From: Streptacidiphilus jiangxiensis
GTDB lineage: Bacteria; Actinomycetota; Actinomycetes; Streptomycetales; Streptomycetaceae
Direction: 5' to 3'
Assembly (NCBI RefSeq): GCF_900109465.1
Contig: NZ_FOAZ01000010.1
Location: 248,001 to 312,000 of the forward strand
Length of the DNA: 64,000 nucleotides
Positions 1-64,000 of the stretch are shown piece after piece; the stretch's first letter is position 1; every line of letters begins with the position of its first letter. Position numbers and translations under genes: made by a program. Below the pieces are notes generated by a model that saw nothing but the letters and a program-made list of their open reading frames with translations, ran no database searches and was not told the origin of the DNA.

Positions 1-1183
1 AGGAGGCGCGGGCGCGCGCCGACTCGTCCGCGTCGTCGGCGTCGAAGACGACGACCGGGTGGGTGTTGCCGTCCCCGGCGTGCGCGCAGACGCCGATGGT
101 GAGCCGGAACTCCTCGGCGATCCGCGCCACACCGGCCAGCATCTCCCCCAGCCGGGAGCGCGGCACCGCGACGTCGTCGATCATCGTGGTGCCGAGCCGG
201 TCCAGGGCGGGCAGCGCCAGCCGCCGGGCCTCGAGCAGCAACTCGGACTCGCCGCTGTCGGCGGCCGGGACCACCTCGGTGGCGCCCGCCTCCCGGCACA
301 GCTCGCCGACGGCCGCCAGGTCGGAGGTGGGGTCGAGGCTGTCGAAGCCGACCAGCAGCAGGGCCGCCGTCGAGTCCGGCAGGCCCATCTGCGCCATCGC
401 GTTGACGGCGCGGACGGTCGTGGTGTCCATCAGCTCCATCAGCGAGGGCACGTGCCCGGCCGCCATCACCGCGCAGACCGCCGCACCGGCGGCGTCGGTG
501 GAGGGGAACTCCGCCGCCAGCACCAGCTGCGGCGGCGGCGCGGGCCGCAGCGCCACGACCGCCGCGACGACGACACCCAAGGTGCCCTCCGCGCCGACGA
601 ACAACCGCGTCAGGTCGTAGCCCGCGACGCCCTTGGCGGTGCGACGGCCCGTCCGCAGCAGCCGCCCGTCGGGCAGCACCACGTCCAGGCCGAGCACGTA
701 CTCGGCCGTCACGCCGTACTTGACGCAGCACAGCCCGCCCGCGCCGGTGCCGATGTTGCCGCCGACCGTGCACGACTCCCAGCTGGACGGGTCCGGCGGG
801 TAGCTGAGCCCGTGCCGGGCGGCGGCCCGGGACAGCTCCGCGTTGACCACACCGGGCTCGACGACCGCGATCCGGTCGACCGGATCCAGCTCCAGGATCC
901 GGTCCATCCGCAGCAGCGACAGCGCGATGGCGCCCGCACTGGCGTTGGCCGCCCCGGACAGCCCCGTGCGCGCGCCCTGCGGCACGACCGGCACCCGCAG
1001 CCGCGTCGCGGTCCGCATGACGTGCTGGACCTCCTCCACCGTCCGCGGGAAGACCACGACGGCGGGCGGGGCGGAGTCGCAGAACCCCGCCATGTCCTGC
1101 TGGTAGGCGGCGGTGACGTCGGGATCGGCCACGACGGCCGCCTCCGGCAGCCCCTCGCGCAGCTGGTCGACCAGATCGCTCAT
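1..1183 (-). CDS. FAD-binding oxidase, GlcD / D-lactate dehydrogenase type (3' end outside window)
   Basis: Flavin-linked oxidation of a 2-hydroxyacid (glycolate or D-lactate type) is the family role; the substrate cannot be read from sequence. The reading frame runs from an ATG at 1183, preceded by a GAGGGGG ribosome site, off the left edge, giving about 394 visible residues. The FAD-binding PCMH domain is clear: QGARTGLSGAA near residues 67-78 and NIGTGAGG near 145-152, the pyrophosphate-binding loops of this family. The C-terminal FAD oxidase domain follows, and the visible part ends in the conserved HAGDGNTHP segment, so only a short C-terminal piece is missing. The gene lies 30 bp downstream of the M1 peptidase gene on the same strand and may be cotranscribed with it. 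Family assignment is firm, substrate is not. Confidence 0.9.
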   Translation of the reverse strand, partial: MSDLVDQLREGLPEAAVVADPDVTAAYQQDMAGFCDSAPPAVVVFPRTVEEVQHVMRTATRLRVPVVPQGARTGLSGAANASAGAIALSLLRMDRILELDPVDRIAVVEPGVVNAELSRAAARHGLSYPPDPSSWESCTVGGNIGTGAGGLCCVKYGVTAEYVLGLDVVLPDGRLLRTGRRTAKGVAGYDLTRLFVGAEGTLGVVVAAVVALRPAPPPQLVLAAEFPSTDAAGAAVCAVMAAGHVPSLMELMDTTTVRAVNAMAQMGLPDSTAALLLVGFDSLDPTSDLAAVGELCREAGATEVVPAADSGESELLLEARRLALPALDRLGTTMIDDVAVPRSRLGEMLAGVARIAEEFRLTIGVCAHAGDGNTHPVVVFDADDADESARARAS

Positions 1184-1213
1184 CCGCCAGGCCCCCTCGG
1201 ACAGATTCGTGGG

Positions 1214-2611
1214 TCACATCTTCGCCGGTTTCCCGGCGGAATACAGCCAGGTCGCGAAGAGCGCCTCGAGGTTCTTTCCGGACACGCCCGCCGCCAGCGC
1301 CTCGAACTCGGCGGTGGTGCCGTGGGCGTGGCGGTGGTCGGCGGCCCACTTCTTCAGGATGGTGAAGAACGCCTGGTCCCCGACGGCCTCGCGCAGCTCC
1401 TGCAGGGTCATCGCGCCGCGCGCGTAGCTCGGTACCCCGAACAGGTGCGACAGGTCGCCCGGATCGCCGGGCGGGTAGGACCACAGCTGGTCGGTGGCGG
1501 GCTTGGCGTACAGCTGGGCCAGCCGGTCGTGCGGACCGGCGCCGCCGTGGCCCGCGTCCCAGAGCCACTCCGCGTAGGTGGCGAAGCCCTCGTTGAGCCA
1601 GATGTCCTTCCACTGGGTGACCGTCACCGAGTCGCCGAACCACTGGTGGGCGGTCTCGTGCACGAGGGTGTCCAGGTCCGGCGCCTCGTCGTACACCGGC
1701 CGGGTCTGCGCCTCCAGGGCGTAGCCGATGTCCTTGTCGTGCATGACGATCGCCCCGGCGGAGTCGAACGGGTACGGCCCGAACAGGCTCTGCTCCCAGG
1801 TGATCACGTCCGGCAGCTGGTCCAGCACGTCCGCGGCGTCGTCGGCCTCGGCCGGATCGACGGCGGTGTAGACGGGCAGGCCGCTCGCCGTCCAGTACTG
1901 GTCCACGTCGAACCGTCCGACGCTGGCGGTGGCCAGGTAGGCGGCCATCGGCGCGCTCTCGTGCCAGCTGAACGTCGACCGACCGGCGGCGGTGTGCTGG
2001 GTGCGCAGCACGCCGTTGCCGACGGCGGTGTACCCCTGCGGGACGGTGACGGTGATGTCGTACGTCGACTTGTCGGCCGGGTGCCCGTTGCAGGGGAACC
2101 ACGTCATCGCCCCCTGCGGCTCCCCGGCGACGAAGGCGCCCTGGTCGCCGGGCAGAGCGGTCCAGCCGTCGCTGGACCCGTCGGCGTCGGTGAGGGCGTG
2201 CGGCGTGCCGCCGTAGTCGACGGCGATCTTGAACTCGGCGCCGTCGGCGACGGAGTGGCCGAGGGAGATCTCCAGCTTCTGGCCGTTGCGGTCGTACCCG
2301 ACCGCCTGGCCGTCGACCGTCACCCGCTTGACGTCGAGCCCGGCGAGGTCGAGGTCGAAGCCGGACAGGTCCTGGGTGGCGGTCGCGGACAGGACGGCGG
2401 TGCCGTCCAGGCGCTGGGTCTTCGGCTGGTAGGTCAGCGCCAACGCGTAGTGGCGCACATGCAACCCTCCGTCCCCGGAGAGCGGCAACAGTGGATCCCC
2501 GACCCCGGCCGAGCCCTTCGTCCCCACGGGCGCGGACGGGGCGGCAGCCCCGAGCATTCCACCGACCGCGAGCACGGTCGCGGTGGTGGCAAGAATCAGA
2601 CGGTTCGTCAC
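1214..2611 (-). CDS. Secreted M1 family metallopeptidase
   Basis: Zinc aminopeptidase of the gluzincin M1 family, 465 residues, about half the length of PepN and like the short secreted M1 enzymes of actinomycetes. Residues 1-25 form a signal peptide (hydrophobic stretch ILATTATVLAVGGML, then Ala-rich cleavage region). The N-terminal beta-saddle runs to about residue 220. The zinc site HETAHQWFGD begins near residue 317, with the third ligand in NEGFATYAEW about 19 residues further on. The exopeptidase GAMEN motif is not present in standard form, so the exact specificity is unclear. Start is GTG; the upstream ribosome site is weak. It precedes the FAD oxidase gene by 30 bp. Exported action on peptides outside the cell is inferred from the signal peptide. 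Confidence 0.93.
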   Translation of the reverse strand: MTNRLILATTATVLAVGGMLGAAAPSAPVGTKGSAGVGDPLLPLSGDGGLHVRHYALALTYQPKTQRLDGTAVLSATATQDLSGFDLDLAGLDVKRVTVDGQAVGYDRNGQKLEISLGHSVADGAEFKIAVDYGGTPHALTDADGSSDGWTALPGDQGAFVAGEPQGAMTWFPCNGHPADKSTYDITVTVPQGYTAVGNGVLRTQHTAAGRSTFSWHESAPMAAYLATASVGRFDVDQYWTASGLPVYTAVDPAEADDAADVLDQLPDVITWEQSLFGPYPFDSAGAIVMHDKDIGYALEAQTRPVYDEAPDLDTLVHETAHQWFGDSVTVTQWKDIWLNEGFATYAEWLWDAGHGGAGPHDRLAQLYAKPATDQLWSYPPGDPGDLSHLFGVPSYARGAMTLQELREAVGDQAFFTILKKWAADHRHAHGTTAEFEALAAGVSGKNLEALFATWLYSAGKPAKM

Positions 2612-2653
2612 CTGACCAACCGTAAGTTCGACAAACCGTCACCAGCTCGCCGA

Positions 2654-2693
2654 AGTAGCCCGAAAGGAGACATCAGTCACTTTCCGGGCTACT
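2654..2693 (-). terminator. Terminator hairpin after the CU044_5270 gene
   Basis: AGTAGCCCGAAAG pairs with CTTTCCGGGCTACT across a 13-nt loop, with one bulged base. It lies 16 bp beyond the stop of the 2709-3605 gene on the minus strand and 43 bp before the start of the M1 peptidase gene, so it probably separates these transcription units. Confidence 0.6.
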
Positions 2694-2708
2694 CGGAAGG
2701 GGCGGCGG

Positions 2709-3605
2709 TCAGTCGATCGACAGGGCCGGCCCGGACTCCAGGTAGGTGGTCCGGGAGACGCCCCCGGCCTGCCAGAAGACGTCCTCCAGCACCGTGGCCG
2801 TCCTCGGGTCCACGATCAGGGCCTCGCTGCCGTTGACCCCGGCGAAGGCCAGCTCGGTCCCGCTGCGACCGGCGTGGTCCTTCACGGTGCCGACCAGCTT
2901 GACGCCGCTCAGCCGGCCCAGCGCCTTGAACAGCGCCGCCCGCAGCGCCGGACTCGCCGGGGAGTCACCGAGGATGTTCCCGGCCTGCCCGAAGACGTCG
3001 CGTCCGCCCTGCTGCCCGGCGGACATCATCGCGAGCAGCGTCGCCGGGTCGGTGGGCAGGCGGTCGAGGCCGTTCCAGTCGACGAGCTTCGCCCCCACGG
3101 CCCAGGAGGGGGCGCCCTTCTTGTACGTCCTGCCCTTGCTCCGAATGACGTAGCCCTCCCGCGAGACGTACTCGGTCACCGTGCTGGTGTGCCCACCCAC
3201 CACGGACCTGAGCTGCACCTTCCAGTACGGGGCGGTGGACGCGGACTGGGCCTGGGCCACCTCGGAGACGCCGTCGAGGAAGGTCGTCGCACCGACCGCG
3301 GGCTGCGGCGGCTGCGCGGTCGCGCTCAGGCTGTTCGCCCTCGGCGCCTGCTCCCCGCCCGTCGCGACCACGACGCCCGCCGCGACGGCGGCAAGGGCGA
3401 ACACCGCGGCCAGGCGACGGCCCGTCACCATCCGGCGCGGGCGCGCCGGGGCGACCGCCGAGGTGGCCTGCTCCGCCGAGGCCGCGGCAAGGACCGCCGC
3501 ACGGGCGCGGTCGAGGACCTCGGCGGACGGCGGGGCGACCCGGCCGGCGGCCTGGAGCGTGTCGGCACCGGGGAAGTCGAGGTATTCGGTCGTCGTCTCG
3601 TTCAT
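2709..3605 (-). CDS. CU044_5270 family membrane protein paired with ECF sigma factor
   Basis: A 298-residue protein of the actinobacterial CU044_5270 family, which is usually encoded next to an ECF sigma gene and is thought to act with it, perhaps as an anti-sigma or envelope sensor. The N-terminal cytoplasmic segment has the family opening (MNETTTEYLDFPGAD), then one transmembrane helix at about residues 65-82, then an extracytoplasmic domain of about 215 residues. The frame is open further upstream into the sigma gene, but the ATG at 3605 was chosen because it starts at the family's usual N terminus. The sigma gene ends 74 bp upstream, so the pair is likely one operon. Anti-sigma function is inference: no zinc-binding HxxxCxxC motif is present. 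Confidence 0.82.
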   Translation of the reverse strand: MNETTTEYLDFPGADTLQAAGRVAPPSAEVLDRARAAVLAAASAEQATSAVAPARPRRMVTGRRLAAVFALAAVAAGVVVATGGEQAPRANSLSATAQPPQPAVGATTFLDGVSEVAQAQSASTAPYWKVQLRSVVGGHTSTVTEYVSREGYVIRSKGRTYKKGAPSWAVGAKLVDWNGLDRLPTDPATLLAMMSAGQQGGRDVFGQAGNILGDSPASPALRAALFKALGRLSGVKLVGTVKDHAGRSGTELAFAGVNGSEALIVDPRTATVLEDVFWQAGGVSRTTYLESGPALSID

Positions 3606-3679
3606 CGCAGGCCTTTCGAAAGCAAGGGGGGTCTTGCGAGGCAGAAAATGCAGAGGGGGGAGGTGCGGGCGGCGGCGCT

Positions 3680-4258
3680 TCACGCCGGTTCGCCGCTGAC
3701 CGTCAGACGCGGGGCGCGCCACGAGGGCGTCAGCCGCTCGCGCATCCGACCCCGCGCCCGGTGCAGTCGGGAACGGGCCGTCCCGGCGGGAATGCCGACG
3801 ACGGAGGCGGCCTCACTGGGCGTCAGCTGCTCCCAGGCCACCAGCAGCATCAACTCCCGCTCCTCGGCGGGCAGATCGGCAAGGGCACGGCGCAGCTGCG
3901 GGGCGAGTGCAGCGGCGTCGAGACGCTGGTCGACCGCCTGCCAGGGGTCGCTGGTCTCCGGCGTCGGCACGGCCGTGTCCCGGCCGGCGCGCCGCAGGTG
4001 CAGCAGCAGGACGTTGCGGGCCACTCCGAAGAGCCAGCCCCGCGCCGTCCCCAGGACGGGATCGAAGCCGCGCCGCGCGGCGAAGGCCTGGAGCCAGGTC
4101 TCGGCCAGCAGGTCGTCGGCGGCGTGCGGCACGCGACGGGCGAAGTAGCCGTGCAGGGCCGCGGAGTGCTGCTCCACCAGCGGCGTGAAGGCCGTGGCGT
4201 CCTCGGTCGACCGCCTCAGCAGTGCGTCGCCGGCCTCGTCACGGTGGTCCGGTTCCAC
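3680..4258 (-). CDS. RNA polymerase sigma factor, ECF / sigma-70 family
   Basis: A 192-residue sigma factor with only regions 2 and 4, typical of the ECF group. Region 2 spans about residues 22-88, with the core-binding DDLLAETWLQAF segment and the -10 reading part ending at ARGWLFGVARNVLLLHLRR. Region 4 spans about residues 125-180, with LPAEERELMLLVAWEQLTPSEAA leading into the helix-turn-helix TARSRLHRAR. It directs RNA polymerase to a small regulon, probably including itself. The downstream membrane protein is its likely regulator. The upstream region contains two divergent copies of a candidate promoter (see 4299-4384), consistent with autoregulation. Confidence 0.93.
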   Translation of the reverse strand: MEPDHRDEAGDALLRRSTEDATAFTPLVEQHSAALHGYFARRVPHAADDLLAETWLQAFAARRGFDPVLGTARGWLFGVARNVLLLHLRRAGRDTAVPTPETSDPWQAVDQRLDAAALAPQLRRALADLPAEERELMLLVAWEQLTPSEAASVVGIPAGTARSRLHRARGRMRERLTPSWRAPRLTVSGEPA

Positions 4259-4298
4259 GGATTCTCCGTCTCTGACCGCCCGGTGGCGGTCTCACCCC

Positions 4299-4384
4299 GT
4301 ACTTGACGCCTGCGGCGAAAGCGTTCGCGGCAGGGCCGTCAGTCTCCCGCCCCGCGAACGCCCGGCGGGCGGACGGTCAAGTAC
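4299..4384. promoter_or_regulatory. Nested inverted repeats, candidate divergent ECF promoters
   Basis: GTACTTGAC at 4299-4307 is mirrored by GTCAAGTAC at 4376-4384, and inside these GCGTTCGCGG at 4321-4330 is mirrored by CCGCGAACGC at 4352-4361. Read on either strand this gives TTGAC followed 14-15 nt later by CGTTCGCGG. Such a layout fits two face-to-face ECF-type promoters (-35 TTGAC, -10 CGTT) serving the sigma gene on one side and the secreted protein gene at 4434 on the other. The symmetry is seen directly; the promoter role is inference. Confidence 0.45.
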
Positions 4385-4433
4385 CCAGTGAGCGCGGGCA
4401 TCCGAATCCCGCGACGGACGAACGGATCTGACG

Positions 4434-5579
4434 ATGAGGACTGCAGGACGCAAGCACCGCACGGCGCGGTCCGCCGCCGCCGTGGTGGCGGCTGTCGCCG
4501 CGGGGGTCTCCTGCCTGGCCGTGGGGCCTGCCGCCCAGGCCGTCAGCCCGCCCGGCTGGACGGTCCAGCGGACGCCCGCGCTCAGCGGCACGCTGCTGTC
4601 CGTCGCCCGGCTGGACGCGCACACGACGCTGGCGGTCGGCAACATCATGGTCGTCAAGGGTCCGGGCCGTCCGCTGCTGCTCAGCCGCGACGACCGCGAC
4701 CACCGCGGCTGGCGGGTCGTGCCCACGCCGGAGGACGCCCGCACGGGCGACATCTACAGCTCCGTCTCCGCCTCGTCCACCAAGGACGCCTGGGTGACCG
4801 GGGTCTCCTTCACCGGCCTGACGGTTCCCGCGGAGCACTGGAACGGCCGCACCTGGCAGACCGCGGAGGTGCCGGTGCCGGCCCACTCGGGCGCGGGTGT
4901 ACACGTGGCCGCCGTCTCACCGGGCGACGCCTGGGCGGCGGGCTGGTACTTCCCGACCGGGGCCTCCGAGACCCGTCCGCTGCTGCGCCACTGGACCGGC
5001 GCGGGGTGGCACGCGGTGGCGCTGCCGCACGGCTCGGACGTGGCGAACCTCGTCTCGGTGACGGCCACGTCCGCGCACGACGTCTGGGCGGTGGGCTACT
5101 CGACCCGTGACCAGCCGAGGGTGCTGCACTACGACGGTCGCACCTGGACGCAGGTCGCGAAGCTCGGCTTCCACGGCCTCTACGGCGAGGTGGGCGGCGT
5201 CGCCGCGCACGGCCCGAACGACGTCTGGGCGGTCGGCCGGGTGCTGACCGGTGAGCACGACCGCGGGCACGCGCTGGTGCTGCACTGGGACGGTCACGCC
5301 TGGCACCAGGTCACCGCGCCGCGGGACGCCGGCCCGCTCGCGTCGGTGACGCTCACCCCGCAGGGCATCCTCGCGGTGGGCGAGAACGCGGCCCAGACCG
5401 CCGGTATCGCCCTGCGCTCGACCGCGACGGGCCTGGCCGAGCAGGCGCTCCCGCGGGTCGCGGGCACCTCCCCGGACCCCGTCGCGGTCACGTCGGAGGG
5501 CAACCGGATCACCGTGGTCGGCGAACTCATGCCCCCGACAGCGGCGTTGCCCTCCCCGCTCATCCTGGCAGAGCCCTAG
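4434..5579 (+). CDS. Secreted beta-propeller-like protein with repeated DxWAVG motifs
   Basis: A 381-residue exported protein of unknown function. Residues 1-36 are a signal peptide (RTAGRK charged start, Ala/Val-rich core, cleavage after AQA). The mature part contains at least four blade-like repeats, each with a D-[AV]-W-[AV]-[VAT]-G core (DAWVTG, DAWAAG, DVWAVG, DVWAVG) followed about 20 residues later by an H-[WY]-[DNT]-G segment. This pattern is common to secreted actinobacterial propeller proteins. It is divergent from the ECF sigma gene and may belong to its regulon, judging by the shared upstream dyad. The stop codon touches the palindromic element at 5580. No catalytic residues can be assigned. 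Confidence 0.8.
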   Translation: MRTAGRKHRTARSAAAVVAAVAAGVSCLAVGPAAQAVSPPGWTVQRTPALSGTLLSVARLDAHTTLAVGNIMVVKGPGRPLLLSRDDRDHRGWRVVPTPEDARTGDIYSSVSASSTKDAWVTGVSFTGLTVPAEHWNGRTWQTAEVPVPAHSGAGVHVAAVSPGDAWAAGWYFPTGASETRPLLRHWTGAGWHAVALPHGSDVANLVSVTATSAHDVWAVGYSTRDQPRVLHYDGRTWTQVAKLGFHGLYGEVGGVAAHGPNDVWAVGRVLTGEHDRGHALVLHWDGHAWHQVTAPRDAGPLASVTLTPQGILAVGENAAQTAGIALRSTATGLAEQALPRVAGTSPDPVAVTSEGNRITVVGELMPPTAALPSPLILAEP

Positions 5580-5680
5580 AGGGGCGCGAGGAACTGCGCG
5601 AGCAACCGCCCTGTGCGGATGGCCCTGTCACTGGGGGACCATCCGCTCAGGTGGCTTGTCGCGCAGTTCCCCACGCCCCT
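5580..5680. repeat. Long palindromic intergenic element, copy A
   Basis: Left arm begins AGGGGCGCGAGGAACTGCGC; right arm ends GCGCAGTTCCCCACGCCCCT. An inner pair, GCGGATGGCCCT and GGGACCATCCGC, continues the complementarity almost to the centre. The element begins one base after the stop of the secreted propeller gene and ends 31 bp before the stop of hppD, so it sits between convergent genes. Confidence 0.85.
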
Positions 5681-5711
5681 GAACAGTGCGACTACCTGCG
5701 GGAGCGAATCC

Positions 5712-6884
<1,173 letters not shown>

Positions 6885-6970
6885 TCAATGAGCTGCGCAA
6901 CCATGCCCCCTCGCCCTGCGCATGCTGTACAGCTCGCCCCCTTGGGGAGGGTCACAGCTGCACAGATTGC

Positions 6971-7789
6971 TCAGCAGGCGGGAACCGTCCCGGAGCCGGA
7001 CTGCAACGCCTCCAGCGCCTTCACCGCCTGGTCCAGCGTGGTGACCGGGACGAGGCGCAGGCCGTTGGGGGTGTCCACCTTCGCGTCCGAGCACTCGCCC
7101 TGCGGGACCAGGAACACCGTGGCGCCGTCCCGGGCGGCCGCCTTGGTCTTCAGGGAGACGCCGCCGACCGCGCCCACGTTGCCGCTGTCGTCGATCTCGC
7201 CGGTGCCCGCCACGACCGAGCCGCCGGTGAGGTCGCCGGCGGCGCCCTGCTTGCCGCTGCCGTTGCCCTCCAGCTCGTCGATGATGCCGAGGGTGAACAT
7301 CAGGCCGGCGCTGGGACCGCCCACGTCGGCCAGCTTGAGGTCGACGTGGACCTGGGAGGGGGAGAGCCCCACGAAGCTCAGCGCGGCCGTGGTCGCGGAC
7401 TCCTGCGACTGCTGCATGGCCTGCTGGTTGACCTGGTTGGCCTCGCTCACCGACTGCCCGGAGGGGTAGACCGAGTCGCGCGGGACGACGGCCCGGTTCG
7501 GGTCGTTCCAGGCGCTGACGATCTCCGGCAGGCGCGGGCTGTAGTCCGGCAGGGTGGCGGCGATGGTGGTCATCCGCAGCTGGCCGTCGGTCTGCCGGGT
7601 CGGGTGGCCGGTGATGGTGATCACCTCGGTCCCCTGGTAGCTGCCGAGCGTGTTCACCGAGATGCCCGGCTGGAGCACGGTGAACGGCAGCGGCACGCCC
7701 ACCGCCGTCGCGATCGGGGCGGCGACCAGCACGGCGCACAGGATCAACCGGTTTCGGCGCGGGGCGAGCCAGGAGAGGTAGGAGGACAC
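6971..7789 (-). CDS. Membrane-anchored Lon-type (S16) serine protease
   Basis: A 272-residue protein with one N-terminal transmembrane helix (about residues 14-34) and an extracytoplasmic Lon proteolytic domain. The catalytic serine is Ser160 in GGPSAGLMFTLG, and the general-base lysine is Lys214 (possibly Lys216) in GGVSLKTKAAARDG. This is the YlbL-like arrangement, but the region between the helix and the Lon domain (about residues 45-140) is short and I do not recognise a complete PDZ domain. The only available start is GTG at 7789, since an in-frame stop lies four codons upstream. There is no ribosome site, and a -10-like box fits a leaderless transcript. Substrates are unknown. Confidence 0.85.
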   Translation of the reverse strand: MSSYLSWLAPRRNRLILCAVLVAAPIATAVGVPLPFTVLQPGISVNTLGSYQGTEVITITGHPTRQTDGQLRMTTIAATLPDYSPRLPEIVSAWNDPNRAVVPRDSVYPSGQSVSEANQVNQQAMQQSQESATTAALSFVGLSPSQVHVDLKLADVGGPSAGLMFTLGIIDELEGNGSGKQGAAGDLTGGSVVAGTGEIDDSGNVGAVGGVSLKTKAAARDGATVFLVPQGECSDAKVDTPNGLRLVPVTTLDQAVKALEALQSGSGTVPAC

Positions 7790-7795
7790 GCCCGA

Positions 7796-7801
7796 ATTCT
7801 A
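7796..7801 (-). promoter_or_regulatory. Candidate -10 box for a leaderless transcript
   Basis: On the minus strand TAGAAT ends 6 nt before the GTG start of the Lon-type protease gene. That spacing would place transcription initiation at the start codon itself, which fits the absence of a ribosome site. No convincing -35 box is seen. Confidence 0.35.
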
Positions 7802-7891
7802 GGCAGAGGCCCGGGGCAACCTCACAGAGGCACAGTGCTCGGCGCAGCCGGTCCGCCCGGCCCGGGCGGACCCGGGCACAGGCGGTCCGTC

Positions 7892-8545
7892 TCAGCGCAG
7901 CGCCTCGGAGACCTCCAGCGCCGCCTCGACGACGCGCGGGCCGACGCGCTGGGAGGTGGTGTCGGCCAGCATCAGCACGCCGACGCTGCCCTCGATGCCG
8001 ACCAGGCCGCGCAGCGGCGCGGCCGCCGTGTGGGCGCCGGAGCGCTCGTCCGCGGTACCGGTGACCCACTCCTGCTCGGGGTGCGGCTGTCCGTACGCTC
8101 CGGCGCGGGCCGCCAGGATGGCGCGTCCGGCCGCGTTCTCGGCCAGCGCGTGGCGCACGCCCGTCCGGTAGGCGACGTGGAAGTCGGTCCAGCTCGGCTC
8201 GACGACCGCGACGACCAGCGCCTCGTTGCCGTCCACCAGGGTCAGGTGGGCGGTGGCGCCGAGGTCCTCGGCGAGGCTGCGCAGGGCCGGCAGGGCGGCC
8301 TCCCGCAGCAGCGGGTGCACCCGGTGGGAGAGGCGCAGCACCCCGAGCCCGACGCGGGCCCGCCCGCCGACGTCGCGCCGCACCAGCCCGTGCTGCTCCA
8401 GCGTGGCCAGCAGCCGGTAGACGACCGTGCGGTTGACCTCCAGCCGGGCCGCCAGCTCCGTGACGGTCAGGCCGCGTTCGGCATCGGCGAGCAGCTTGAG
8501 CACGCGCACGCCGCGGTCCAGCGTCTGTGAGGTCTCAGCGGTCAC
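7892..8545 (-). CDS. IclR family transcriptional regulator
   Basis: A 217-residue IclR-type regulator. Residues 5-70 form the winged helix (LTVTELAARLEVNRTVVYRLLATLEQHGLV), and the C-terminal GAF-like effector domain follows, including AENAAGRAILAAR. The GTG at 8545 was chosen because AAGGAG precedes it with 6-nt spacing; the frame remains open upstream but loses homology. The downstream genes on the same strand are the Lon-type protease and hppD. IclR regulators often control aromatic catabolism, so control of hppD is a reasonable inference but is not demonstrated here. Confidence 0.9.
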   Translation of the reverse strand: MTAETSQTLDRGVRVLKLLADAERGLTVTELAARLEVNRTVVYRLLATLEQHGLVRRDVGGRARVGLGVLRLSHRVHPLLREAALPALRSLAEDLGATAHLTLVDGNEALVVAVVEPSWTDFHVAYRTGVRHALAENAAGRAILAARAGAYGQPHPEQEWVTGTADERSGAHTAAAPLRGLVGIEGSVGVLMLADTTSQRVGPRVVEAALEVSEALR

Positions 8546-8756
8546 GCGCGTCTCCTTCCAAGAGGACGCCGAGGTCTTCCGTGAGGCTTCCTTGACGCAC
8601 GGTCCAGCTCGGGTGGGTGCGAGGACCGTAATGAGACTGCACCGCTGTGCGGAAGTACTCGTCCAGATTTCGGTCACCATTCGTTATCCAAGGCGCCGCA
8701 GGAATTGGACGAATCAGCCTGTTCGGGGCATCGGCCCAGGCCAGCACCGGGCAGGG

Positions 8757-9428
8757 CTAGCCCAGTCGCAGCAGGCCCTCGCGGACGGCGGTCGCCACCG
8801 CCGCGCCACGCGTGTCGACACCGAGCTTGGTGTAGATGCTGGCAAGATGCCCCTTGGCCGTCGCCTCGCTGATGTACAGGCGGGCGGCGATCTGCCGGTT
8901 CGGCAGCCCCTCGCCGAGGAGCTGGAGGACCTCCACCTCGCGGGCGGAGAGCGTCGGGACGTTGCCGCGGACGCGGCGCAGGACCCGACGGACCGCGGTG
9001 GCGCCGAGGACGGTCTCGCCGCGGGCAGCGGCCCGGATGCCGGCGAGCAGGGCACCGGGGTCGGTCTCCTTGCCGAGGAAGCCGACGGCGCCGGCGTCGA
9101 TCGCGGCGAAGATGTCCGTGTCACTGCTGTGCGCGCTGAACACCAGCACCGCCGGAGGCGTGTGCAGGGCGTCGAGGCGGCGGAGCAGGTCGAGGCCGGA
9201 GGCGGTGCCCTGGCCGAGGTCGAGGTCGAGCAGCACGACGTCGGGGCCCTCGCCGGGCGCGGCCTGCTGGATCAGGGCCATGGCCTCGCGGGCGCCGGAG
9301 GCCTCGCCGATCAGCTCGAGGTCGATCTGGTCCTCGATCAGCACCCGGAGGCCGAGCCGGATCGCGGGGTGGTCGTCGACGACCAGGATCCGAGCACTGG
9401 CCTCGGAAACCGGTCCACGCACTGCCAC
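8757..9428 (-). CDS. Response regulator, NarL/LuxR family
   Basis: A 223-residue response regulator. The receiver domain covers about residues 13-130, with acidic pair Asp18-Asp19 in ILVVDDHP, phosphoacceptor Asp68 in DVVLLDLDLG and the switch lysine in GFLGKETD. The C-terminal LuxR helix-turn-helix (LSAREVEVLQLLGEGLPNRQ and SEATAKGHL) covers about residues 155-215. The GTG at 9428 has AAGGAG upstream; other in-frame starts exist nearby. The matching HisKA_3 histidine kinase is at 10296-11633, also on the minus strand, with an oppositely oriented ssgG-like gene between them. The two probably form one two-component system. Confidence 0.92.
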   Translation of the reverse strand: MAVRGPVSEASARILVVDDHPAIRLGLRVLIEDQIDLELIGEASGAREAMALIQQAAPGEGPDVVLLDLDLGQGTASGLDLLRRLDALHTPPAVLVFSAHSSDTDIFAAIDAGAVGFLGKETDPGALLAGIRAAARGETVLGATAVRRVLRRVRGNVPTLSAREVEVLQLLGEGLPNRQIAARLYISEATAKGHLASIYTKLGVDTRGAAVATAVREGLLRLG

Positions 9429-9761
9429 GTCCGCATCTCTCCTTGGGCTGTTTCGAGGGATCAGTCTAGAGGGCAGGCTTCTCGCGCCGCAGGGCAATGG
9501 TTGGTTTCAGCCACTTACCAGTCGCCCCGCGGGTCTGTCCAGGTTCGATTGGTTGGTTTTTCTGCACCCTTTCAGTCCGGTTTGATCCCTGCGAAGGGGG
9601 GATGAACCATCGTGACCGATCAGTAATGATCAGTAGAGCCGGTCGGCGAGGAGGCTGCCCGGCGCTTCGCACACAACGGGCTGCACGACGGGGGGATACC
9701 GTCCGGCACCCTCCCCCGGCCGCAGACCGGGGGGCACCATTGAAAGGTTCGGACAGGCACG
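9429..9761. other. Divergent intergenic region with GGTTGGTTT direct repeats
   Basis: This 333-bp stretch separates the response-regulator and ssgG-like starts and holds no gene I can support. It is less GC-rich than its surroundings. GGTTGGTTT occurs at 9499-9507 and again at 9551-9559, 52 bp apart, about five helical turns. GATCAGT is also directly repeated around an AAT spacer near 9618-9634. These are candidate regulator sites; nothing in the sequence names the regulator. Confidence 0.4.
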
Positions 9762-10187
9762 ATGAACAGCACGCTGCGTGGCCAGATCACGATGGAATTG
9801 GCGACCACGGCCGGACTGAGTTACCAGATCCCCGTGCGGCTCGCTTTCCACCAGGCCACATCCTGGGCGATCGAGCTCACCTTCTTCCTTCCCGGCGACG
9901 AACCGGTCCAGTGGACCGTCTCGCGGGAACTGCTGCTCGACGGACTCAGCACGGTCGCCGGCGAGGGCGACGTGCGGGTACGGCCCCTGGAGTGGGAGGA
10001 CGACGACCTCGTCGCCATCACCCTGCGCTCGCCGGAGGGGGAGGCGGAGCTGATCGCGCCGCTGACCGCCCTGCACGCCTACCTGCTGCGCACCGACATG
10101 ATGACGCCGTTCGGCGAGGAGTTCAGCGACGAATGGCTCGACCGCGGCATCACGCGCCTGCTGACCGGCGCGGAACTGCACAACTGA
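9762..10187 (+). CDS. ssgG: SsgA-like sporulation/cell-division protein (probable SsgG)
   Basis: A 141-residue SsgA-like protein (SALP), a family confined to morphologically complex actinomycetes that guides septum placement and cell-wall remodelling during sporulation. The family features are clear: SYQIPVRLAFHQATSWAIELTFFLPGDEPVQWTVSRELLLDGL in the N-terminal half, then GDVRVRPLE and a C-terminal RTDMMTPFGEE segment. The ATG at 9762 is preceded by GAAAGG at some distance. The paralogue call (SsgG) rests on my memory that the gene near hppD in Streptomyces is ssgG; the sequence alone supports only SALP membership. It lies on the plus strand between a response regulator and its likely kinase. 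Confidence 0.85.
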   Translation: MNSTLRGQITMELATTAGLSYQIPVRLAFHQATSWAIELTFFLPGDEPVQWTVSRELLLDGLSTVAGEGDVRVRPLEWEDDDLVAITLRSPEGEAELIAPLTALHAYLLRTDMMTPFGEEFSDEWLDRGITRLLTGAELHN

Positions 10188-10295
10188 CCCGATCCCGCTG
10201 AAGGAGTCGGGGCCGGACGGATCGGCGGTCGCGGTGGGGCGACCGCCGGCTCGCGCGAGGCGGGCCGATCGCCCACCGTTCGGGCCCTGAGCCGG

Positions 10296-11633
10296 TCAGG
10301 CCGTCAGCCGGGCCGGGCCCGCCGGCGGCGGCAGTTCGACGGCGATGATCGTGCCGCGACCGACCCGCGAGATCAGCTCGAAGGCACCCCCGACCCGCTC
10401 GACCCGCTCCCGCATGGCGTCCAGGCCCACCCCGCGCTCAGCGGACTCCGGCCGGTCCGCGCCCGCGACGATCCCGGGCGGCAGCCCGACGCCGTTGTCC
10501 CGGACCTCGACGTTCAGCCGCTCGGCGCCGTAGCTCAGCACCACCTCGACCTGGGTCGCCCAACCGTGCCGCAGCGCGTTGTTCACGGCCTCCTGGATGA
10601 CCCGCAGCATCGCGCTCTCGGTCGCTATCGGCAGCCGGAACGGCTCGCCCCGCAGCGTGTAGACCAGCCGCTGCCCGACCTCCTGCATCGCCTCGCGCAC
10701 CAGCAGGGTGCGCTGGACAAGCGTGACGTAGCGGTCCACCGCGCTCGGCAGCCCGCCCTCGCCGAGCTCCGAGAAGGCGATCCCGTGGACCATGTCCCTG
10801 GCCTGCCCCAGCGCCACCGAGTTGATCTCGGCGGCGGCCCGCAGCCGGGTCCGCGCCCTGTCCAGATCGGCAACGGGCGGCATCGCCTCGTCGGCGGCCT
10901 TCAGCAGCATCGCCATCGCCGACAGGCCCTGCGCCACCGTGTCGTGCACGTCCTGCGCCAGCCGCCCACGCTCCTCCGCCCGGCCGGCCTCGCGCTCCTC
11001 CTGCCGTTGCTCCTCGCAGACCCGGCGCAGCTCCGCGATGAGGATCCGGTCACGGGTGCGCAGCATCCGGATCTGCGACAGGCAGCGCGCCAGCCACAGG
11101 GCCAGACTCGCCCCCACGACCAGCCCGAGGGTCGCCAGCGGATAGGGGGGTTGGTGCACGACCAGGCGCATCACCAGCGCCCCCGTGGTCAGCCCGCCGA
11201 CGGCGAGCCACGGCGGCGCGGGCAGCATCAGCAGGTAGACGAAGTAGAGCGGGACGACCAGGAGGTCGAACTCCATCCGCAGGGCCGTCAGCGACAGCCA
11301 CAGTGCGGTGAGCGCCACCAGCCACAGCCCCGCCTCGGCGACGACCCGCGGGGCCGGGTTCCAGGCCCGCACGTCGGCGTCCACCCGTCGCGCGACCTCC
11401 GGCGCCAGCCCGTACACCGCGGCGAAGGCGAGGCTGAGCCCGATCGTCGCGGCGCGCGCCCGACCCGGGTCGAGGATCGTCCCGTGCAACAGGATCAGGG
11501 CCAGCAGCCCGAGCGTGCCCAGGTGCAGTGGTGCCCCCAGCTCCCGGACGGTCCGCGCCACCAGCGCGCGGACCCGTGCCGAGGTGCCGCCCCCTGCGGC
11601 GCTCACTTCACGGAGCCTCATGTCACCGCTCAT
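10296..11633 (-). CDS. Sensor histidine kinase, HisKA_3 (NarX/DesK type)
   Basis: A 445-residue membrane kinase. About six hydrophobic helices occupy residues 35-185 and likely form the sensing part. A coiled segment (residues 190-222) leads to the HisKA_3 dimerisation motif DVHDTVAQGLSAM with phospho-accepting His230. The HATPase_c domain has the N box VIQEAVNNALRHG, the D box VRDNGVG and a G box GVGLDAMRERV. The partner is almost certainly the NarL-type regulator at 8757-9428. The intervening ssgG-like gene is on the opposite strand, so the pair is not an operon. The signal is unknown. Confidence 0.92.
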   Translation of the reverse strand: MSGDMRLREVSAAGGGTSARVRALVARTVRELGAPLHLGTLGLLALILLHGTILDPGRARAATIGLSLAFAAVYGLAPEVARRVDADVRAWNPAPRVVAEAGLWLVALTALWLSLTALRMEFDLLVVPLYFVYLLMLPAPPWLAVGGLTTGALVMRLVVHQPPYPLATLGLVVGASLALWLARCLSQIRMLRTRDRILIAELRRVCEEQRQEEREAGRAEERGRLAQDVHDTVAQGLSAMAMLLKAADEAMPPVADLDRARTRLRAAAEINSVALGQARDMVHGIAFSELGEGGLPSAVDRYVTLVQRTLLVREAMQEVGQRLVYTLRGEPFRLPIATESAMLRVIQEAVNNALRHGWATQVEVVLSYGAERLNVEVRDNGVGLPPGIVAGADRPESAERGVGLDAMRERVERVGGAFELISRVGRGTIIAVELPPPAGPARLTA

Positions 11634-11697
11634 CCTGCCGTGGTTCGTCCCAGTCGGTCTGGGCGCTCGGTCTGTGCAGCCGGTCCGTGCGGCCAGC

Positions 11698-13497
11698 TCA
11701 GTCGATCTTGGTCGCCCACTCGCGGATCTTGCCGATCCGGGCCTGGAGCTGATGCGCCGTCGCCTGCGCGGTCAACGGACCGCCGCAGACCCGCCGCAGC
11801 TCGTTGTGGATCGTCCCATGGGGCTGGCCGGTGCGGTGGTGCCACGCGCCGACCAGACCGTTCAGCTCCTTGCGCAGCTCCTGGAGCTGCTGGTGGGTGA
11901 CGACCGGCCGCTTCTCGGCCTCCATCTCCAGCAGGTCCGCCTCCTCGGCGGGCTTGGTCTTGCTCCGCTGGATCTGCCGGCTCTGCCGACGGTGCAGCAG
12001 CAGCCGCACCTGGTCCGGCTCCAGCAGACCGGGGATGCCGAGGTAGTCCGACTCCTCCTCGGAGCCGGCATGCGCCTGCATGCCGAACTCCTTGCCCTCG
12101 TAGAGCACCCGGTCGAAGATCGCGTCCGACTCCAGCGCCTCCCAGGGCGTGTCGTCGAGCCCCCCGTCAGCCTCGTCCTTGGTCTTCTCGGCCTCCGCCA
12201 GCAGCGCGTCCTCCTCACCGAAGAGGTCGTCCTCCTGGGCCTTCTTCGGCTTGTCGAGGACGTGGTCGCGCTGCAGCTCCATCTCGTTGGCGAAGCCCAG
12301 CAGCGTCGGGATGGTGGGCAGGAACACCGAGGCGGTCTCGCCGCGGCGGCGCGTGCGCACGAAGCGGCCGACGGCCTGGGCGAAGAACAGCGGCGTGGAG
12401 ATCGAGGTGGCGTAGACGCCGACGGCGAGCCGCGGCACGTCGACGCCCTCCGACACCATGCGGACCGCGACCATCCAGCGGTCCGTGGAGTCGGTGAAGT
12501 CGGTGATCCGCTGGGAGGCCTCCGCCTCGTCGGACAGCACCAGCGTCGCGCCCTGGCCGGTGATCTCCCGAATCATCTTCGCGTAGGCGCGGGCGGACTC
12601 CTGGTCCGAGGCGATCACCAGCGCGCCGGCGTCCGGGATCGACTTGCGCACCTCGCTCAGCCGCTGGTCCGCGGCGCGCAGCACGTTCGGCATCCACTCG
12701 CCGTGCGGCGACAGCGCGGTGCGCCACGCCTGGGCGATGACGTCCTTCGTCATCGGCTCGCCGAGCGTGGCGGCGAGCTCGTCCCCCGCCTTGGTGCGCC
12801 AGCGCATGTTGCCGCTGTAGGAGAGGAACATCACCGGCCGGACGACGTGGTCGGCGAGTGCGTTGCCGTAGCCGTAGGTGTAGTCGGCGACGCTGCGCCG
12901 GATGCCGTCGCCGTTGTCGCCGTAGCTGACGAACGGGATCGGGTTGGTGTCGGAGCGGAACGGCGTCCCCGTGAGCGCGAGGCGGCGGGTGGCCGGCTCG
13001 AACGCCTCAAGACAGGCCTCGCCCCAGGACTTCGAGTCACCGGCGTGGTGGATCTCGTCGAGGATGACCAGCGTCTTGCGGTTCTCGACGCGGTTGCGGT
13101 GCAGCATCGGGTTGACGCCGATACCCGCGTAGGTGATGACCACGCCGTGGTAGTCCCGCGAGAGCGGCCCGCTGCTGTACGCCGGATCGAGCCGGATCCC
13201 TATCCGGGCGGCGGCCTCGGCCCACTGCTTCTTCAGGTGCTCGGTCGGCGCGACGACGGTGACCTGCTGCACGACGTGGTTGTGCAGCAGGTACGACGCC
13301 AGGGTCAGCGCGAAGGTGGTCTTCCCGGCGCCCGGGGTCGCGACTGCGAGGAAGTCGCGCGGCTGCGTCTCGACGTACTTCTCCATCGCGGCCTGCTGCC
13401 AGGCACGCAGCTTTCCTGCCGTACCCCACGGGGCACGGCCGGGGAAGGCGGGCGACAGGTGGTGCGGGGCGTGGGAGGTGCTGCTGGCGGTACTCAC
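11698..13497 (-). CDS. DEAD/DEAH-box superfamily 2 helicase
   Basis: A 599-residue SF2 helicase. Motif I (VATPGAGKTT) lies at about residues 52-61, motif II is DEIH at 147-150, motif III is in ALTGTPF, motif V is in VSEGVDVPRL and motif VI is QAVGRFVRTRR near residue 365. The C-terminal part (residues 430-599) is charged and helical. This type is widespread and conserved in actinomycetes but its cellular task is not established. GTG at 13497 was selected as the likely start since upstream sequence has no homology-like character and soon runs into the palindromic element. The histidine kinase start lies 64 bp beyond its stop. Confidence 0.9.
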   Translation of the reverse strand: MSTASSTSHAPHHLSPAFPGRAPWGTAGKLRAWQQAAMEKYVETQPRDFLAVATPGAGKTTFALTLASYLLHNHVVQQVTVVAPTEHLKKQWAEAAARIGIRLDPAYSSGPLSRDYHGVVITYAGIGVNPMLHRNRVENRKTLVILDEIHHAGDSKSWGEACLEAFEPATRRLALTGTPFRSDTNPIPFVSYGDNGDGIRRSVADYTYGYGNALADHVVRPVMFLSYSGNMRWRTKAGDELAATLGEPMTKDVIAQAWRTALSPHGEWMPNVLRAADQRLSEVRKSIPDAGALVIASDQESARAYAKMIREITGQGATLVLSDEAEASQRITDFTDSTDRWMVAVRMVSEGVDVPRLAVGVYATSISTPLFFAQAVGRFVRTRRRGETASVFLPTIPTLLGFANEMELQRDHVLDKPKKAQEDDLFGEEDALLAEAEKTKDEADGGLDDTPWEALESDAIFDRVLYEGKEFGMQAHAGSEEESDYLGIPGLLEPDQVRLLLHRRQSRQIQRSKTKPAEEADLLEMEAEKRPVVTHQQLQELRKELNGLVGAWHHRTGQPHGTIHNELRRVCGGPLTAQATAHQLQARIGKIREWATKID

Positions 13498-13683
13498 GGT
13501 CTCCGGCGGGGTCGACGTCAGGGGCGGTGAGCCGCAGGGCTCGATCGGACAACCCGGCAAGCTTACCGGCGCGCACACCGGTTCCCCGGGACGCTTGACA
13601 GCAAGTTGCACCCTCCAGGGCGCGACGCTCCACCACGTGGGCTCGACCGGCTCGGATCGCTCCCGCAGGTACCTGCCACCTCC
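13498..13683. other. Helicase upstream region
   Basis: Noncoding as far as I can see. TAAGCT on the minus strand near 13560 resembles a -10 box, but no good -35 box accompanies it. No other structure was noted before the palindromic element at 13684. Confidence 0.3.
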
Positions 13684-13787
13684 AGGGGCGCGGGGAACTG
13701 CGCGACAAGTCACCCACGCAGGTGGAAGGCCGAACGAGCGGGGCCGTCCGCCCGCCGGTGGTTGCTCGCGCAGTTCCCCGCGCCCCT
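13684..13787. repeat. Long palindromic intergenic element, copy B
   Basis: Arms AGGGGCGCGGGGAACTGCGC and GCGCAGTTCCCCGCGCCCCT enclose a more divergent centre than in the other copies. The right end lies 12 bp from the stop of the MFS gene, so on the minus strand it directly follows that gene and precedes the helicase gene. Confidence 0.85.
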
Positions 13788-13799
13788 GAGGTGTCGCCG

Positions 13800-15182
13800 C
13801 TAAGGACGTGCCCGAAGACACACCGCGACGCCGGCGAGCATCACGACGACCATCGCCCCGAAGACCGCCACGAAGCCCGTCGTCGACCCCGTGCCGAGTG
13901 AGGTGAACAACAACCCGCCCAGCGCCGTACAGACAATGTTCCCGAGCGCGTCACTCACCTGGAGCGACGCGGAGTTCGCTCCCGCCTCCTCCGGCTCGGA
14001 GAGGTTGAACAGCAGGACGCTGACGCTGGCGATCGCCAGCCCCATGCCGCAGCCGCCCAGGGTCCACGCGGCGAAGACGAGGAACGCCGGCGCCGCCGGC
14101 AGGGAGGCCAGGGCCACCAGGGCGATCGCGACGGCGCCCGCGGCCAGCCCGGCCTGGACGAGGCGGAGACGGTGCCTCTCGGCGAACGGGCGGCCCTGGA
14201 GCCAGGAGCCCACCGCCCAGAAGATGCCGCCGCCGGCGAGGGAGAGGCCCGCCAGTGTCGGGGAGTAACCGTGCTGGGTGACCAGCATCAGCGGGATGAA
14301 GGCCTCGGCGGAGATGAACGCGCCCGCGGCGATGCCGCGCAGCAGGATCACCGTCGGCAGGCCGCGCTCCGCGCGGAACGTGCCGCGCGGGAGGAGACGG
14401 GTGGCGGCCGGCCCCAGCAGTGCGGCACCCACCACGGCCGGCAGCAGCGACCACAGGTCCAGCCGCTGCGTGGCGTACTGCAGCAGCCCCGCTCCCGCCG
14501 CCAGCGCCAGCGCCAACCGCAGGCGCCGCCGGTCCAGCGGCTGCCCGGCCGCGTCGCCCGCGCCGATGCCGCGCAACTGCGGCAGCATCAGCACCAGCGG
14601 CGCGATGATCAGGACGGGGATGGAGAGGAAGACCCAGCGCCACCCGAGGTGCTGGGTGACGGTCCCCGACACCAGCGGCCCGATCACCGAGGGCAGCACC
14701 CAGGAGGCGGCGAAGGCCGCGAAGACCTTGGGTCGCAGCCGCTCCGGGTAGCGCAGGCCGACGACGACGTAGAGCGCCACGATGACCAGCCCGCCGCCCA
14801 GCCCCTGGGTGACCCGCCCGGCGACGAAGGTCCACATCGTGGTGGCGGTTCCGGCCAGTACCAGCCCCACCCCGAAGACGCCGATGCCCGCGCCCAGCGG
14901 CACCAGGGGCCCGCGTTTGTCGCACCACTCCCCCGAGACCACCATGGCCAGCAGGCTGGCGGTGAAGTACCCGGTGAACGCGAAGGCGTAGAGCCCGAGG
15001 CCGTTCAGCGAGCGTGCGGCGACCGGCATCGCGGTGTTGACCGCGGTCGCCTCGAAGGCGATCAGCAGCACGCAGGCCACGATGCCGATCGTGAGCATGC
15101 GATAGGGCCGGTTCAGGATGCCGGCCGTCCGGTCGGCGTCGTCGATTCCGGTCGGGTGGGCGAGGGTCGTCACCGGCCCCAT
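13800..15182 (-). CDS. MFS transporter, drug-exporter type
   Basis: A 460-residue integral membrane protein with about 12-14 hydrophobic segments. The major-facilitator signature appears as SGEWCDKRGPLVPLGAG between helices 2 and 3, and a FEATAVNTAMPV motif in helix 1 is typical of DHA-type proton-driven exporters. Later features such as FVAGRVTQGLGGG (motif B/C region) also fit. The substrate cannot be inferred. The start is either ATG at 15182 or the in-frame GTG three codons on; neither has a strong ribosome site. The palindromic element copy B follows its stop. Confidence 0.9.
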   Translation of the reverse strand: MGPVTTLAHPTGIDDADRTAGILNRPYRMLTIGIVACVLLIAFEATAVNTAMPVAARSLNGLGLYAFAFTGYFTASLLAMVVSGEWCDKRGPLVPLGAGIGVFGVGLVLAGTATTMWTFVAGRVTQGLGGGLVIVALYVVVGLRYPERLRPKVFAAFAASWVLPSVIGPLVSGTVTQHLGWRWVFLSIPVLIIAPLVLMLPQLRGIGAGDAAGQPLDRRRLRLALALAAGAGLLQYATQRLDLWSLLPAVVGAALLGPAATRLLPRGTFRAERGLPTVILLRGIAAGAFISAEAFIPLMLVTQHGYSPTLAGLSLAGGGIFWAVGSWLQGRPFAERHRLRLVQAGLAAGAVAIALVALASLPAAPAFLVFAAWTLGGCGMGLAIASVSVLLFNLSEPEEAGANSASLQVSDALGNIVCTALGGLLFTSLGTGSTTGFVAVFGAMVVVMLAGVAVCLRARP

Positions 15183-15270
15183 GGTAAGGGGTGGGAGCTC
15201 TGTTCGCTCCTGTCATTCATGACGCCGGATGTCGCCTTCGTTGCGTCCCGTGAAGTCTCCCCCGCCGTCG

Positions 15271-15301
15271 TTGACGGCCCCTGGGGGCCGCCCCGTAACG
15301 T
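15271..15301 (+). promoter_or_regulatory. Candidate promoter for tRNA-Cys
   Basis: TTGACG at 15271-15276 and TAACGT at 15296-15301 are separated by 19 bp and point toward the tRNA at 15339. The spacing is slightly long but both hexamers are good for a vegetative promoter. Confidence 0.4.
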
Positions 15302-15338
15302 CGTTCCCGAAGCAAGGAGCAGCACCAAGCAGTACCCC

Positions 15339-15413
15339 GCCCGTGTGCCCGAGTGGTTGAGGGAGCCGCCTGCAAAGCGGTTTACGCCGGTTCGATTCCG
15401 GTCATGGGCTCCA
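15339..15413 (+). tRNA. tRNA-Cys (GCA anticodon)
   Basis: The cloverleaf folds by eye: acceptor GCCCGTG with CATGGGC, anticodon stem GCCGC/GCGGT around loop CTGCAAA (anticodon GCA), and T arm GCCGG-TTCGATT-CCGGT. The discriminator base is T (U73), an identity element of tRNA-Cys, and CCA is encoded. The D arm pairs CCC with GGG. Its 3' half is overlapped on the other strand by the last codons of the NuoF-like gene. Confidence 0.95.
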
Positions 15414-16278
15414 CCGCACAGCGTCCGCCCGCGTGTGCCTCGAACTCCTCGGGGAACGCGGCCAACGCACTCAGCAGCAGCCGCGACGCGGCGTGCGTGG
15501 GGGGATCGTCCACGCGCTCCGCCGCCTGCGTGGACCAGCGCACCACCGCGTCGAACGCGCCCGGCTCGGCCAGGTCGTCCAGCGCGGCCACCATCCTGAC
15601 CACGTCCCCGCGGCAGCGCGGGGCCGCCAGCGTCAGCACCCGGGCCGTCTCCGCGACCGCGCAGCGGTCGCGCGGCAGCATGCTGATCACCCGTGCGCTC
15701 CCGTCCCGCGGCTCCCACCGCGTGTCGAGCGCCCGCGGGGCGGGCAGCCACACGCCCGTCACACCGCCGAGCAGCACCGCCCGCGCGGCGCGGGCACCGC
15801 TCCCGCCGAGGAGCGTGCGCACGGGCGTCCCGGCCGCGGTCTCCACGACCTGCGGCAGCCCCGCGCCGGTGTGCACGGTGCAGAGCACACTGCCCGGCAC
15901 CTCCGGCGTCCCAATGGCCCGGAACCACGCCGGGCCGTAACGCGCGATCAGCGCGATCTGCGCGAGCGTCTCCGCGGCCACGGCGAGGGGCCGGGCCTGC
16001 CCGGAACGGCGCAGCACCCCGTCCACCTGCCGCAGTCCCTCCTCGACGAGGCGCGGCGCGCGGCGCAGCACGGTCTCGTTGTTGTGACAGGTCGGATCCC
16101 CGTCCCCGCTGATCACGAGCACGCGGCTCGCGGGCTCGTCCAGCCGAGCGGCGAGCGCGGGCAGACCCGCGTCGGCGAGAAGGGGAACGAGGTCGACGCC
16201 GAGGGGCGGCGGTCCCTCGATCGCGTCCTGGGCGAGGAGACGCGGCAGCGTCAGCCGGTGGGTCGCGGTGGCGGACAC
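15382..16278 (-). CDS. Degenerate NuoF-like (SLBB domain) protein running into tRNA-Cys
   Basis: A 298-residue protein related to actinobacterial NuoF-like flavoproteins. The SLBB-type region is recognisable (ETLAQIALIARYGPAWF, then GSVLCTVHTGAGLPQVVE and VLLGGVTGVWLPA). Residues needed for catalysis are missing: there is no GRGGAGFP FMN-binding loop, and the CxxCxxC iron-sulfur site is reduced to a single Cys in AAPRCRGD. The C-terminal ferredoxin-like part of longer relatives is absent. The last 11 residues, ending EPMTGIEPA, are simply the complement of the tRNA-Cys 3' half. Start is GTG at 16278 with AAGAGG upstream, located in the end of a 31-codon ORF. It may be a remnant or a non-catalytic descendant. 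Confidence 0.6.
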   Translation of the reverse strand: MSATATHRLTLPRLLAQDAIEGPPPLGVDLVPLLADAGLPALAARLDEPASRVLVISGDGDPTCHNNETVLRRAPRLVEEGLRQVDGVLRRSGQARPLAVAAETLAQIALIARYGPAWFRAIGTPEVPGSVLCTVHTGAGLPQVVETAAGTPVRTLLGGSGARAARAVLLGGVTGVWLPAPRALDTRWEPRDGSARVISMLPRDRCAVAETARVLTLAAPRCRGDVVRMVAALDDLAEPGAFDAVVRWSTQAAERVDDPPTHAASRLLLSALAAFPEEFEAHAGGRCAVEPMTGIEPA

Positions 16279-16285
16279 GGGTGGG

Positions 16286-16381
16286 CTACCTCTTCCGCGC
16301 GACCACGACGGTGCCGGACTTCGGGGAGAGCCGCCGCAGAGGGGCTTCGCCCGGACGCTTGCTGGCCGCGGTGAGGATCAT
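16286..16381 (-). CDS. Small basic protein, 31 aa, upstream of NuoF-like gene
   Basis: A 31-codon ORF beginning MILTAASKRPGEAPL and ending VVVARKR. Support comes from a GGGAG ribosome site 8 nt before the ATG and from position: its stop lies 7 bp before the GTG of the NuoF-like gene, whose own ribosome site AAGAGG is formed by its last sense codons. That arrangement suggests translational coupling. The peptide is basic and has no membrane segment. I cannot assign a function, and chance cannot be excluded for so short an ORF. Confidence 0.4.
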   Translation of the reverse strand: MILTAASKRPGEAPLRRLSPKSGTVVVARKR

Positions 16382-16483
16382 TTGGGGACTCCCGTCGTCG
16401 TTGGTGTTCTTCCGACTACGGGTTCCACGTTGCGCCCCCGGCATGAGAGCACCATGAGCGAACCGTCGCTTTTGCACTAAAGA

Positions 16484-16504
16484 GGCAGTTCCTCGCGCCC
16501 CTGA
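16484..16504. repeat. Half copy of the palindromic element (right arm only)
   Basis: GGCAGTTCCTCGCGCCCCTGA matches the right arm of the element seen at 26100-26119. No left arm is found upstream. Like the full copies it sits directly after a stop codon, here 2 bp beyond that of the molybdoenzyme gene. Confidence 0.7.
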
Positions 16505-16506
16505 GG

Positions 16507-18984
16507 TCACACCGAAGCGTCCTCGGGTTGGATCGGGAGGCGGGTGATGGGCATGCCCGTGGCCGCGCGGACCGCTGCGGCGATCGCGGCCGGGGCGACG
16601 ACCGCAGGCGCCGCGCCGACGGCCTTCGCGCCGAAGGGGGCGACGACGTCGCGGTCCTCGATCATCGCCGCGACGCGGATGTCGGGGGCGTCCAACGCAG
16701 TTGGCAAGCGGTAGCCGACCAGCGACGGGGCGAGGACACGCCCTTCGCCGACCGCCAGGTCCTCCATCAGGGCCAGGCCCAGCCCCTGCGTCACACCCGC
16801 CTCGATCCGCGCCTCGATCTGGCGCGGGTTGAGCGCGCGGCCCACGTCCTGCGCCGCGGTGACCTCGACGACGCGCACGGTGCCGAGGTCGATGTCCACG
16901 TCCACCACGGCCCGCATCGCGCAGAAGCCGAGGCCGACGAAGGCGTCGCCCTGGCCGGTCTCCGGGTCCAGCGGCTCGGTCGGGTGCGGACGGCACTGGG
17001 CGGTGGCCCACAGGTCCTTGCCCTCCAGCGCCTCGACCACGGGCACGCCGAGCACCCCGTCGTAGGAGGTGATCCGGCCGTCCTTGATGCTGAGCAGCTC
17101 CGGCGACATGGCGAAGCGCGCCGCCAGCGGCTGCAGCAGTTGCTGGCGCACCATCAGCGCCGCGCGCTCGATCGCCCCGCCCGCGACCCACGTCTGCCGG
17201 CCCCGCGCGGACGGCCCGGCCGCCGGCTGGTCGGTGTCGACGGGGGCGATGTAGACGTCCTCCACGCCCAGGATCTCCTGGACGATCTGCTTGGCCAGCG
17301 TGGCGAAGCCGGAGCCGGGGTCGACGGCGGCACAGATCACCGACGCCTGCGAGCCGGTGACCCGGACCGACGCGGTGGCGACCTCGTCCTCGCCCTCGAT
17401 GCCGAGCATCGGGACCATGCCGATCGCGTAGCCGATGCCACGCCGCACCGCGGCGGGGTCGCCCGCGCCGGCGGGGCCCTCCGGCAGCAGCCACTCCGCA
17501 TCCGGACGGTCGACCGGCAGCGGCGGCAGCGGCTCGTCGGCGACGGCGTCCAGCAGCTCGCGCACCGGAGCGGGGCAGGTGACGGCCTGTCCGGTGGGCA
17601 GCAGGTCGCCGGTGGCCATGATGTTGCGGCGGCGGATCTCCAGCGGGCTGAGGTCCAGCGCGGCGGCGAGCCGGTCCAACTGGGACTCGTACGCGAAGCA
17701 GGACTGCAGCGCGCCCTCGCCGCGCATCCGTCCGGACGGCGGGTTGTTGGTGCGCACCGCCCAGGCGTCGACGAACACGTGCGGGACCACGTAGGGCCCG
17801 GCCGCCAGCGCCGCGGCGGACGCCAGCACCTCGCTGGAGACGTCGGCGTAGGCGCCGCCGTCCAGCAGGATCTGCGCCTCGACCTTGACCAGACGGCCCT
17901 CGGCGTCGGCGTGGTGCCGGTAGCGCAGCAGCGCGGGGTGGCGGTGCGGGTGGGAGAGGAAGGACTCCTCGCGGGTCAGCACCATCTTGACCGGGTGGCC
18001 GGTGCGGGCGGCGAGCAGCGCAAGAGTGGCCTGGAAACCGAGGTCGTCACGGTCGGCGGTGGCACCGGGGATGCCGCTGACGACGAGCCGGACCCGGTCC
18101 GGCTCGATGCCCAGGCACAGGGCGATCCGGTCCCGGTCGCCGTGCGGGTCGGTCGTGGCGACGTGCAGCTCGACGCCGCCGTCCGGACGCGGCACGGCCA
18201 GTCCGGCCTCGGCGCCGATCGGCGCCGGGTCCTGACGGCCCACCTGGTACATGCCCTCGACGACCACCTCGCCGACGACCTCCGGGTCGCCGAAGCGCAG
18301 CGGCAGCTGGCGGAAGAGGTTGCCGTCCGGGTGCAGCGGCGGTGCGTGGAAGGCCTGGTCGGGGTCGGTGAGCGCGGCCAGCGGCTCCCACTCGACCAGG
18401 ATCGAGGCGGCGGCCAGCCGGGCGGTGTCGGGGTGGTCGGCGGCGACCGCGGCGAAGGGCTCGCCGTGGTGGCGCACCACCTCAGCGGCCAGGATCGGCC
18501 GGTCGGCGACGTAGGGGCCGGTCGGGGCGCCGTTCGGCAGGCCGTCCGGGCCGGGCGGCAGGTCGTCGGCGGTCAGCACCGCGTAGACGCCCGGCATCGC
18601 GAGGGCGGGCCGGGTGTCGATGGAGACCATCCGCGCGTGCGCGAACGGCGAGCGGGCAAGCGCGCCCCAGAGCAGGCCCTCGGCCCACAGGTCGGCGGCG
18701 TAGGGGTAGACACCCATCGCCTTCGCGACCCCGTCCTCGCGCAGCGCGGACACGCCGATGCCGACGCGCTGCGCCCGGATCGCGTCGTCGATGTCCGTCA
18801 CGGGCGTGGCGGCGGACGAGGGCGGGCTCGCACTGGCCGTCAGCAGCCCGCCCAGGGCGGCACCGGTGGCGCTGCCGGGGGCGCCCTCGCGCACGGTGGC
18901 GAGGTTGGTCAGCGTGGTCTCGCCATTGCCGCCCGCGGCGCCGGTGGCCCCGGCCGCGTCGGACGGGCTGGAGGGGGTGCTCAC
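16507..18984 (-). CDS. Xanthine dehydrogenase family, molybdopterin-binding subunit
   Basis: The 825-residue catalytic subunit of a molybdenum hydroxylase (xanthine dehydrogenase/aldehyde oxidase family). The N-terminal hammerhead domain (about residues 85-200, with DLWAEGLLWGALARSPFAHA) is followed by the two molybdopterin-binding domains. Visible signatures include PSGRMRGEGA, corresponding to the substrate-side segment, and GAKAVGAAPAVVAPAAIAAAV near the C terminus, corresponding to the catalytic-Glu region (GxKGVGE in active enzymes). Here that Glu position reads A/G, so the active site differs from the classical one. Start GTG overlaps the stop of the 2Fe-2S gene as GTGA. Substrate (purine or other heterocycle) is unknown. 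Confidence 0.9.
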   Translation of the reverse strand: MSTPSSPSDAAGATGAAGGNGETTLTNLATVREGAPGSATGAALGGLLTASASPPSSAATPVTDIDDAIRAQRVGIGVSALREDGVAKAMGVYPYAADLWAEGLLWGALARSPFAHARMVSIDTRPALAMPGVYAVLTADDLPPGPDGLPNGAPTGPYVADRPILAAEVVRHHGEPFAAVAADHPDTARLAAASILVEWEPLAALTDPDQAFHAPPLHPDGNLFRQLPLRFGDPEVVGEVVVEGMYQVGRQDPAPIGAEAGLAVPRPDGGVELHVATTDPHGDRDRIALCLGIEPDRVRLVVSGIPGATADRDDLGFQATLALLAARTGHPVKMVLTREESFLSHPHRHPALLRYRHHADAEGRLVKVEAQILLDGGAYADVSSEVLASAAALAAGPYVVPHVFVDAWAVRTNNPPSGRMRGEGALQSCFAYESQLDRLAAALDLSPLEIRRRNIMATGDLLPTGQAVTCPAPVRELLDAVADEPLPPLPVDRPDAEWLLPEGPAGAGDPAAVRRGIGYAIGMVPMLGIEGEDEVATASVRVTGSQASVICAAVDPGSGFATLAKQIVQEILGVEDVYIAPVDTDQPAAGPSARGRQTWVAGGAIERAALMVRQQLLQPLAARFAMSPELLSIKDGRITSYDGVLGVPVVEALEGKDLWATAQCRPHPTEPLDPETGQGDAFVGLGFCAMRAVVDVDIDLGTVRVVEVTAAQDVGRALNPRQIEARIEAGVTQGLGLALMEDLAVGEGRVLAPSLVGYRLPTALDAPDIRVAAMIEDRDVVAPFGAKAVGAAPAVVAPAAIAAAVRAATGMPITRLPIQPEDASV

Positions 18985-20795
18985 GAACCGGACTCCTGGC
19001 CGTGCTGGTGGGGCAGGACGTAAACACCGGTCGCCGGGTCGAGCCCACCGGGCACCCCGGACGCGCGGCCGTACTCGTAGGGCTGGTCCGCGACCTGACC
19101 GGCGTCGAAGCCGTCGGCCTCGGGCCCGGACACCACCGGCATCGAGATCGTGCCGACGTGGAACGAGCCGGTGACGTCGGACGGCAGGCCCGCCGCGCTG
19201 GTCGCCGCGCCCGCGAAGGACCCTCCGGAGGTCGCGGCGGAGGGCACCGGGGCCGGCGAGGGCGTCGGGTCGGCCTGGTCGACGGCGCCCCGTCGCCGCG
19301 CGGCCGCCTGGGCCCTCATGCCCGCACCGAGACCGGCACCGAGGCCCGAGCCGAGGCGCAGCTCCCCGGTCTGCCCGGACACCCTCCCGGCCGACGCGGC
19401 CCCAGCGGCGCCGGCGGGCTCGGCCACCGCCTGCTCGGGCACGGTCGCCCCGGAGTACGCGCCGGCGGGATAGTCCTGCTGGCCATGGTCCGTACCGGAA
19501 TGGTCCGCGACGGCGTAGCCGGTCGCGAACTCCCCCGCGGGGAACTGACCGGTGGCGAACTCACCCGTCGGGAACTCACCGGTGGCGAACTCACCCGTCG
19601 CGAACTGGCCGGTCGCGAACTGGCCCGTGGCGAACTGGCCGGTGGCGAACTGGCCGGTCGCGAACTCACCCGTCGCGTGGTCCGGCGTCAGGTGGAACTC
19701 CCCCGTCGCCGGGCCGGCGGCGGCCCCGCCGACGACCGGCATCTCCTGCGTGCCGCCCGGCGCCGTCATCAGCAGCGTTCCGCCGGCCTCACCCGCGGCC
19801 GAGCGGACGTCGGAGCCGTCGGCCTGGCTCGGGAACCGGCCGCCGAACGGGCCACCCGGGTAGGGGCCCTGGCCGCCGCCGTACGGCTGCTCGTGAGGCT
19901 GGTCGTGGGGCTGGTCGTAGGTGCCGGTGGCGTAGCCCTGCTGCGGATAGGCCTCCGGCTGCGGGTAGCCGTCCTGCTGCGGGTAGCCGGGAGCCGGGTA
20001 GCCGCCGTCGTATCCGCCGTGCTGCGGCGGGACGTCGACGTAGACCGGCAGTTCCGCCTCCACGTCGTACCCGTCGTCCTCACCCTGCGGCGACTGCTCG
20101 TACGACTCGTACGACTCGTAGGGCTCGTACGGGTCCAGCTCCGCCTCGTCGTGACCGGCGGCGGCGGGGAGCGGGATCAGCTCCTCGACCGGGGAGGTGG
20201 CCTCGATCAGGGCGTCGGCGGGGCCGTCGCCGAAGAACGGAGTGGCGGTCGACTCCTCCTCCGGCGCGTCCTCGTCGTCCGCGCGGGAGGCGGCGACCGC
20301 CTGGACCGCGGCGAGCGCGCCCCGGTAGCCGGTGCAGCGGCAGAGGTTGCCGCAGAGCGCCTGACGGGCCTCCAGCTCGCTGGGGTGGTGGTTGCGTTCC
20401 AGCAGGTCGTGCACGGCCATGGCCAGGCCCGGCGCGCAGTAACCGCACTGCACGGCACCGCTGTCGGCCAGCGCCTGCTGCACGTCGGAGGGCACGCCCT
20501 CCTCGGCCAGGCCCTCGACCGTGCGGATCTCGACACCGGCGGCGAGCGCGGCGGGCACCAGGCAGGCGGCGGTCAGCTGGCCGTCGACCTGCACCGAGCA
20601 GGCCCCGCACTCGCCCTGCTCGCAGCCGCCCTTGGCACCGGCCAGCCCCAGCCGCTCGCGCAGCACGTACAGCAGGCTCTCGCCGATCCACGCGTCCGCG
20701 ACCGGGCGCTCCACGCCGTTGACGTGCAGCGTGTAGGAGCTGCGCGGCGAGTCGTCCGCGCCGAACCCCAGCGGGGAAGTCAGAAAGTCCGTCAC
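18981..20795 (-). CDS. 2Fe-2S subunit of the molybdenum hydroxylase with ~430-residue low-complexity tail
   Basis: Residues 20-165 are a complete small subunit carrying two [2Fe-2S] clusters: plant-type ligands Cys58, Cys63, Cys66 and Cys78, and the C-terminal cluster ligands Cys117, Cys120, Cys152 and Cys154. Family members usually end at about 160-170 residues. Here 604 residues are encoded. The tail is acidic and Tyr/Pro/Gln/Gly-rich (YESYESYE, then repeated GYPQ segments), contains ten [AP]-[TA]-G-[EQ]-F pentapeptides at about residues 374-427, and finishes in an Ala/Gly-rich stretch. GTG at 20795 has GGGAGGG upstream and overlaps the FAD-subunit stop as GTGA; the 3' end overlaps the molybdenum subunit in the same way. 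Electron transfer between the molybdenum and FAD subunits is the family role; the tail's role is unknown. Confidence 0.92.
   Translation of the reverse strand: MTDFLTSPLGFGADDSPRSSYTLHVNGVERPVADAWIGESLLYVLRERLGLAGAKGGCEQGECGACSVQVDGQLTAACLVPAALAAGVEIRTVEGLAEEGVPSDVQQALADSGAVQCGYCAPGLAMAVHDLLERNHHPSELEARQALCGNLCRCTGYRGALAAVQAVAASRADDEDAPEEESTATPFFGDGPADALIEATSPVEELIPLPAAAGHDEAELDPYEPYESYESYEQSPQGEDDGYDVEAELPVYVDVPPQHGGYDGGYPAPGYPQQDGYPQPEAYPQQGYATGTYDQPHDQPHEQPYGGGQGPYPGGPFGGRFPSQADGSDVRSAAGEAGGTLLMTAPGGTQEMPVVGGAAAGPATGEFHLTPDHATGEFATGQFATGQFATGQFATGQFATGEFATGEFPTGEFATGQFPAGEFATGYAVADHSGTDHGQQDYPAGAYSGATVPEQAVAEPAGAAGAASAGRVSGQTGELRLGSGLGAGLGAGMRAQAAARRRGAVDQADPTPSPAPVPSAATSGGSFAGAATSAAGLPSDVTGSFHVGTISMPVVSGPEADGFDAGQVADQPYEYGRASGVPGGLDPATGVYVLPHQHGQESGS
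19515..19676. repeat. 15-bp tandem repeat (minisatellite) coding for ATG[EQ]F units
   Basis: About eleven in-frame 15-bp units of the form GGTGGCGAACTGGCC (plus-strand reading) encode the pentapeptide array in the 2Fe-2S subunit. Neighbouring units differ mainly at Glu/Gln and at synonymous sites. Length being a multiple of three, copy-number change would keep the frame. Confidence 0.9.
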
Positions 20796-21643
20796 TTGAG
20801 CGCCCTCCCGAGTGCGCGGCGGGCCAGTACGGACACGGTACGCCGAAGCCGCGCCGTCGTGGGGACAGGGCTCTCGCTCCCTGTGTCCGGTACGCACGCG
20901 GAGGCGACGTACTCGCCGAACGCCTGCGCCACGCCCGGGTCGACGGTACGCTCCCCGTCCCAGTCGATGCAGCCGGCGACCCACTGCTCGGCCTCCAGCG
21001 GCCGCAGCGGCACGGGCGCGACAGCGCCGACCGCACAGCGCACGGCCCGGCGGGCCGGGTCCAGCACCAGCGAGACCGAGGCGACGGCGCGGGCCGGCCC
21101 GGTGCGGCCGCCCGACTTCAGGAACACCTGCGGGGCGTGCAGCAGCGGAACTCGGACAAATGCCAGCAACTCGCCCGATCGCAGCGGGTCCAAACCGGTC
21201 AGAAGGTGACTGACCGCCACTTCTCGGGCGCCGTCCGCACCGACGAGCGTCACGGTCGCCTCCAGCGCGGCGAGCACCGGCAGGGTGTCACCGGACGGGT
21301 GGGCGCTGACGATGTTGCCGCCGAGCGTTCCGACGTTGCGGACCTGCGGCGGACCGACGGTCGCGGCGGCCTCGGCGAGGGCGGGGATCAGCGCGGCGAA
21401 GTCCGGCCGGGCCATGCGGGAGTGGGTGAGACCGGCGCCGAGCAGGGCCGCGCCGTCCTGGTACTGCCAGCCTCTGAGCTCGGTGACCCGCCCCAGCCCC
21501 AGCAGCGCCATCGGGCGCAGCAGGCCCGCGTTGACCGCACCCATCAGGTCGGTCCCGCCCGCGACCGGTACCGCCCCCGGCGACTCCGCCATGGCGCGGA
21601 CGGCCTCGTCCAACGAGGCCGGGAGCATGATCGTCTGGTTCAC
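20792..21643 (-). CDS. FAD-binding subunit of the molybdenum hydroxylase
   Basis: A 283-residue subunit of the CoxM/XdhB-type. The FAD-binding PCMH fold is marked by VPVAGGTDLMG near residues 26-36 and VRNVGTLGGNIVSAHPSGD near 94-112, both flavin pyrophosphate loops. The C-terminal CO-dehydrogenase flavoprotein domain follows. GTG at 21643 was chosen because GGTGGGA precedes it and the protein then begins with the usual short leader before PASLDEAV. It is the first gene of the three-gene operon, followed by the 2Fe-2S and molybdenum subunits with 4-bp overlaps. No PucR or other regulator is adjacent. Confidence 0.93.
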   Translation of the reverse strand: MNQTIMLPASLDEAVRAMAESPGAVPVAGGTDLMGAVNAGLLRPMALLGLGRVTELRGWQYQDGAALLGAGLTHSRMARPDFAALIPALAEAAATVGPPQVRNVGTLGGNIVSAHPSGDTLPVLAALEATVTLVGADGAREVAVSHLLTGLDPLRSGELLAFVRVPLLHAPQVFLKSGGRTGPARAVASVSLVLDPARRAVRCAVGAVAPVPLRPLEAEQWVAGCIDWDGERTVDPGVAQAFGEYVASACVPDTGSESPVPTTARLRRTVSVLARRALGRALK

Positions 21644-21804
21644 TCGTGTCCCACCGTGCTCGGGCCGCTCACGCCGCCACCCTCCTGGCCGTACGGTACG
21701 TGGAAACGCACCCGTCGCGCACCCTCCTGTTGCGGCGTGGAGGGACAACCATGGCACACGGTTCCGAAGGGGCGACTCGCGCCCCTGGGGGTGGCCACCC
21801 GAGG

Positions 21805-23403
21805 TCAGCCTTCGAGCGGGCGGCCCACGACGCCGGGACGGGTCTGCCACGGACGGGGTCCGGCGGGATGGCGGTACTCGACGCCGAGCGCGTCCAGACG
21901 CGCGTAGTGCTCGGTCATCCGCTCCGCGAAGTCCGCGAAGTCGCGAGCCTCCGGCTCGCGGGGCAGCTCCGACCACGCCACCTCCGCGAACGCGGCAAGG
22001 CGCGGGAACGCGTGGTAGTCCACGGAGCGGGCGTCGTCCATGAACTCCGTCCAGACGTTCGCCTGAGTGCCGATCACGTGCCCGGCCGCCGCGGCGTCCT
22101 GACGCAGCTCCGGCGGAACGGGCTCGTAGCGGTAGACGTCCTCGAGGGTGCGCACGAAGCCGACGGGGATCGGCTCGTCCGGCCGCGCCGACTCCCGGTG
22201 GTCGAGATAGACGTGCTGCTCGGGGCACATCACCACGTCGTGCCCGGCCCGCGCCGCGGCGATCCCGCCCTCGTACCCGCGCCACGAGGACACCGCCGCT
22301 CCAGGCGCGAGCCCACCTTCCAGAATCTCGTCCCACCCGATCAGGCGCCGTCCGCGCGCCGCCAGCCAGCGGTCGAAGTGGCGCAGGAACCAGCTCTGCA
22401 GCTCGTCCTCGTCGGCGAGCCCCAGCTCCTTGATCCGGGCCTGGGCCGCCGCGCTCGCGCGCCACTGCTCCTTGGGGCACTCGTCGCCGCCGAGGTGGAC
22501 GAAGGTGGAGGGGAAGAGCTCCAGCACCTCCTCCAGCACGTGCTCGTAGAACCGCAGCGTGGCGTCCTCGACGTTGAGCACGTTCGGGTTGACGCCCCAG
22601 TCGGTGAACGTCGCCAGCGCCGCCGTGTCGACCACGTCCACGTTGCCCAGCTCGGGGTGGGCCGCGATCGCGGCCTGCGAGTGACCGGGGATGTCGATCT
22701 CGGGGACGACGGTGATGTGGCGGGCCGCCGCGTAGGCGACGATCTCGCGCAGGTCGTCCTGGGTGTAGAAGCCACCGTGGGGGCGGTCGTCGCGGCGGTT
22801 GCCGTCGCGGTAGCCGACCATCGAGCGCTCGCGCCAGGAGCCGACCTCGGCGAGGCGGGGGTAACGCTTGATCTCGACCCGCCAGCCCTGGTCGTCGGTC
22901 AGGTGCAGGTGCAGCACGTTGAGCTTGTGCGCGGCGGCGAGGTCGACATAGCGGAGCACGTCCGCCTTGGGGAGGAAGTGGCGGGCCACGTCCAGCAGCA
23001 GGCCCCGCCAGCCGAAGCGCGGCGCGTCCTCGATCGTGAGGTGCGGCAGGGACCAGGCGTCCGCCGCGATCGCCGCACGGCGGTACGCCTGCGGGCCCAG
23101 CAACTGGCGCAGCGTCTGCGCGCCCCAGAACAGGCCGGCGGGGCTGCCGCCGTCCAGCCGCACGCCGTCGGCGTCGACGACGAGGCGGTAGCCCTCCGCG
23201 GCGAGGCCAGGGTCCAGGGTCAACCGGAGTCCGCCAGGACCGGGCAGCAGCGGCAGGCCCGTGGCCGCGCCGAGCTCCGCCCGGAGCCAGGCCGCGACCG
23301 GCTCCGCGCCGGGCGCGCTGCCGAGCGCGGTGTCGGCGGTCAGGTCATAGCGGCCCGCCCCGGCGGGCCGGGTGAGGGACAACGGCGCGGGGATGAGGTT
23401 CAT
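21805..23403 (-). CDS. Beta-N-acetylhexosaminidase, GH20
   Basis: Hydrolyses terminal N-acetylglucosamine from chitooligosaccharides or wall fragments. The 532-residue protein has the GH20b N-terminal domain (residues 1-110) and the catalytic (beta/alpha)8 barrel. The substrate-assisted catalytic pair is Asp307-Glu308 in HLGGDECP, and other barrel markers are visible (LHLHLTDDQGWR, VPEIDIPGHSQA, IGWDEILEGG). No signal peptide is present, so a cytoplasmic enzyme acting on imported sugars is likely. The ATG at 23403 is used; an alternative ATG lies three codons upstream. The neighbouring genes on the same strand do not suggest an operon. Confidence 0.95.
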   Translation of the reverse strand: MNLIPAPLSLTRPAGAGRYDLTADTALGSAPGAEPVAAWLRAELGAATGLPLLPGPGGLRLTLDPGLAAEGYRLVVDADGVRLDGGSPAGLFWGAQTLRQLLGPQAYRRAAIAADAWSLPHLTIEDAPRFGWRGLLLDVARHFLPKADVLRYVDLAAAHKLNVLHLHLTDDQGWRVEIKRYPRLAEVGSWRERSMVGYRDGNRRDDRPHGGFYTQDDLREIVAYAAARHITVVPEIDIPGHSQAAIAAHPELGNVDVVDTAALATFTDWGVNPNVLNVEDATLRFYEHVLEEVLELFPSTFVHLGGDECPKEQWRASAAAQARIKELGLADEDELQSWFLRHFDRWLAARGRRLIGWDEILEGGLAPGAAVSSWRGYEGGIAAARAGHDVVMCPEQHVYLDHRESARPDEPIPVGFVRTLEDVYRYEPVPPELRQDAAAAGHVIGTQANVWTEFMDDARSVDYHAFPRLAAFAEVAWSELPREPEARDFADFAERMTEHYARLDALGVEYRHPAGPRPWQTRPGVVGRPLEG

Positions 23404-23482
23404 GCGCCCCATCCTGCCGCGCCGCCCCGCCCAAGGACTAGACCAATAGTGCCGACTCGCCGGGCACCGCGGACCCGCCCGG

Positions 23483-23773
23483 CTACTTGTCCTTGCCCTT
23501 GCCGCCCTTGCCCTTGTCGTCGCCGGCCTCCATGCCCTCCCAGATCTCCTTGCACAGGGGGCAGACCGGGTACTTCTTCGGGTCGCGGCTGGGCACCCAG
23601 ACCTTGCCGCAGAGCGCGACCACGGGCGTGCCACTCAGCGCGCTCTCCATGATCTTGTTCTTGTCGGCGTAGTGCGCGAACCGCTCGTGATCGCCGTCGC
23701 CATGGGAGGTCTGCGGGACCTCCTCGATCAGGGTGCCGGTACCGGTCGCGCGCTCGGGCTCAAGGGTGCTCAT
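23483..23773 (-). CDS. DUF3039 domain protein
   Basis: A 96-residue conserved actinobacterial protein of unknown function. The core HGDGDHERFAHYADKNKIMESALSGTPVVALCGKVWVPSRDPKKYPVCPLCKEIWE carries three cysteines (CGK and CPLC) that resemble half of a zinc ribbon. The C terminus is Lys/Gly-rich. The ATG at 23773 matches the family's usual MSTLEPER opening; an ATG three codons upstream is also possible. It lies between the hexosaminidase and yqgE genes on the same strand. Confidence 0.88.
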   Translation of the reverse strand: MSTLEPERATGTGTLIEEVPQTSHGDGDHERFAHYADKNKIMESALSGTPVVALCGKVWVPSRDPKKYPVCPLCKEIWEGMEAGDDKGKGGKGKDK

Positions 23774-23867
23774 GGTGCGCAAGTCTAGTTCGGCGCGGTA
23801 CGGAACGGTCCAGACCCGGGCGAGGGCTTCGCCACGTACCGCCCTCGGCCGCGCTCGGTCCAGCGGC

Positions 23868-24437
23868 TCAGTTCAGAGTGGGATCGTCCGCGTACGTCGC
23901 CACCAGAGCCAGCTCGCCGCGCTGGCGGCGCAGCACCGCGCGCCACAGCCGTTCCGGGGCGGTGACCGAGACGTCGCCCGGCTCGGAGTCCACCACGAAC
24001 CAGGCCCCCTCCAGCAGCTCGTCCTCCAACTGCCCGGGAGCCCAGCCCGCGTAGCCGGCGAAGACACGCAACGCACCGAGCTCCCCGACCAGGACCTCCG
24101 GCGGCGCCTCCAGGTCCACCAGGCCGATCGCGCCGTGCACCCGGCGCCAGCCCAGCACCTCGCCCTCGCCCTGCTCGCCGGGGACGACGGCCAACGCGAG
24201 CGCGGAGTCCAGCCCGACCGGGCCACCCTGGAAGATCACCGGCGGCTCTCCCGCGAAGTCCGCCCACGGCTCCAGCACCGCGCCGACCTCCACCGGCGTG
24301 GGCCGGTTCAGCACGACGCCGAGCGAGCCCTCGGCGTCATGGTCCAGCAGGAGGACCACGGCACGGTCGAAGTTGGGGTCCGTCATGGCCGGCGTGGCCA
24401 CGAGCAGACGCCCGGTGAGCGAGACGGACTCCGTCAT
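23868..24437 (-). CDS. YqgE/AlgH family protein (UPF0301)
   Basis: A 189-residue member of the YqgE/AlgH family, at the usual length. Family motifs are LTGRLLVATPAMTDPNFDRAVVLLLDHD at the N terminus, LGVVLNRPT, FQGGPV and FAGYAGWAPGQLEDEL. The structure is known for homologues but the biochemical role is not; links to transcriptional regulation have been suggested. Start choice is between ATG 24437 and one three codons upstream. It is divergent from murA. Confidence 0.93.
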   Translation of the reverse strand: MTESVSLTGRLLVATPAMTDPNFDRAVVLLLDHDAEGSLGVVLNRPTPVEVGAVLEPWADFAGEPPVIFQGGPVGLDSALALAVVPGEQGEGEVLGWRRVHGAIGLVDLEAPPEVLVGELGALRVFAGYAGWAPGQLEDELLEGAWFVVDSEPGDVSVTAPERLWRAVLRRQRGELALVATYADDPTLN

Positions 24438-24687
24438 GCCAGACATGATCCCGCACCCGGCGCCGCTACGGCACGCGAACGCGCGGTCCTGCCGCCCGGT
24501 CCTCCCATGTCCTGCCGTGACCTTGCCCACAGGCCCGCACCCCCGATCTCCGCCCCCGCCAGGCACGGAGCGCATCTGCGGCGGACGGGAACCGTGGACA
24601 CGACCATTACCATCTCTCAGGGCGCGTGCACCCTTGCGCACCTTCTTGACCATCCGACTCCCCCGACCTCCCCAGGATCGCGAGAAC

Positions 24688-26007
24688 ATGACCGACGATG
24701 TCCTGATCGTCCACGGCGGAACGCCGCTGGAGGGTGAGATCCGTGTCCGCGGCGCGAAGAACCTCGTGCCCAAGGCCATGGTGGCGGCCCTGCTGGGTCA
24801 CGAGCCGAGCCGGCTGCGCAACGTTCCGGACATCCGTGACGTCAAGGTCGTGCGCGGCCTGCTGCAGCTGCACGGGGTGACCGTGCGCGCCGGCGAGGAA
24901 GAGGGCGAGCTGGTGCTCGACCCGACCTATGTCGAGAGCGCGAACGTCGCCGACATCGACGCGCACGCCGGCAGCTCGCGGATCCCGATCCTTTTCTGCG
25001 GCCCGCTGCTGCACCGCCTCGGCCACGCGTTCATCCCGGGCCTCGGCGGCTGCGACATCGGCGGCCGCCCGGTCGACTTCCACTTCGACGTGCTGCGGCA
25101 GTTCGGCGCGGTCATCGAGAAGCACCCGCAGGGCACCGTGCTCAACGCCCCGCAGCGGCTGCGCGGCTGCAAGATCGAGCTGCCCTACCCGTCGGTGGGG
25201 GCGACGGAGCAGGTGCTGCTGACCGCGGTGCTGGCCGAGGGCGTCACCGAGCTGCGCAACGCGGCCATCGAGCCGGAGATCGTCGACCTGATCTGCGTGC
25301 TGCAGAAGATGGGCGCGATCATCTCGATGGGCACCGACCGCACCATCCTCATCACCGGCGTGGACCGTCTGGGCGGCTACAACCACCGCGCCATCCCGGA
25401 CCGCCTGGAGGCGGCCTCCTGGGCGTGCGCGGCGCTGGCGACGCAGGGCGACATCTACGTCCACGGCGCCCGCCAGCTGGAGATGATGACCTTCCTGAAC
25501 ACCTTCCGGAAGGTCGGCGGCGCGTTCTCGGTCGACGACGACGGCATCCGCTTCTGGCACCCGGGCGGCGAGCTGAAGGCCATCGCCCTGGAGACGGACG
25601 TGCACCCGGGCTTCCAGACGGACTGGCAGCAGCCGCTGGTCGTGGCCCTGACGCAGGCCTCCGGCCTGTCGATCGTCCACGAGACCGTCTACGAGTCCCG
25701 TCTCGGCTTCACCTCCGCGCTGAACCAGATGGGCGCGCACATCCAGCTCTACCGCGAGTGCCTCGGCGGCACGCCGTGCCGCTTCGGTCAGCGCAACTTC
25801 CTGCACTCGGCGGTCGTCTCCGGCCCGTCCAAGCTGCAGGGCGCCGAGCTGGTCATCCCCGACCTGCGCGGCGGCTTCTCCTACCTGATCGCGGCGCTGG
25901 CCGCGCAGGGCACCTCGCGCGTCCACGGCATCGACCTGATCAACCGCGGCTACGAGAACTTCATGGACAAGCTGCGCGCGCTGGGCGCGCAGATCGAAGC
26001 GCCGTAA
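24688..26007 (+). CDS. murA: UDP-N-acetylglucosamine 1-carboxyvinyltransferase
   Basis: Transfers enolpyruvate from PEP to UDP-GlcNAc, the first committed step of peptidoglycan synthesis, in the cytoplasm. The 439-residue protein has the two inside-out alpha/beta domains of the EPSP-synthase fold. Key residues are visible: Lys in GAKNLVPKAMVAALL near the N terminus and the active-site Cys122 in LGGCDIGGRPVDFH (the fosfomycin-reactive position). Because the cysteine is kept, fosfomycin sensitivity at the target level is expected. The ATG at 24688 follows a weak GCGAGA site. The palindromic element copy C starts 10 bp after its stop. hupA and malic enzyme lie beyond, as in other streptomycetes. 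Confidence 0.96.
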   Translation: MTDDVLIVHGGTPLEGEIRVRGAKNLVPKAMVAALLGHEPSRLRNVPDIRDVKVVRGLLQLHGVTVRAGEEEGELVLDPTYVESANVADIDAHAGSSRIPILFCGPLLHRLGHAFIPGLGGCDIGGRPVDFHFDVLRQFGAVIEKHPQGTVLNAPQRLRGCKIELPYPSVGATEQVLLTAVLAEGVTELRNAAIEPEIVDLICVLQKMGAIISMGTDRTILITGVDRLGGYNHRAIPDRLEAASWACAALATQGDIYVHGARQLEMMTFLNTFRKVGGAFSVDDDGIRFWHPGGELKAIALETDVHPGFQTDWQQPLVVALTQASGLSIVHETVYESRLGFTSALNQMGAHIQLYRECLGGTPCRFGQRNFLHSAVVSGPSKLQGAELVIPDLRGGFSYLIAALAAQGTSRVHGIDLINRGYENFMDKLRALGAQIEAP

Positions 26008-26016
26008 AGGCGCTTG

Positions 26017-26119
26017 GGGGGCGCGAGGAACTGCGCGAGAAACCACCCGATGCGGATGGCCCTGCTCGTTGAGGACCATCTGCACGCCGGTGGCTTGTCG
26101 CGCAGTTCCTCGCGCCCCT
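26017..26119. repeat. Long palindromic intergenic element, copy C
   Basis: Arms GGGGCGCGAGGAACTGCGCG and CGCGCAGTTCCTCGCGCCCC are perfect complements, and GCGGATGGCCCT pairs imperfectly with AGGACCATCTGC toward the centre. It lies between the convergent stops of murA and the GNAT gene, about 10 bp from each. Confidence 0.87.
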
Positions 26120-26130
26120 GAGTAGTGCAA

Positions 26131-26889
26131 CTACCGCCTGGTGAAGACGTGCACCGTGCCCGCCGGCTCGAAGCCCCCGCGGGCATACCACTCCTTCGGC
26201 CAGTCGTCCGCGTCGGCCAGGAGGAAGAGGAGCTGCGCGTCCGCCGCCCGGTGCAGGGCCGTGGCCAGCACCGTCGCGGCGTGGCCGCGGCCGCGGTGGG
26301 GTTCGGCGGTCACCAGGTCCTCGACCTGTGCGACGCCGGCCGCCCGGTCCTGGTAGAGGTCGGCCCAGGCCGCGACGGAGCCGTCCGCGTCCCGCACGGC
26401 CAGGAACCGGACCTCGTCGGCGCCCCGCAGACGGGTCGCGCGCCGCTCGACGAGGTGACGGACCGTCTCCTCGTCGGACTCCGGCCAGAACGCCCGCTCC
26501 TGGAGCGTCAACGCCGGTCGCAGCGTGTCCAGGTCCACCTCCTCGGCGGCCGGTGTCGCAGCGGGGCGGGCTCCCCGATGGATCATCACCAGGGCTGCTC
26601 CCTGCTGGTATCCGACGGCCTTCAGGAACGGCGCGCAGGCGTCTCCCAGGGGTCCTGGCAGGACGGTGACCATCCGGTGCCCCAGACCGTCCAGCAGCGC
26701 GTCCACGCGGCCGGCGAGCAGCTCCGGGTCGGTGTCACCGTCCACGACGACCTGGTTGTGCTCCCAGGATCGCGCGTATGCGGGGTCGCGCACCGCGAAG
26801 CCGCCGGGGAAGTCCGTCGTCAGCGCCGCCTGGCGGCGGGCGAAGGAGGCGAGGAAGGAGGCGACCCGGTCCAGTTCGCTTGAGATCAT
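26131..26889 (-). CDS. GNAT family N-acetyltransferase
   Basis: A 252-residue acetyltransferase with the C-terminal GNAT fold at about residues 120-245. Motif A, the acetyl-CoA pyrophosphate loop, is visible as VTAEPHRGRGHAATVLATAL, and motif B ends in DADDWPKEWYARGGFEPAG. The N-terminal half may be a degenerate second GNAT-like domain. Substrate is unknown. The ATG at 26889 was chosen over an upstream start because the extra residues look noncoding. It is convergent with murA. Confidence 0.85.
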   Translation of the reverse strand: MISSELDRVASFLASFARRQAALTTDFPGGFAVRDPAYARSWEHNQVVVDGDTDPELLAGRVDALLDGLGHRMVTVLPGPLGDACAPFLKAVGYQQGAALVMIHRGARPAATPAAEEVDLDTLRPALTLQERAFWPESDEETVRHLVERRATRLRGADEVRFLAVRDADGSVAAWADLYQDRAAGVAQVEDLVTAEPHRGRGHAATVLATALHRAADAQLLFLLADADDWPKEWYARGGFEPAGTVHVFTRR

Positions 26890-26937
26890 CCGCTCAGTCA
26901 AGCAGGCGCCCGGCCCGTCACGCCTCCGGATAAACGC

Positions 26938-26979
26938 CACGAGCCGGCCACCCCGCGGCTGCGGGGTGACCGGCTCGTG
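26938..26979 (-). terminator. Terminator hairpin after hupA
   Basis: A 19-bp stem, CACGAGCCGGCCACCCCGC with GCGGGGTGACCGGCTCGTG, closes on loop GGCT with one mismatch. It starts 14 bp beyond the hupA stop on the minus strand and ends the hupA transcript before the divergently organised GNAT gene region. Confidence 0.85.
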
Positions 26980-26992
26980 GGGACGCCAGGGC

Positions 26993-27274
26993 TCACTTGC
27001 CCTTGGCGGCCTCCTTCAGCTTCGAACCCGCGGAGACCTTGACGCTGTAGCCGGCCGGGATCTGGATCGGGTCGCCGGTCTGCGGGTTGCGGGCGGTACG
27101 AGCGGCACGGTGGGTGCGCTCGAAGGTCAGGAAGCCGGGGATGGTGACCTTCTCGTCGCCCTTGGCGACGACGTCGCCGACGATGTCGGCGAAGGCCGAA
27201 AGGACGGCGTCGGCGTCCTTGCGGGTCACCTCGGCGCGCTCGGAGAGCGCGGCCACCAGCTCGCTGCGGTTCAT
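26993..27274 (-). CDS. hupA: DNA-binding protein HU (HupA type)
   Basis: A 93-residue nucleoid protein. The HU fold is complete: N-terminal helices MNRSELVAALSERAEVTRKDADAVL, the saddle strand GDEKVTIPGFLTFE, the DNA-minor-groove arm RAARTARNPQTGDPIQIPAGYSVKV with the intercalating NP step, and the C-terminal helix. It lacks the Lys/Ala-rich histone-like tail of the HupS paralogue, hence the HupA assignment. The ATG at 27274 has GGAG 5 nt upstream. A candidate promoter lies about 240 bp upstream, and a strong hairpin follows the gene. Confidence 0.96.
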   Translation of the reverse strand: MNRSELVAALSERAEVTRKDADAVLSAFADIVGDVVAKGDEKVTIPGFLTFERTHRAARTARNPQTGDPIQIPAGYSVKVSAGSKLKEAAKGK

Positions 27275-27647
27275 GTGTACTCCATAGTGGTCTGTCGCAT
27301 TGCGGTCCTCGGCTGCCCCGGAGGACCGCCGCCTCGGCTGCCGAGCCGAGCCATCGAGCAGCCGTGCTCTGGCTGCGATGACGTCCCGACAGGCGATGGG
27401 GCTGTGCCTGAGCACGAATCCTGCCCCCATAGCCGCCGGGAAAGCGAATCCGGCACCCGCGGGAGTCACACGAACAGCGCCACGCTCCCGCGCGCGCCGA
27501 TGGGACTCCCGCCGGTCACTCTAGGCGGACGTTTCCGGAACTGTCGTAAACGACGCGCCGGGGCCACCGTATCGGTTGCGGTCCGATGGCCCCAAACGCA
27601 GGTCAGCCTGTGGTCCGAACGGGCACCGGGCGGGTGCGGCCCGGGTG
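27275..27647. other. hupA leader region and malic-enzyme 3' flank
   Basis: This 373-bp stretch has no supportable gene. It holds the candidate hupA promoter (27518-27547), a GGGGCCA/TGGCCCC dyad at about 27560-27593, and a GC-rich imperfect hairpin near 27623-27648 directly after the malic-enzyme stop that may terminate that gene. If the promoter is right, hupA mRNA has a leader of about 240 nt. Confidence 0.4.
27518..27547 (-). promoter_or_regulatory. Candidate hupA promoter
   Basis: On the minus strand ACGACA (27547-27542) is followed after 18 bp by TAGAGT (27523-27518). The -10 box fits TANNNT, and the -35 box matches four of six bases of TTGACA. It points at hupA. Confidence 0.4.
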
Positions 27648-29099
27648 TCAGCCGCCGATCACCGGGAAGGACCCGGTGTCACCCGGGGAGGTGGTCGGCG
27701 CCTGGGCCGTGCCCGCGGCGACGGCCGCCTCACGGACGGCGGCGGCGACGGTCTTGGCCACGTCGGCGTGGAAGACGGACGGGATGATGTAGTTGGCGTT
27801 GCGCTCCTCCGCGCCCACCGTCGCGGCCAGCGCGCGGGACGCGGCCAGCATCATCTCGGTGTTGACGGTGCGGCTCTGCGCGTCCAGCAGGCCGCGGAAG
27901 ACACCCGGGAAGACCAGCACGTTGTTGATCTGGTTCGGGAAGTCGCTGCGGCCGGTGGCGACGACCGCGGCGGTCTGCCGGGCGACGGCCGGGTCGACCT
28001 CCGGGTCGGGGTTGGCCAGCGCGAAGACGATGGCGTCCTCGGCCATCGCCGCGATGTCCTCGCCGTCCAGGACGTTCGGCGCGGAGACGCCGATGAAGAC
28101 GTCGGCGCCGCGCACGGCCTCCTTGAGCGAACCGGTGCGGTTGCTGCGGTTGGTGTTCTCCGCGATCCAGCGCAGCGACTCGTTCAGGTCGTCGCGGCCG
28201 AGGTGGACGACGCCCTTCACGTCCGCGACGGTGGCGTGCTGCACGCCCGCCGCCATCAGCAGCTTGAGGATCGCGGTGCCGGCCGCGCCCGCGCCGGACA
28301 TGACGACGCGGACGTCGCCGATGTGCTTGCCGACCACCTGCAGCGCGTTCATCAGCGCGGCGAGCACGACGATCGCGGTGCCGTGCTGGTCGTCGTGGAA
28401 GACGGGGATGTCGAGGGCCTCGCGCAGCCGGGCCTCGATCTCGAAGCAGCGCGGCGCGGAGATGTCCTCCAGGTTGATGCCGGCGAAGCCGGGGGCGATC
28501 GCCTTGACGATGGCGACGATCTCGTCGGTGTCCTGGGTGTCCAGGCAGATCGGCCAGGCGTCGATGCCCGCGAAGCGCTTGAACAGGGCCGCCTTGCCCT
28601 CCATGACCGGCAGCGCGGCCTTGGGGCCGATGTTGCCGAGACCGAGCACGGCGGAGCCGTCGGTGACCACGGCGACGCTGTTGCGCTTGATGGTGAGGCG
28701 GCGGGCGTCGTCGGGGTTCTCGGCGATCGCCATGCAGACCCGGGCGACGCCGGGGGTGTAGATCATCGAGAGGTCGTCACGGTTGCGGATCGGGAGCTTG
28801 CTGGACATCTCGATCTTGCCGCCGAGGTGCATCAGGAAGGTCCGGTCGGAGACCTTGCCGATGGAGATGCCCTCGATGGTGCGCAGCTTCTCGACGATCT
28901 CCTCGGCGTGCGCGACCGAGGCGGCGGCGATGGTCACGTCGATCCGCAGCGCCTCGAGCCCGGAGGACGTGACGTCGAGCCCGGTCACCGTGCCGCCGGA
29001 GGACTCCACCGAGGTGGTGATCTGGCTCACCGCGTTGCCCCTGGCCGGGACCTCCAGGCGCACCGTGATCGAGTTGGAGACACTGGGGACCGCCGTCAT
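27648..29099 (-). CDS. NAD(P)-dependent malic enzyme with N-terminal ACT domain
   Basis: Oxidatively decarboxylates malate to pyruvate, feeding pyruvate and reducing power. The 483-residue protein has an N-terminal ACT domain (about residues 8-82, SITVRLEVPARGNAVSQITTSVE), which suggests allosteric control by a small ligand, then the malic N domain (PIRNRDDLSMIYTPGVARVC, KAALPVMEGKAALFKRFAGID) and the NAD-binding domain with VVMSGAGAAGTAI. Metal-binding acidic residues are in NLEDISAPRCFEIE and FHDDQHGTA. The ATG at 29099 follows AAGG. HelD is next upstream on the same strand, separated by a terminator. Confidence 0.95.
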   Translation of the reverse strand: MTAVPSVSNSITVRLEVPARGNAVSQITTSVESSGGTVTGLDVTSSGLEALRIDVTIAAASVAHAEEIVEKLRTIEGISIGKVSDRTFLMHLGGKIEMSSKLPIRNRDDLSMIYTPGVARVCMAIAENPDDARRLTIKRNSVAVVTDGSAVLGLGNIGPKAALPVMEGKAALFKRFAGIDAWPICLDTQDTDEIVAIVKAIAPGFAGINLEDISAPRCFEIEARLREALDIPVFHDDQHGTAIVVLAALMNALQVVGKHIGDVRVVMSGAGAAGTAILKLLMAAGVQHATVADVKGVVHLGRDDLNESLRWIAENTNRSNRTGSLKEAVRGADVFIGVSAPNVLDGEDIAAMAEDAIVFALANPDPEVDPAVARQTAAVVATGRSDFPNQINNVLVFPGVFRGLLDAQSRTVNTEMMLAASRALAATVGAEERNANYIIPSVFHADVAKTVAAAVREAAVAAGTAQAPTTSPGDTGSFPVIGG

Positions 29100-29451
29100 C
29101 GACGTTGCCTTCTTCCTGTACCGCGCAACTGTGGAGTTCGACCTCGATGGTCGCACCTACTTGTCGGTAGGCGGAAATATTGTTCCACGAGCGGCTCCTC
29201 CGGCCCTTCTCCGGCGCCTCCCCTGCTCCTCTCTTCGGCTCTTCTTCGGCTGAGGGGAATGCGTTCCGGGAGGCGTTTGTTACTCTGGCTGTGCGACACC
29301 GGCTCGATCCAAGCCCCCGGGCCCAACCTTCGTCCCTCAGAGGGACCACTTGCCGCGAGGCGAGCATGGCGGGTCGGTGTCGTACTAAGACGGAAAGTCA
29401 GAAGGGGCTCCCCACCGCACCGGTGGGGAGCCCCTTCTCGTTGACCTCGCG
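29100..29451. other. Malic-enzyme leader region with two small dyads
   Basis: A 352-bp stretch without a supportable gene. It contains CCTAC-TTGTCG-GTAGG at 29156-29171 and, one base on, the AT-rich near-palindrome GGAAATATTGTTCC at 29173-29186. Both lie about 60-90 bp upstream of the malic-enzyme start and could be regulator sites. The HelD terminator occupies the right end. Confidence 0.4.
29402..29436 (-). terminator. Terminator hairpin after helD
   Basis: AAGGGGCTCCCCACC pairs with GGTGGGGAGCCCCTT around GCACC, a 15-bp perfect stem. It begins 15 bp beyond the HelD stop on the minus strand and separates it from malic enzyme. Confidence 0.9.
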
Positions 29452-31779
29452 TCAGCCGTGCAGCAGCGCGGGAACGCCCGCCGAGTCCGGCAGGTCCAGC
29501 GGACCGCTCAGCACCGTCAGCCGCTGCGTGGCGCGCGTCAGCGCCACGTAGAGGACCCGCAGGCCCGCCTCCGACTCCCCCGCGATCCCGGACGGGTCCG
29601 CGACGACCGTGGCGTCGTACTCCAGGCCCTTGGCCTCCAGGCTGCCCAGCGCCACCGCGCGCTCGCCCAGACCCGCGATCCAGGAGCGCGCCTCCTCGCG
29701 GCGGTCCATCGGCACCACGATGCCGACGGTGCCCTCGACCTCCGCCAGCAGCCGCGCGACCTCCGCACGGGCGGCCCCGCCGAGCGCGTCCTCGTCCGCG
29801 ACCGCCGCGAAACGCGGTTCGACACCGGTGGAGCGCACCGCCACCGGCGGCTCCGTGCCCGGCGCGGCCTGGGCCAGGATGCGCGAGGCCACGTCGGCGA
29901 TCTCGGCCGGGTTGCGGTAGTTGGTGGTCAGCGTGAAGCGCCGACGCGGCTTCCCCGCCAGCGTCTCGTCCATCGCCGCCTGCGCCTCGGCCGGGTCGAT
30001 CCAGGACGACTGCGCCGGGTCGCCGACGATGGTCCAGGTGGCGTTGCGGGCGCGGCGGCCCACCATCCGCCACTGCATCGGGGTCAGGTCCTGCGCCTCG
30101 TCCACGATCACGTGGGCGTAGTCGCGGCGCTCGGCCGCCGAGGCGGCACGCTGGTCCTGGTCACGGCGCTGCCGGTCACCGTAGGTGGTGACCTCGTCCA
30201 GGCCGGTCAGCAGGTCCATCGGGTCGACCTCGCGCACCCGCGGCCGATACGGCTCGCCCAGCTGCGTGTTCAGCTCGTCCAGGAGCGCCACGTCGGCCAC
30301 CGACACGCCGCCGCGGCCCTGCCGGTCCAGGTGCTTCCACGAGTCGGTCAGCCCCCGCAGCTCGGCGCGGCTGAAGGAGCCGCGGGCCAGCCCGCCGAGG
30401 CGGCGCTGGTCGGCGAGGACGGCCAGGGCCCGGCGCGGGGTGAGCGCCGGCCACCAGGCCTCCAGGAAGTCCAGGAACACGTCCTCGTCGGCCACGTACT
30501 CGTCGAAGGCCTCCCGCTGGCGCTGCTGCTCCTCGCGCTCGTAGCGGTCCACCGGAGTCGGGCGGCCGCGCAGCAGTCGCGTCCACAGCGCGTCGAGCAG
30601 CATCCGGCGGGCCCGCGGGCGCAGCAGGTTGACGGGGGTGTTGCCGCCGAGCACGCTGCGGCGCAGGTCGCGCAGGGCATGGGTGTCCAGCTTCAGCACC
30701 TCGCCCTGGGCGACGACGCGGAGCTCGGCGGGCGTGTCCGGGCCGTCCAGGGCGGCACGGGCGACCCGGCGCAGCAGCGGCAGCATCCGCGAGGAGCCCT
30801 TGACCCGGGCCGTCTCGGGGGTGTCGTAGCGGTCCGCCTCCTCGCCGTCGAGCAGGCCGCCGATGGCGCGGATCGCCACCTGGCCCTCCTCGCCCAGCGC
30901 CGGGAGCACGCCCTCGGTGTAGGAGACCAGCAGCGGGGTGGGGCTGACCACCAGGATGCCGCCCGCGTAACGGCGGCGGTCGTGGTAGAGCAGGTAGGCG
31001 GCGCGGTGCAGGGCCACGGCGGTCTTGCCGGTGCCCGGCCCGCCGGTGACCAGGGTCGCGCCGGCGGCCTGCGCGCGGATCACCTCGTCCTGCTCCTGCT
31101 GGATCGAGGAGACGATGTCGCGCATCGAGTGGCTGCGCGCCCGGCCGAGGGTGGCCATCAGCGCGCCGTCGCCGACGACGGCCAGCGGCTCGCCGGAAAG
31201 GCGCGCCTCCAGGTCGGGGCGGAGCAGGTCGTCCTCGACGCCCAGCACCTTGCGGCCGCGCGAGCGGATCACCCGGCGGCGCACCACGCGTCCCGGCTGG
31301 CGCGGGGTGGCCCGGTAGAACGGCGCGGCGGCGGGCGCGCGCCAGTCGATGACCAGCGGGCCGTACTCGGCGTCGAGCACGCCGAGGCGGCCGACGTGCA
31401 GCGTCTCGGCGATGTTCGGGTCGGCTGGGTCGAGCGGGGTCTGCGAGGGGAAGCCGTCCTCCTCCGGACGGTCCGGCTGCTGCAGGTCGATCCGGCCGAA
31501 GAGGAAGTCCTCGAACTCGTTCGTCAACCGCTGCAGGTGACGTCCGGCCTGGTAGGCCTGCGCGTCACGCTCGGCCAGCGCGCCGGGGGTGCCGGCGTGG
31601 GATTTGCGGATGGCGTCGTCGAGCAGGAACTCCGCCTCGGCGAGCTTCTCGCCGAGACGGCGGTAGACCGTGTCGAGATGCGCCTGTTCGACCGCGATCT
31701 CGCGGTCTATCAGGGTCTGGTCGGCTCTGTGGTCGCTCGACCGAGCGGACTCCGCGGACGGGCGGGTGGGCGAGGCCAA
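29452..31779 (-). CDS. helD: HelD-like SF1 ATPase (RNA polymerase recycling factor family)
   Basis: A 775-residue UvrD-like ATPase of the HelD family, which binds RNA polymerase and releases it from DNA and RNA. The N-terminal ~70 residues are a coiled-coil arm (DREIAVEQAHLDTVYRRLGEKLAEAEFLLDDA), characteristic of HelD and absent from DNA helicases. Walker A is GGPGTGKTAVAL near residues 245-255, Walker B is HVIVDEAQDL, and later motifs include VGDPAQSSW, TNYRNPAEI and YVALTRATQRL. Some actinobacterial HelD proteins confer rifamycin tolerance; I found no rifamycin-associated element upstream, so I do not assign that role. Terminators flank the gene. Confidence 0.88.
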   Translation of the reverse strand: MASPTRPSAESARSSDHRADQTLIDREIAVEQAHLDTVYRRLGEKLAEAEFLLDDAIRKSHAGTPGALAERDAQAYQAGRHLQRLTNEFEDFLFGRIDLQQPDRPEEDGFPSQTPLDPADPNIAETLHVGRLGVLDAEYGPLVIDWRAPAAAPFYRATPRQPGRVVRRRVIRSRGRKVLGVEDDLLRPDLEARLSGEPLAVVGDGALMATLGRARSHSMRDIVSSIQQEQDEVIRAQAAGATLVTGGPGTGKTAVALHRAAYLLYHDRRRYAGGILVVSPTPLLVSYTEGVLPALGEEGQVAIRAIGGLLDGEEADRYDTPETARVKGSSRMLPLLRRVARAALDGPDTPAELRVVAQGEVLKLDTHALRDLRRSVLGGNTPVNLLRPRARRMLLDALWTRLLRGRPTPVDRYEREEQQRQREAFDEYVADEDVFLDFLEAWWPALTPRRALAVLADQRRLGGLARGSFSRAELRGLTDSWKHLDRQGRGGVSVADVALLDELNTQLGEPYRPRVREVDPMDLLTGLDEVTTYGDRQRRDQDQRAASAAERRDYAHVIVDEAQDLTPMQWRMVGRRARNATWTIVGDPAQSSWIDPAEAQAAMDETLAGKPRRRFTLTTNYRNPAEIADVASRILAQAAPGTEPPVAVRSTGVEPRFAAVADEDALGGAARAEVARLLAEVEGTVGIVVPMDRREEARSWIAGLGERAVALGSLEAKGLEYDATVVADPSGIAGESEAGLRVLYVALTRATQRLTVLSGPLDLPDSAGVPALLHG

Positions 31780-31862
31780 GGGTTCCCCTCTGGTCCGTCG
31801 TGGGCTGGTGCGGCTCCCCTCACGAAAAAGGGAACTGTTGATCCTACGCCCTCGGGACCCTC

Positions 31863-32987
31863 TCAGTGGAGGCGGAGGTCACGCTCCGCGGACTTCGGCG
31901 CCAGGAAATCCAGCAGGTCGGCGGCCTCAGCCTCGATCTCGCGCCGGGCGGCGGCCCGCTGGGGGCCGAACAGCTCGACCTCCAGCACGGCCGGCGCGCC
32001 CTTCCGCTTGGGCTTCCCGAACGACCAGACCCCCGCGACCCTGCCGTCGACCAGGAGGGCCGGCCGGTAGCCGTTGTTGTTCGCCCCCAGCCACCCGCGC
32101 GCCTGTTCGTCCAGCACCCGGGCGCGGTTGTCGTGGCCGATGAGCACGTTGTCGTAGTCCGGCAGGAAGCGCGGCGGAGCGGGCGTCCCGGGGTCGGGAC
32201 GCGGGGCCTCGGGCAGATCGAAGAGCTCGCGGCCGGTCGTGGCATCGGCGAAGACCGCGAGGCGCGGCCGCAGCCGCTCGAACACCTCCCCCAACCGGGT
32301 CACCCCGCACCAGCTCTGCATGTCCTGCACGCTCGCCGGCCCGAAGGCGGCCAGGTAGCGCAACGTGAGCGCCTCGACGGCGGCCGCGTCCGGCCGCCGC
32401 TGCGGGCGGCCCAACCACGCCTCCACGGTGGTCAGCGTTGCCGCCTGGCTGCGTCCCCACTCCCCGCGCGGAGTCACCTGCACCAGCGACAGCTTGTAGC
32501 GCACGGCGGTGGCGAGCGCCGTCGGCTCGTACCCCGGGAACGCCTCGGCGAGCGCCTTCCCGAGCGCGGCGGGCGTCATCGGCGCGGCGGCGAGGAGATC
32601 CCGCCCGGCCTCGTAGAGCGCCTCCGGCTCGATCCCGGCGAGCTGCTTGCGGAAGACGACCCGCTCCCCGAAGGCGGTGGCCTCGTGCACGCCCTGGCAG
32701 AAGGCCCGCAGCAGCAGGGCGTCCTCGACGTCGTGCAGGTGGATCGTGCCCCGCAGAGTGGAGAGCCGGACGGTCTCGCGCTCGGCGAGCAGGGCGGAGG
32801 CCTCGGCGGGGTCGAATCCCGTGATCCGGGACCAGAGCGCGGTGTAGGGGTTCTGCGGGATCTGCGACTGCAGCCCGACGAGGTGGTTCACCACCGACAG
32901 CGGCGCGGCGTCCTCCCGCGCGAGCAGGAACTGACGCGCCATCAACGCTCGGTTGAGACGCCGGTCGTCGAGCTTGGAAGCGGCCAT
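31863..32987 (-). CDS. AlkZ-like winged-helix DNA glycosylase family protein
   Basis: A 374-residue protein of the winged-helix AlkZ/YcaQ superfamily (three tandem winged-helix domains plus a beta-barrel). The family's catalytic QxQ element appears as Gln40-Ser41-Gln42 in VGLQSQIPQNPYTALW. Other family features are TLRGTIHLHDVEDALLLR and the C-terminal FLPDYDNVLIGHDNRAR. In Streptomyces AlkZ unhooks interstrand crosslinks made by azinomycin; related proteins act on other alkyl adducts or have unknown substrates. No biosynthetic cluster is adjacent, so a housekeeping repair role is more likely than self-resistance. The palindromic element copy D begins 15 bp upstream of the start. Confidence 0.82.
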   Translation of the reverse strand: MAASKLDDRRLNRALMARQFLLAREDAAPLSVVNHLVGLQSQIPQNPYTALWSRITGFDPAEASALLAERETVRLSTLRGTIHLHDVEDALLLRAFCQGVHEATAFGERVVFRKQLAGIEPEALYEAGRDLLAAAPMTPAALGKALAEAFPGYEPTALATAVRYKLSLVQVTPRGEWGRSQAATLTTVEAWLGRPQRRPDAAAVEALTLRYLAAFGPASVQDMQSWCGVTRLGEVFERLRPRLAVFADATTGRELFDLPEAPRPDPGTPAPPRFLPDYDNVLIGHDNRARVLDEQARGWLGANNNGYRPALLVDGRVAGVWSFGKPKRKGAPAVLEVELFGPQRAAARREIEAEAADLLDFLAPKSAERDLRLH

Positions 32988-33002
32988 GCGTTGCACTATC
33001 CC

Positions 33003-33107
33003 AGGGGCGCGAGGAACTGCGCGAGCAACCCACCCCAGGCGGATGGCGCTGCCCGCTCGGGATCTCAAGGCCCACGGTGGGCTTGTCGCGCAGTTCCTCG
33101 CGCCCCT
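33003..33107. repeat. Long palindromic intergenic element, copy D
   Basis: Arms AGGGGCGCGAGGAACTGCGC and GCGCAGTTCCTCGCGCCCCT are perfect complements; the centre is the least symmetric of the five copies. It starts 4 bp beyond the PadR stop on the minus strand and ends 15 bp before the AlkZ-like start. Confidence 0.86.
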
Positions 33108-33111
33108 GGGG

Positions 33112-33717
33112 TTACTCGCCGTCGTTCGCCAGCGCGAGCAGCTCCTCCGGGGACCAGGCCAGCCGTCCCGCGTCGAGATCGGCCAGCACCCCGTGGAGCC
33201 ACCCCAGCTCCGCCGCCGTCATCGTCCGCACGTACTCGCCCTCCAGCGAGGCGATCCTCGGCAGCCCGCCCTCGGACTCGCGCGCCAGGTCCGCGGCCTG
33301 CGCGGCGAGCGTCCGCTCCAGGGTGGCCGCGCGGCGGGACAGCGCGTCGCGCATCGCCGCAGGAGTCAGCAGCATCAGCAGCGAGAGCGCAGCAGGAAAC
33401 TCCGGGAACTCCTGCTTGGGCGTGGACAGCATCTCGTCCAGCCACCGGTGCGCGACCTCGCTGCCCGCGTCGGTCACCTCGTAGACCGTGCGCTCGGGGT
33501 ACTGCGCGTCCCGGCCCGTCTCCCGGACGGCGATCAGGCCCGCCTCCAGCAGCCGGTCCATGGTCCGGTACAGGCCGGCCCGCTGCCCGACGTTGACGAC
33601 CTGGTCCTTGCCCCACTCCTTGAGCAGGCGCTGCACGCCGTAGGGGTGCAGCGGCCTGTAGTGCAGCAGGGCCAGCACGGTCAGGGCCAGCGGGGAACTC
33701 CGGGGCGCAGCGCTCAT
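33112..33717 (-). CDS. PadR family transcriptional regulator
   Basis: A 201-residue PadR regulator with the N-terminal winged helix at residues 8-85 (LALTVLALLHYRPLHPYGVQRLL, then RAGLYRTMDRLLEAGLI and the wing YPERTVYEVTDAG) and a C-terminal helical dimerisation domain. It is divergent from an FAD monooxygenase gene, with a 17-bp palindrome and direct repeats in the 64-bp intergenic region. The sensible reading is repression of that gene and of itself, relieved by a substrate of the monooxygenase. Its ATG is preceded by TAGCAT rather than a ribosome site, suggesting leaderless expression. Confidence 0.9.
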   Translation of the reverse strand: MSAAPRSSPLALTVLALLHYRPLHPYGVQRLLKEWGKDQVVNVGQRAGLYRTMDRLLEAGLIAVRETGRDAQYPERTVYEVTDAGSEVAHRWLDEMLSTPKQEFPEFPAALSLLMLLTPAAMRDALSRRAATLERTLAAQAADLARESEGGLPRIASLEGEYVRTMTAAELGWLHGVLADLDAGRLAWSPEELLALANDGE

Positions 33718-33740
33718 GCTCTGATGCTACCCACTGCAGA

Positions 33741-33775
33741 ACTAGTTGACTCGCGACTAGTTGCAGTGCAACTAT
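33741..33775. promoter_or_regulatory. PadR operator and monooxygenase promoter
   Basis: ACTAGTTG occurs at 33741-33748 and 33756-33763, and TAGTTGCAGTGCAACTA at 33758-33774 is a perfect 17-bp palindrome. TTGACT at 33746-33751 is followed after 18 bp by AACTAT at 33770-33775, whose position puts the transcription start at the ATG (33782). The operator thus overlaps the promoter core, as expected for a repressor. Confidence 0.6.
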
Positions 33776-33781
33776 CGAGCC

Positions 33782-34984
33782 ATGGACATCACGACTGGCA
33801 AGGTTCGCTCCGCACTGGTCGTCGGCGGCGGTGTCGCCGGCCCCGTCACCGCGATGGCGCTGCAGCAGGCCGGCATCGCGGCGACGATCTACGAGGCCTA
33901 CGACGGCCCGGCCGACGAGGTCGGCGGCGGCATGGGCCTGGCCCCGAACGGCTTCGAGGCGTTCGACGCGATCGGCGTCGGTGACGCGATCCGCGCGGTC
34001 AGCACGCCGATGAACGGCATCGTGCTGCAGAGCTGGAACGGCCGGCGGCTCGCCACCTTCGGCACCCTGCCCGGCCTGGACCCGACGCGCTTCGTGATGC
34101 GCAGCGAGCTCTTCCGCACCCTGCGCCAGGCCGCCGAGGCCCGCGGCATCACCACCGTCCACGGCAAGCGCATCGTCGACGCGACGGAGGACGCCGACGG
34201 CGTCACCGCCCGCTTCGCGGACGGCACCACCGCCACGGCCGACGTGCTGATCGGCGCGGACGGCCTGCGCTCCACGGTCCGCCGCCTGATCGACCCGAGC
34301 TCCCCCGCCCCGCAGTTCGCCGGCACCGCCGGCTTCGGCGCCATGGTCCGCGACGCGGGCGTCGCGCCCACGGACGGAATGATGATCATGGCGTTCGGCA
34401 AGCGCTGCTTCTTCGCCTGGCAGGTGCTGGACGACGGCACGGGCATCTGGTTCGTCAACCTGCCGGTGCCGCAGCCGCTCTCGGTCAACGAGCAGCGCGA
34501 GAAGGGCGGCGCCCACTGGCTGGCGCACCTCAAGCAGGTCTGCGAGGGCGACGCCACCCCGGCCGCGCAGATGCTGGACGCCACCGACCCCGAGGCGATG
34601 CTCTTCACCGGCAGCACGGAGAACATGCCGACCAACGTGGTCTGGAGCCGGGGCCGGCTCGTCCTCACCGGGGACGCCGCCCACGCTCCGTCCTCCAGCT
34701 CCGGCCAGGGCGCCTCGCTCGCCGCCGAGAGCTCCGTCGAGCTCGCCCGCTGCCTGCGCGACCTGCCGCTGCCGCAGGCGCTGGCCCGCTACGAGGAGCT
34801 GCGCCGTCCGCGGGTCGAGCGGATCATCAAGGAGACGGCCCGCACCAACGCCCGCAAGGCGGCCGGGCCGGTGGCCCGCGTGGTCCGCGACGCGCTGCTG
34901 CCGGTGATGTTCAAGATGACGAAGCCGGAGAAGAACGCCTGGCAGTTCCGCTACCCGATCGACTTCGAGGCCCCCGTGGGCTGA
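33782..34984 (+). CDS. FAD-dependent monooxygenase (PHBH family)
   Basis: A 400-residue class A flavoprotein hydroxylase. The N-terminal Rossmann GGGVAGPVTAMAL lies at residues 15-27, the DG motif is in VLIGADGLRSTVR, and the second FAD-binding GDAAHAPSSSSGQGASLAAESSVELARCL is near residue 297. It resembles monooxygenases that hydroxylate aromatic compounds or antibiotics such as tetracyclines, but the substrate cannot be told. The ATG at 33782 lacks a ribosome site and sits at the predicted transcription start. It is divergent from a PadR repressor and probably induced by its own substrate. Confidence 0.92.
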   Translation: MDITTGKVRSALVVGGGVAGPVTAMALQQAGIAATIYEAYDGPADEVGGGMGLAPNGFEAFDAIGVGDAIRAVSTPMNGIVLQSWNGRRLATFGTLPGLDPTRFVMRSELFRTLRQAAEARGITTVHGKRIVDATEDADGVTARFADGTTATADVLIGADGLRSTVRRLIDPSSPAPQFAGTAGFGAMVRDAGVAPTDGMMIMAFGKRCFFAWQVLDDGTGIWFVNLPVPQPLSVNEQREKGGAHWLAHLKQVCEGDATPAAQMLDATDPEAMLFTGSTENMPTNVVWSRGRLVLTGDAAHAPSSSSGQGASLAAESSVELARCLRDLPLPQALARYEELRRPRVERIIKETARTNARKAAGPVARVVRDALLPVMFKMTKPEKNAWQFRYPIDFEAPVG

Positions 34985-35054
34985 ACGCCCCGCCCAACGC
35001 CCCGATCCGGGGTGCACTTGCAAGATCCACCCAATTCGGGGTTGGGTTGTCGCC

Positions 35055-35603
35055 ATGACAGGCGATCAACCCGTCCTCTACCTGCTCGGCACCGGCGCGC
35101 AACCCGTGCTCACCATCGCCGCAGCCGTGGAGCAGGCGCAGGCCGACGGGTGGCGGGTGTGCCTCGGGCTCACCCCCACCGCGGCGCGCTGGCTGCACCC
35201 GTACCTCGCCGGCCTGGAGGCCCTGACCGGGGCTCCCGTCCGCTCGCACTACAAGCTGCCCGGCGAGGAGGACGTCTGGCCCACGGCCGACGTGGTCCTG
35301 CTGGCCCCGGCCACCTTCAACACGATCAACCGCTGGGCCCTCGGCCTGACCGACTCCTTCGTCGTCGGCTACGCGGCCGAGGCGCTCGGCCGAGGCATCC
35401 CGACCGTGGCGCTGCCCTGCGTCAACGCGGCGCTCGCCGCGCACCCCCAGTACGCCCGCTCGGTCGAGACGCTCCGCCTGGCCGGGGCCCGCGTCGTGCT
35501 CCCCGAGACGAACACCGCCCCCGGACAGGACGACACCCCCGACTTCGGCTGGGCCCTCGCCCTGCACGAGGCCCGCAACGCGCTGCAGCACCCGGCGCCG
35601 TAA
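35055..35603 (+). CDS. Flavoprotein (HFCD/PPCDC-like fold)
   Basis: A 182-residue protein of the flavoprotein family that includes PPC decarboxylase, UbiX and lantibiotic cysteine decarboxylases. The FMN-binding core is recognisable as VLLAPATFNTINRWALGLTDSF (residues about 80-101) and the C-terminal PCVNAALAAHPQYARSVETLR. It is a stand-alone single-domain form, not the CoaBC fusion, and the reaction is unknown. The ATG at 35055 follows a weak purine-rich stretch. A strong bidirectional hairpin separates it from ssrA. Confidence 0.87.
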   Translation: MTGDQPVLYLLGTGAQPVLTIAAAVEQAQADGWRVCLGLTPTAARWLHPYLAGLEALTGAPVRSHYKLPGEEDVWPTADVVLLAPATFNTINRWALGLTDSFVVGYAAEALGRGIPTVALPCVNAALAAHPQYARSVETLRLAGARVVLPETNTAPGQDDTPDFGWALALHEARNALQHPAP

Positions 35604-35612
35604 CGCGAAAAA

Positions 35613-35635
35613 GCCGCCCGGCAAGGCCGGGCGGC
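35613..35635. terminator. Bidirectional terminator between flavoprotein gene and ssrA
   Basis: A perfect 10-bp stem, GCCGCCCGGC with GCCGGGCGGC, closes on AAG. AAAAA flanks its left side, giving a T-tract on the minus strand for ssrA, and TCTTCGTT follows on the plus strand for the flavoprotein gene. Confidence 0.9.
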
Positions 35636-35655
35636 TCTTCGTTACATGGGGTCGG

Positions 35656-36021
35656 TGGAGGTGGCGGGAATCGAACCCGCGTCCTGTGGTGCGGAACCAG
35701 AGCTTCTCCGAGCGCAGTCTGCTGTGATTTTCTCGGCCCCGGGAGTCACGCAGACAAGCTCCCGACGGGCCCAGCCACTGTTAGGTTTTCCGCACTACCC
35801 CGTGACCGGGTCGAGCGGTGGAGTCTCCTAGATTAAGCCAGGCTCCGGGACGGAGACGCGCCCGGTCTGACTCCTTCGGATACTCGCTCAGGCGGCGAGG
35901 GCGAAGGTGGATCGCGTGTTATTGGCGATTATTTTTTGCGGCCCGTGGTTAACGAGATCATTGCCGCTTCCTCGGCTCGCTTCCTCTGCCTCGACATCCC
36001 CAGTCGAAACCGATCACCCCC
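35656..36021 (-). ncRNA. ssrA: Transfer-messenger RNA (tmRNA)
   Basis: A 366-nt tmRNA that rescues stalled ribosomes together with SmpB. The 5' end GGGGGTGATCGGTTTCGAC and the 3' end with T-arm GCGGG-TTCGATT-CCCGC and acceptor CACCTCC-A form the tRNA-like domain; the acceptor stem is seven pairs with one G-U. CC but not the final A of CCA is encoded, so the end must be repaired. The tag reading frame (35888-35926) reads ANNTRSTFALAA. Pseudoknot segments occupy the rest. smpB lies 113 bp upstream on the same strand. Confidence 0.95.
35888..35926 (-). CDS. tmRNA proteolysis tag reading frame
   Basis: Starting at resume codon GCC, preceded by AATAATC (compare the GTAGTC before the resume codon in E. 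coli), the frame encodes ANNTRSTFALAA followed by TGA. The terminal ALAA is the conserved ClpXP/ClpAP degradation signal. The tag is 12 residues, shorter than the 16-residue tag I remember for Streptomyces. Confidence 0.85.
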   Translation of the reverse strand, partial: ANNTRSTFALAA

Positions 36022-36134
36022 ATGTGGGTGCTGCTCTTCAGTTGTCAAGGTCTCTTCGAGACCGCCCGCGGCTGGTGGGGACCACCCGGGGCGTTGTCCA
36101 TGCTACGGCCACGCGGAGTGCATGGTCCAGTTGA

Positions 36135-36620
36135 TTACCGCTGGCGGCGGCGCGCCGCGGCCACCGCGCGGTCGGTCTCGCGCCGGTCCTGCTTCTCGCG
36201 CAGGGTCTGCCGCTTGTCGTGGAGCTTCTTGCCCTGGGCCAGCGCGATGCTGACCTTGGCCCGGCCGTCCTTGAAGTAGAGGGAGAGCGGGACCAGCGTG
36301 AAGCCCGTCTCCTTCAGCTTCTGCTCCAGCTTCTGGATCTCCCACTTGTGCAGCAGCAGCTTGCGCTTGCGCCGCGCCGCGTGGTTGGTCCAGGTGCCCT
36401 GGGCGTACTCCATGATGTGCACGTTCTGCAGCCAGGCCTCGCCGCCGGTCACGTCGGCGAAGCCGTCGACGAGGGACGCCCGGCCCTGGCGCAGGGACTT
36501 CACCTCGGTGCCGGTGAGCACCATCCCGCACTCGTACTCGTCGATGATGTTGTAGTCGTGCCGCGCCTTCTTGTTGGAGGCGATGAGCTTGTTGCGCGGG
36601 TCGTCTTTCTTCTTCGCCAT
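36135..36620 (-). CDS. smpB: SsrA-binding protein SmpB
   Basis: Binds the tRNA-like domain of tmRNA and delivers it to stalled ribosomes. The 161-residue protein has the OB-like beta-barrel core ([31 protein letters not shown] at residues 15-45, then [13 protein letters not shown]) and the basic C-terminal tail ([25 protein letters not shown]), which enters the decoding centre as a helix. ATG at 36620 is chosen as the family start MAKKK; another ATG lies four codons upstream. Its place directly before ssrA is the classical arrangement. Confidence 0.96.
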
Positions 36621-36697
36621 AGTGCCGGACATTCTCGCACTTCGGCCGCCGCTTCGGCACGGGCTTAAACACCGGGACGGCGCGACAGCGGGCCCCG

Positions 36698-37816
36698 CTA
36701 CTGCCCGTCGCCGCCGCTGAGGTCGTCGAGCACGGTCAGCGCCGTGTCCTCGGCGGTCTGCGCGCTCGCGTCCGGCGGGACGGCGATGTCGGGCTGGATG
36801 CCCTGCCCGTCCGGCGAGGTGCCGGACGGGGTGAGGTAGTGGCCGACGGTGTGCTCCTGCACGACCCCGTCGGACAGCGCCTGCGGCGCCTGCACGGCGC
36901 CCTTGCCGAACGTCGGCCCGCCGACGACCACCGCCCGGCCGCGGTCCCGCAGCGCGCCGGTGACCAGCTCCGCCGCGCTCATCGTGCCTCCGTCGACGAG
37001 GACCACCAGCGGTGTCGCGGTGTCCCCGCCCGGCGCGGCCGTCAGCGTCTGCTCCGGGCCGCCGTCCACCGGTCGGTAGCGGGCCACCGGCCCGCCGTCG
37101 AGGAAGACCGACGCGGTGGCCACCGCCTCGGCCACCAGGCCGCCGGAGTTGCCACGCAGGTCCAGCAGGATGCCGCGGCCGCCGCGGTCGGGATGCAGCC
37201 GCGCCTGCCGGACGGCGGCCTGCACCTGCTCGGAGACGCCGACCGTGAACGCGTCCATGCTGATCCGCGTCACCCCCGCCTCAGGATGGTCGACGCGCAC
37301 GTCGTCCTCGTCCAGCACGGCCCGGCGCAACGCCACCGCCCACTGCTGCGTGCCGCGTTGCAGCAGCAGCGTCACCTCCGAGCCGACCTTGCCGGCCGCG
37401 CCGCCGCGCAACAGCGCGACGACCTGGGTGACCGGCCGGCCGTCGACGCGGGTGCCGTCGATCTCCAGCAGGCGGTCCCCGGCGGCGAGTCGGGCGTGTG
37501 CCGCGGGCGAGCCGGGAAGGGTGCGCGTCACCGTGACCGCGCCCTGGGGCGAACGGGCCAGCCACAGCCCGACGCCGACGTAGTGGCCGTCCAACGCCTC
37601 GCTGTAGGCGGCGAACTGCTCGGGCGTGTAGTCGGCCGTCCAGCGGTCGCCGACCGCCTGCGAGGCCGCGTCGCCGACATGGCCGGAGCGCGGCGCTGCC
37701 GGCGCCGGGCCGCCCTCGCTGCCCCAGGCTCCCGTTCCCGCGCCGATCGCGCAGACCGCCGCGAACACCAGCGCCAGCGTGAACTGGAGCCGAAGGGCGC
37801 GCCGCGTGGGTGACAT
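36698..37816 (-). CDS. S41 family C-terminal processing peptidase
   Basis: A 372-residue exported serine protease that trims or degrades envelope proteins. A signal anchor occupies residues 8-30, a PDZ domain about residues 80-160 ([41 protein letters not shown]), and the S41 domain the rest. The Ser-Lys dyad is Ser280 ([10 protein letters not shown]) and Lys305 (TFGKGAVQ), 25 residues apart as in CtpA/Prc. The [11 protein letters not shown] segment forms the oxyanion region. It follows ftsX on the same strand, and a terminator lies between. Confidence 0.94.
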
Positions 37817-37869
37817 GGCAGAAGAGTCTAGGGGCGAGCGCCCGTTCCGAGGGTGCTCACCCGACGAAA

Positions 37870-37899
37870 AGCCCCGGAAGCAGTATCGCTTCCGGGGCT
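37870..37899 (-). terminator. Terminator hairpin after ftsX
   Basis: AGCCCCGGAAGC pairs with GCTTCCGGGGCT around AGTATC, followed on the minus strand by TTTTCG. It lies 54 bp beyond the ftsX stop and ends the ftsEX transcript. Confidence 0.9.
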
Positions 37900-37952
37900 C
37901 TTGGGTTCGTCAGGTCTTCAGATCGTCACAGCGTCACAGCGTCAGAGGAGCG

Positions 37953-38873
37953 TCAGACCTTGAGGTACTTCTGCAGTGTCAGGAAGGCCGCCAGCGAGGA
38001 CATGAGCACACCGATGACCAGCAGCAGCGGCATGACCGACACCACCGGCCCCCAGCCGATGAAGCTGATCAGGGTGATCTGCTTCTTCAGCATCATGTCG
38101 ACCAGCACCAACTTGCCGAGCGCGATCATGCCGGAGGCGAGGAGCGCGCCGACACCGGCGGCGAAGGCCGCCTCGGCGATGAACGGCATCTGCACGTAGA
38201 AGTTGGACGCACCGACCAGTCGCATGATGCCGGTCTCGCGCTTACGGCTGAACGCCGCGACACGCACGGTGTTGACGATCAGCAGCAGCGTCACGACCGA
38301 CATGAAGCCCATGATGATCCAGGCCACCATCTGCAGCGTGTTCATGAGGTTGAACAGCGGCTTCAGCACGGCGCTCTGGTCGTCGACCTTGGCCACACCG
38401 GGCTGCCCCAGCACCTGGCTGGCGACCTCCTGGTACAGCTGCGGGTTGGTCAGCTTCACGCGCAGCGAGTTGTTGAAGTAGTCCGGGGTGACGTACGGGG
38501 CCAGCGGCGAGTCCGGGAACTGCGCCTTGAAGTTCTGGACCGCCTGCTCCGGCGTCTCCGTGTAGACCTTCTGCACCAGCGGGTTGTGGTCCAGCTGGGT
38601 GTGGACCGCGTCTATCTGGGCCTGGGTGGCGACACCCGAGGCGCAGTTGGGCGTGTCCTTGACGTTCTTCTGGTTGTCCTTGTTGCAGAAGTAGATCGAC
38701 ACCTCGACCTTGTCGCCCCAGTAGCCCTTCATCTGGCTGACCTGGGAGCTGAGCAACATGGCCGCACCGACCAGGGAGAGCGACAGGGCCACACTCACGA
38801 TCACGGCGATGGTCATCGTCAGATTGCGTCGGAGACCGATCCAGATCTCCGACATGACGAATTGGGCTCGCAT
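37953..38873 (-). CDS. ftsX: Cell division protein FtsX
   Basis: Membrane partner of FtsE; the complex controls peptidoglycan hydrolases at the septum from the cytoplasmic side. The 306-residue protein has the FtsX topology: an N-terminal helix (about residues 20-42), a large extracytoplasmic domain (43-170, with a Cys pair around residues 68-77), and three further helices (about 180-290). The ATG at 38873 has AGGA upstream and lies 14 bp after the ftsE stop, so the two are cotranscribed and probably coupled. Confidence 0.96.
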   Translation of the reverse strand: MRAQFVMSEIWIGLRRNLTMTIAVIVSVALSLSLVGAAMLLSSQVSQMKGYWGDKVEVSIYFCNKDNQKNVKDTPNCASGVATQAQIDAVHTQLDHNPLVQKVYTETPEQAVQNFKAQFPDSPLAPYVTPDYFNNSLRVKLTNPQLYQEVASQVLGQPGVAKVDDQSAVLKPLFNLMNTLQMVAWIIMGFMSVVTLLLIVNTVRVAAFSRKRETGIMRLVGASNFYVQMPFIAEAAFAAGVGALLASGMIALGKLVLVDMMLKKQITLISFIGWGPVVSVMPLLLVIGVLMSSLAAFLTLQKYLKV

Positions 38874-38887
38874 TGATGTGTCCTAAC

Positions 38888-39577
38888 TCAGTGCTGGTAG
38901 CCGTAGACGCCGCGGGACTGGTCGCGGACCAGGTGCCCCTGGTCCAGCTCGATGACGCGCTTGCGCATCTGGTCGACGATGGCCTGGTCGTGGGTGGCCA
39001 TCAGCACCGTGGTGCCGGTCCGGTTGATCCGGTCCAGCAGCTTCATGATGCCGACGGAGTTCTGCGGGTCGAGGTTACCGGTGGGCTCGTCCGCAATCAG
39101 GAGCATCGGGCGGTTCACGAACGCGCGGGCGATGGCCACACGCTGCTGCTCACCACCGGAGAGCTCTCCTGGCATGCGGTCCTGCTTGCCGGCGAGACCG
39201 ACCAGCTCCAGCACCTCGGGCACGACCTTGTTGATCGTGGCGCGGGGCTTGCCGATCACCTCGAGCGCGAAGGCCACGTTCTGGCCGACGGTCTTGTTGG
39301 GCAGCAGGCGGAAGTCCTGGAAGACCGTCCCCAGCTGGCGCCGCATGTGCGGAACCTTCCAGTTGGAGAGCTTGGCCAGGTCCTTGCCGAGCACGTGCAC
39401 TTCGCCGACCGACGGGCGCTCCTCGCGGAGGATCAGGCGCAGGAAGGTCGACTTTCCGGAGCCGGAGGACCCGACCAGGAAGACGAACTCACCCTTTTCG
39501 ATCTCCAGCGAGACGTTGTCCAGCGCCGGACGGTTCTGCTTGGGATAGGTCTTGGTTACGTTGTCGAATCTGATCAC
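38888..39577 (-). CDS. ftsE: Cell division ATP-binding protein FtsE
   Basis: ABC-type ATPase of the FtsEX complex, 229 residues. Walker A is GSSGSGKST near residue 35, the signature is [14 protein letters not shown], Walker B is [12 protein letters not shown] and the H-loop is MATHDQ. GTG at 39577 was chosen because the product then begins with [11 protein letters not shown], the family opening; the longer open frame upstream is noncoding in character. Stop and ftsX start are 14 bp apart. Confidence 0.97.
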
Positions 39578-39796
39578 GGCTGCATCACGGTGGGCCAGTG
39601 TAGGCGGACAGGGCGGGGCCGACCTTACGCGAAGCGGACGCGAGCCCGCAGGTTCGTCCCGGGAAAGGTGGGGGAGTTCACGGACAGTAGCGGACAAACC
39701 AGGACAAGGAGCAGCCGGATCGCGCGTGACGTGGCACAGTGGAGGGAACCCACTCGGTGGGGTTCTGCGTTGTGCACATCAGAGGAGGAGATCGCG

Positions 39797-39991
39797 ATGA
39801 CGCTCGACCGTCTGGTGTGCGCCAACTGCTCGGGTCCGGTGAGCGAGGGGCGCTGCCCCACCTGCAGGGCCAGCCGTGCGCGCATGATGGAGCAGCAGGG
39901 GCTCTTCGCCTCCCTGTCCCCCGCGACGCTGATCGCGCTGCTGGCGGCGCTGATCGCTTGCGTGGTGATAGCGCGGCACGCCTTCGCGTGA
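39797..39991 (+). CDS. Small zinc-ribbon, single-pass membrane protein
   Basis: A 64-residue protein with two CxxC pairs (CANC at residues 8-11 and CPTC about 9 residues later) forming a likely zinc ribbon, and a C-terminal transmembrane helix (residues about 40-62, LSPATLIALLAALIACVVIA). The ATG at 39797 has an excellent AGAGGAGGAG ribosome site. It is divergent from ftsE and ends just before a long convergent terminator. I recall small conserved proteins of this kind next to ftsEX in actinomycetes; the function is unknown. Confidence 0.85.
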   Translation: MTLDRLVCANCSGPVSEGRCPTCRASRARMMEQQGLFASLSPATLIALLAALIACVVIARHAFA

Positions 39992-39995
39992 TTCA

Positions 39996-40041
39996 CGCAG
40001 CGGGCCGGGTCCGATCGGATGATCGGACCCGGCCCGCTGCG
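39996..40041. terminator. Convergent terminator with 21-bp perfect stem
   Basis: CGCAGCGGGCCGGGTCCGAT and one more base pair perfectly with the facing arm around loop GGAT. It lies 4 bp after the zinc-ribbon gene and 16 bp from the stop of the LAETG gene, serving both strands. Confidence 0.9.
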
Positions 40042-40057
40042 TTGCCTTCGTCGTCAC

Positions 40058-40627
40058 TCAGTGCTTACGACTGCTCGCTGCCCGCGGTCCGAAGCGGAAG
40101 ACCAGTCCGCCCAGTACGAAGGTGAGACCACCCGCGAGGATCATCGGGGTGTTCTCCGAGCTCCCGGTCTCGGCGAGCTGCGTCCGGGCCGGGGCCTGCG
40201 TCATGGCGACGCCACCCGCGCCCCCGCCGGTCCCGCCGGTCCCGCCCGTGCTCGGCGCGGCCGAGGCGGTCGCGCCACCGGTCGGGCCGGCCGAGGCCGT
40301 CGCGGACGCCGTACTGCTCTGCGTCGGCGCCGTGCCCTGGGTCGGCGCCGTGCTCTGGGTCGGCGTCGCACTGTCACTGGGAGCACCGGAGCTCCCGCTG
40401 TCCCCGCCGTTCCCGCTGTCCCCGCCGCTCCCGCTGTCGCCGCCCACCAGGCCGACGCTCACGCTCACGCCCGGGGTATCGCTCGGCAGGACGTTCTGGT
40501 TGTCGTTCGGACCGTCCACGACCTTGGCGCTTGCCACGCCCGCGACCGAGAGGCCGGCTCCCGCCAACGCGAGCGCGATGCCCGCGATGCGTATGCCGTT
40601 GGCCTTCCTGCGGTGTCCGCGTGCCAC
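40058..40627 (-). CDS. LAETG-anchored surface protein (sortase E-type substrate)
   Basis: A 189-residue exported protein. After a basic start (VARGHRRKANG) there is a signal peptide core (IRIAGIALALAGAGLSVAGVASA). The mature chain is mostly Gly/Ser/Thr/Pro low complexity. LAETG at residues 151-155, a hydrophobic helix and a basic end (RFGPRAASSRKH) form a sortase sorting signal; LAXTG is the motif used by class E sortases of actinomycetes, so covalent attachment to the wall is likely. GTG at 40627 is used because GGAAGGGG precedes it by 5 nt; a 24-codon longer form is possible. No sortase gene is in the window. Confidence 0.82.
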   Translation of the reverse strand: MARGHRRKANGIRIAGIALALAGAGLSVAGVASAKVVDGPNDNQNVLPSDTPGVSVSVGLVGGDSGSGGDSGNGGDSGSSGAPSDSATPTQSTAPTQGTAPTQSSTASATASAGPTGGATASAAPSTGGTGGTGGGAGGVAMTQAPARTQLAETGSSENTPMILAGGLTFVLGGLVFRFGPRAASSRKH

Positions 40628-40682
40628 ACCCGCCCCTTCCGTTATGCCCCCGAGATCTGTTCGGGCGTCAGCATGGTGTGGC

Positions 40683-40719
40683 AAGGGCCCGGCGGTCAAC
40701 TTTCGACCACCGGGCCCTT
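40683..40719 (-). terminator. Terminator hairpin after prfB
   Basis: AAGGGCCCGGCGGTC pairs with GACCACCGGGCCCTT, with one G-T pair, around a 7-nt loop. It lies 18 bp beyond the prfB stop on the minus strand. Confidence 0.85.
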
Positions 40720-40737
40720 ACTGAGCACGGATCGTGC

Positions 40738-41847
40738 TTACTCGGCCTTTTCCAGCGACTTGCGCCACCGGATGCCGGCCTCGATGAAGCCGTCCAGATC
40801 CCCGTCCAGCACGGCCTGAGGGTTGCTCACCTCGTGCTCGGTGCGCAGGTCCTTGACCATCTGGTACGGGTGCAGCACGTAGGAGCGCATCTGGTTGCCC
40901 CAGGAGCTGCCGCCGTCCTTGAGCGCGTCCATCGCGGCGCGCTCCTCCTGGCGGCGGCGCTCCAGCAGCTTGGCCTGGAGGACGTTCATCGCCGAGGCCT
41001 TGTTCTGGATCTGCGAGCGCTCGTTCTGGCAGGAGACGACGATGCCGCTCGGCAGGTGGGTGATGCGCACCGCCGAGTCGGTCGTGTTGACGCCCTGGCC
41101 GCCCGGACCGGAGGAGCGGTACACGTCGATGCGCAGCTCCTTCTCGTCGATCTCCACGTGGTCGCTGGACTCGACGACCGGCAGCACCTCGACGCCGGCG
41201 AAGGACGTCTGGCGGCGGCCCTGGTTGTCGAACGGCGAGATGCGGACCAGGCGGTGGGTGCCCTGCTCGACCGAGAGGGTGCCGTAGGCGTAGGGGGCCT
41301 TCACCGCGAAGGTCGCGGACTTGATGCCGGCCTCCTCCGCGTAGGAGGTGTCGTAGACCTCGGTCGGGTAGCCGTGGCGCTCGGCCCAGCGCAGGTACAT
41401 GCGCATCAGCTGCTCGGCGAAGTCGGCGGCGTCGATGCCGCCCGCCTCGGCACGGATGTTGACCAGCGCCTCACGCGCGTCGTACTCGCCGGAGAGGAGG
41501 GTGCGGACCTCCATCTCCTGGACGGACTTGCGCACCGACTCCAGCTCGGACTCGGCCTCGCCGCGCGCGTCGGCGTCGCCCTCGGCCTCGGCGAGCTCGA
41601 AGAGGACCCCGAGGTCCTCGATCCGGCTGCGCAGGGTCTCGATCTTGCGCAGCTCGCCCTGGAGGTAGGAGAGCTTGGAGGTGACCTTCTGGGCGCTTTC
41701 GACGTCGTCCCAGAGGTCCGGCGCGGCGGCCTGCTCCTCGAAGACCGCGATGTCGGACCGGAGCCTGTCCAGGTCGACGACTGCCTCGATCGACGACATG
41801 GTCGACTCGAGCGACTTGAGCTCTTCGGAAGGATCAATGGCTGCCAC
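40738..41847 (-). CDS. prfB: Peptide chain release factor 2
   Basis: Recognises UGA and UAA and triggers peptide release. The 369-residue protein carries the stop-codon tripeptide Ser204-Pro205-Phe206 (SPF, diagnostic for RF2) and the GGQ motif with Gln251 ([10 protein letters not shown]). It is encoded in one uninterrupted frame, so the autoregulatory +1 frameshift known from E. coli is absent, as in other actinomycetes. Start is GTG at 41847 without a clear ribosome site; TAGGCT ends 6 nt upstream, suggesting a leaderless transcript. Confidence 0.97.
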
Positions 41848-41853
41848 GCCCCA

Positions 41854-41879
41854 AGCCTAATGCAGGCGGGAACGTTCCC
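41854..41879 (-). promoter_or_regulatory. prfB promoter region with 12-bp palindrome
   Basis: TAGGCT at 41859-41854 (minus strand) fits a -10 box for a leaderless prfB mRNA. GGGAACGTTCCC at 41868-41879 is a perfect palindrome lying where the spacer and -35 would be. GGGAAC also resembles -35 boxes of ECF/SigR-type promoters, but the matching -10 is imperfect. Confidence 0.35.
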
Positions 41880-41913
41880 ACGGCCCGGGCAAGCCGAACG
41901 AGCCGGAGCCCTG

Positions 41914-44136
41914 CTATCGGCCGTGGGTGTACTGGAGGCCACCGGCCGGGGTGACCCGGAACAGCGTGATGCCGCCGCCGTCCGCGTACGCGCCCTGCGC
42001 GTACGTCGAGGCCGGGGCGGCCGGAAGCGCTGCGGGGGTCCACGTCGCGCCGGAGGCGGTGCTCGCCGCGTATCCGCCGTCCGTCGAGAAGACGTAGACC
42101 TCGCCCGAGACCGCCTGTACGGCCTCCGGCCGGGTCTGGCCGCTCACGCCGGTCACGGTGCGCGGCGGGACGTGCCACAGGCCGCCCGCGAACTGGATGT
42201 GCTGGACCGTTCCTGCCGCGACCGCGACGAAGGCGTCGATCCTGCCGCCGCTCTCCGCCGCCAGCGCGGGATCGCCCGAGACCTGGCCCACCAGCGGCAC
42301 CGCCGCCCACGCCGTCCACGCGCCGTTGACGAAGGAGGTTGTTCCCAGCGCCCCGCCGATCCGGGCGACGAGGTCGACCCGGTCACCGGTGGCGACCGCC
42401 GCCGGCGGGGAGTCGACCCGGGTGTGGCCGTCCAGCTGGCTCCACGGGGACCACGAGCCGCCGGTGAGGTCGCGCTGGTAGATCAGGCCGTCGGTGCCGG
42501 TGGCGAAGAGCCTCAGCACGCCGCCCGGCAGGGCGACGGGCGCCGGCTCGCCGCTGACGTGTATGCCGGTGAGCTTGCCCCAGGACCCGAACGAGCCGCC
42601 GCTGCGGGTCACGTACCGCACCGCACCGCTCGCGTCGGTGCCGAAGACGTACGCGGTGCCGCCGACCCGGATCGCGCGCGCGCCGCTGACCAGCTGCGCC
42701 GGGACGGCGGGCACGTCGGCCCAGGCGGTCCAGGCGGGCAGATGGGGGGCGCCCGCGGCGGGCAGCGAGTCGCTGGCACCCGCGACGGGCGCCGTCGGCA
42801 GTCCGGCCGCGTGCGTGCGGTGGGCGTGGGGCGTCGCCGCGTCGCCGGGGTTGCCGTGGCGGGGGGCCGGGCCGCCGGAGAAGGCGGCGTACCCGCCCAC
42901 GCCGACCAGCGTCAGGACGACGGCCGCGGCGCCGGCCAGGACAAGGCGTCGGCGGCGGGCCACCGCACCGCCCACGCCGCTGCGCCGGGCGCCGCCGAAC
43001 CCGCCGAACCCGCCGACCGGGCCGGAGCCGGCCGGCCCGCCGGAGCGACGTGCGGCGGCCCGCTGGGCCCGGGAGGCCTCAGCGAGTCCGCTGAGCTCCT
43101 CGGGGCGGGGGCGGCGCAGGTTGGTGTGGGTCTCCCGGCTGGAGTCCGGCGCGCTGCCGGGGACCAGCGGGACGGCCGAGCCGCGCCGTCGGCGGGGCGT
43201 CTGCGTCCGGGCGTCGTCGTCCGCGGCCTCGTCGTCGGCGTCGTAGCCGTCGTAGCCGGGCAGCGGGGTGACCGCCGGGGCGTCGGGGTGGGCGATGCGC
43301 AGCGCCGGCAGCCCCGCCAGGGCCGGCAGCAGCTCGCGCAGGCCGGTGGCCAGCTCGGCGGCACGCAGCCGGGAGGCGGGGGCCTTGGCCAGGCACTGGG
43401 CGAGCACCTTCCACAGCGGCTCGGGCAGGCCGGGCAGCGGCGGGACGGATTCGGTGACGTGGCGGCGCAGCACCGCGCCGGTGTGGCCGCCGCCGAAGGG
43501 GGTGAACCCGGCCAGCAGCTCGTAGAGCACCGTGGCGAGGGCGTAGATGTCGACGGCGGCGCGCGGCTCCAGGCCTTCGATGATCTCCGGCGCGAGGTAG
43601 TCGGGCGTGCCGATGATGCGGGTGGCGCGGGTGCGGCGGGGGGCGTCGACCAGGCGGGCGATGCCGAAGTCGGAGAGCTTGGCGCGCGGCGCCCCGCCGG
43701 GGCCGGGGCCGGACGCCTGGTCGAGCAGGATGTTCTCGGGCTTCACGTCGCGGTGGATGACGCCCTGGGCGTGCGCGGCGGCGAGCCCCTCGGCGACGTC
43801 CGCGACGACGGAGACCGCCGCCTGCGGCGTGAACGGGCCCTCGCGGTCCAGCCGGGACCTCAGGTCGGAGCCGTGGACGAGCTCCATCACCAGGGCGAGG
43901 TCGTCACCGTCGACGACGAGGTCGCGGACACCGACCACGCGGGGGTGGTCGAGGCTGGTGAGGACCGTGCGCTCCTGGACGAACCGGCCGACCAGGACCT
44001 GGTCGGAGGCGAGGTCCTCGCGCAGGATCTTGATCGCGACCGGGCCCTCCGGGCCCTCCCCGAGCCACACGGTCCCGGCCGAACCGCGGCCGATCACCGA
44101 GTGCGCGGTGTAGCGGCTACCGATCTTGCGTGCCAA
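41914..44136 (-). CDS. pkaB: Receptor-type Ser/Thr protein kinase with extracellular propeller-like domain (PkaB position)
   Basis: A 740-residue kinase. The cytoplasmic Hanks-type kinase domain covers residues 8-270: Gly loop GRGSAGTV, ATP lysine Lys36, catalytic Asp130 (HRDVKPEN), DFG at 156-158 and APE in YLAPEII. A charged linker (270-395) leads to one transmembrane helix at about 397-417. The extracytoplasmic part (about 440-740) consists of five or six repeats with a W-x-x-W-type core (PAWTAWADV, GSFGSWGKL, GSWSPWSQL, GAWTAWAAV), resembling lectin-like beta-propellers of the PLL type. That domain may sense a wall or sugar ligand. The symbol is by position next to prfB, from memory of S. 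coelicolor; the extracellular domain may be lineage-specific. Confidence 0.9.
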   Translation of the reverse strand: MARKIGSRYTAHSVIGRGSAGTVWLGEGPEGPVAIKILREDLASDQVLVGRFVQERTVLTSLDHPRVVGVRDLVVDGDDLALVMELVHGSDLRSRLDREGPFTPQAAVSVVADVAEGLAAAHAQGVIHRDVKPENILLDQASGPGPGGAPRAKLSDFGIARLVDAPRRTRATRIIGTPDYLAPEIIEGLEPRAAVDIYALATVLYELLAGFTPFGGGHTGAVLRRHVTESVPPLPGLPEPLWKVLAQCLAKAPASRLRAAELATGLRELLPALAGLPALRIAHPDAPAVTPLPGYDGYDADDEAADDDARTQTPRRRRGSAVPLVPGSAPDSSRETHTNLRRPRPEELSGLAEASRAQRAAARRSGGPAGSGPVGGFGGFGGARRSGVGGAVARRRRLVLAGAAAVVLTLVGVGGYAAFSGGPAPRHGNPGDAATPHAHRTHAAGLPTAPVAGASDSLPAAGAPHLPAWTAWADVPAVPAQLVSGARAIRVGGTAYVFGTDASGAVRYVTRSGGSFGSWGKLTGIHVSGEPAPVALPGGVLRLFATGTDGLIYQRDLTGGSWSPWSQLDGHTRVDSPPAAVATGDRVDLVARIGGALGTTSFVNGAWTAWAAVPLVGQVSGDPALAAESGGRIDAFVAVAAGTVQHIQFAGGLWHVPPRTVTGVSGQTRPEAVQAVSGEVYVFSTDGGYAASTASGATWTPAALPAAPASTYAQGAYADGGGITLFRVTPAGGLQYTHGR

Positions 44137-44296
44137 GGCTGCTCCGTGCGCGAGGTGGGGCTGGTTGACAGGCGCGCTGAGTCGGCGCCAGCGACCAAAG
44201 TACGCGGCCTGGAGCCGTTTGGGGGACAGCAGGGGTCGGACGGGGCGCTGGGAGTCGACAAATCGTCAATCCAGCGACCCGTTCCGCCGCTTTGCG

Positions 44297-46306
44297 TCAG
44301 TTTCCACCCGACGGCACGTTCGGGATCGACTTTCGGACCTTGTTCACCTGGTTCGCCGCGCCGGTGAGGTCGTGCCACCACGTCACGAGCTGGGCCCACC
44401 AGCCGTGGACGATGTTCAGCCCGTGGTCGATCCAGCCGTGCAGCGGCGAGAACCGCCAGACCAGGAAACCCACCACGACCAGGAAGATCAGCACCTTCAG
44501 GCAGCCCATGCCCGGGATCCGCGGCATCCGACGGCGCGGCGGGCGGGGCGCCCGCTCGCGGGCTCGCTCCGGCGCGCGGTCGTAGTCGGGCTCGCGCTCC
44601 CGCTCCGGTGCGCGGCGCGCGGGCTCGGGACGGCGCGCAGGCTCCGGCCGGCGCTCCTCGTACCCGCGCTCCTCGTACCCGCGCTCCCGCTGCGGCCGCT
44701 CCTGGTAGGGCCGCGGCGCGACGGGCGGCGGCGCCTGACGCCGCGTCTGCGGCGCCTGCCGTGCCTGGCCCGCCTGCTGCCCCTGCTGGGACGGCTGGCC
44801 CTGGTAACCCTGCTGACGCTGCGGCTGCGGCCGGTACGGCGGCGGGGCGACCTGCGGCCCGGCCGCGAACGGGTCGTCGACCGCGAACTCGCCCAGCGCG
44901 GCGATCTGCGTCTGCTCGTTGCGCTCCCGCGCCTGGCGCAGCTGCGACTCCCACGGGTGCGGGCTGTCCTGCCCGGCCCCGCCCTGCGGCGCGGCGCTTG
45001 TCGGCATCATCCGCGTCCGCTCCGGCCCGCCCGCACCGGTACCGCTCTGCGGCAGCACCGCCGTCGGGTCGGCGGCGCCGTACGGTTGCCCGCCGATGCC
45101 GCCCTGCCCGGCGCCCTGCGGGAGCACCGCCGTCGCATCAGCCGCACCGGGCACGTAGCCGTTCTGCGGCAGCACCGTGGTCGCGTCACCCGCGCCCGCG
45201 ACAAAGCCCTGCGAGGCCAGCACCTGCGTCGGATCCGCCGCGCCGACGGGACCGGCGGTCGCCCCGCGGCCGCCCAGCAGCATCGTGCGGGCGTCCTCCG
45301 GCTGCCCCGGCAGCACCGGGGAGCCGTCGATGCCGGTGGTCTCGACGCCGCGCGGCAGCGTCGCGTCCTCGGAGCCGGGCAGGTTCGGCAGGTAGGCGGG
45401 CGGGGAGAGGAGCACGCCGACCGCGTTCGCGGCCTCGATCTGGGCCGGGGTCGCGTGCACGCCGACGCCCGCGGCGACCGTGCGCAGCGCCGTGGCCAGC
45501 GCGACCGCGGTCGGGCGGCGGGCCGGGTCCTTCTCCAGGCAGCGCTCCAGCACCGTCCACAGCGGATCGGGCACCGCGGCCGGACGCTCCGGCCGCTGCG
45601 ACAGGTGCGCCTGCAGGATCTGGATCGGCCCGTCCCCGTGGAACGGCGGTCGCCCGGTGAGCAGCTCGTAGAGCATGATCCCGGCGCCGTAGACGTCGAC
45701 GGCCGCCGTCTGCTCACGGCCCTCGGCGGACTCGGGCGCGACGTAGGCGGGCGTGCCGACGAACTCGGCGGTGCGGGTCAGGCCCGGGGAATCGGCCAGA
45801 CGGGCGATGCCGAAGTCCGTCAGCAGCGGGTGCATGACCGGACCGGCCGGGCCCTGGACCGTCGCCAGCAGCACGTTCGCGGGCTTCAGGTCCCGGTGGA
45901 CGACGCCGTCGCCGTGGCTGGCGGCGAGCGCGTCGGCGATCTGCGCCGTCAGCAGGGCGCCGGCCACCGGCGAGAGCGGACCGTGCTCGCGCAGGTAGCG
46001 GTACAGGTCGGGACCGTCGACGAGGTCCATGACCAGGGCGAGCAGCTCGCCCTCGACGACGAGGTCCCGCACCCGGACGATGTTCGGGTGCACCAGGCGC
46101 AGCAGCACCGCGCGCTCGCGCAGGAAGCGCATCACCACGTCGGGGTCGGTGGCCAGCTCCTCCTTGAGGACCTTGATCGCCACCACCGCGCCGGGCGCGA
46201 CCGGGGCGTTCTCGGCGTCGTCCCGCACCCGGGCACGCCAGACCGTCCCGGTGGCGCCGCGTCCGAGCGGCTCCTCCAGCAGGTACTTACTGCCAACCGG
46301 CCGCAC
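44297..46306 (-). CDS. pkaA: Ser/Thr protein kinase with long Thr-motif linker (PkaA-like)
   Basis: A 669-residue kinase. The N-terminal kinase domain (residues 6-275) has GRGATGTV, Lys45 (VAIKVLKEE), catalytic Asp139 (HRDLKPAN), DFG in LTDFGIARL and a PE motif in YVAPESAEG. The region 310-600 is a disordered linker: first a series of T-x-V-L units (DPTQVLASQ, DATTVLPQ, DATAVLPQ, DPTAVLPQ near residues 355-418), then Gln/Pro-rich, then Arg/Glu/Pro-rich. One transmembrane helix lies at about 603-619 with a 50-residue extracytoplasmic end. GTG at 46306 has GAGGAG 5 nt upstream. It is in tandem with the other kinase (160 bp) and divergent from the FHA protein gene. The pkaA symbol is by synteny memory. 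Confidence 0.9.
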   Translation of the reverse strand: MRPVGSKYLLEEPLGRGATGTVWRARVRDDAENAPVAPGAVVAIKVLKEELATDPDVVMRFLRERAVLLRLVHPNIVRVRDLVVEGELLALVMDLVDGPDLYRYLREHGPLSPVAGALLTAQIADALAASHGDGVVHRDLKPANVLLATVQGPAGPVMHPLLTDFGIARLADSPGLTRTAEFVGTPAYVAPESAEGREQTAAVDVYGAGIMLYELLTGRPPFHGDGPIQILQAHLSQRPERPAAVPDPLWTVLERCLEKDPARRPTAVALATALRTVAAGVGVHATPAQIEAANAVGVLLSPPAYLPNLPGSEDATLPRGVETTGIDGSPVLPGQPEDARTMLLGGRGATAGPVGAADPTQVLASQGFVAGAGDATTVLPQNGYVPGAADATAVLPQGAGQGGIGGQPYGAADPTAVLPQSGTGAGGPERTRMMPTSAAPQGGAGQDSPHPWESQLRQARERNEQTQIAALGEFAVDDPFAAGPQVAPPPYRPQPQRQQGYQGQPSQQGQQAGQARQAPQTRRQAPPPVAPRPYQERPQRERGYEERGYEERRPEPARRPEPARRAPEREREPDYDRAPERARERAPRPPRRRMPRIPGMGCLKVLIFLVVVGFLVWRFSPLHGWIDHGLNIVHGWWAQLVTWWHDLTGAANQVNKVRKSIPNVPSGGN

Positions 46307-46564
46307 CCGTGCTCCTCGTCCTGCCGCGACGCTTGTTCCGCGCGCGGGGGGCTCGCGTTTTCGGCAACTCTAACGGCGTTCGAAGGACACGTCGTGCGCT
46401 GAGCTCCGCGTCGGGCCCTCCACTGATGCAGACGTGCCGTGGCCGCGATACGTTCCGAAGATCATCCGATCGGGTGCCGTGCGCGAACTGTCGGTGGCGG
46501 ATGGGAGGATGCATACGACACCGTGGCGACCACCATCGCGTGCGGGCTGGAAGGGGCAGGGCGC

Positions 46565-49500
46565 ATGCAGATCCGGCTGACCGTGCTTGGGCCGCGCGAG
46601 AGCGCGCCGACGTCCGTGGCGTCGTCGCCGCATGCCGCCGCGCCCGCGGCCGACGTGCTGGTCAGCGCGCCGGTCGGCACCACGCTGGGCTCCGTCGCGG
46701 CCGCCCTGGCCGGCGCGGTGGGCGCTCGCCCCGGCGCCCGCGCCGGCCGCGCCGCGACCCACGTGCACCTCTACGCCCAGGGCCGCCGCCTCGACGAGCG
46801 GGCGGTGCTCGGCCACCCGCCGCTGATCGACGGCGCGGTGCTGCGCCTGGACACCCCCGATCCGGACGACGCCGCCGAGCCGGCCGGGTCCTCCGCCGCC
46901 CTGCACGTCGTGGCCGGGCCCGACGCCGGCGGCATCCACCTGCTGCACCCCGGCCGCGTGGTGGTCGGCCGCTCCGCCGAGGCGGACGTGCCGGTCGACG
47001 ACCCGGACGTCTCCCGGTTCCACCTCACCCTCGAGGTCGGCCCCGAGGGCCGGGTCACCGTCACCGACTCCGGCTCGACCAACGGCACGGTCCTCGACGG
47101 CGCCCGCGTCGGCACGGAGCCGCGCACGGTCGTGCCGGGCGCGTTGATCGAGCTCGGCGAGAGCGCGTTGCGCGTCGTCCCCGGACGGCTCGGCCGGGCC
47201 GAGGTGGTGCCCGACGGCCAGGGCGCCGTCCACGTGTCCACCCGCACCACCGGCTCCACGCCCCGGCCGGCCGGCTGGAACGAGCCGGGTCCGCTCGTCG
47301 GCCACACCGCCTCGGGCACGGGCGCCGCGGCGGAGGCGGCCGCGTCCCACGCCCACGCCACCCACGGACGGGGCTTCCGCGTCGGCGCCCCGCCCGGCGA
47401 CGCCCAGCCGACCGCCGAGGCCGCCGCCCGGCGCGCAGACGGGCGTTCCGGCCTGCTCAAGCAGGCGCTCGGCCGCCGCAGGGCCGCACCACCCGCCTCC
47501 GCGGCCGCGGTCCCACCGCAGAGCCCCCCACGCGATCCGGGCCGCTGGCCCGACCCGGCCGAGCTGCTGCTCACCGCGCTCGGGCCCGGCCCGCGCCTGT
47601 GGGAGCGCGGCCAGACGCACGACGACGCCCTGGTGCTGCGCCTCGGCACCCGGGCCCACACGCCCGTCACCCTGGACCTGCGCACCGCCGGCAGTGTCGG
47701 CCTCACCGGCCCCCGCCCACGCCTGCTGGGCCTGGTGCGCGGCCTGCTCGCCCAGCTCGCCGTCCTGCACGCGCCCTCCGGGCTGGAGCTGGTCCTCGTC
47801 GCCGCCGACCAGTCGCTCCCGCTCGACGAACGCACCGACGCCTGGTCCTGGCTCCCCTGGCTGCCCCACCTGCGCCCCTCGCACGGCCAGCCCTGCCGCG
47901 CCCTCACCGCCTTCGACCCGACTCAGGCCCTCGCCCGCCTCCAGGAGCTCGCCCCGGACTGGGGCCTCGCGGTGACTCCCCCGGGCCCGGGCCCCCAGCT
48001 CAGCGGCGGCCCGGTCGGCGCGAGCGCCTTGACCGGCGGCGCGGGCACCCACGGTGCCTCAGGCGGAGCAGGCCTCGCCAGGGCCGGCGGCCCGTCGGGC
48101 GCGAGCGCCCTCACGGGCAGCTCGGGCGGCCGCGACGGCGGCCCGTCGGGCGCGAGCGCTCTCACCGGCGCCCCGGCAGGCTCGCACGGTATCCCCGGCC
48201 CGACGGGCGCGAGCCCCGCCGCAGGGCCGGGCGCGCGTGGCGCGCACGCCGCCGCGCCGCGGGGGCGGGCCACCGTCGTGGTCGTCGACGGCGACCCCGG
48301 CAGCGACGCGGCTCGCGCGGCCGTCGCGGAGCTGGTCGCGCACGGTGCCGCCCGGGACATCCACGTGCTGCAGCTCGCCGACTACCCCGAGGATCTGCCG
48401 CACAGCTGCGGCGCCGTCGTCTCCGTCACCGGCGAGGTCGGCACGCTGCTCGACATGGAGCGTCCGCTGCCGGGCAGCGCCCCGCGCGCGGCGGGCCAGC
48501 ACCGGGCCGCGCCGGAGCGGGAGTTGGTCACCGCCATCGCCCTGGACGCCGTCGGTGCCGCCTGGGCGGGGCGTCTGGCGCGCGCGCTCGCGCCCCTGCG
48601 CGAGCCCGACACGGCCCGCCGCGGCGGCGGCCGCACCGCGTTGCCGGAGGCTGCCCGCCTGCTCGACCTGCTCGGCCTGGACCTGGTCACCCCGGCCAAG
48701 ATCTCCGCCCGCTGGGCGGAACTGCGGATCGGCTCGGGCGAGATCGCCACCGCCACCGTCGGCGTCACCCGGGACGGCAGCTGCGCCTTCGACCTGACGG
48801 ACCATCTGCTCGTGGGCGGCGCCCCGCAGTCCGGCCGTACCGAGCTGCTGCGTTCGCTGCTGGCCGGGCTCGCCGTCGCCGAACGCCCGGACCGCCTCGG
48901 CCTGCTGCTGATCGAGGGCCGCCCGCCGGCCGATCCGGCCAGGGGCCTGACCCCGGCCGTCGAGCTCCCGCACGTCGTCGGGCACCTGGCCACCACCGAC
49001 GGCCCCGCACTGCGCGAGGCCGCGCGGGCGCTCAGCGTGGAGCTGGACCGCCGCGCGGCCCTGCTGGAGGGCCGCAGTTTCGCCGCCTGGCACGCGGAGC
49101 GCGCCCTCGCCCGGCTCGCACCGCCGCGGCGTCCCGCCGACGACTACCCGGCCGCCACGTCCGGCAGCCACACGGTCGCCGTCGAGGCGGAGCCGCTCCC
49201 CCACCTCGTCGTCGTGGTCGACGACTGGGACGCCCTGGTCGGCACGCCGCTGGCCCACGTCCTGGAGGACGCCGCACTGCGCGGCCCACGCCTCGGCGTC
49301 CGACTGGCCGTCACCACCGCCCAGCCCGAACGGACGGCGGGCACGGCGGTGGACGAGGCGGCACAGCTGCGTGTCGCGCTCCGGGTCGACTCCCCCACCG
49401 CCTCGGCGATGCTGATCCACGTCGACGACGCGGCGAGCCTCACCGAGGACGCCCCGGGCCGCGGCCTGCTCCGCCACCCCGACGGCGGCGTCACCCCGCT

Positions 49501-49711
49501 GCAGACGGCCCGCGTCACGGGCCGCATCCCGCGGACCGCGACGCTCCGTCCCACGGTGACCCCGCTGGACTGGGCGGCCCTGGGCGAACCCCCGGCCGCC
49601 CGCACCGTCCGCGAGCTGGGCAACGGCCCGACGGACCTGGCGCTGCTGGCCAGCGCCCTCCAGCGGGCCGCGGAGTCACTGGGGACGGCCCCGGTGCCCG
49701 ACATCCTCTAG
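46565..49711 (+). CDS. FHA domain protein with FtsK/EssC-like ATPase domain (altered P-loop)
   Basis: A 1048-residue protein. The N-terminal ~100 residues are ubiquitin-like/EssC-N-like, followed by an FHA phosphothreonine-binding domain at about residues 132-182 (VVVGRSAEADVPVDDPDVSRFHL and SGSTNGTVLDG, with the GR, SRFH and NG binding motifs). A long region ends in Gly/Ala repeats (GPSGASALTG, about 480-565). A FtsK/SpoIIIE/EssC-type nucleotide domain lies at about 715-950. Its P-loop is GAPQSGRT with Arg758 where Lys is expected, and Walker B is LVVVVDD (Asp886-Asp887). ATP binding is therefore uncertain. ATG at 46565 follows GGGGCAGGG. Divergent from a PkaA-like kinase, it is a likely reader of kinase phosphorylation. 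No other type VII secretion genes are nearby. Confidence 0.86.
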   Translation: MQIRLTVLGPRESAPTSVASSPHAAAPAADVLVSAPVGTTLGSVAAALAGAVGARPGARAGRAATHVHLYAQGRRLDERAVLGHPPLIDGAVLRLDTPDPDDAAEPAGSSAALHVVAGPDAGGIHLLHPGRVVVGRSAEADVPVDDPDVSRFHLTLEVGPEGRVTVTDSGSTNGTVLDGARVGTEPRTVVPGALIELGESALRVVPGRLGRAEVVPDGQGAVHVSTRTTGSTPRPAGWNEPGPLVGHTASGTGAAAEAAASHAHATHGRGFRVGAPPGDAQPTAEAAARRADGRSGLLKQALGRRRAAPPASAAAVPPQSPPRDPGRWPDPAELLLTALGPGPRLWERGQTHDDALVLRLGTRAHTPVTLDLRTAGSVGLTGPRPRLLGLVRGLLAQLAVLHAPSGLELVLVAADQSLPLDERTDAWSWLPWLPHLRPSHGQPCRALTAFDPTQALARLQELAPDWGLAVTPPGPGPQLSGGPVGASALTGGAGTHGASGGAGLARAGGPSGASALTGSSGGRDGGPSGASALTGAPAGSHGIPGPTGASPAAGPGARGAHAAAPRGRATVVVVDGDPGSDAARAAVAELVAHGAARDIHVLQLADYPEDLPHSCGAVVSVTGEVGTLLDMERPLPGSAPRAAGQHRAAPERELVTAIALDAVGAAWAGRLARALAPLREPDTARRGGGRTALPEAARLLDLLGLDLVTPAKISARWAELRIGSGEIATATVGVTRDGSCAFDLTDHLLVGGAPQSGRTELLRSLLAGLAVAERPDRLGLLLIEGRPPADPARGLTPAVELPHVVGHLATTDGPALREAARALSVELDRRAALLEGRSFAAWHAERALARLAPPRRPADDYPAATSGSHTVAVEAEPLPHLVVVVDDWDALVGTPLAHVLEDAALRGPRLGVRLAVTTAQPERTAGTAVDEAAQLRVALRVDSPTASAMLIHVDDAASLTEDAPGRGLLRHPDGGVTPLQTARVTGRIPRTATLRPTVTPLDWAALGEPPAARTVRELGNGPTDLALLASALQRAAESLGTAPVPDIL

Positions 49712-49750
49712 TGCTGTGGCCGGTCGGGTCCACACCACTCGCCGGTCGGC

Positions 49751-50608
49751 TCAGCTGCAGGAGGGCGCCCACAGGTGCTGCGGGAAGGTGCGGCCGTCGG
49801 TGGTCCGGGAGCTGATCATCAGGTCCCACTCGGTGCCCGCCGTCGGCGTGACGGTGAACGAGAGGGTCGCGTTGCCGTTGCCGTCGAACGTGCCGGTCTG
49901 GCCCTGGGTGTAGCCGGTGGTGCCGCCATCGGTCCAGTAGTCCGCCCACACCGGCGCGCCCGCGAACCAGGCACCGGTGAGGTTCTTGCCGTCGGGGCCC
50001 ACCTGCACGGTGATCGTCTCCCACGGGAGGCGACGGAACCCGCCCAACGGGAGGCGGACGTAGCGGGCCCCGCAGGTGGCGGTCGCGGACGCGGTCGTGA
50101 ACGGGAAGCCGGCCGAGGCGAAGACGGCCGTGCCGGGCGAGCCGCTCAGGGCGCAGTTCGCGACGGGCACGGTGAAGGTGTCGGCGCTCTGCGGGGTGGT
50201 CGACGAGGACCAGAACCCGGTCACCTGCAGCTTGAGCGTGTCGGCGGCGCTCGGGTTCGCGACCGCGAAGGTCGCGGTGGCGTTGTGGCGGGCGGCGTCG
50301 AAGCCCAGCCAGGAGTTGTCGGTGTGGTCGACGACGTTGCCGGGCGTGACGGTGCTGTAGGCGACGATCAACCCGGTGGAGGTGAGCCCCGACTGCGGGC
50401 CCAGGTTCTCGACGTTGACGGTGATCTCGTCGGTCGGGACGCCGTTCAGCGTGACGCAGTGCTGGTCGAACTGCGTCGACAGGGGTACGTCCTCCCCGGC
50501 GTGCGCGGCGGGCGCGAACGCGGCCGACGCCGCCAGCAGGGTGCCGGAGACGGCAAGGACCGCCGACGCCGAGCGTCTACGGTCCTTGCGCTGCTTGAAC
50601 TGGAACAT
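49751..50608 (-). CDS. Secreted protein of unknown function
   Basis: A 285-residue protein I do not recognise. A basic N terminus (FQFKQRKDRRR) and hydrophobic core (AVLAVSGTLLAASAAFA) with AHA cleavage site form a signal peptide. The mature chain is Thr/Ser/Gly-rich and beta-strand-like with four cysteines (near residues 51, 146, 178 and 284), which may form two disulfides, and two Ig-like or carbohydrate-binding-like halves are conceivable. It lies 36 bp downstream of the DUF2029-type membrane protein gene on the same strand and may be cotranscribed. Confidence 0.72.
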   Translation of the reverse strand: MFQFKQRKDRRRSASAVLAVSGTLLAASAAFAPAAHAGEDVPLSTQFDQHCVTLNGVPTDEITVNVENLGPQSGLTSTGLIVAYSTVTPGNVVDHTDNSWLGFDAARHNATATFAVANPSAADTLKLQVTGFWSSSTTPQSADTFTVPVANCALSGSPGTAVFASAGFPFTTASATATCGARYVRLPLGGFRRLPWETITVQVGPDGKNLTGAWFAGAPVWADYWTDGGTTGYTQGQTGTFDGNGNATLSFTVTPTAGTEWDLMISSRTTDGRTFPQHLWAPSCS

Positions 50609-50644
50609 GCTTCCCCCTCGATGGCCGGTCGGATGAGCGGCTGC

Positions 50645-51889
50645 TCATCCGACCTGACGCCGCAGGCCCCACCACGGTTGCGACCCGTCGCAGCGAACCG
50701 CGAGACGGGTCCACAGGACCAGGACCGCCGGGAGGGCGAAGTAGCCGAAGCGGCTGGCCGGCGCGAGGGCGAAGGCGATGGCCAGGCCCAGCGCGAGGCG
50801 GTCCGCGCAGGCGACGAAGTCGACCGGCGGGCGCTTGACCAGCGAGACCGTGAGCGCCACCGCGCCGACCAGCAGCAGCACCCCCGCGACCGCCAGACCC
50901 GGCGTGCCCAACTCCGAGAGCAGCACGCCCGGCAGGGGGCTCTTCGCGGGCGTCGCGACCGCGCCGTGGCCGGTCGGGAAGAGGAAGACCTGCTCCAGCA
51001 TCGTCTTCGGCGTCCGCAGCGCGAACGGCAGGATGACCGCCCCCGCGCCGCCGAGCGTCACCGCCGCGCAGCGCAGCGCCGCGCCCAGGCCGTAGAGGGC
51101 GAACACCGCCGCGAGGACCACCGGGACCACCGGCCAGGCCGTCCACTTCAGGGTGCAGGCGAAGGCCAGGACCAGGCCTGCCGCCATCGGACGGTTGCGC
51201 AACGCCAGCGCCGGGGCGACGCAGCAGACGCCGATCAGCGGGATGTCGATCCCGCTGACGCACAGCGGCAGGGCCAGGAACGGCGAGGCCACCAGCGCGC
51301 CCACCGCGGTGCCGTACGAGATCCCGTACGAGCTCGCACCCGCAGCCGGTGCGGGAGCGGACCTCAGCACGGCCCGCCCGGCGGACAGGCACAGCGCCAG
51401 GAAGCCCGCGCACCACAGCCTGGCGTCACCCAGCGGTCCCAGCAGGCCCAGCGCGTGCGGCAGACCGAACAGCGCCTGGCCCGGGAGGTAGGGGTTGTAG
51501 TCGGCGAGCCCGTGCGGGTGGGCGGCGTACGGGCTGCCGGTGTGCAGCATCAGCTCCATCGAGCGTTCCATCACCGCGACCTCGGGCTGTGCCCGGCCGG
51601 TGAGGACCAGCCACCCGAGGGGCAGCGCCACCGCGCCGATCAGGGCCACCGCCACCGACGCCCGGCGCCGACCCGTCCCGGCGACGAGGGCCGCCGCCAG
51701 GTAGGCGACCGCCGCCATCGTGCCCCAGGTGCGGTGCGTGGTCAGGTTGGAGATGACCAGGAACGAGCCCGCCCACCCGGCGGCGACGAGCCACCCCAGC
51801 ACCCAGGTGCGCCGCTGCTCGAACCACGCCGCCCGCCGCGTCGCCCCCGCGACGACCTGCGGTGTGCTGACTGCGATGCTGCTGCTCAC
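50645..51889 (-). CDS. DUF2029 (GT87-like) polytopic membrane protein
   Basis: A 414-residue membrane protein with about ten hydrophobic segments. It resembles GT-C fold glycosyltransferases of the DUF2029/GT87 group, which use polyprenyl-phosphate sugars; the segment SPYAAHPHGLADYNPYLPG after helix 4 fits the substrate-side loop of such enzymes. Start is GTG at 51889. Neither donor nor acceptor can be named. It precedes the secreted protein gene at 49751 on the same strand. Confidence 0.7.
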   Translation of the reverse strand: MSSSIAVSTPQVVAGATRRAAWFEQRRTWVLGWLVAAGWAGSFLVISNLTTHRTWGTMAAVAYLAAALVAGTGRRRASVAVALIGAVALPLGWLVLTGRAQPEVAVMERSMELMLHTGSPYAAHPHGLADYNPYLPGQALFGLPHALGLLGPLGDARLWCAGFLALCLSAGRAVLRSAPAPAAGASSYGISYGTAVGALVASPFLALPLCVSGIDIPLIGVCCVAPALALRNRPMAAGLVLAFACTLKWTAWPVVPVVLAAVFALYGLGAALRCAAVTLGGAGAVILPFALRTPKTMLEQVFLFPTGHGAVATPAKSPLPGVLLSELGTPGLAVAGVLLLVGAVALTVSLVKRPPVDFVACADRLALGLAIAFALAPASRFGYFALPAVLVLWTRLAVRCDGSQPWWGLRRQVG

Positions 51890-52030
51890 CGTGACCCGCC
51901 CTCCCCGTCCTTGTTGACGGGTCAGACGCTACGGGTACGCGGCGGGCCCCCGCGTCGCTCTCCGAAGGTAATTCGCGTGCATCCCTGGGATGACACCGAC
52001 CCCGCGTCATCCTTCTGATGTAGCCGAACA

Positions 52031-52063
52031 ACCGGGCGCCCGTCGTAAGGACGGGCGCCCGGT
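52031..52063 (-). terminator. Terminator hairpin after the SsuA-like operon
   Basis: ACCGGGCGCCCGTC pairs perfectly with GACGGGCGCCCGGT around GTAAG, a 14-bp stem. It lies 17 bp beyond the stop of the substrate-binding protein gene. Confidence 0.9.
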
Positions 52064-52080
52064 GTGAGGGGGAGGGAAGG

Positions 52081-53184
52081 TCAGCCGTTGGCGCCCGCAG
52101 GCGTCGTGGTCGTGGTGAAGCCCTCCAGCTTGTTCGCCGCGACGACGAAGTCGTTGGTGAAGGTGGTGGAGAGGTCGACCGAGGAGGTCGCGTTGCCCGC
52201 CAGGATCTCGGTCGCCAGCGAGGTCTTCGGGCCGCCGGCCGGCATGATGCCGTCGGGCAGGAACTGGCCCTTGTCCTGCGTCAGCGCGGTGATGTAGTCG
52301 GCCTTGGTGACCAGGGCGTTGTTGGTGTACGAGGCCGGCAGGTTGTTGGCGATGTCGGCCGCGGAGTGGGTGTTGATCCAGTGCATGGTCGCGACGAGAG
52401 CGTCGACGACCTTCTGCGCGGCGTCCTTGTGGGAGTTGACCCAGTCGGTGCGGGACAGCACGGAGGCAGCCGGCCACATGCCGCCGAGGGCGCTGCTGGC
52501 ACCGCTCGTGGTGGCGAGGTCGATCGCGGAGTAGGCGATGTTCTTCTTCTCCAGCGCGGCGACCGTCGGCTGCGTGGTGATCGCACAGTCGACCTTGTGG
52601 TTCTGCAGGCCGGCCACGACGGTGGCGCCCGCGCCGACGCCGACGCGGTTGAAGTCGCTGGTCTTCAGGCCCTTCTGGGCGGCCAGGAACTTGATCAGCG
52701 TGTCGGTGCCGGAGCCCAGGTCGGTGACGCCGATCGTCTTGCCCTTGAAGTCCGCGGCGGAGTGCACGTTCTCGCCGGTGGCGCACATCACGCGCTCGCC
52801 CGGGGCGCCGGAGAGCTGGATGATGTCCTCGACCGCCTTGCCCTTCACCTGGAAGTCGATCGTGTGGTTGTACCAGGCGCCGGCCATGTCGACCTGGCCG
52901 GAGGCCATCGCGTCCTCGGCGCCGACGCCGCCGTCGAGCTCGGTGGAGAGGACGACGTTGACGCCGTACTTCTTGTAGAAGCCCAGCTGCTGCGCCAGCT
53001 CGTACGGCAGGTAGATCTGCTTGTCGATGCCGCCGACCATCAGTCTGACGGTGGGGGTTCCGGAGTCGCTGGAGCCGGAACCGCCCGAGGAGCCCGAGGA
53101 GGAGCAGGCGGTGGCGGTGCCGAGGGTGGCCAGGGCGAGGGAGGCGGCGATCACCGCGGAGCGCTTGAACATGGGGAGCCACAT
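52081..53184 (-). CDS. ABC transporter substrate-binding lipoprotein, NMT1/SsuA type
   Basis: Binds the solute for the importer formed with the two genes upstream. The 367-residue precursor has a signal peptide (KRSAVIAASLALATLGTATA) with a lipobox-like ATAC, giving a predicted lipidated Cys near residue 27, then a Ser/Gly linker. The body is a periplasmic-binding-protein type 2 fold of the NMT1/SsuA/TauA class (VRLMVGGIDKQIYLPYELAQQLGFYKKYGVNV, GVGAEDAMASGQVDMAG). Substrates of this class include sulfonates, nitrate, taurine and pyrimidine precursors of thiamine; the sequence does not decide. Two starts, 53184 and 53172, are possible. Confidence 0.9.
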   Translation of the reverse strand: MWLPMFKRSAVIAASLALATLGTATACSSSGSSGGSGSSDSGTPTVRLMVGGIDKQIYLPYELAQQLGFYKKYGVNVVLSTELDGGVGAEDAMASGQVDMAGAWYNHTIDFQVKGKAVEDIIQLSGAPGERVMCATGENVHSAADFKGKTIGVTDLGSGTDTLIKFLAAQKGLKTSDFNRVGVGAGATVVAGLQNHKVDCAITTQPTVAALEKKNIAYSAIDLATTSGASSALGGMWPAASVLSRTDWVNSHKDAAQKVVDALVATMHWINTHSAADIANNLPASYTNNALVTKADYITALTQDKGQFLPDGIMPAGGPKTSLATEILAGNATSSVDLSTTFTNDFVVAANKLEGFTTTTTPAGANG

Positions 53185-53220
53185 ACCTTTCGAGGGTGGG
53201 GGTGCGTATGTGTCGGTACG

Positions 53221-54114
53221 TCAGATGGCGTTGGACGCCTCGGAGGGGGCGGCCGGACGCCAGGACAGCAGCCAGTGCTCGAACTTCCCGATCACCCACT
53301 CGGCCATGAGGACCAGGGCGGCGATCAGGAACATGGCCGCGAAGACCGTGTTGGGGTCGAACTGGTTCTGCGCCTGCTTGATGATCAGACCGAGGCCCTG
53401 CTGCGAGCCCAGCACCTCGCCGACCAGCGCGCCGACGATGGCGAAGCCGAAGGCGCTGTGCAGGCTGGCGATGATCCAGGTCAGCGCCGAGGGGACGATG
53501 ACGTGGCGAGTGACCTGGAGGCGCGAGGCGCCGAGCACCTTCGCGTTGGCGAGGATGTTGCGGTCGACCTCGCGCACACCCTGGAAGGCGTTGAAGAAGA
53601 CCACGAAGAAGACCAGGACCGCAGCCAGCAGGATCTTGGGCAGGGTGCCGAGACCGAAGGCGACGATGAAGATCGAGCCGAGCACAATGCGCGGGATCGC
53701 GTTCACGATCTTGATGTAGGGGCCGAGCACGTCCGCGAGGTAGCGGCTCTGGCCGAGCGCGACGCCGACGATGACACCGGCCACCGCGCCGATCGCGAAG
53801 CCGATCAGGGCCTCCTGCATGGTGACCCAGATGTTGGCGTAGATCGAGCCGAACTCGGTGCCGTTCGTGAAAAGGTTCTGCAGGCTCTTCCAGATGCCCG
53901 AGGGCTGACCGTAGAAGAACGGGTCGATCGTGTTGGTGCGGGCGGCGAGCTCCCAGCCACCCAGGAAGAGGACGGCGAAGCCGATCCGACCGGCCCAGAC
54001 CGAGGCCTTGCGGCGCTGGACCGCTCGCTTGGCGGCCTTGGCTGCATCGGACTGCGCGGCGCGGGCGACGGCGTCGACCGGGGCGCCGGTCGCGGAGGTG
54101 GATGCGGTGCTCAT
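53221..54114 (-). CDS. ABC transporter permease, SsuC/TauC type
   Basis: A 297-residue inner-membrane permease with about six helices. The BPD_transp_1 coupling motif is visible as ANAKVLGASRLQVTRHVIVPSALTWI (EAA loop equivalent). The first ~40 residues are a cytoplasmic extension rich in Ala and Lys. The ATG at 54114 overlaps the ATPase stop as ATGA, so translation is coupled. It works with the binding protein at 52081 and the ATPase at 54111. Confidence 0.93.
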   Translation of the reverse strand: MSTASTSATGAPVDAVARAAQSDAAKAAKRAVQRRKASVWAGRIGFAVLFLGGWELAARTNTIDPFFYGQPSGIWKSLQNLFTNGTEFGSIYANIWVTMQEALIGFAIGAVAGVIVGVALGQSRYLADVLGPYIKIVNAIPRIVLGSIFIVAFGLGTLPKILLAAVLVFFVVFFNAFQGVREVDRNILANAKVLGASRLQVTRHVIVPSALTWIIASLHSAFGFAIVGALVGEVLGSQQGLGLIIKQAQNQFDPNTVFAAMFLIAALVLMAEWVIGKFEHWLLSWRPAAPSEASNAI

Positions 54115-54947
54115 GCTGCCTTGCCTTCCTTGGTGGGGGCACCGGAGGTGCGGGCGTAGGCGCGCTCGACCTCTTCGCGGAGGGTGTCCCAGATCTGGTG
54201 CTGGAGTTCGAGGAAGCGCGGCTCGAAGCGGATGTCCTGGACGGACCCGCGGGGGCGCGGCAGGTCGATGTCGTAGACCGCCTTGACCGTGCCGGGGCTG
54301 GAGGTCATCACGACGACCTTGTCGGCGAGGGCGACGGCCTCGTCCAGGTCGTGGGTGATGAACAGGACAGCCGGACGGCTCTGCTCCCACAGGCCCAGCA
54401 GCTCGTTCGACATGATCGCCTTGGTCTGCACGTCAAGGGCGCCGAACGGCTCGTCCATCATCAGGATCTTCGGCTCGTTGATCAGCGCGGCGGCCATGGC
54501 CACGCGCTTGCGCATACCGCCGGAGAGCTGGTGCGGGTAACGGTCCTCGAAGCCGGCCAGGCCCACCCGGCGCAACCAGTCCCGCGCGCGGGTCTGCGCC
54601 TCGGCCTTGCCGACGCCGCGGAAGATCGGTCCGAGTGCGACGTTCGCCAGCACCGTCTTCCAGGGCAGCAGCGCGTCCGCCTGGAACATGAAGCTGACGC
54701 CGTCGGTGATCCCGTCGACCACCTTGCCGCCGACCTTGACGGTGCCCTCGCTCGGCTTGTCCAGTCCGGACACCATGCCGAGGGTCGTCGACTTGCCGCA
54801 GCCGGTCGGTCCGACGACCGCGCAGAACTGGCCCGGCTCGACGGTGAAGGACACGTCCTTGATGGCCGTGAAGATCTCACCGCTGGGCGTCAGAAACCGC
54901 TTGGTGACGCCTTCGATCTCGATGCGGCCATTGTGCGTATCGGCCAT
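54111..54947 (-). CDS. ABC transporter ATP-binding protein, SsuB/TauB type
   Basis: A 278-residue ATPase. Walker A is GPTGCGKST, Q-loop FQADALLPW, signature LSGGMRKRVAMA, Walker B ILMMDEPFGALD and H-loop FITHDLDEA, all intact. It is the first gene of a three-gene importer operon (ATPase, permease, binding protein). ATG at 54947 has GGAAGGAG upstream; a longer form from an upstream start is possible. Two GlnR-like half-sites lie 60-75 bp upstream, which would fit a nitrogen-linked substrate, but this is weak. Confidence 0.93.
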   Translation of the reverse strand: MADTHNGRIEIEGVTKRFLTPSGEIFTAIKDVSFTVEPGQFCAVVGPTGCGKSTTLGMVSGLDKPSEGTVKVGGKVVDGITDGVSFMFQADALLPWKTVLANVALGPIFRGVGKAEAQTRARDWLRRVGLAGFEDRYPHQLSGGMRKRVAMAAALINEPKILMMDEPFGALDVQTKAIMSNELLGLWEQSRPAVLFITHDLDEAVALADKVVVMTSSPGTVKAVYDIDLPRPRGSVQDIRFEPRFLELQHQIWDTLREEVERAYARTSGAPTKEGKAA

Positions 54948-55007
54948 GAGTCCCGCTCCTTCCACACCCCCGGTTCGAGGTATTGAGAAGGTAGGAGCGG
55001 GACCCGT

Positions 55008-55023
55008 GTTACGTCGCTGTTTC
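55008..55023. promoter_or_regulatory. Possible GlnR-type half-sites
   Basis: GTTAC-GTCGCT-GTTTC, which reads GAAAC-n6-GTAAC on the minus strand, has the 5-mers and 6-nt spacing of GlnR a/b half-sites, though in b-a order. A weaker CTGAC lies 7 nt further upstream. It is located upstream of the SsuB-like ATPase start. Confidence 0.25.
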
Positions 55024-55088
55024 CGTGGTTGTCAGCTGTTAGTCGCGTAAGAGCCCATTCTGCTCGTTGTGCTCAGCTACTCAGCCAC

Positions 55089-55120
55089 TCAGGCGCTCAG
55101 GCGCTCAGGCGCTCAGGCGC
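55089..55120. repeat. 8-bp tandem repeat TCAGGCGC x4 spanning a stop codon
   Basis: Four exact TCAGGCGC units run across the 3' end of the ABC ATPase gene at 55105; its stop codon lies in the third unit. Because eight is not a multiple of three, gain or loss of a unit inside the coding part would change the C-terminal residues. A degenerate CTCAG(C/G) series precedes it. Confidence 0.9.
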
Positions 55121-55782
55121 TCGGGCGGGGACGGCGCCATGTCGAAGGCGGAGTCGGCCACGGCGAGAACCGCCGGGTCGTGCGTCGCGATCACGGTGAC
55201 GCAACCGCGCCCGGCGGTGGTTCCCACGATCAGCTCGGTCAGGGCCCGGGCCTGAGTGCGGTCGACGGCGGCGGTGGGCTCGTCGACGAGCAGCAACGCG
55301 GGTTCCAGGAGCAGCGCGCGTCCGAGCGCCACGCGTTGCCGTTCCCCGCCGGAGAGCTGGTCGGCCCGGTGTCGCAGCCGGTGGCCGAGGCCGAGCTCGG
55401 TCAGCAACTCCTCAGCCCTGGGCCGGAGTTGCCGGTGGCTGCGGCCAGCGATGGAGGCTGCGGCAAGGAGTTGGTCGACGACGACGAGGCCGCCGAGCAG
55501 GTTCCCGCTCTGGAACATGTAGCCGATCCGTTCGCGCCGGGCGCGGGCGCGATCGCGCTCGCTCAGGGCGGCGAGGTCGGCGCCGTCGAGCAGTACCTGT
55601 CCGGCGTCCGGGCGCAGCAACGCGCCGGCGACCGCGAGCAGCGTCGACTTGCCGGAGCCGGACGGCCCCACCAGGGCGGTGGCGGTGCCTGCGGCAAAGG
55701 TGGCATCGAGCCCGTCCAGCACCGTGACCCGGGCGTCACCGTGGCCCAACGTCACGCTGATTCCACGCAGTTCGAGGCTCAT
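55105..55782 (-). CDS. ABC transporter ATP-binding protein, LolD/MacB type
   Basis: A 225-residue ATPase of the type that powers FtsX-like permeases. Walker A is GPSGSGKST, signature LSGGERQRVALGRA, Walker B LLLVDEPTAAVD and H-loop IATHDPAV. Its ATG overlaps the permease stop as ATGA, so the two form one unit, regulated by the divergent TetR gene. The C terminus is encoded by an 8-bp tandem repeat. Transporters of this class export or extract hydrophobic compounds or act mechanically at the envelope; the substrate is unknown. Confidence 0.92.
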   Translation of the reverse strand: MSLELRGISVTLGHGDARVTVLDGLDATFAAGTATALVGPSGSGKSTLLAVAGALLRPDAGQVLLDGADLAALSERDRARARRERIGYMFQSGNLLGGLVVVDQLLAAASIAGRSHRQLRPRAEELLTELGLGHRLRHRADQLSGGERQRVALGRALLLEPALLLVDEPTAAVDRTQARALTELIVGTTAGRGCVTVIATHDPAVLAVADSAFDMAPSPPERLSA

Positions 55783-56891
55783 CGGCCGGCTCCCAGCATC
55801 GTCGTCGGATCGGCGGTGGCGACCCGCCGCAGGGTCAGGGCGGCACCCGCGAGCCCGGCGAGGGCGACGGTCGCCATGGTGGCCGCCAGGGTGGGCGCCG
55901 GCAGGCTGAACGGGACCTGCGCACCGAGCAGCAGCCCCACCGCGCCGGCCAGGGCGGCACCGACCAGCGTCCCGCCGACGACGACGGCCGAGGCCTGAGC
56001 GAGGGTGTGCCCGAGCAGCCGCCGCCGGGAGGCACCGAGGGCGCGCAGCAGGGCCAGCTCGGGCTGCCGCTGGACAGTCCAGATGCCGAAGAAGGCGCCG
56101 ACGACGAGCGGGGCGATCAGATAGAGGAAGGTCTGGATCGAGGTCATGGTGACCTTCTCTCCGCTGTATCCGGGCGCGGCGGCGAAGGCGTCGGCCAGCG
56201 GCACGGTGCGCGTGCCCAGCCGCCGGTCCACGGCGGCGAGGTCGGTGCCGGGCACCGCCTGGATCGCCACCGCACTGTACTGGTAGGGCAGCTCGGCGGT
56301 GGCCTGCTGCGCTCCGGGGACGGCGAACCGGATCCGCTGCCAGGTCGCGGGGGTGACGTAGGCGACAGGCACGTGCCCGTAGGCGCTGCTCCCGGTGACA
56401 CCGACGACGGTGAGGCGGACGCCGATCCGGTCGACGGTGAGGGTGTCACCGATCCTGACGCCCTGGTCGGCGAGCTTGCCGGAGACGACGACCTGGCCGT
56501 CCTCGGCGAGGCGGGCGCCCCTCTCGACACCGGGACTGAGGAACACGGCGGGGTCGACACCGAACGCGGCGAGGTCGACCTCGACGCCGCGTTCGGTGGT
56601 GCCGCGGGTAAGGGCGACGCCAAGGCCGGTCGCCCGCACACCGGGCTGCCGCTGCCAGGCGGCGAGGGTGTCGGCGCCGACGAGGCTGCGGGCGAACTGG
56701 TCGGTCTTCACGTCGGGCGAGAAGGCGAGATCGGTGGCGGACAACCGACGCAGCGCGGATACGGTGTCGTCGCCGAGGCCGGTGGTGAAGCCGGAGACGA
56801 TCCCGACCAGGGCGGCGACGAGGACCACGACGGCGCCCATGAGCAGGAAGCGTCCGCGCGCGGCCTTGAGTTCGAGCAGGGCGAGATGCAC
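55779..56891 (-). CDS. FtsX-like ABC permease
   Basis: A 370-residue permease with the MacB/FtsX topology: one N-terminal helix (about residues 15-37), a large extracytoplasmic domain (about 40-240) and three C-terminal helices, with the FtsX-domain motif PELALLRALGASRRRLLGHTLAQA. GTG at 56891 has an excellent GGAAGGAG site 4 nt upstream. It is divergent from a TetR regulator across a region with two matching palindromes. It works with the ATPase at 55105. Confidence 0.92.
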   Translation of the reverse strand: MHLALLELKAARGRFLLMGAVVVLVAALVGIVSGFTTGLGDDTVSALRRLSATDLAFSPDVKTDQFARSLVGADTLAAWQRQPGVRATGLGVALTRGTTERGVEVDLAAFGVDPAVFLSPGVERGARLAEDGQVVVSGKLADQGVRIGDTLTVDRIGVRLTVVGVTGSSAYGHVPVAYVTPATWQRIRFAVPGAQQATAELPYQYSAVAIQAVPGTDLAAVDRRLGTRTVPLADAFAAAPGYSGEKVTMTSIQTFLYLIAPLVVGAFFGIWTVQRQPELALLRALGASRRRLLGHTLAQASAVVVGGTLVGAALAGAVGLLLGAQVPFSLPAPTLAATMATVALAGLAGAALTLRRVATADPTTMLGAGR

Positions 56892-56909
56892 CGTGCTCCT
56901 TCCAACATA

Positions 56910-56954
56910 GGGACAAGGTGTCCCCAAGATAGAACATGGGGACGCCGCGTCCCC
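56910..56954. promoter_or_regulatory. Two TetR-type operators between ABC exporter and tetR
   Basis: GGGAC-AAGGT-GTCCC at 56910-56924 and GGGGAC-GCCGC-GTCCCC at 56938-56954 share the core GGGAC-n5-GTCCC, with centres 29 bp apart. On the minus strand TTGGGG and TATCTT (19-bp spacer) could be the exporter promoter; the second palindrome lies in its spacer and the first just after its -10 box. Both would be covered by a bound repressor. Confidence 0.65.
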
Positions 56955-56995
56955 AAACCGGGGTCGTCGCCGGGTCCGCCTCCTACACTGGGCGG

Positions 56996-57583
56996 ATGCC
57001 CAGGATCAGCGCCGCCTCCGTGGCCGACCACCGCGCGCAGCAACGGCAGGCGCTCCTCGTCGCGGCCCGCGAGCTGCTGGAGGAGGGCGACGCGTCCGCG
57101 GTGACCTTCGCGGCGGTCGCCGCGCGGGCGGGTCTGGCCCGCAACAGCCTCTACAAGTACTTCGCCGACCGCGGCGCGCTGCTGGCCGAGGTTGTCCGCG
57201 AGGTCACCCCGCGCTGGACGGCCCGGATCGACGCGGAGCTCGCCCAGGCCCCCGACGCGCGCGGTCGCGTCGCCGCCTACGTCCGCGCCCAGTGCGCGCT
57301 GGCCCACGAGGGCGAGCACCGCGTCGCCCGCGCGCTGGCCGAGGACGGCGACGCGGTGGTGCTGCGCGCGGGCGCGGCCGAGGCGCACCGCGCGATCCTC
57401 GAACCGCTCGTCGCGACGCTGCGCGACCTCGGCGACGACACGCCGCTGCGCACGGCGCTGCTGCTCCAGGGTCTGGTCAACGCGGCCGTCACCGCGCTGG
57501 ACGCGGGCGAGCCCTACCCGGACGTCACCGAGCGCGCCGTGGCCATGGCCCTTGGCGCGCTCGACGCGGCGGTCAGCGGCTGA
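56996..57583 (+). CDS. TetR family transcriptional regulator
   Basis: A 195-residue repressor. The N-terminal helix-turn-helix is at about residues 12-58 (RQALLVAARELLEEGDASAVTFAAVAARAGLARNSLYKYFADRGALLAEV); the rest is an Ala/Leu-rich effector-binding helical bundle. It is divergent from the FtsX-like ABC exporter, so derepression by the exported compound is the natural model. The ATG at 56996 lacks a ribosome site, and TACACT ends 6 nt upstream, which suggests a leaderless mRNA. Its stop abuts the stop of the convergent permease gene (TGATCA). Confidence 0.92.
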   Translation: MPRISAASVADHRAQQRQALLVAARELLEEGDASAVTFAAVAARAGLARNSLYKYFADRGALLAEVVREVTPRWTARIDAELAQAPDARGRVAAYVRAQCALAHEGEHRVARALAEDGDAVVLRAGAAEAHRAILEPLVATLRDLGDDTPLRTALLLQGLVNAAVTALDAGEPYPDVTERAVAMALGALDAAVSG

Positions 57584-58498
57584 TCAGCCCTTCACCGAGC
57601 CCGCCAGCAGCCCGCGGACGAAGTAACGCTGCAACGAGAAGAAGACGATCAGCGGGACGACGACGGAGACGAACGCACCCGCCGTCAGGATCTCCCAGTG
57701 GTCGCCGAAGGAGCCGGACAGCTGCGCCAACCGGGAGGGCATCGGCGCGGACTCCGGTGCGCCGCCGGTGAAGGTGAGCCCGACCAGCAGGTCGTTCCAG
57801 ACCCACAGGAACTGGAAGATGGCGAACGAGGCCAGCGCCGGAGTCGCCAGCGGCAGCACGATCGAGCGGAACACCCGGAAGTGGCTGGCGCCGTCGACGC
57901 GCGCGGCCTCGATCAGGTCGCGGGGCAGCTGGGCGATGAAGTTGTGCAGCAGGAAGACCGCGAGCGGCAGCGCGAACATGGTGTGCGCGATCCACACCGG
58001 CGCGTAGGTGCCGCCCATGCCGAGCGCCGGAAAGATCGTCACGCCGCCGATGTGCGCGCCGCCGGAGAACAGCTGGAGCAGCGGCACCAGCGCCATCTGC
58101 AGCGGCACCACCTGCAGCGCGAAGATCACGAAGAAGATCGCGTCGCTCCCCCGGAACGGGATCCAGGCCAGCACGTAGGCGGCCATCGACGCGATCACGA
58201 TCGGGAAGATCGTGGCCGGAACGGTGATCGCGATCGAGTTCACCAGGTAGGGCATCAGCCCGTCCTGGACCCCGAACCCGCCGTTGAACAGCACGTCGTG
58301 GTAGTTCGCCAGGGTCAGGTGCGGGTGTGCGAAGAAGTCCCACCACCCGGTGTTCGCCACGTCCTGCTGCGGCCGCAGCGAGGTGACCAGCAGCCCGAGC
58401 GTCGGCACCGTCCACACGACGGTGACCAGCAGCACCGCGAAGGACGCGAGGGGGCTGCTGATCGCCCGCCGCACACCGGTACGAGTCGGCGTCGCCAT
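57584..58498 (-). CDS. Carbohydrate ABC transporter permease, MalG type
   Basis: A 304-residue sugar-importer permease with six helices. The EAA coupling loop is IEAARVDGASHFRVFRSIVLPLATPAL. Its ATG overlaps the stop of the MalF-type gene by one base (TGATG). The order binding protein, MalF type, MalG type on the minus strand forms an operon of the CUT1 class. No ATPase is included, which is usual in Streptomyces where the shared ATPase MsiK serves such importers. No enzyme gene adjoins it to name the sugar. Confidence 0.94.
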   Translation of the reverse strand: MATPTRTGVRRAISSPLASFAVLLVTVVWTVPTLGLLVTSLRPQQDVANTGWWDFFAHPHLTLANYHDVLFNGGFGVQDGLMPYLVNSIAITVPATIFPIVIASMAAYVLAWIPFRGSDAIFFVIFALQVVPLQMALVPLLQLFSGGAHIGGVTIFPALGMGGTYAPVWIAHTMFALPLAVFLLHNFIAQLPRDLIEAARVDGASHFRVFRSIVLPLATPALASFAIFQFLWVWNDLLVGLTFTGGAPESAPMPSRLAQLSGSFGDHWEILTAGAFVSVVVPLIVFFSLQRYFVRGLLAGSVKG

Positions 58499-59472
58499 CA
58501 GCGGATCCCCCGTTCCTTGCGCAGCATCGCGACGTTGTAGGCGACCAGCGGCACCACGGCCAGGAAGAGCAGCACGGCCAGGGCGCCGGCCCTTCCGTTG
58601 TTGAACTCGGTGAAGGCCTGGTTGTACATCTCGTTGGCCAGCACCTGGGTGCCGAAGTTGCCGCCGGTCATGGTCCGGATGATGTCGAAGAGCTTCAGCG
58701 TCGTGATCATCACCGTGGTCAGCACGACGATGATCGTGCTGCGGATCATCGGGATGGTGACGTTGCGGAACAGCCGCCACCCCTGCGCGCCGTCGAGCAC
58801 GGCCGCCTCGGTGATGTCCTCCGGAATGGCCTTGATGGCGGCGGAGAGCACGACCATGGCGAACCCGGTCTGCACCCAGATCATGATGATCATCAGCAGG
58901 AAGTTGTTGAGCGGGTGCGACAGGATCCAGTTCGGCGGATGGTGCCAGCCGAGCCAGAGGCAGATCTGCGAGAGCAGGCCGATCTGCGGCTGGGAGGGGT
59001 CGCGGTAGGCGTAGACGAACTTCCAGATGATGCTGGCGCCGACGAAGGAGATCGCCATCGGCATGAAGATCAGCGACTTGTAGATCGCCTGCCCCCGCAG
59101 CCGGTCCACGAGCAGCGCGAGCACGAGCCCGAGACCGGTGGTCAGCAGCGGCGCGACGACGATCCAGAGCAGGGTGTTCAGCAGCACCTGGTGGATGTCG
59201 GAGTTCCCGAACGCCCAGGTGTAGTTGCCGGCGCCGAGGAACTTCGTGGAGTCCTCGTTGAACAGGCTCAGGTAGATCGTCCTGATCGCCGGGATCACGA
59301 TCCCGACGAGCAGCAGCAGGATCGCCGGCCCGAGCAGCAGCAGGATCGCCAGCCTGCGCGACAGCCGCCCGCGCGCCGCTCCGGCCAGGTAGAACAGCAG
59401 GAGCAGCACACCGAGGAAGCCGGCGACGGCACCGAACATGTTCCCGAACTTGACGGACGTATCAGCCCACAT
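58498..59472 (-). CDS. Carbohydrate ABC transporter permease, MalF type
   Basis: A 324-residue permease with about seven to eight helices, the first two forming an N-terminal extension. The EAA loop is ITEAAVLDGAQGWRLFRNVTIPMIRST. The ATG at 59472 is preceded by GGAGCGAC. The palindromic element copy E lies between it and the upstream binding-protein gene, which could attenuate transcription into the permeases. It pairs with the MalG-type permease. Confidence 0.94.
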   Translation of the reverse strand: MWADTSVKFGNMFGAVAGFLGVLLLLFYLAGAARGRLSRRLAILLLLGPAILLLLVGIVIPAIRTIYLSLFNEDSTKFLGAGNYTWAFGNSDIHQVLLNTLLWIVVAPLLTTGLGLVLALLVDRLRGQAIYKSLIFMPMAISFVGASIIWKFVYAYRDPSQPQIGLLSQICLWLGWHHPPNWILSHPLNNFLLMIIMIWVQTGFAMVVLSAAIKAIPEDITEAAVLDGAQGWRLFRNVTIPMIRSTIIVVLTTVMITTLKLFDIIRTMTGGNFGTQVLANEMYNQAFTEFNNGRAGALAVLLFLAVVPLVAYNVAMLRKERGIR

Positions 59473-59490
59473 GAGAAGTCGCTCCTACCC

Positions 59491-59594
59491 AGGGGCGCGG
59501 GGAACTGCGCGCTGAGCCACCGACATGCGGATGGTCCTCAACGTTCAGGGCCGTCCGCAGGCCGGTGGTTGCTCGCGCAGTTCCCCGCGCCCCT
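59491..59594. repeat. Long palindromic intergenic element, copy E
   Basis: The best preserved copy: two 52-base halves with about 43 complementary positions and no loop. Arms are AGGGGCGCGGGGAACTGCGC and GCGCAGTTCCCCGCGCCCCT; the inner part GCGGATGGTCCT faces AGGGCCGTCCGC. It begins 8 bp after the sugar-binding protein stop and lies inside what looks like a transporter operon. Confidence 0.88.
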
Positions 59595-59602
59595 ACATGT
59601 GC

Positions 59603-60970
59603 CTACTGCGGCCAGGCGGCGTCGATGTCCGCTGCGGTCTTCTGGACGGACTGGTTCTGCGCGAACCACGCCGTGAACGACTTCCACTCCTGCCCCGAAC
59701 CGATCGCCGCGACCATCAGGTCGGACGCGTCGAAACGGAACGTCGCCGACGGGTCCGTCAGGTACTTCGCCGAGAGCTGGTCGATCGGGTCGGTGTAGAT
59801 CGACGGGTCCACACCCTGGTTCGCCGAGACCCAGCCCGGTGCCTGCTTGATGCGGCTCGTCGCCCACTCCGACGTGGAGAGGTAGTTCTGCACGGCCTGC
59901 ACCTCGGGCCGGCTGCTGAACGCCGCCACGAACTCGCCGCCGCCCTCGACCGGGGTCGGGATGGACGGGTTCACCGCAGGGAGCTTGAACGCCCAGATGT
60001 CGCCGTTCGGGCCCACGGTCGTGCCCTTGGGCCACTGCGCCTCGTAGAACGAGGCCTGCTGCAGCATCGAGCACTTGCCGGTCAGGATCGGCGTCCCGGC
60101 GTCCTGGAAGGTCGTGGAGGCGATGGACGAGACGTCGCCGAAGCCGCCGTTGACCCAGGCGGGGTTGTGCATCCAGTTCTGGACCACGTTCATCGAGTCG
60201 ATGATCTGGGGGTCGGAGAACTTGACCTGGTGGCTGATCCACTGGTCGTAGACGTCGCCGCCGTACTTGCCGAGGACGACCTCCTCGACCCAGTCGGTCG
60301 CGGGCCAGCCCGTCGCCGTGCCGGAGCCGATACCACCGCACCACGGCTTGTTCTTGCCCGACTTGGCGATCTTGTCGCTGAGTGCCATCAGGTCCGCCCA
60401 GGTGGTCGGCACCTGGTAGCCCGCGGCCGCGAAGGCCTTGGGCGAGTACCAGACGAGCGACTTCATGTTCGCGCTCATCGGCGCGGCGTAGAAGGTGCCG
60501 TCGACCGAGCCGTAGCTCTTCCAGATGGGGGCCCACTTGCTCTCGTTCGCGACGGTCTGCGCCGGCGGCTTGACCACCTTGCCCGTCTTCACCATCTGCG
60601 CCAGCAGGCCGGGCTGCGGGATGATCGCCAGGTCCGGCGCGTTGCCGCCGGTGACCCGGACCGGGAGCTGGGACTCGAAGTCGTTGGAGCCGACGTAGGA
60701 GATCTTGATCCCGGTGCAGGAGCTGAACTTCGCCCAGGACCGCTCCAGGGCGTCCGACTCGGGGCTGAGGATCGAGGCGAACATCGTGACGGTCGTGCCC
60801 GAGTGGCCCGCGTAGGCCTGGAAGGGGGCGCAGTCACCGGTCAGGGTGGGCGTCGCGGAGGCGGTGCCGCCGTTGCCGCCGGAGGAGTTGGAACAGCCGG
60901 CGAGGAGAGTGAGCGCGGCGGCCGCCCCTACGGCGACGGCGCGGCGTCCGGACAGAGTGGGCCTGTGCAT
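59603..60970 (-). CDS. Sugar ABC transporter substrate-binding lipoprotein
   Basis: A 455-residue CUT1-family binding protein. The signal peptide ends in the lipobox LLAGC (lipidated Cys near residue 25), followed by a Ser/Gly linker. The body has the type-2 binding-protein fold (PDLAIIPQPGLLAQMVKTGKV, WYSPKAFAAAGYQVPTTWADLMALSDKIA), like alpha-glucoside-binding proteins. ATG at 60970 has GGAGG 7 nt upstream, which decides the start against longer options. It is the first gene of the sugar importer operon. Two conserved-looking motifs lie in its leader. Confidence 0.93.
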   Translation of the reverse strand: MHRPTLSGRRAVAVGAAAALTLLAGCSNSSGGNGGTASATPTLTGDCAPFQAYAGHSGTTVTMFASILSPESDALERSWAKFSSCTGIKISYVGSNDFESQLPVRVTGGNAPDLAIIPQPGLLAQMVKTGKVVKPPAQTVANESKWAPIWKSYGSVDGTFYAAPMSANMKSLVWYSPKAFAAAGYQVPTTWADLMALSDKIAKSGKNKPWCGGIGSGTATGWPATDWVEEVVLGKYGGDVYDQWISHQVKFSDPQIIDSMNVVQNWMHNPAWVNGGFGDVSSIASTTFQDAGTPILTGKCSMLQQASFYEAQWPKGTTVGPNGDIWAFKLPAVNPSIPTPVEGGGEFVAAFSSRPEVQAVQNYLSTSEWATSRIKQAPGWVSANQGVDPSIYTDPIDQLSAKYLTDPSATFRFDASDLMVAAIGSGQEWKSFTAWFAQNQSVQKTAADIDAAWPQ

Positions 60971-61002
60971 TGCGTGCCTCCAAGAGGGTGGACCGGGTGC
61001 GC

Positions 61003-61055
61003 GCCGTGCAGAGAGAGCCGTGCAGAGAGCCGTGCGGTCGTGAAAGTTCTTGCAG
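61003..61055. promoter_or_regulatory. Sugar-importer leader with CCGTGC repeats and a CTTGCAG motif
   Basis: CCGTGC recurs at 61004-61009, 61018-61023 and 61030-61035. Next to it, TGAAAG-TT-CTTGCAG (61041-61055) resembles operators of LacI-type sugar regulators, and CTTGCAG is a heptamer I remember from Streptomyces maltose promoters. These lie 35-85 bp before the binding-protein start. Confidence 0.35.
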
Positions 61056-61123
61056 CAGATACAGGACCATAACCTGACGCCAACACCTGGCCAAGGGGTC
61101 GCGCCGCGTTCAGATCTTGAAGC

Positions 61124-61165
61124 ACGCAAGGGGCCCACGGCTCGTGTGCCGTGGGCCCCTTGCGT
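61124..61165 (-). terminator. Terminator hairpin after NAD-glutamate dehydrogenase
   Basis: An 18-bp perfect stem, ACGCAAGGGGCCCACGGC with its complement, closes on TCGTGT. It begins 10 bp beyond the dehydrogenase stop on the minus strand. Confidence 0.92.
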
Positions 61166-61175
61166 TACACGGTGC

Positions 61176-64000
61176 TCAGCGCATCGACCCGGTCCGCAGC
61201 AGCGTGCGGATGACCCGCATCGCGACGCTGAGGTTGGCCAGGTCGTACGACTCCGACGTCCTTATGTCGTCGAGCGTGGTCTTGGCGCGGTTGACCAGCG
61301 TCGCGTTCGCCTCGACCCAGGCCTGGAACCGCTCCTCCGGCGTCGCGCCGGGCTCGCCGTAGCCGAGCAGGTCCGCGGTGAGCGTCGCGTGGGCCGCGAA
61401 GAGGTCCTCGCGGATGGCCGCGCGGGCCATCGACTGCCAACGGTCGGTGCGGGGCAGCTCGATGATCCGGTCGAGCAGCTCGGCGATCTGCAGGCGCGAG
61501 CCGAGGTCGTAGTAGACCTCCGCCACGTCCAGCACCTCGGCGCCGTGGCGGTCGGCGGTCTCGATGATGTCCAGCGAGGGGAAGACCGAGGAGAGACCGG
61601 CGATCTTGACTGCCAGCTCCTCCTGCACACCCGCCTCGAGCAGCTCGTCGCGCACGGACGCGAACCACTCCAGGTCCGAGCCGCGGACCAGCTCAGGCAC
61701 CTTGCTCCAGACCAGGTTGACCCGCTCGCGGAAGACCTCGATGGTCTCCGCGATGTCGAGCGGCTGGCGCCGGTTGTTGAGCAGCCAGCGGGTGGCGCGC
61801 TCGACCAGGCGACGGCTGTGCAGCCGCATCTTGGTCTGGATCTCCGCCGGGACCTTGTTGTCCAGGTCCTCGATCTCCTGCCAGATGCCCTTGAGGTCGA
61901 AGATCGCGCGGGCCGCGGTGTGCGAGCGCACGACCTCCTCGTAGGTGGCACCCGTCTCCTCGCGCAGACGGAAGGCGAAGGTCATGCCGCCGCGGTTGAT
62001 GGTCTCGTTGACCACGACCGTGGTGATGATCTCCCGGCGCAGCGCGTGGCCGTCGATCTGCTCCTCGAACCGCTGCTGGAGCTGCGGCGGGAAGTAGCGG
62101 TGCAGCTTGCCACGCAGGTACGGGTCGTCCGGCAGGTCCGAGGCGAGGATCTCGTCGGCCAGGGTGATCTTCGTGTAGGCGAGCAGCACGGCCAGCTCGG
62201 GCTGGGTCAGGCCGCGCCCGGCCGCCGCCCGCTCGCGCATCTGCGCGCCGGTCGGCAGGAACTCCAGCGCCCGGTTGAGGTGGCCGTCGGCGACCAGACG
62301 GCGCATCAGCCGCTGGTGCACGTTGACCATGCTCGGCGCCTGCGACGAGGCGTTGGCCAGCGCCACGTTCTGGGCGTAGTTGTTCACCAGGACGTGCTCG
62401 CCGACCTGGTCGGTCATCTCGGCCAGCAGCGCGTTGCGCTGCTTGACCGTCATGTCGCCGTCGGTGACGACCTGGTTGAGCAGGATCTTGATGTTCACCT
62501 CGTGGTCCGAGGTGTCGACGCCGGCCGAGTTGTCGATGGCGTCGGTGTTGACCTTGCCGCCCTCGCCGCCGTGGCCCAGCGTCGCGAACTCGATGCGGCC
62601 GAGCTGGGTCGCGCCCAGGTTGCCGCCCTCGCCGAACACCTTGACCCGCAGCTCGCCGCCGTTGACGCGGATCGCGTCGTTGGCCTTGTCGCCGACCTCG
62701 AGGTTGTTCTCGCTCGCGGCCTTGACGTAGGTGCCGATGCCGCCGTTCCACAGCAGGTCGACCGGGGAGAGCAGGATCGCCTTCATCAGCTCGGCCGGGG
62801 TGAGCCGGGAGACGCCCGCCTCGATGCCCAGCGCCTCGCGCATCTGCGCGGTGATGGTGATCGACTTGGCGCTGCGCGGGAAGATGCCGCCGCCGGCCGA
62901 GATCAGCTCGGTGTTGTAGTCCTCCCAGGAGCTGCGCGGCAGGTCGAACATCCGCTTGCGCTCGGCGAAGGAGCTCGCCGCCTCCGGGTTCGGGTCCACG
63001 AAGATGTGGCGGTGGTCGAACGCGGCGACCAGGCGGATGTGCTCGCTGAGCAGCATGCCGTTGCCGAACACGTCACCGGACATGTCGCCGATGCCGACGA
63101 CGGTGAAGTCCTCGGACTGGGTGTCGTGGCCCAGCTCGCGGAAGTGGCGCTTGACCGACTCCCAGGCGCCGCGGGCGGTGATGCCCATGCCCTTGTGGTC
63201 GTAACCGGCCGAGCCACCGGAGGCGAAGGCGTCGCCCAGCCAGAAGCCGTACTCGTTCGCGACACCGTTGGCGATGTCGGAGAAGGTCGCGGTGCCCTTG
63301 TCGGCGGCGACGACGAGGTAGGTGTCGTCACCGTCGTGGCGCACGACGTCCTTCGGCGGCACGACCTCGCCGGCGACCAGGTTGTCGGTGATGTCGAGCA
63401 GACCGGAGATGAAGGTCTTGTAGGAGGAGATGCCCTCGTCCATCCAGGCCTGGCGGTCCAGCGACGGGTCGGGCAGCTGCTTGGCGAAGAATCCGCCCTT
63501 GGAGCCGACCGGCACGATGACGGTGTTCTTCACCATCTGGGCCTTGACCAGGCCGAGGATCTCGGTGCGGAAGTCCTCACGACGGTCGGACCAGCGCAGA
63601 CCACCGCGGGCGACCTTGCCGAAGCGCAGGTGCACGCCCTCGACCTGCGGCGAGTAGACCCAGATCTCGTAGGCCGGGCGCGGGGCCGGCAGGTCCGGGA
63701 TGGCCTGAGGGTCGAACTTCATCGACACGTAGGCGTGCGGCTCGCCCGCCTCGGTGCGCTGGAAGAAGTTGGTGCGCAGGGTGGCCTTGATCAGCGTCAG
63801 GAAGGAACGCAGGATGCGGTCCTCGTCGAGGCTGACGACCTGGTCGAGCGCGCCGTCCAGCTCCTCCAGCAGACCCTCCGTCAGCTCGGCGGCGCTGTGC
63901 GTGTGCGCGGGCGACAGACGGGCCTCGAAGAGGTTCACCAGCAGGCGGGTGACGTGGACGTTGTTGAGGAGCGCGTCCTCCATGTAGTCCTGCGAGAAGG
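61176..64000 (-). CDS. gdh: NAD-specific glutamate dehydrogenase, large bacterial type (5' end outside window)
   Basis: Oxidatively deaminates glutamate to 2-oxoglutarate with NAD. The visible 941 residues are the C-terminal part of the ~180-kDa enzyme first recognised in Streptomyces; the frame continues off the right edge (FSQDYMED reads straight through the ATG at 63983, so that ATG is internal). The catalytic dehydrogenase core is plain: HLRFGKVARGGLRWSDRREDFRTE, QMVKNTVIVPVGSKGGFF with the catalytic lysine region, and the nucleotide-binding segment VVGIGDMSGDVFGNGML. The C-terminal ~400 residues are the helical domain specific to this class. A strong terminator follows. Confidence 0.96.
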   Translation of the reverse strand, partial: FSQDYMEDALLNNVHVTRLLVNLFEARLSPAHTHSAAELTEGLLEELDGALDQVVSLDEDRILRSFLTLIKATLRTNFFQRTEAGEPHAYVSMKFDPQAIPDLPAPRPAYEIWVYSPQVEGVHLRFGKVARGGLRWSDRREDFRTEILGLVKAQMVKNTVIVPVGSKGGFFAKQLPDPSLDRQAWMDEGISSYKTFISGLLDITDNLVAGEVVPPKDVVRHDGDDTYLVVAADKGTATFSDIANGVANEYGFWLGDAFASGGSAGYDHKGMGITARGAWESVKRHFRELGHDTQSEDFTVVGIGDMSGDVFGNGMLLSEHIRLVAAFDHRHIFVDPNPEAASSFAERKRMFDLPRSSWEDYNTELISAGGGIFPRSAKSITITAQMREALGIEAGVSRLTPAELMKAILLSPVDLLWNGGIGTYVKAASENNLEVGDKANDAIRVNGGELRVKVFGEGGNLGATQLGRIEFATLGHGGEGGKVNTDAIDNSAGVDTSDHEVNIKILLNQVVTDGDMTVKQRNALLAEMTDQVGEHVLVNNYAQNVALANASSQAPSMVNVHQRLMRRLVADGHLNRALEFLPTGAQMRERAAAGRGLTQPELAVLLAYTKITLADEILASDLPDDPYLRGKLHRYFPPQLQQRFEEQIDGHALRREIITTVVVNETINRGGMTFAFRLREETGATYEEVVRSHTAARAIFDLKGIWQEIEDLDNKVPAEIQTKMRLHSRRLVERATRWLLNNRRQPLDIAETIEVFRERVNLVWSKVPELVRGSDLEWFASVRDELLEAGVQEELAVKIAGLSSVFPSLDIIETADRHGAEVLDVAEVYYDLGSRLQIAELLDRIIELPRTDRWQSMARAAIREDLFAAHATLTADLLGYGEPGATPEERFQAWVEANATLVNRAKTTLDDIRTSESYDLANLSVAMRVIRTLLRTGSMR

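Follow-up and report, generated by a model that had tools for sequence, protein, structure and literature searches.

A REP-like palindromic repeat at gene ends, present in about 200 places in Streptacidiphilus jiangxiensis and practically confined to the Streptomycetaceae

Introduction

ERIC, Correia/NEMIS and MIRU elements are transcribed intergenic repeats of about 50–160 bp, with imperfect palindromes or terminal inverted repeats, that lie near or overlap start or stop codons. The repeat analysed here resembles REP/BIME sequences and REPINs, which are described as a short core in hundreds of extragenic copies, occurring as singlets, in arrays and as inverted pairs that form one hairpin over a variable spacer, with a GTAG-type tag and with proposed roles in termination and mRNA stability (PMC3116915, PMC3733652). 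The termini of GTAG REPs are also described as supplying the TAG stop codon to neighbouring genes (PMC3733652), as is the case here.

Many natural products in clinical use come from the Streptomycetaceae, a family in which transcription termination is poorly understood because U-tracts are rare. The hairpins of the present repeat are like the stable, GC-rich, U-poor hairpins described at Streptomyces transcript 3′ ends, where some terminators are bidirectional (PMC8269248, PMC12207403). According to PMC12207403, the Streptomyces hairpins are the longest, most stable and least U-enriched among the species compared there, and few mapped 3′ ends satisfy the criteria for intrinsic terminators. In S. 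coelicolor, abundant short RNAs at palindromes, many of them in 3′ UTRs, were taken as decay intermediates (PMC4681348). Our search of the literature, which covered few subscription journals, found no description of the repeat reported below.

Results

Five palindromes at gene ends within the window

In the window, which is the whole stretch of 64,000 nucleotides analysed, the initial annotation had listed five palindromes of about 104 bp next to stop codons. All five were present, with lengths of 101–105 bp, together with tips and arms outside them.

5580..5680, forward strand: copy A, 101 bp, in a convergent gap
5686..5705, reverse strand: outer tip of copy A, reverse strand GCTCCCGCAGGTAGTCGCAC
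13604..13626, forward strand: partial, degenerate arm and its tip (AGTTGCACCCTCCAGGGCGCGAC), in the same gap as copy B
13684..13787, reverse strand: copy B, 104 bp, in a tandem gap
16482..16501, reverse strand: degenerate unpaired arm with 3 mismatches
26017..26119, forward strand: copy C, 103 bp, in a convergent gap
26125..26135, reverse strand: outer tip of copy C
32988..33002, forward strand: outer tip of copy D (GCGTTGCACTATCCC)
33003..33107, forward strand: copy D, 105 bp, in a tandem gap
59491..59594, reverse strand: copy E, 104 bp

Copy A lies between an ORF ending at 5579, for which a family search gave no match, and the 4-hydroxyphenylpyruvate dioxygenase gene (5712–6824, reverse strand). 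Copy C is flanked by murA (24688–26007, forward) and a GNAT-like gene (26131–26889, reverse), the stop codon of which is the TAG of the outer tip of the copy. The remaining copies follow reverse-strand genes: copy B an MFS-transporter-like gene (13800–15182), copy D a PadR-like gene (33112–33717) and copy E a solute-binding-protein gene (59603–60970; PF01547), with copy E standing 18 bp ahead of the called start of a transport-permease gene (58498–59472, reverse; PF00528). Distances to the nearest stop codon, measured on our own gene calls, were 0 bp for A, 12 bp for B, 9 and 11 bp for C, 4 bp for D and 8 bp for E, compared with the 1–12 bp given before.

The 20-bp outer arms within one copy are identical in B, C, D and E and differ at 2 bases in A, so their near-identity was confirmed. 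Ungapped self-complementary positions amounted to 30 of 50 in A, 34 of 52 in B, 32 of 51 in C, 34 of 52 in D and 43 of 52 in E, the last figure being the one annotated for the two 52-base halves of copy E. Near-full-length folding, also claimed earlier, was obtained on both strands of all five copies, with energies from −77.8 to −91.8 kcal/mol and z scores from −7.6 to −13.1; in each of these ten folds, none of 200 shuffled sequences folded as well.

The window was also searched against Rfam, which gave no match at the repeat copies above the gathering threshold; the only matches were a tmRNA (35653–36021, reverse) and one tRNA gene (15339–15410, forward). Two further repeated features were noted in the window. 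The first is a tandem repeat with a period of 15 bp (19488–19692), which probably encodes a five-residue protein repeat, since it lies within a called gene (18981–20795, reverse). The second consists of two adjacent reverse-strand genes (43336–44041 and 45482–46184) that share several blocks of 71–79% identity at a spacing of 2,143–2,146 bp and look like the products of a tandem duplication.

An inverted pair of a 20-bp core with outward tips

Pairs and their contexts were analysed in 1,496,629 bases of the S. jiangxiensis genome, part of them in tiles chosen for holding matches. This sequence held 79 arm pairs and 8 unpaired arms. The usual build is two inverted cores whose starts are 81–82 bp apart and which form a hairpin of about 104 nt; 55 of the 79 pairs measured 103–104 bp, and copies occurred in both orientations. 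The unit is composed of the 20-bp core GGGGCGCGRGGAACTGCGCG and, outside it, a degenerate tip of the GTAGTTGCAC type. Because an outward tip of the form (G)TAGTTGCAC-N4..6-CA was found on many flanks, the unit is longer than 104 bp, which corrects the annotated size.

GTTGCA-like tips were present on 73 of 158 flanks. The pattern GTTGCAC-N3..8-GGGGCGCG was counted 132 + 132 times in the relative G004, 67 + 103 times in G012 and once in G003, and was absent from G009 and G013. A second type of arm, with a longer stretch containing TGCGGCTCCGCCGC in place of GAACTGCGCG, forms part of the copies of 128–132 bp (locus B of G010, in L150; L081:9172–9301; other longer copies); at locus B of G010 both arms carry the change at once. 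GTAG occurred within 30 nt of the arm on 33 of 158 flanks, compared with 10 of 158 further out as a control, and was not at the foot of the palindrome. Two features of REPINs, namely many extragenic copies of a short core and inverted cores with a less conserved spacer forming one hairpin, were both present.

Copy number and distribution

The 9.54-Mb genome of S. jiangxiensis (93 contigs) contained 231 + 220 matches to the arm at up to 2 mismatches, compared with 2 + 1 for a reversed-pattern control, which corresponds to about 200 places. In a survey of 199 genomes at up to 1 mismatch, the arm was detected in 86. It was present in 82 of the 121 Streptomycetaceae genomes, 18 of these having 1–3 matches only, and the highest count (303 + 325, 628 in total) was found in a genome of this family. 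Outside the family, 4 of 78 genomes gave one single one-mismatch match each. The genome-wide search proposed in the initial annotation thus revealed a repeat that is practically confined to the Streptomycetaceae and patchy within them.

Patchiness extends to close relatives. S. jiangxiensis, G001, G004, G005, G011 and G012 have 150–226 arms per strand, and G002, G006, G008 and G010 have 57–77 per strand. The same-genus genomes G003, G007 (76% complete), G009 and G013 have 0–1 arms per strand, 0–2 in all; these four form one group with a local support of 1.000, next to G001, G005 and G011, in an unrooted tree of eight shared proteins. A short inverted pair with a tip was observed in G003 (L282, around contig position 1765849), with a called stop 12 bp away. 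G003 is otherwise nearly free of the repeat, and the pair is possibly a remnant or a gained piece.

Arrangement also varies. In eight genomes of another genus the same core has different surroundings and forms inverted pairs, outward pairs and head-to-tail arrays, and in the stretches of G001, G005 and G011 that were compared the core was mostly unpaired (15 of 16 entries). As a separate observation, a further palindromic module, similar to TGGGGGTACCCCCAGGCGAAGCTCTGGGGG, was seen in L264, L274, L277 and L283 (G018, G072, G066 and G063); in another genus it sits inside or beside arms of the family, as if inserted there.

Preference for stop codons

Gene contexts were assigned with a simple codon-based gene caller. 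The 79 pairs comprised 26 convergent, 44 tandem, 4 divergent and 5 intragenic cases, the last being excluded from the stop-distance test. Of the 74 intergenic copies, 53 lay within 20 bp of a stop codon. Random placement within the same gaps gave 33.9 ± 2.8 (no more than 47 in any of 2,000 draws), and random intergenic DNA 7.2, so the claimed placement at gene ends held when stop codons were mapped. Copies in tandem gaps lay a median of 13.5 bp from the stop and 71 bp from the following start, and the stop was the closer of the two in 39 of the 44 copies. On two fully tiled contigs, 12 copies were found in convergent gaps, 15 in tandem gaps and 2 in divergent gaps, where 4.1, 15.7 and 9.2, respectively, were expected by length. 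TAG was the stop codon at 45 of the 96 gene ends facing a copy, compared with 242 of 1,228 called genes; among ends at a distance of 11, it lay within the element's own tip in 10 of 11, and likewise at some other ends. The preference for stop codons could be survivorship after random insertion.

These positions bear on the idea that a chromosome protein binds the arm as DNA and that the arm is retained in convergent gaps, where it would take up supercoils, the hairpin being secondary. For REP/BIME sequences, such partners are said to be gyrase and IHF. The conservation of the arm in sequence, its excess in convergent gaps and the unpaired arms of G001, G005 and G011, several of them identical at orthologous sites, would all agree with such a site; against it, four same-genus genomes do with 0–2 arms, 44 of the 74 intergenic copies lie in tandem gaps, and no protein is known to bind the arm. 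We consider this explanation improbable.

Orthologous places in relatives

The comparison of orthologous loci suggested by the initial annotation was carried out, and places lacking the repeat were found in relatives. At the end of murA, the place of copy C, a stop codon was found in 20 of 30 genomes, the other 10 loci having none in the scanned range. Among these 20 genomes, only S. jiangxiensis carries the arm there. A long near-perfect hairpin was present in 12 of the 19 others, with folds judged by eye, and none was seen by eye in 7 of 19, in three of which the stop taken was not the gene's own. G004, G006, G008 and G010 carry hairpins unrelated to the repeat in the same convergent gap. 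In G002 the gap to the neighbouring gene is only 9 bp, so that no hairpin is obligatory there.

Copy B has orthologs in G006 and G008, where each arm shows one mismatch, and no intact arm was found at this place in the other relatives compared. Copy E has an ortholog with both arms matching in G012; G005 and G011 carry at this place a shorter hairpin with similar outer sequence, differing between them at 2 positions. At the end of the dioxygenase gene, copies were found in S. jiangxiensis and G004, and none in G002, G006, G008, G010 and G012. When the ends of this gene were scanned in 80 named genomes, the arm (up to 3 mismatches, within 170 nt) was detected in 4, two of them exact, which was uninformative for insertion borders.

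The place orthologous to the degenerate arm at 16482..16501 holds an intact unpaired arm in G012. At four loci common to G005 and G011, unpaired arms have the same 20 bases and the adjoining bases differ; for one more arm of G011 the G005 counterpart is missing (best match with 7 mismatches). Orthologous arms that stay identical while their flanks drift suggest that the core is under purifying selection or is repeatedly converted from other copies.

The interiors behave differently. Copies stand in opposite orientation at locus B (S. jiangxiensis relative to G006 and G008), at locus E (relative to G012) and at one locus shared by G012 and G004. Inversion of the interiors in situ was considered as a cause and not retained, since other S. 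jiangxiensis copies match these interiors better than the orthologous one does: copy B comes 5th for G006 and 39th for G008, and copy E comes 57th for G012. Independent replacement is therefore as likely as inversion.

Such changes of content at loci B and E, which keep their position, and the presence of other hairpins at the murA end are what would be seen if ordinary terminators had converged on one sequence, or been homogenised to it by gene conversion, with no insertion involved. However, the same 20 bases at about 200 places, together with near-absence in related genomes, need copying into new places, and the GTTGCAC tips are copied too, making this account very improbable.

Conservation of the inner stem

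Selection for structure in the inner stems had been proposed. In an alignment of 60 of the 79 copies (101–106 bp, up to 4 arm mismatches in total) the arms hardly vary, and over the whole stem 13 pairs had both sides changed, compared with 12.5 after shuffling (247 of 500 shuffles reached the observed value). Three other measures were slightly above the shuffles: 84.3% of cells were paired compared with 83.6% (reached by 2 of 500 shuffles), 53 cells were double-changed compared with 39.9 (2 of 500), and the covariation score was 0.082 compared with 0.075 (9 of 500). Relatedness of the copies can also produce this small excess. The largest share of the double changes, 19 of the 53 cells, came from one arm pair, with the states A-T 24, G-C 19, A-C 8 and G-T 8 (Fisher p 0.0007).

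The left inner sequence GCGGATGGCCCTG was kept in 28 of the 60 copies with a poorly matching right half. Its conservation was about the same whether the right half pairs with it at 36% (13 copies), at 56% (15 copies) or at 89% (32 copies). The inner stem is conserved mainly as sequence, and the signs of pairing are weak, which leaves the proposed structural selection with slight support. The initial annotation had been staked on covariation and stop-codon enrichment not both being absent; enrichment is clear, and covariation comes close to being absent.

Search for a means of spread

About 200 places in one genome need copying, and candidate vehicles were examined. Mobilisation by a RAYT or IS200-type enzyme was not supported. 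PF01797, the family of RAYT-type Y1 transposases, was not found in S. jiangxiensis even at an E value of 0.1, nor in the high-copy genomes G001, G004, G015 and G018 at the default limit. None of 10 Y1 loci had an arm within about 1.5 kb on each side, and G020, G024, G033, G035, G038 and G052 have PF01797 and lack the arm. On the contrary side, PF01797 genes are present in the high-copy genomes G005, G011 and G012. No autonomous arm-flanked element was seen in 2.61 Mb of sequence either: three inward pairs 300–4,500 bp apart enclosed six genes, none of them recognised by eye as a transposase. Carriage by phages or plasmids found little support. Viral contigs had 0 exact arm matches, and a phage and plasmid search with copy C gave no match at 1e-5, a weak test in that interiors vary; at E 10, the plasmid search gave partial matches only, Streptomyces accounting for 24 of 89 records. 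As for a target duplication like the TA of Correia elements, TA stood beside 22 of 73 tips, where about 1% was expected, and on both sides in only 1 of 16 two-tip copies.

Could the copies nevertheless be selfish miniature transposons of the MITE or REPIN type, with a hairpin that serves transposition, gene ends as the least harmful places, and transcripts unaffected? Their dispersed high copy number and patchy distribution, fixed length and presence in both orientations would fit, as would the tandem arrays in another genus, the places without the repeat in relatives, the GTAG excess close to the arms and the PF01797 genes of some high-copy genomes. The five high-copy genomes without detected PF01797, the arm-free Y1 loci and the lack of an arm-flanked transposase in the sequence inspected argue against it, and so do orthologous arms that in some cases remain identical while flanks drift, and a stop codon clearly preferred over the rest of the same gap. 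On balance we regard a purely selfish nature as unlikely.

Expected effect on transcripts

Gaps without the repeat show what it may stand in for. A short-loop stem of at least 15 bp was present in 31% of 51 convergent gaps, 17% of 201 tandem gaps and 1% of 300 random DNA segments, a count that compares niches and not strengths because the loop of the repeat is too long to be included. In convergent gaps with the repeat, the rest of the gap after removal of the element has a median of 25.5 bp; with so little left, the repeat is likely to be the terminator there. Unrelated hairpins at the orthologous murA end likewise suggest that the repeat fits the role of a terminator with few U residues or of a 3′ stabiliser.

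Regarding the features of intrinsic terminators, a stable GC-rich hairpin just past the stop was found in the folds of the five copies. No U-tract followed the hairpin, with a mean of 1.9 T per 10 nt and at least 4 T in 7 of 96 cases. This speaks against an intrinsic terminator, although few U residues are usual in Streptomyces as described in PMC12207403.

Copy E constrains the expected effect. A full terminator between the solute-binding-protein and permease genes would silence the permease, so a leaky terminator, or a 3′ stabiliser favouring the binding protein, is more likely. The REP sequence between malE and malF of E. coli offers a parallel for this reading of copy E.

Discussion

From sequence and predicted folds, we consider it rather probable that the family consists of portable 3′-end hairpins that act in termination or stabilisation. 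Once transcribed, the hairpin would be a portable, bidirectional RNA 3′-end element: between convergent genes it would serve as a U-poor terminator, and between genes of the same direction, such as those around copy E, it would either terminate leakily or form a barrier against 3′ exonucleases, which would increase the amount of upstream message. Copies would spread without need of a resident RAYT and would persist chiefly at gene ends, being harmless or useful there. The initial annotation had offered terminators, 3′ stabilisers or mobile elements. The gene-end niche and the unrelated hairpins at the murA end favour the first two; copy number, patchiness and empty places favour a mobile or copied origin, for which we found neither an enzyme nor a target duplication or excision event.

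The near-identity of the arms exceeds the needs of a terminator and points to a sequence-specific process. A further-reaching idea, which we put forward tentatively and hold to be doubtful, is that a non-Y1 enzyme of the Streptomycetaceae might recognise the 20-bp core and place copies at stop codons. The copies could then act as interchangeable 3′-end modules that overwrite ancestral terminators and set gene ratios within operons, with the core kept by selection or gene conversion and read by RNA or DNA machinery. In any case, a repeat at gene ends provides one testable module in about 200 places of this genome.

The closeness to described repeats has its limits. Unlike RAYT-linked REPINs, the present repeat occurs without a detected RAYT in its own and four other high-copy genomes, and we therefore describe it as REP/REPIN-like. 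Moreover, its Streptacidiphilus core, judged by eye, is not itself a clear hairpin, its pairs are about 104 bp long (up to 132 bp), its GTAG tag is degenerate and lies about 10 nt outside the palindrome, and it occurs practically only in the Streptomycetaceae. CGTC-tagged REPs are alike in that they are said to be REP-like palindromes without a dedicated transposase, although their tag is another one and the word Streptomyces was not found in a text search of the source (PMC3733652). The likeness to ERIC, Correia/NEMIS and MIRU elements concerns described size and placement. The Streptomyces terminators, as presented in PMC8269248 and PMC12207403, are defined by 3′-end mapping and, unlike the present repeat, are not one repeat family. 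What has been found is a large, real, family-restricted repeat at gene ends that is REP/REPIN-like in build and probably in effect, and its REP-like spread to high copy number in genomes without a detected RAYT is relevant to the general question of how these repeats move.
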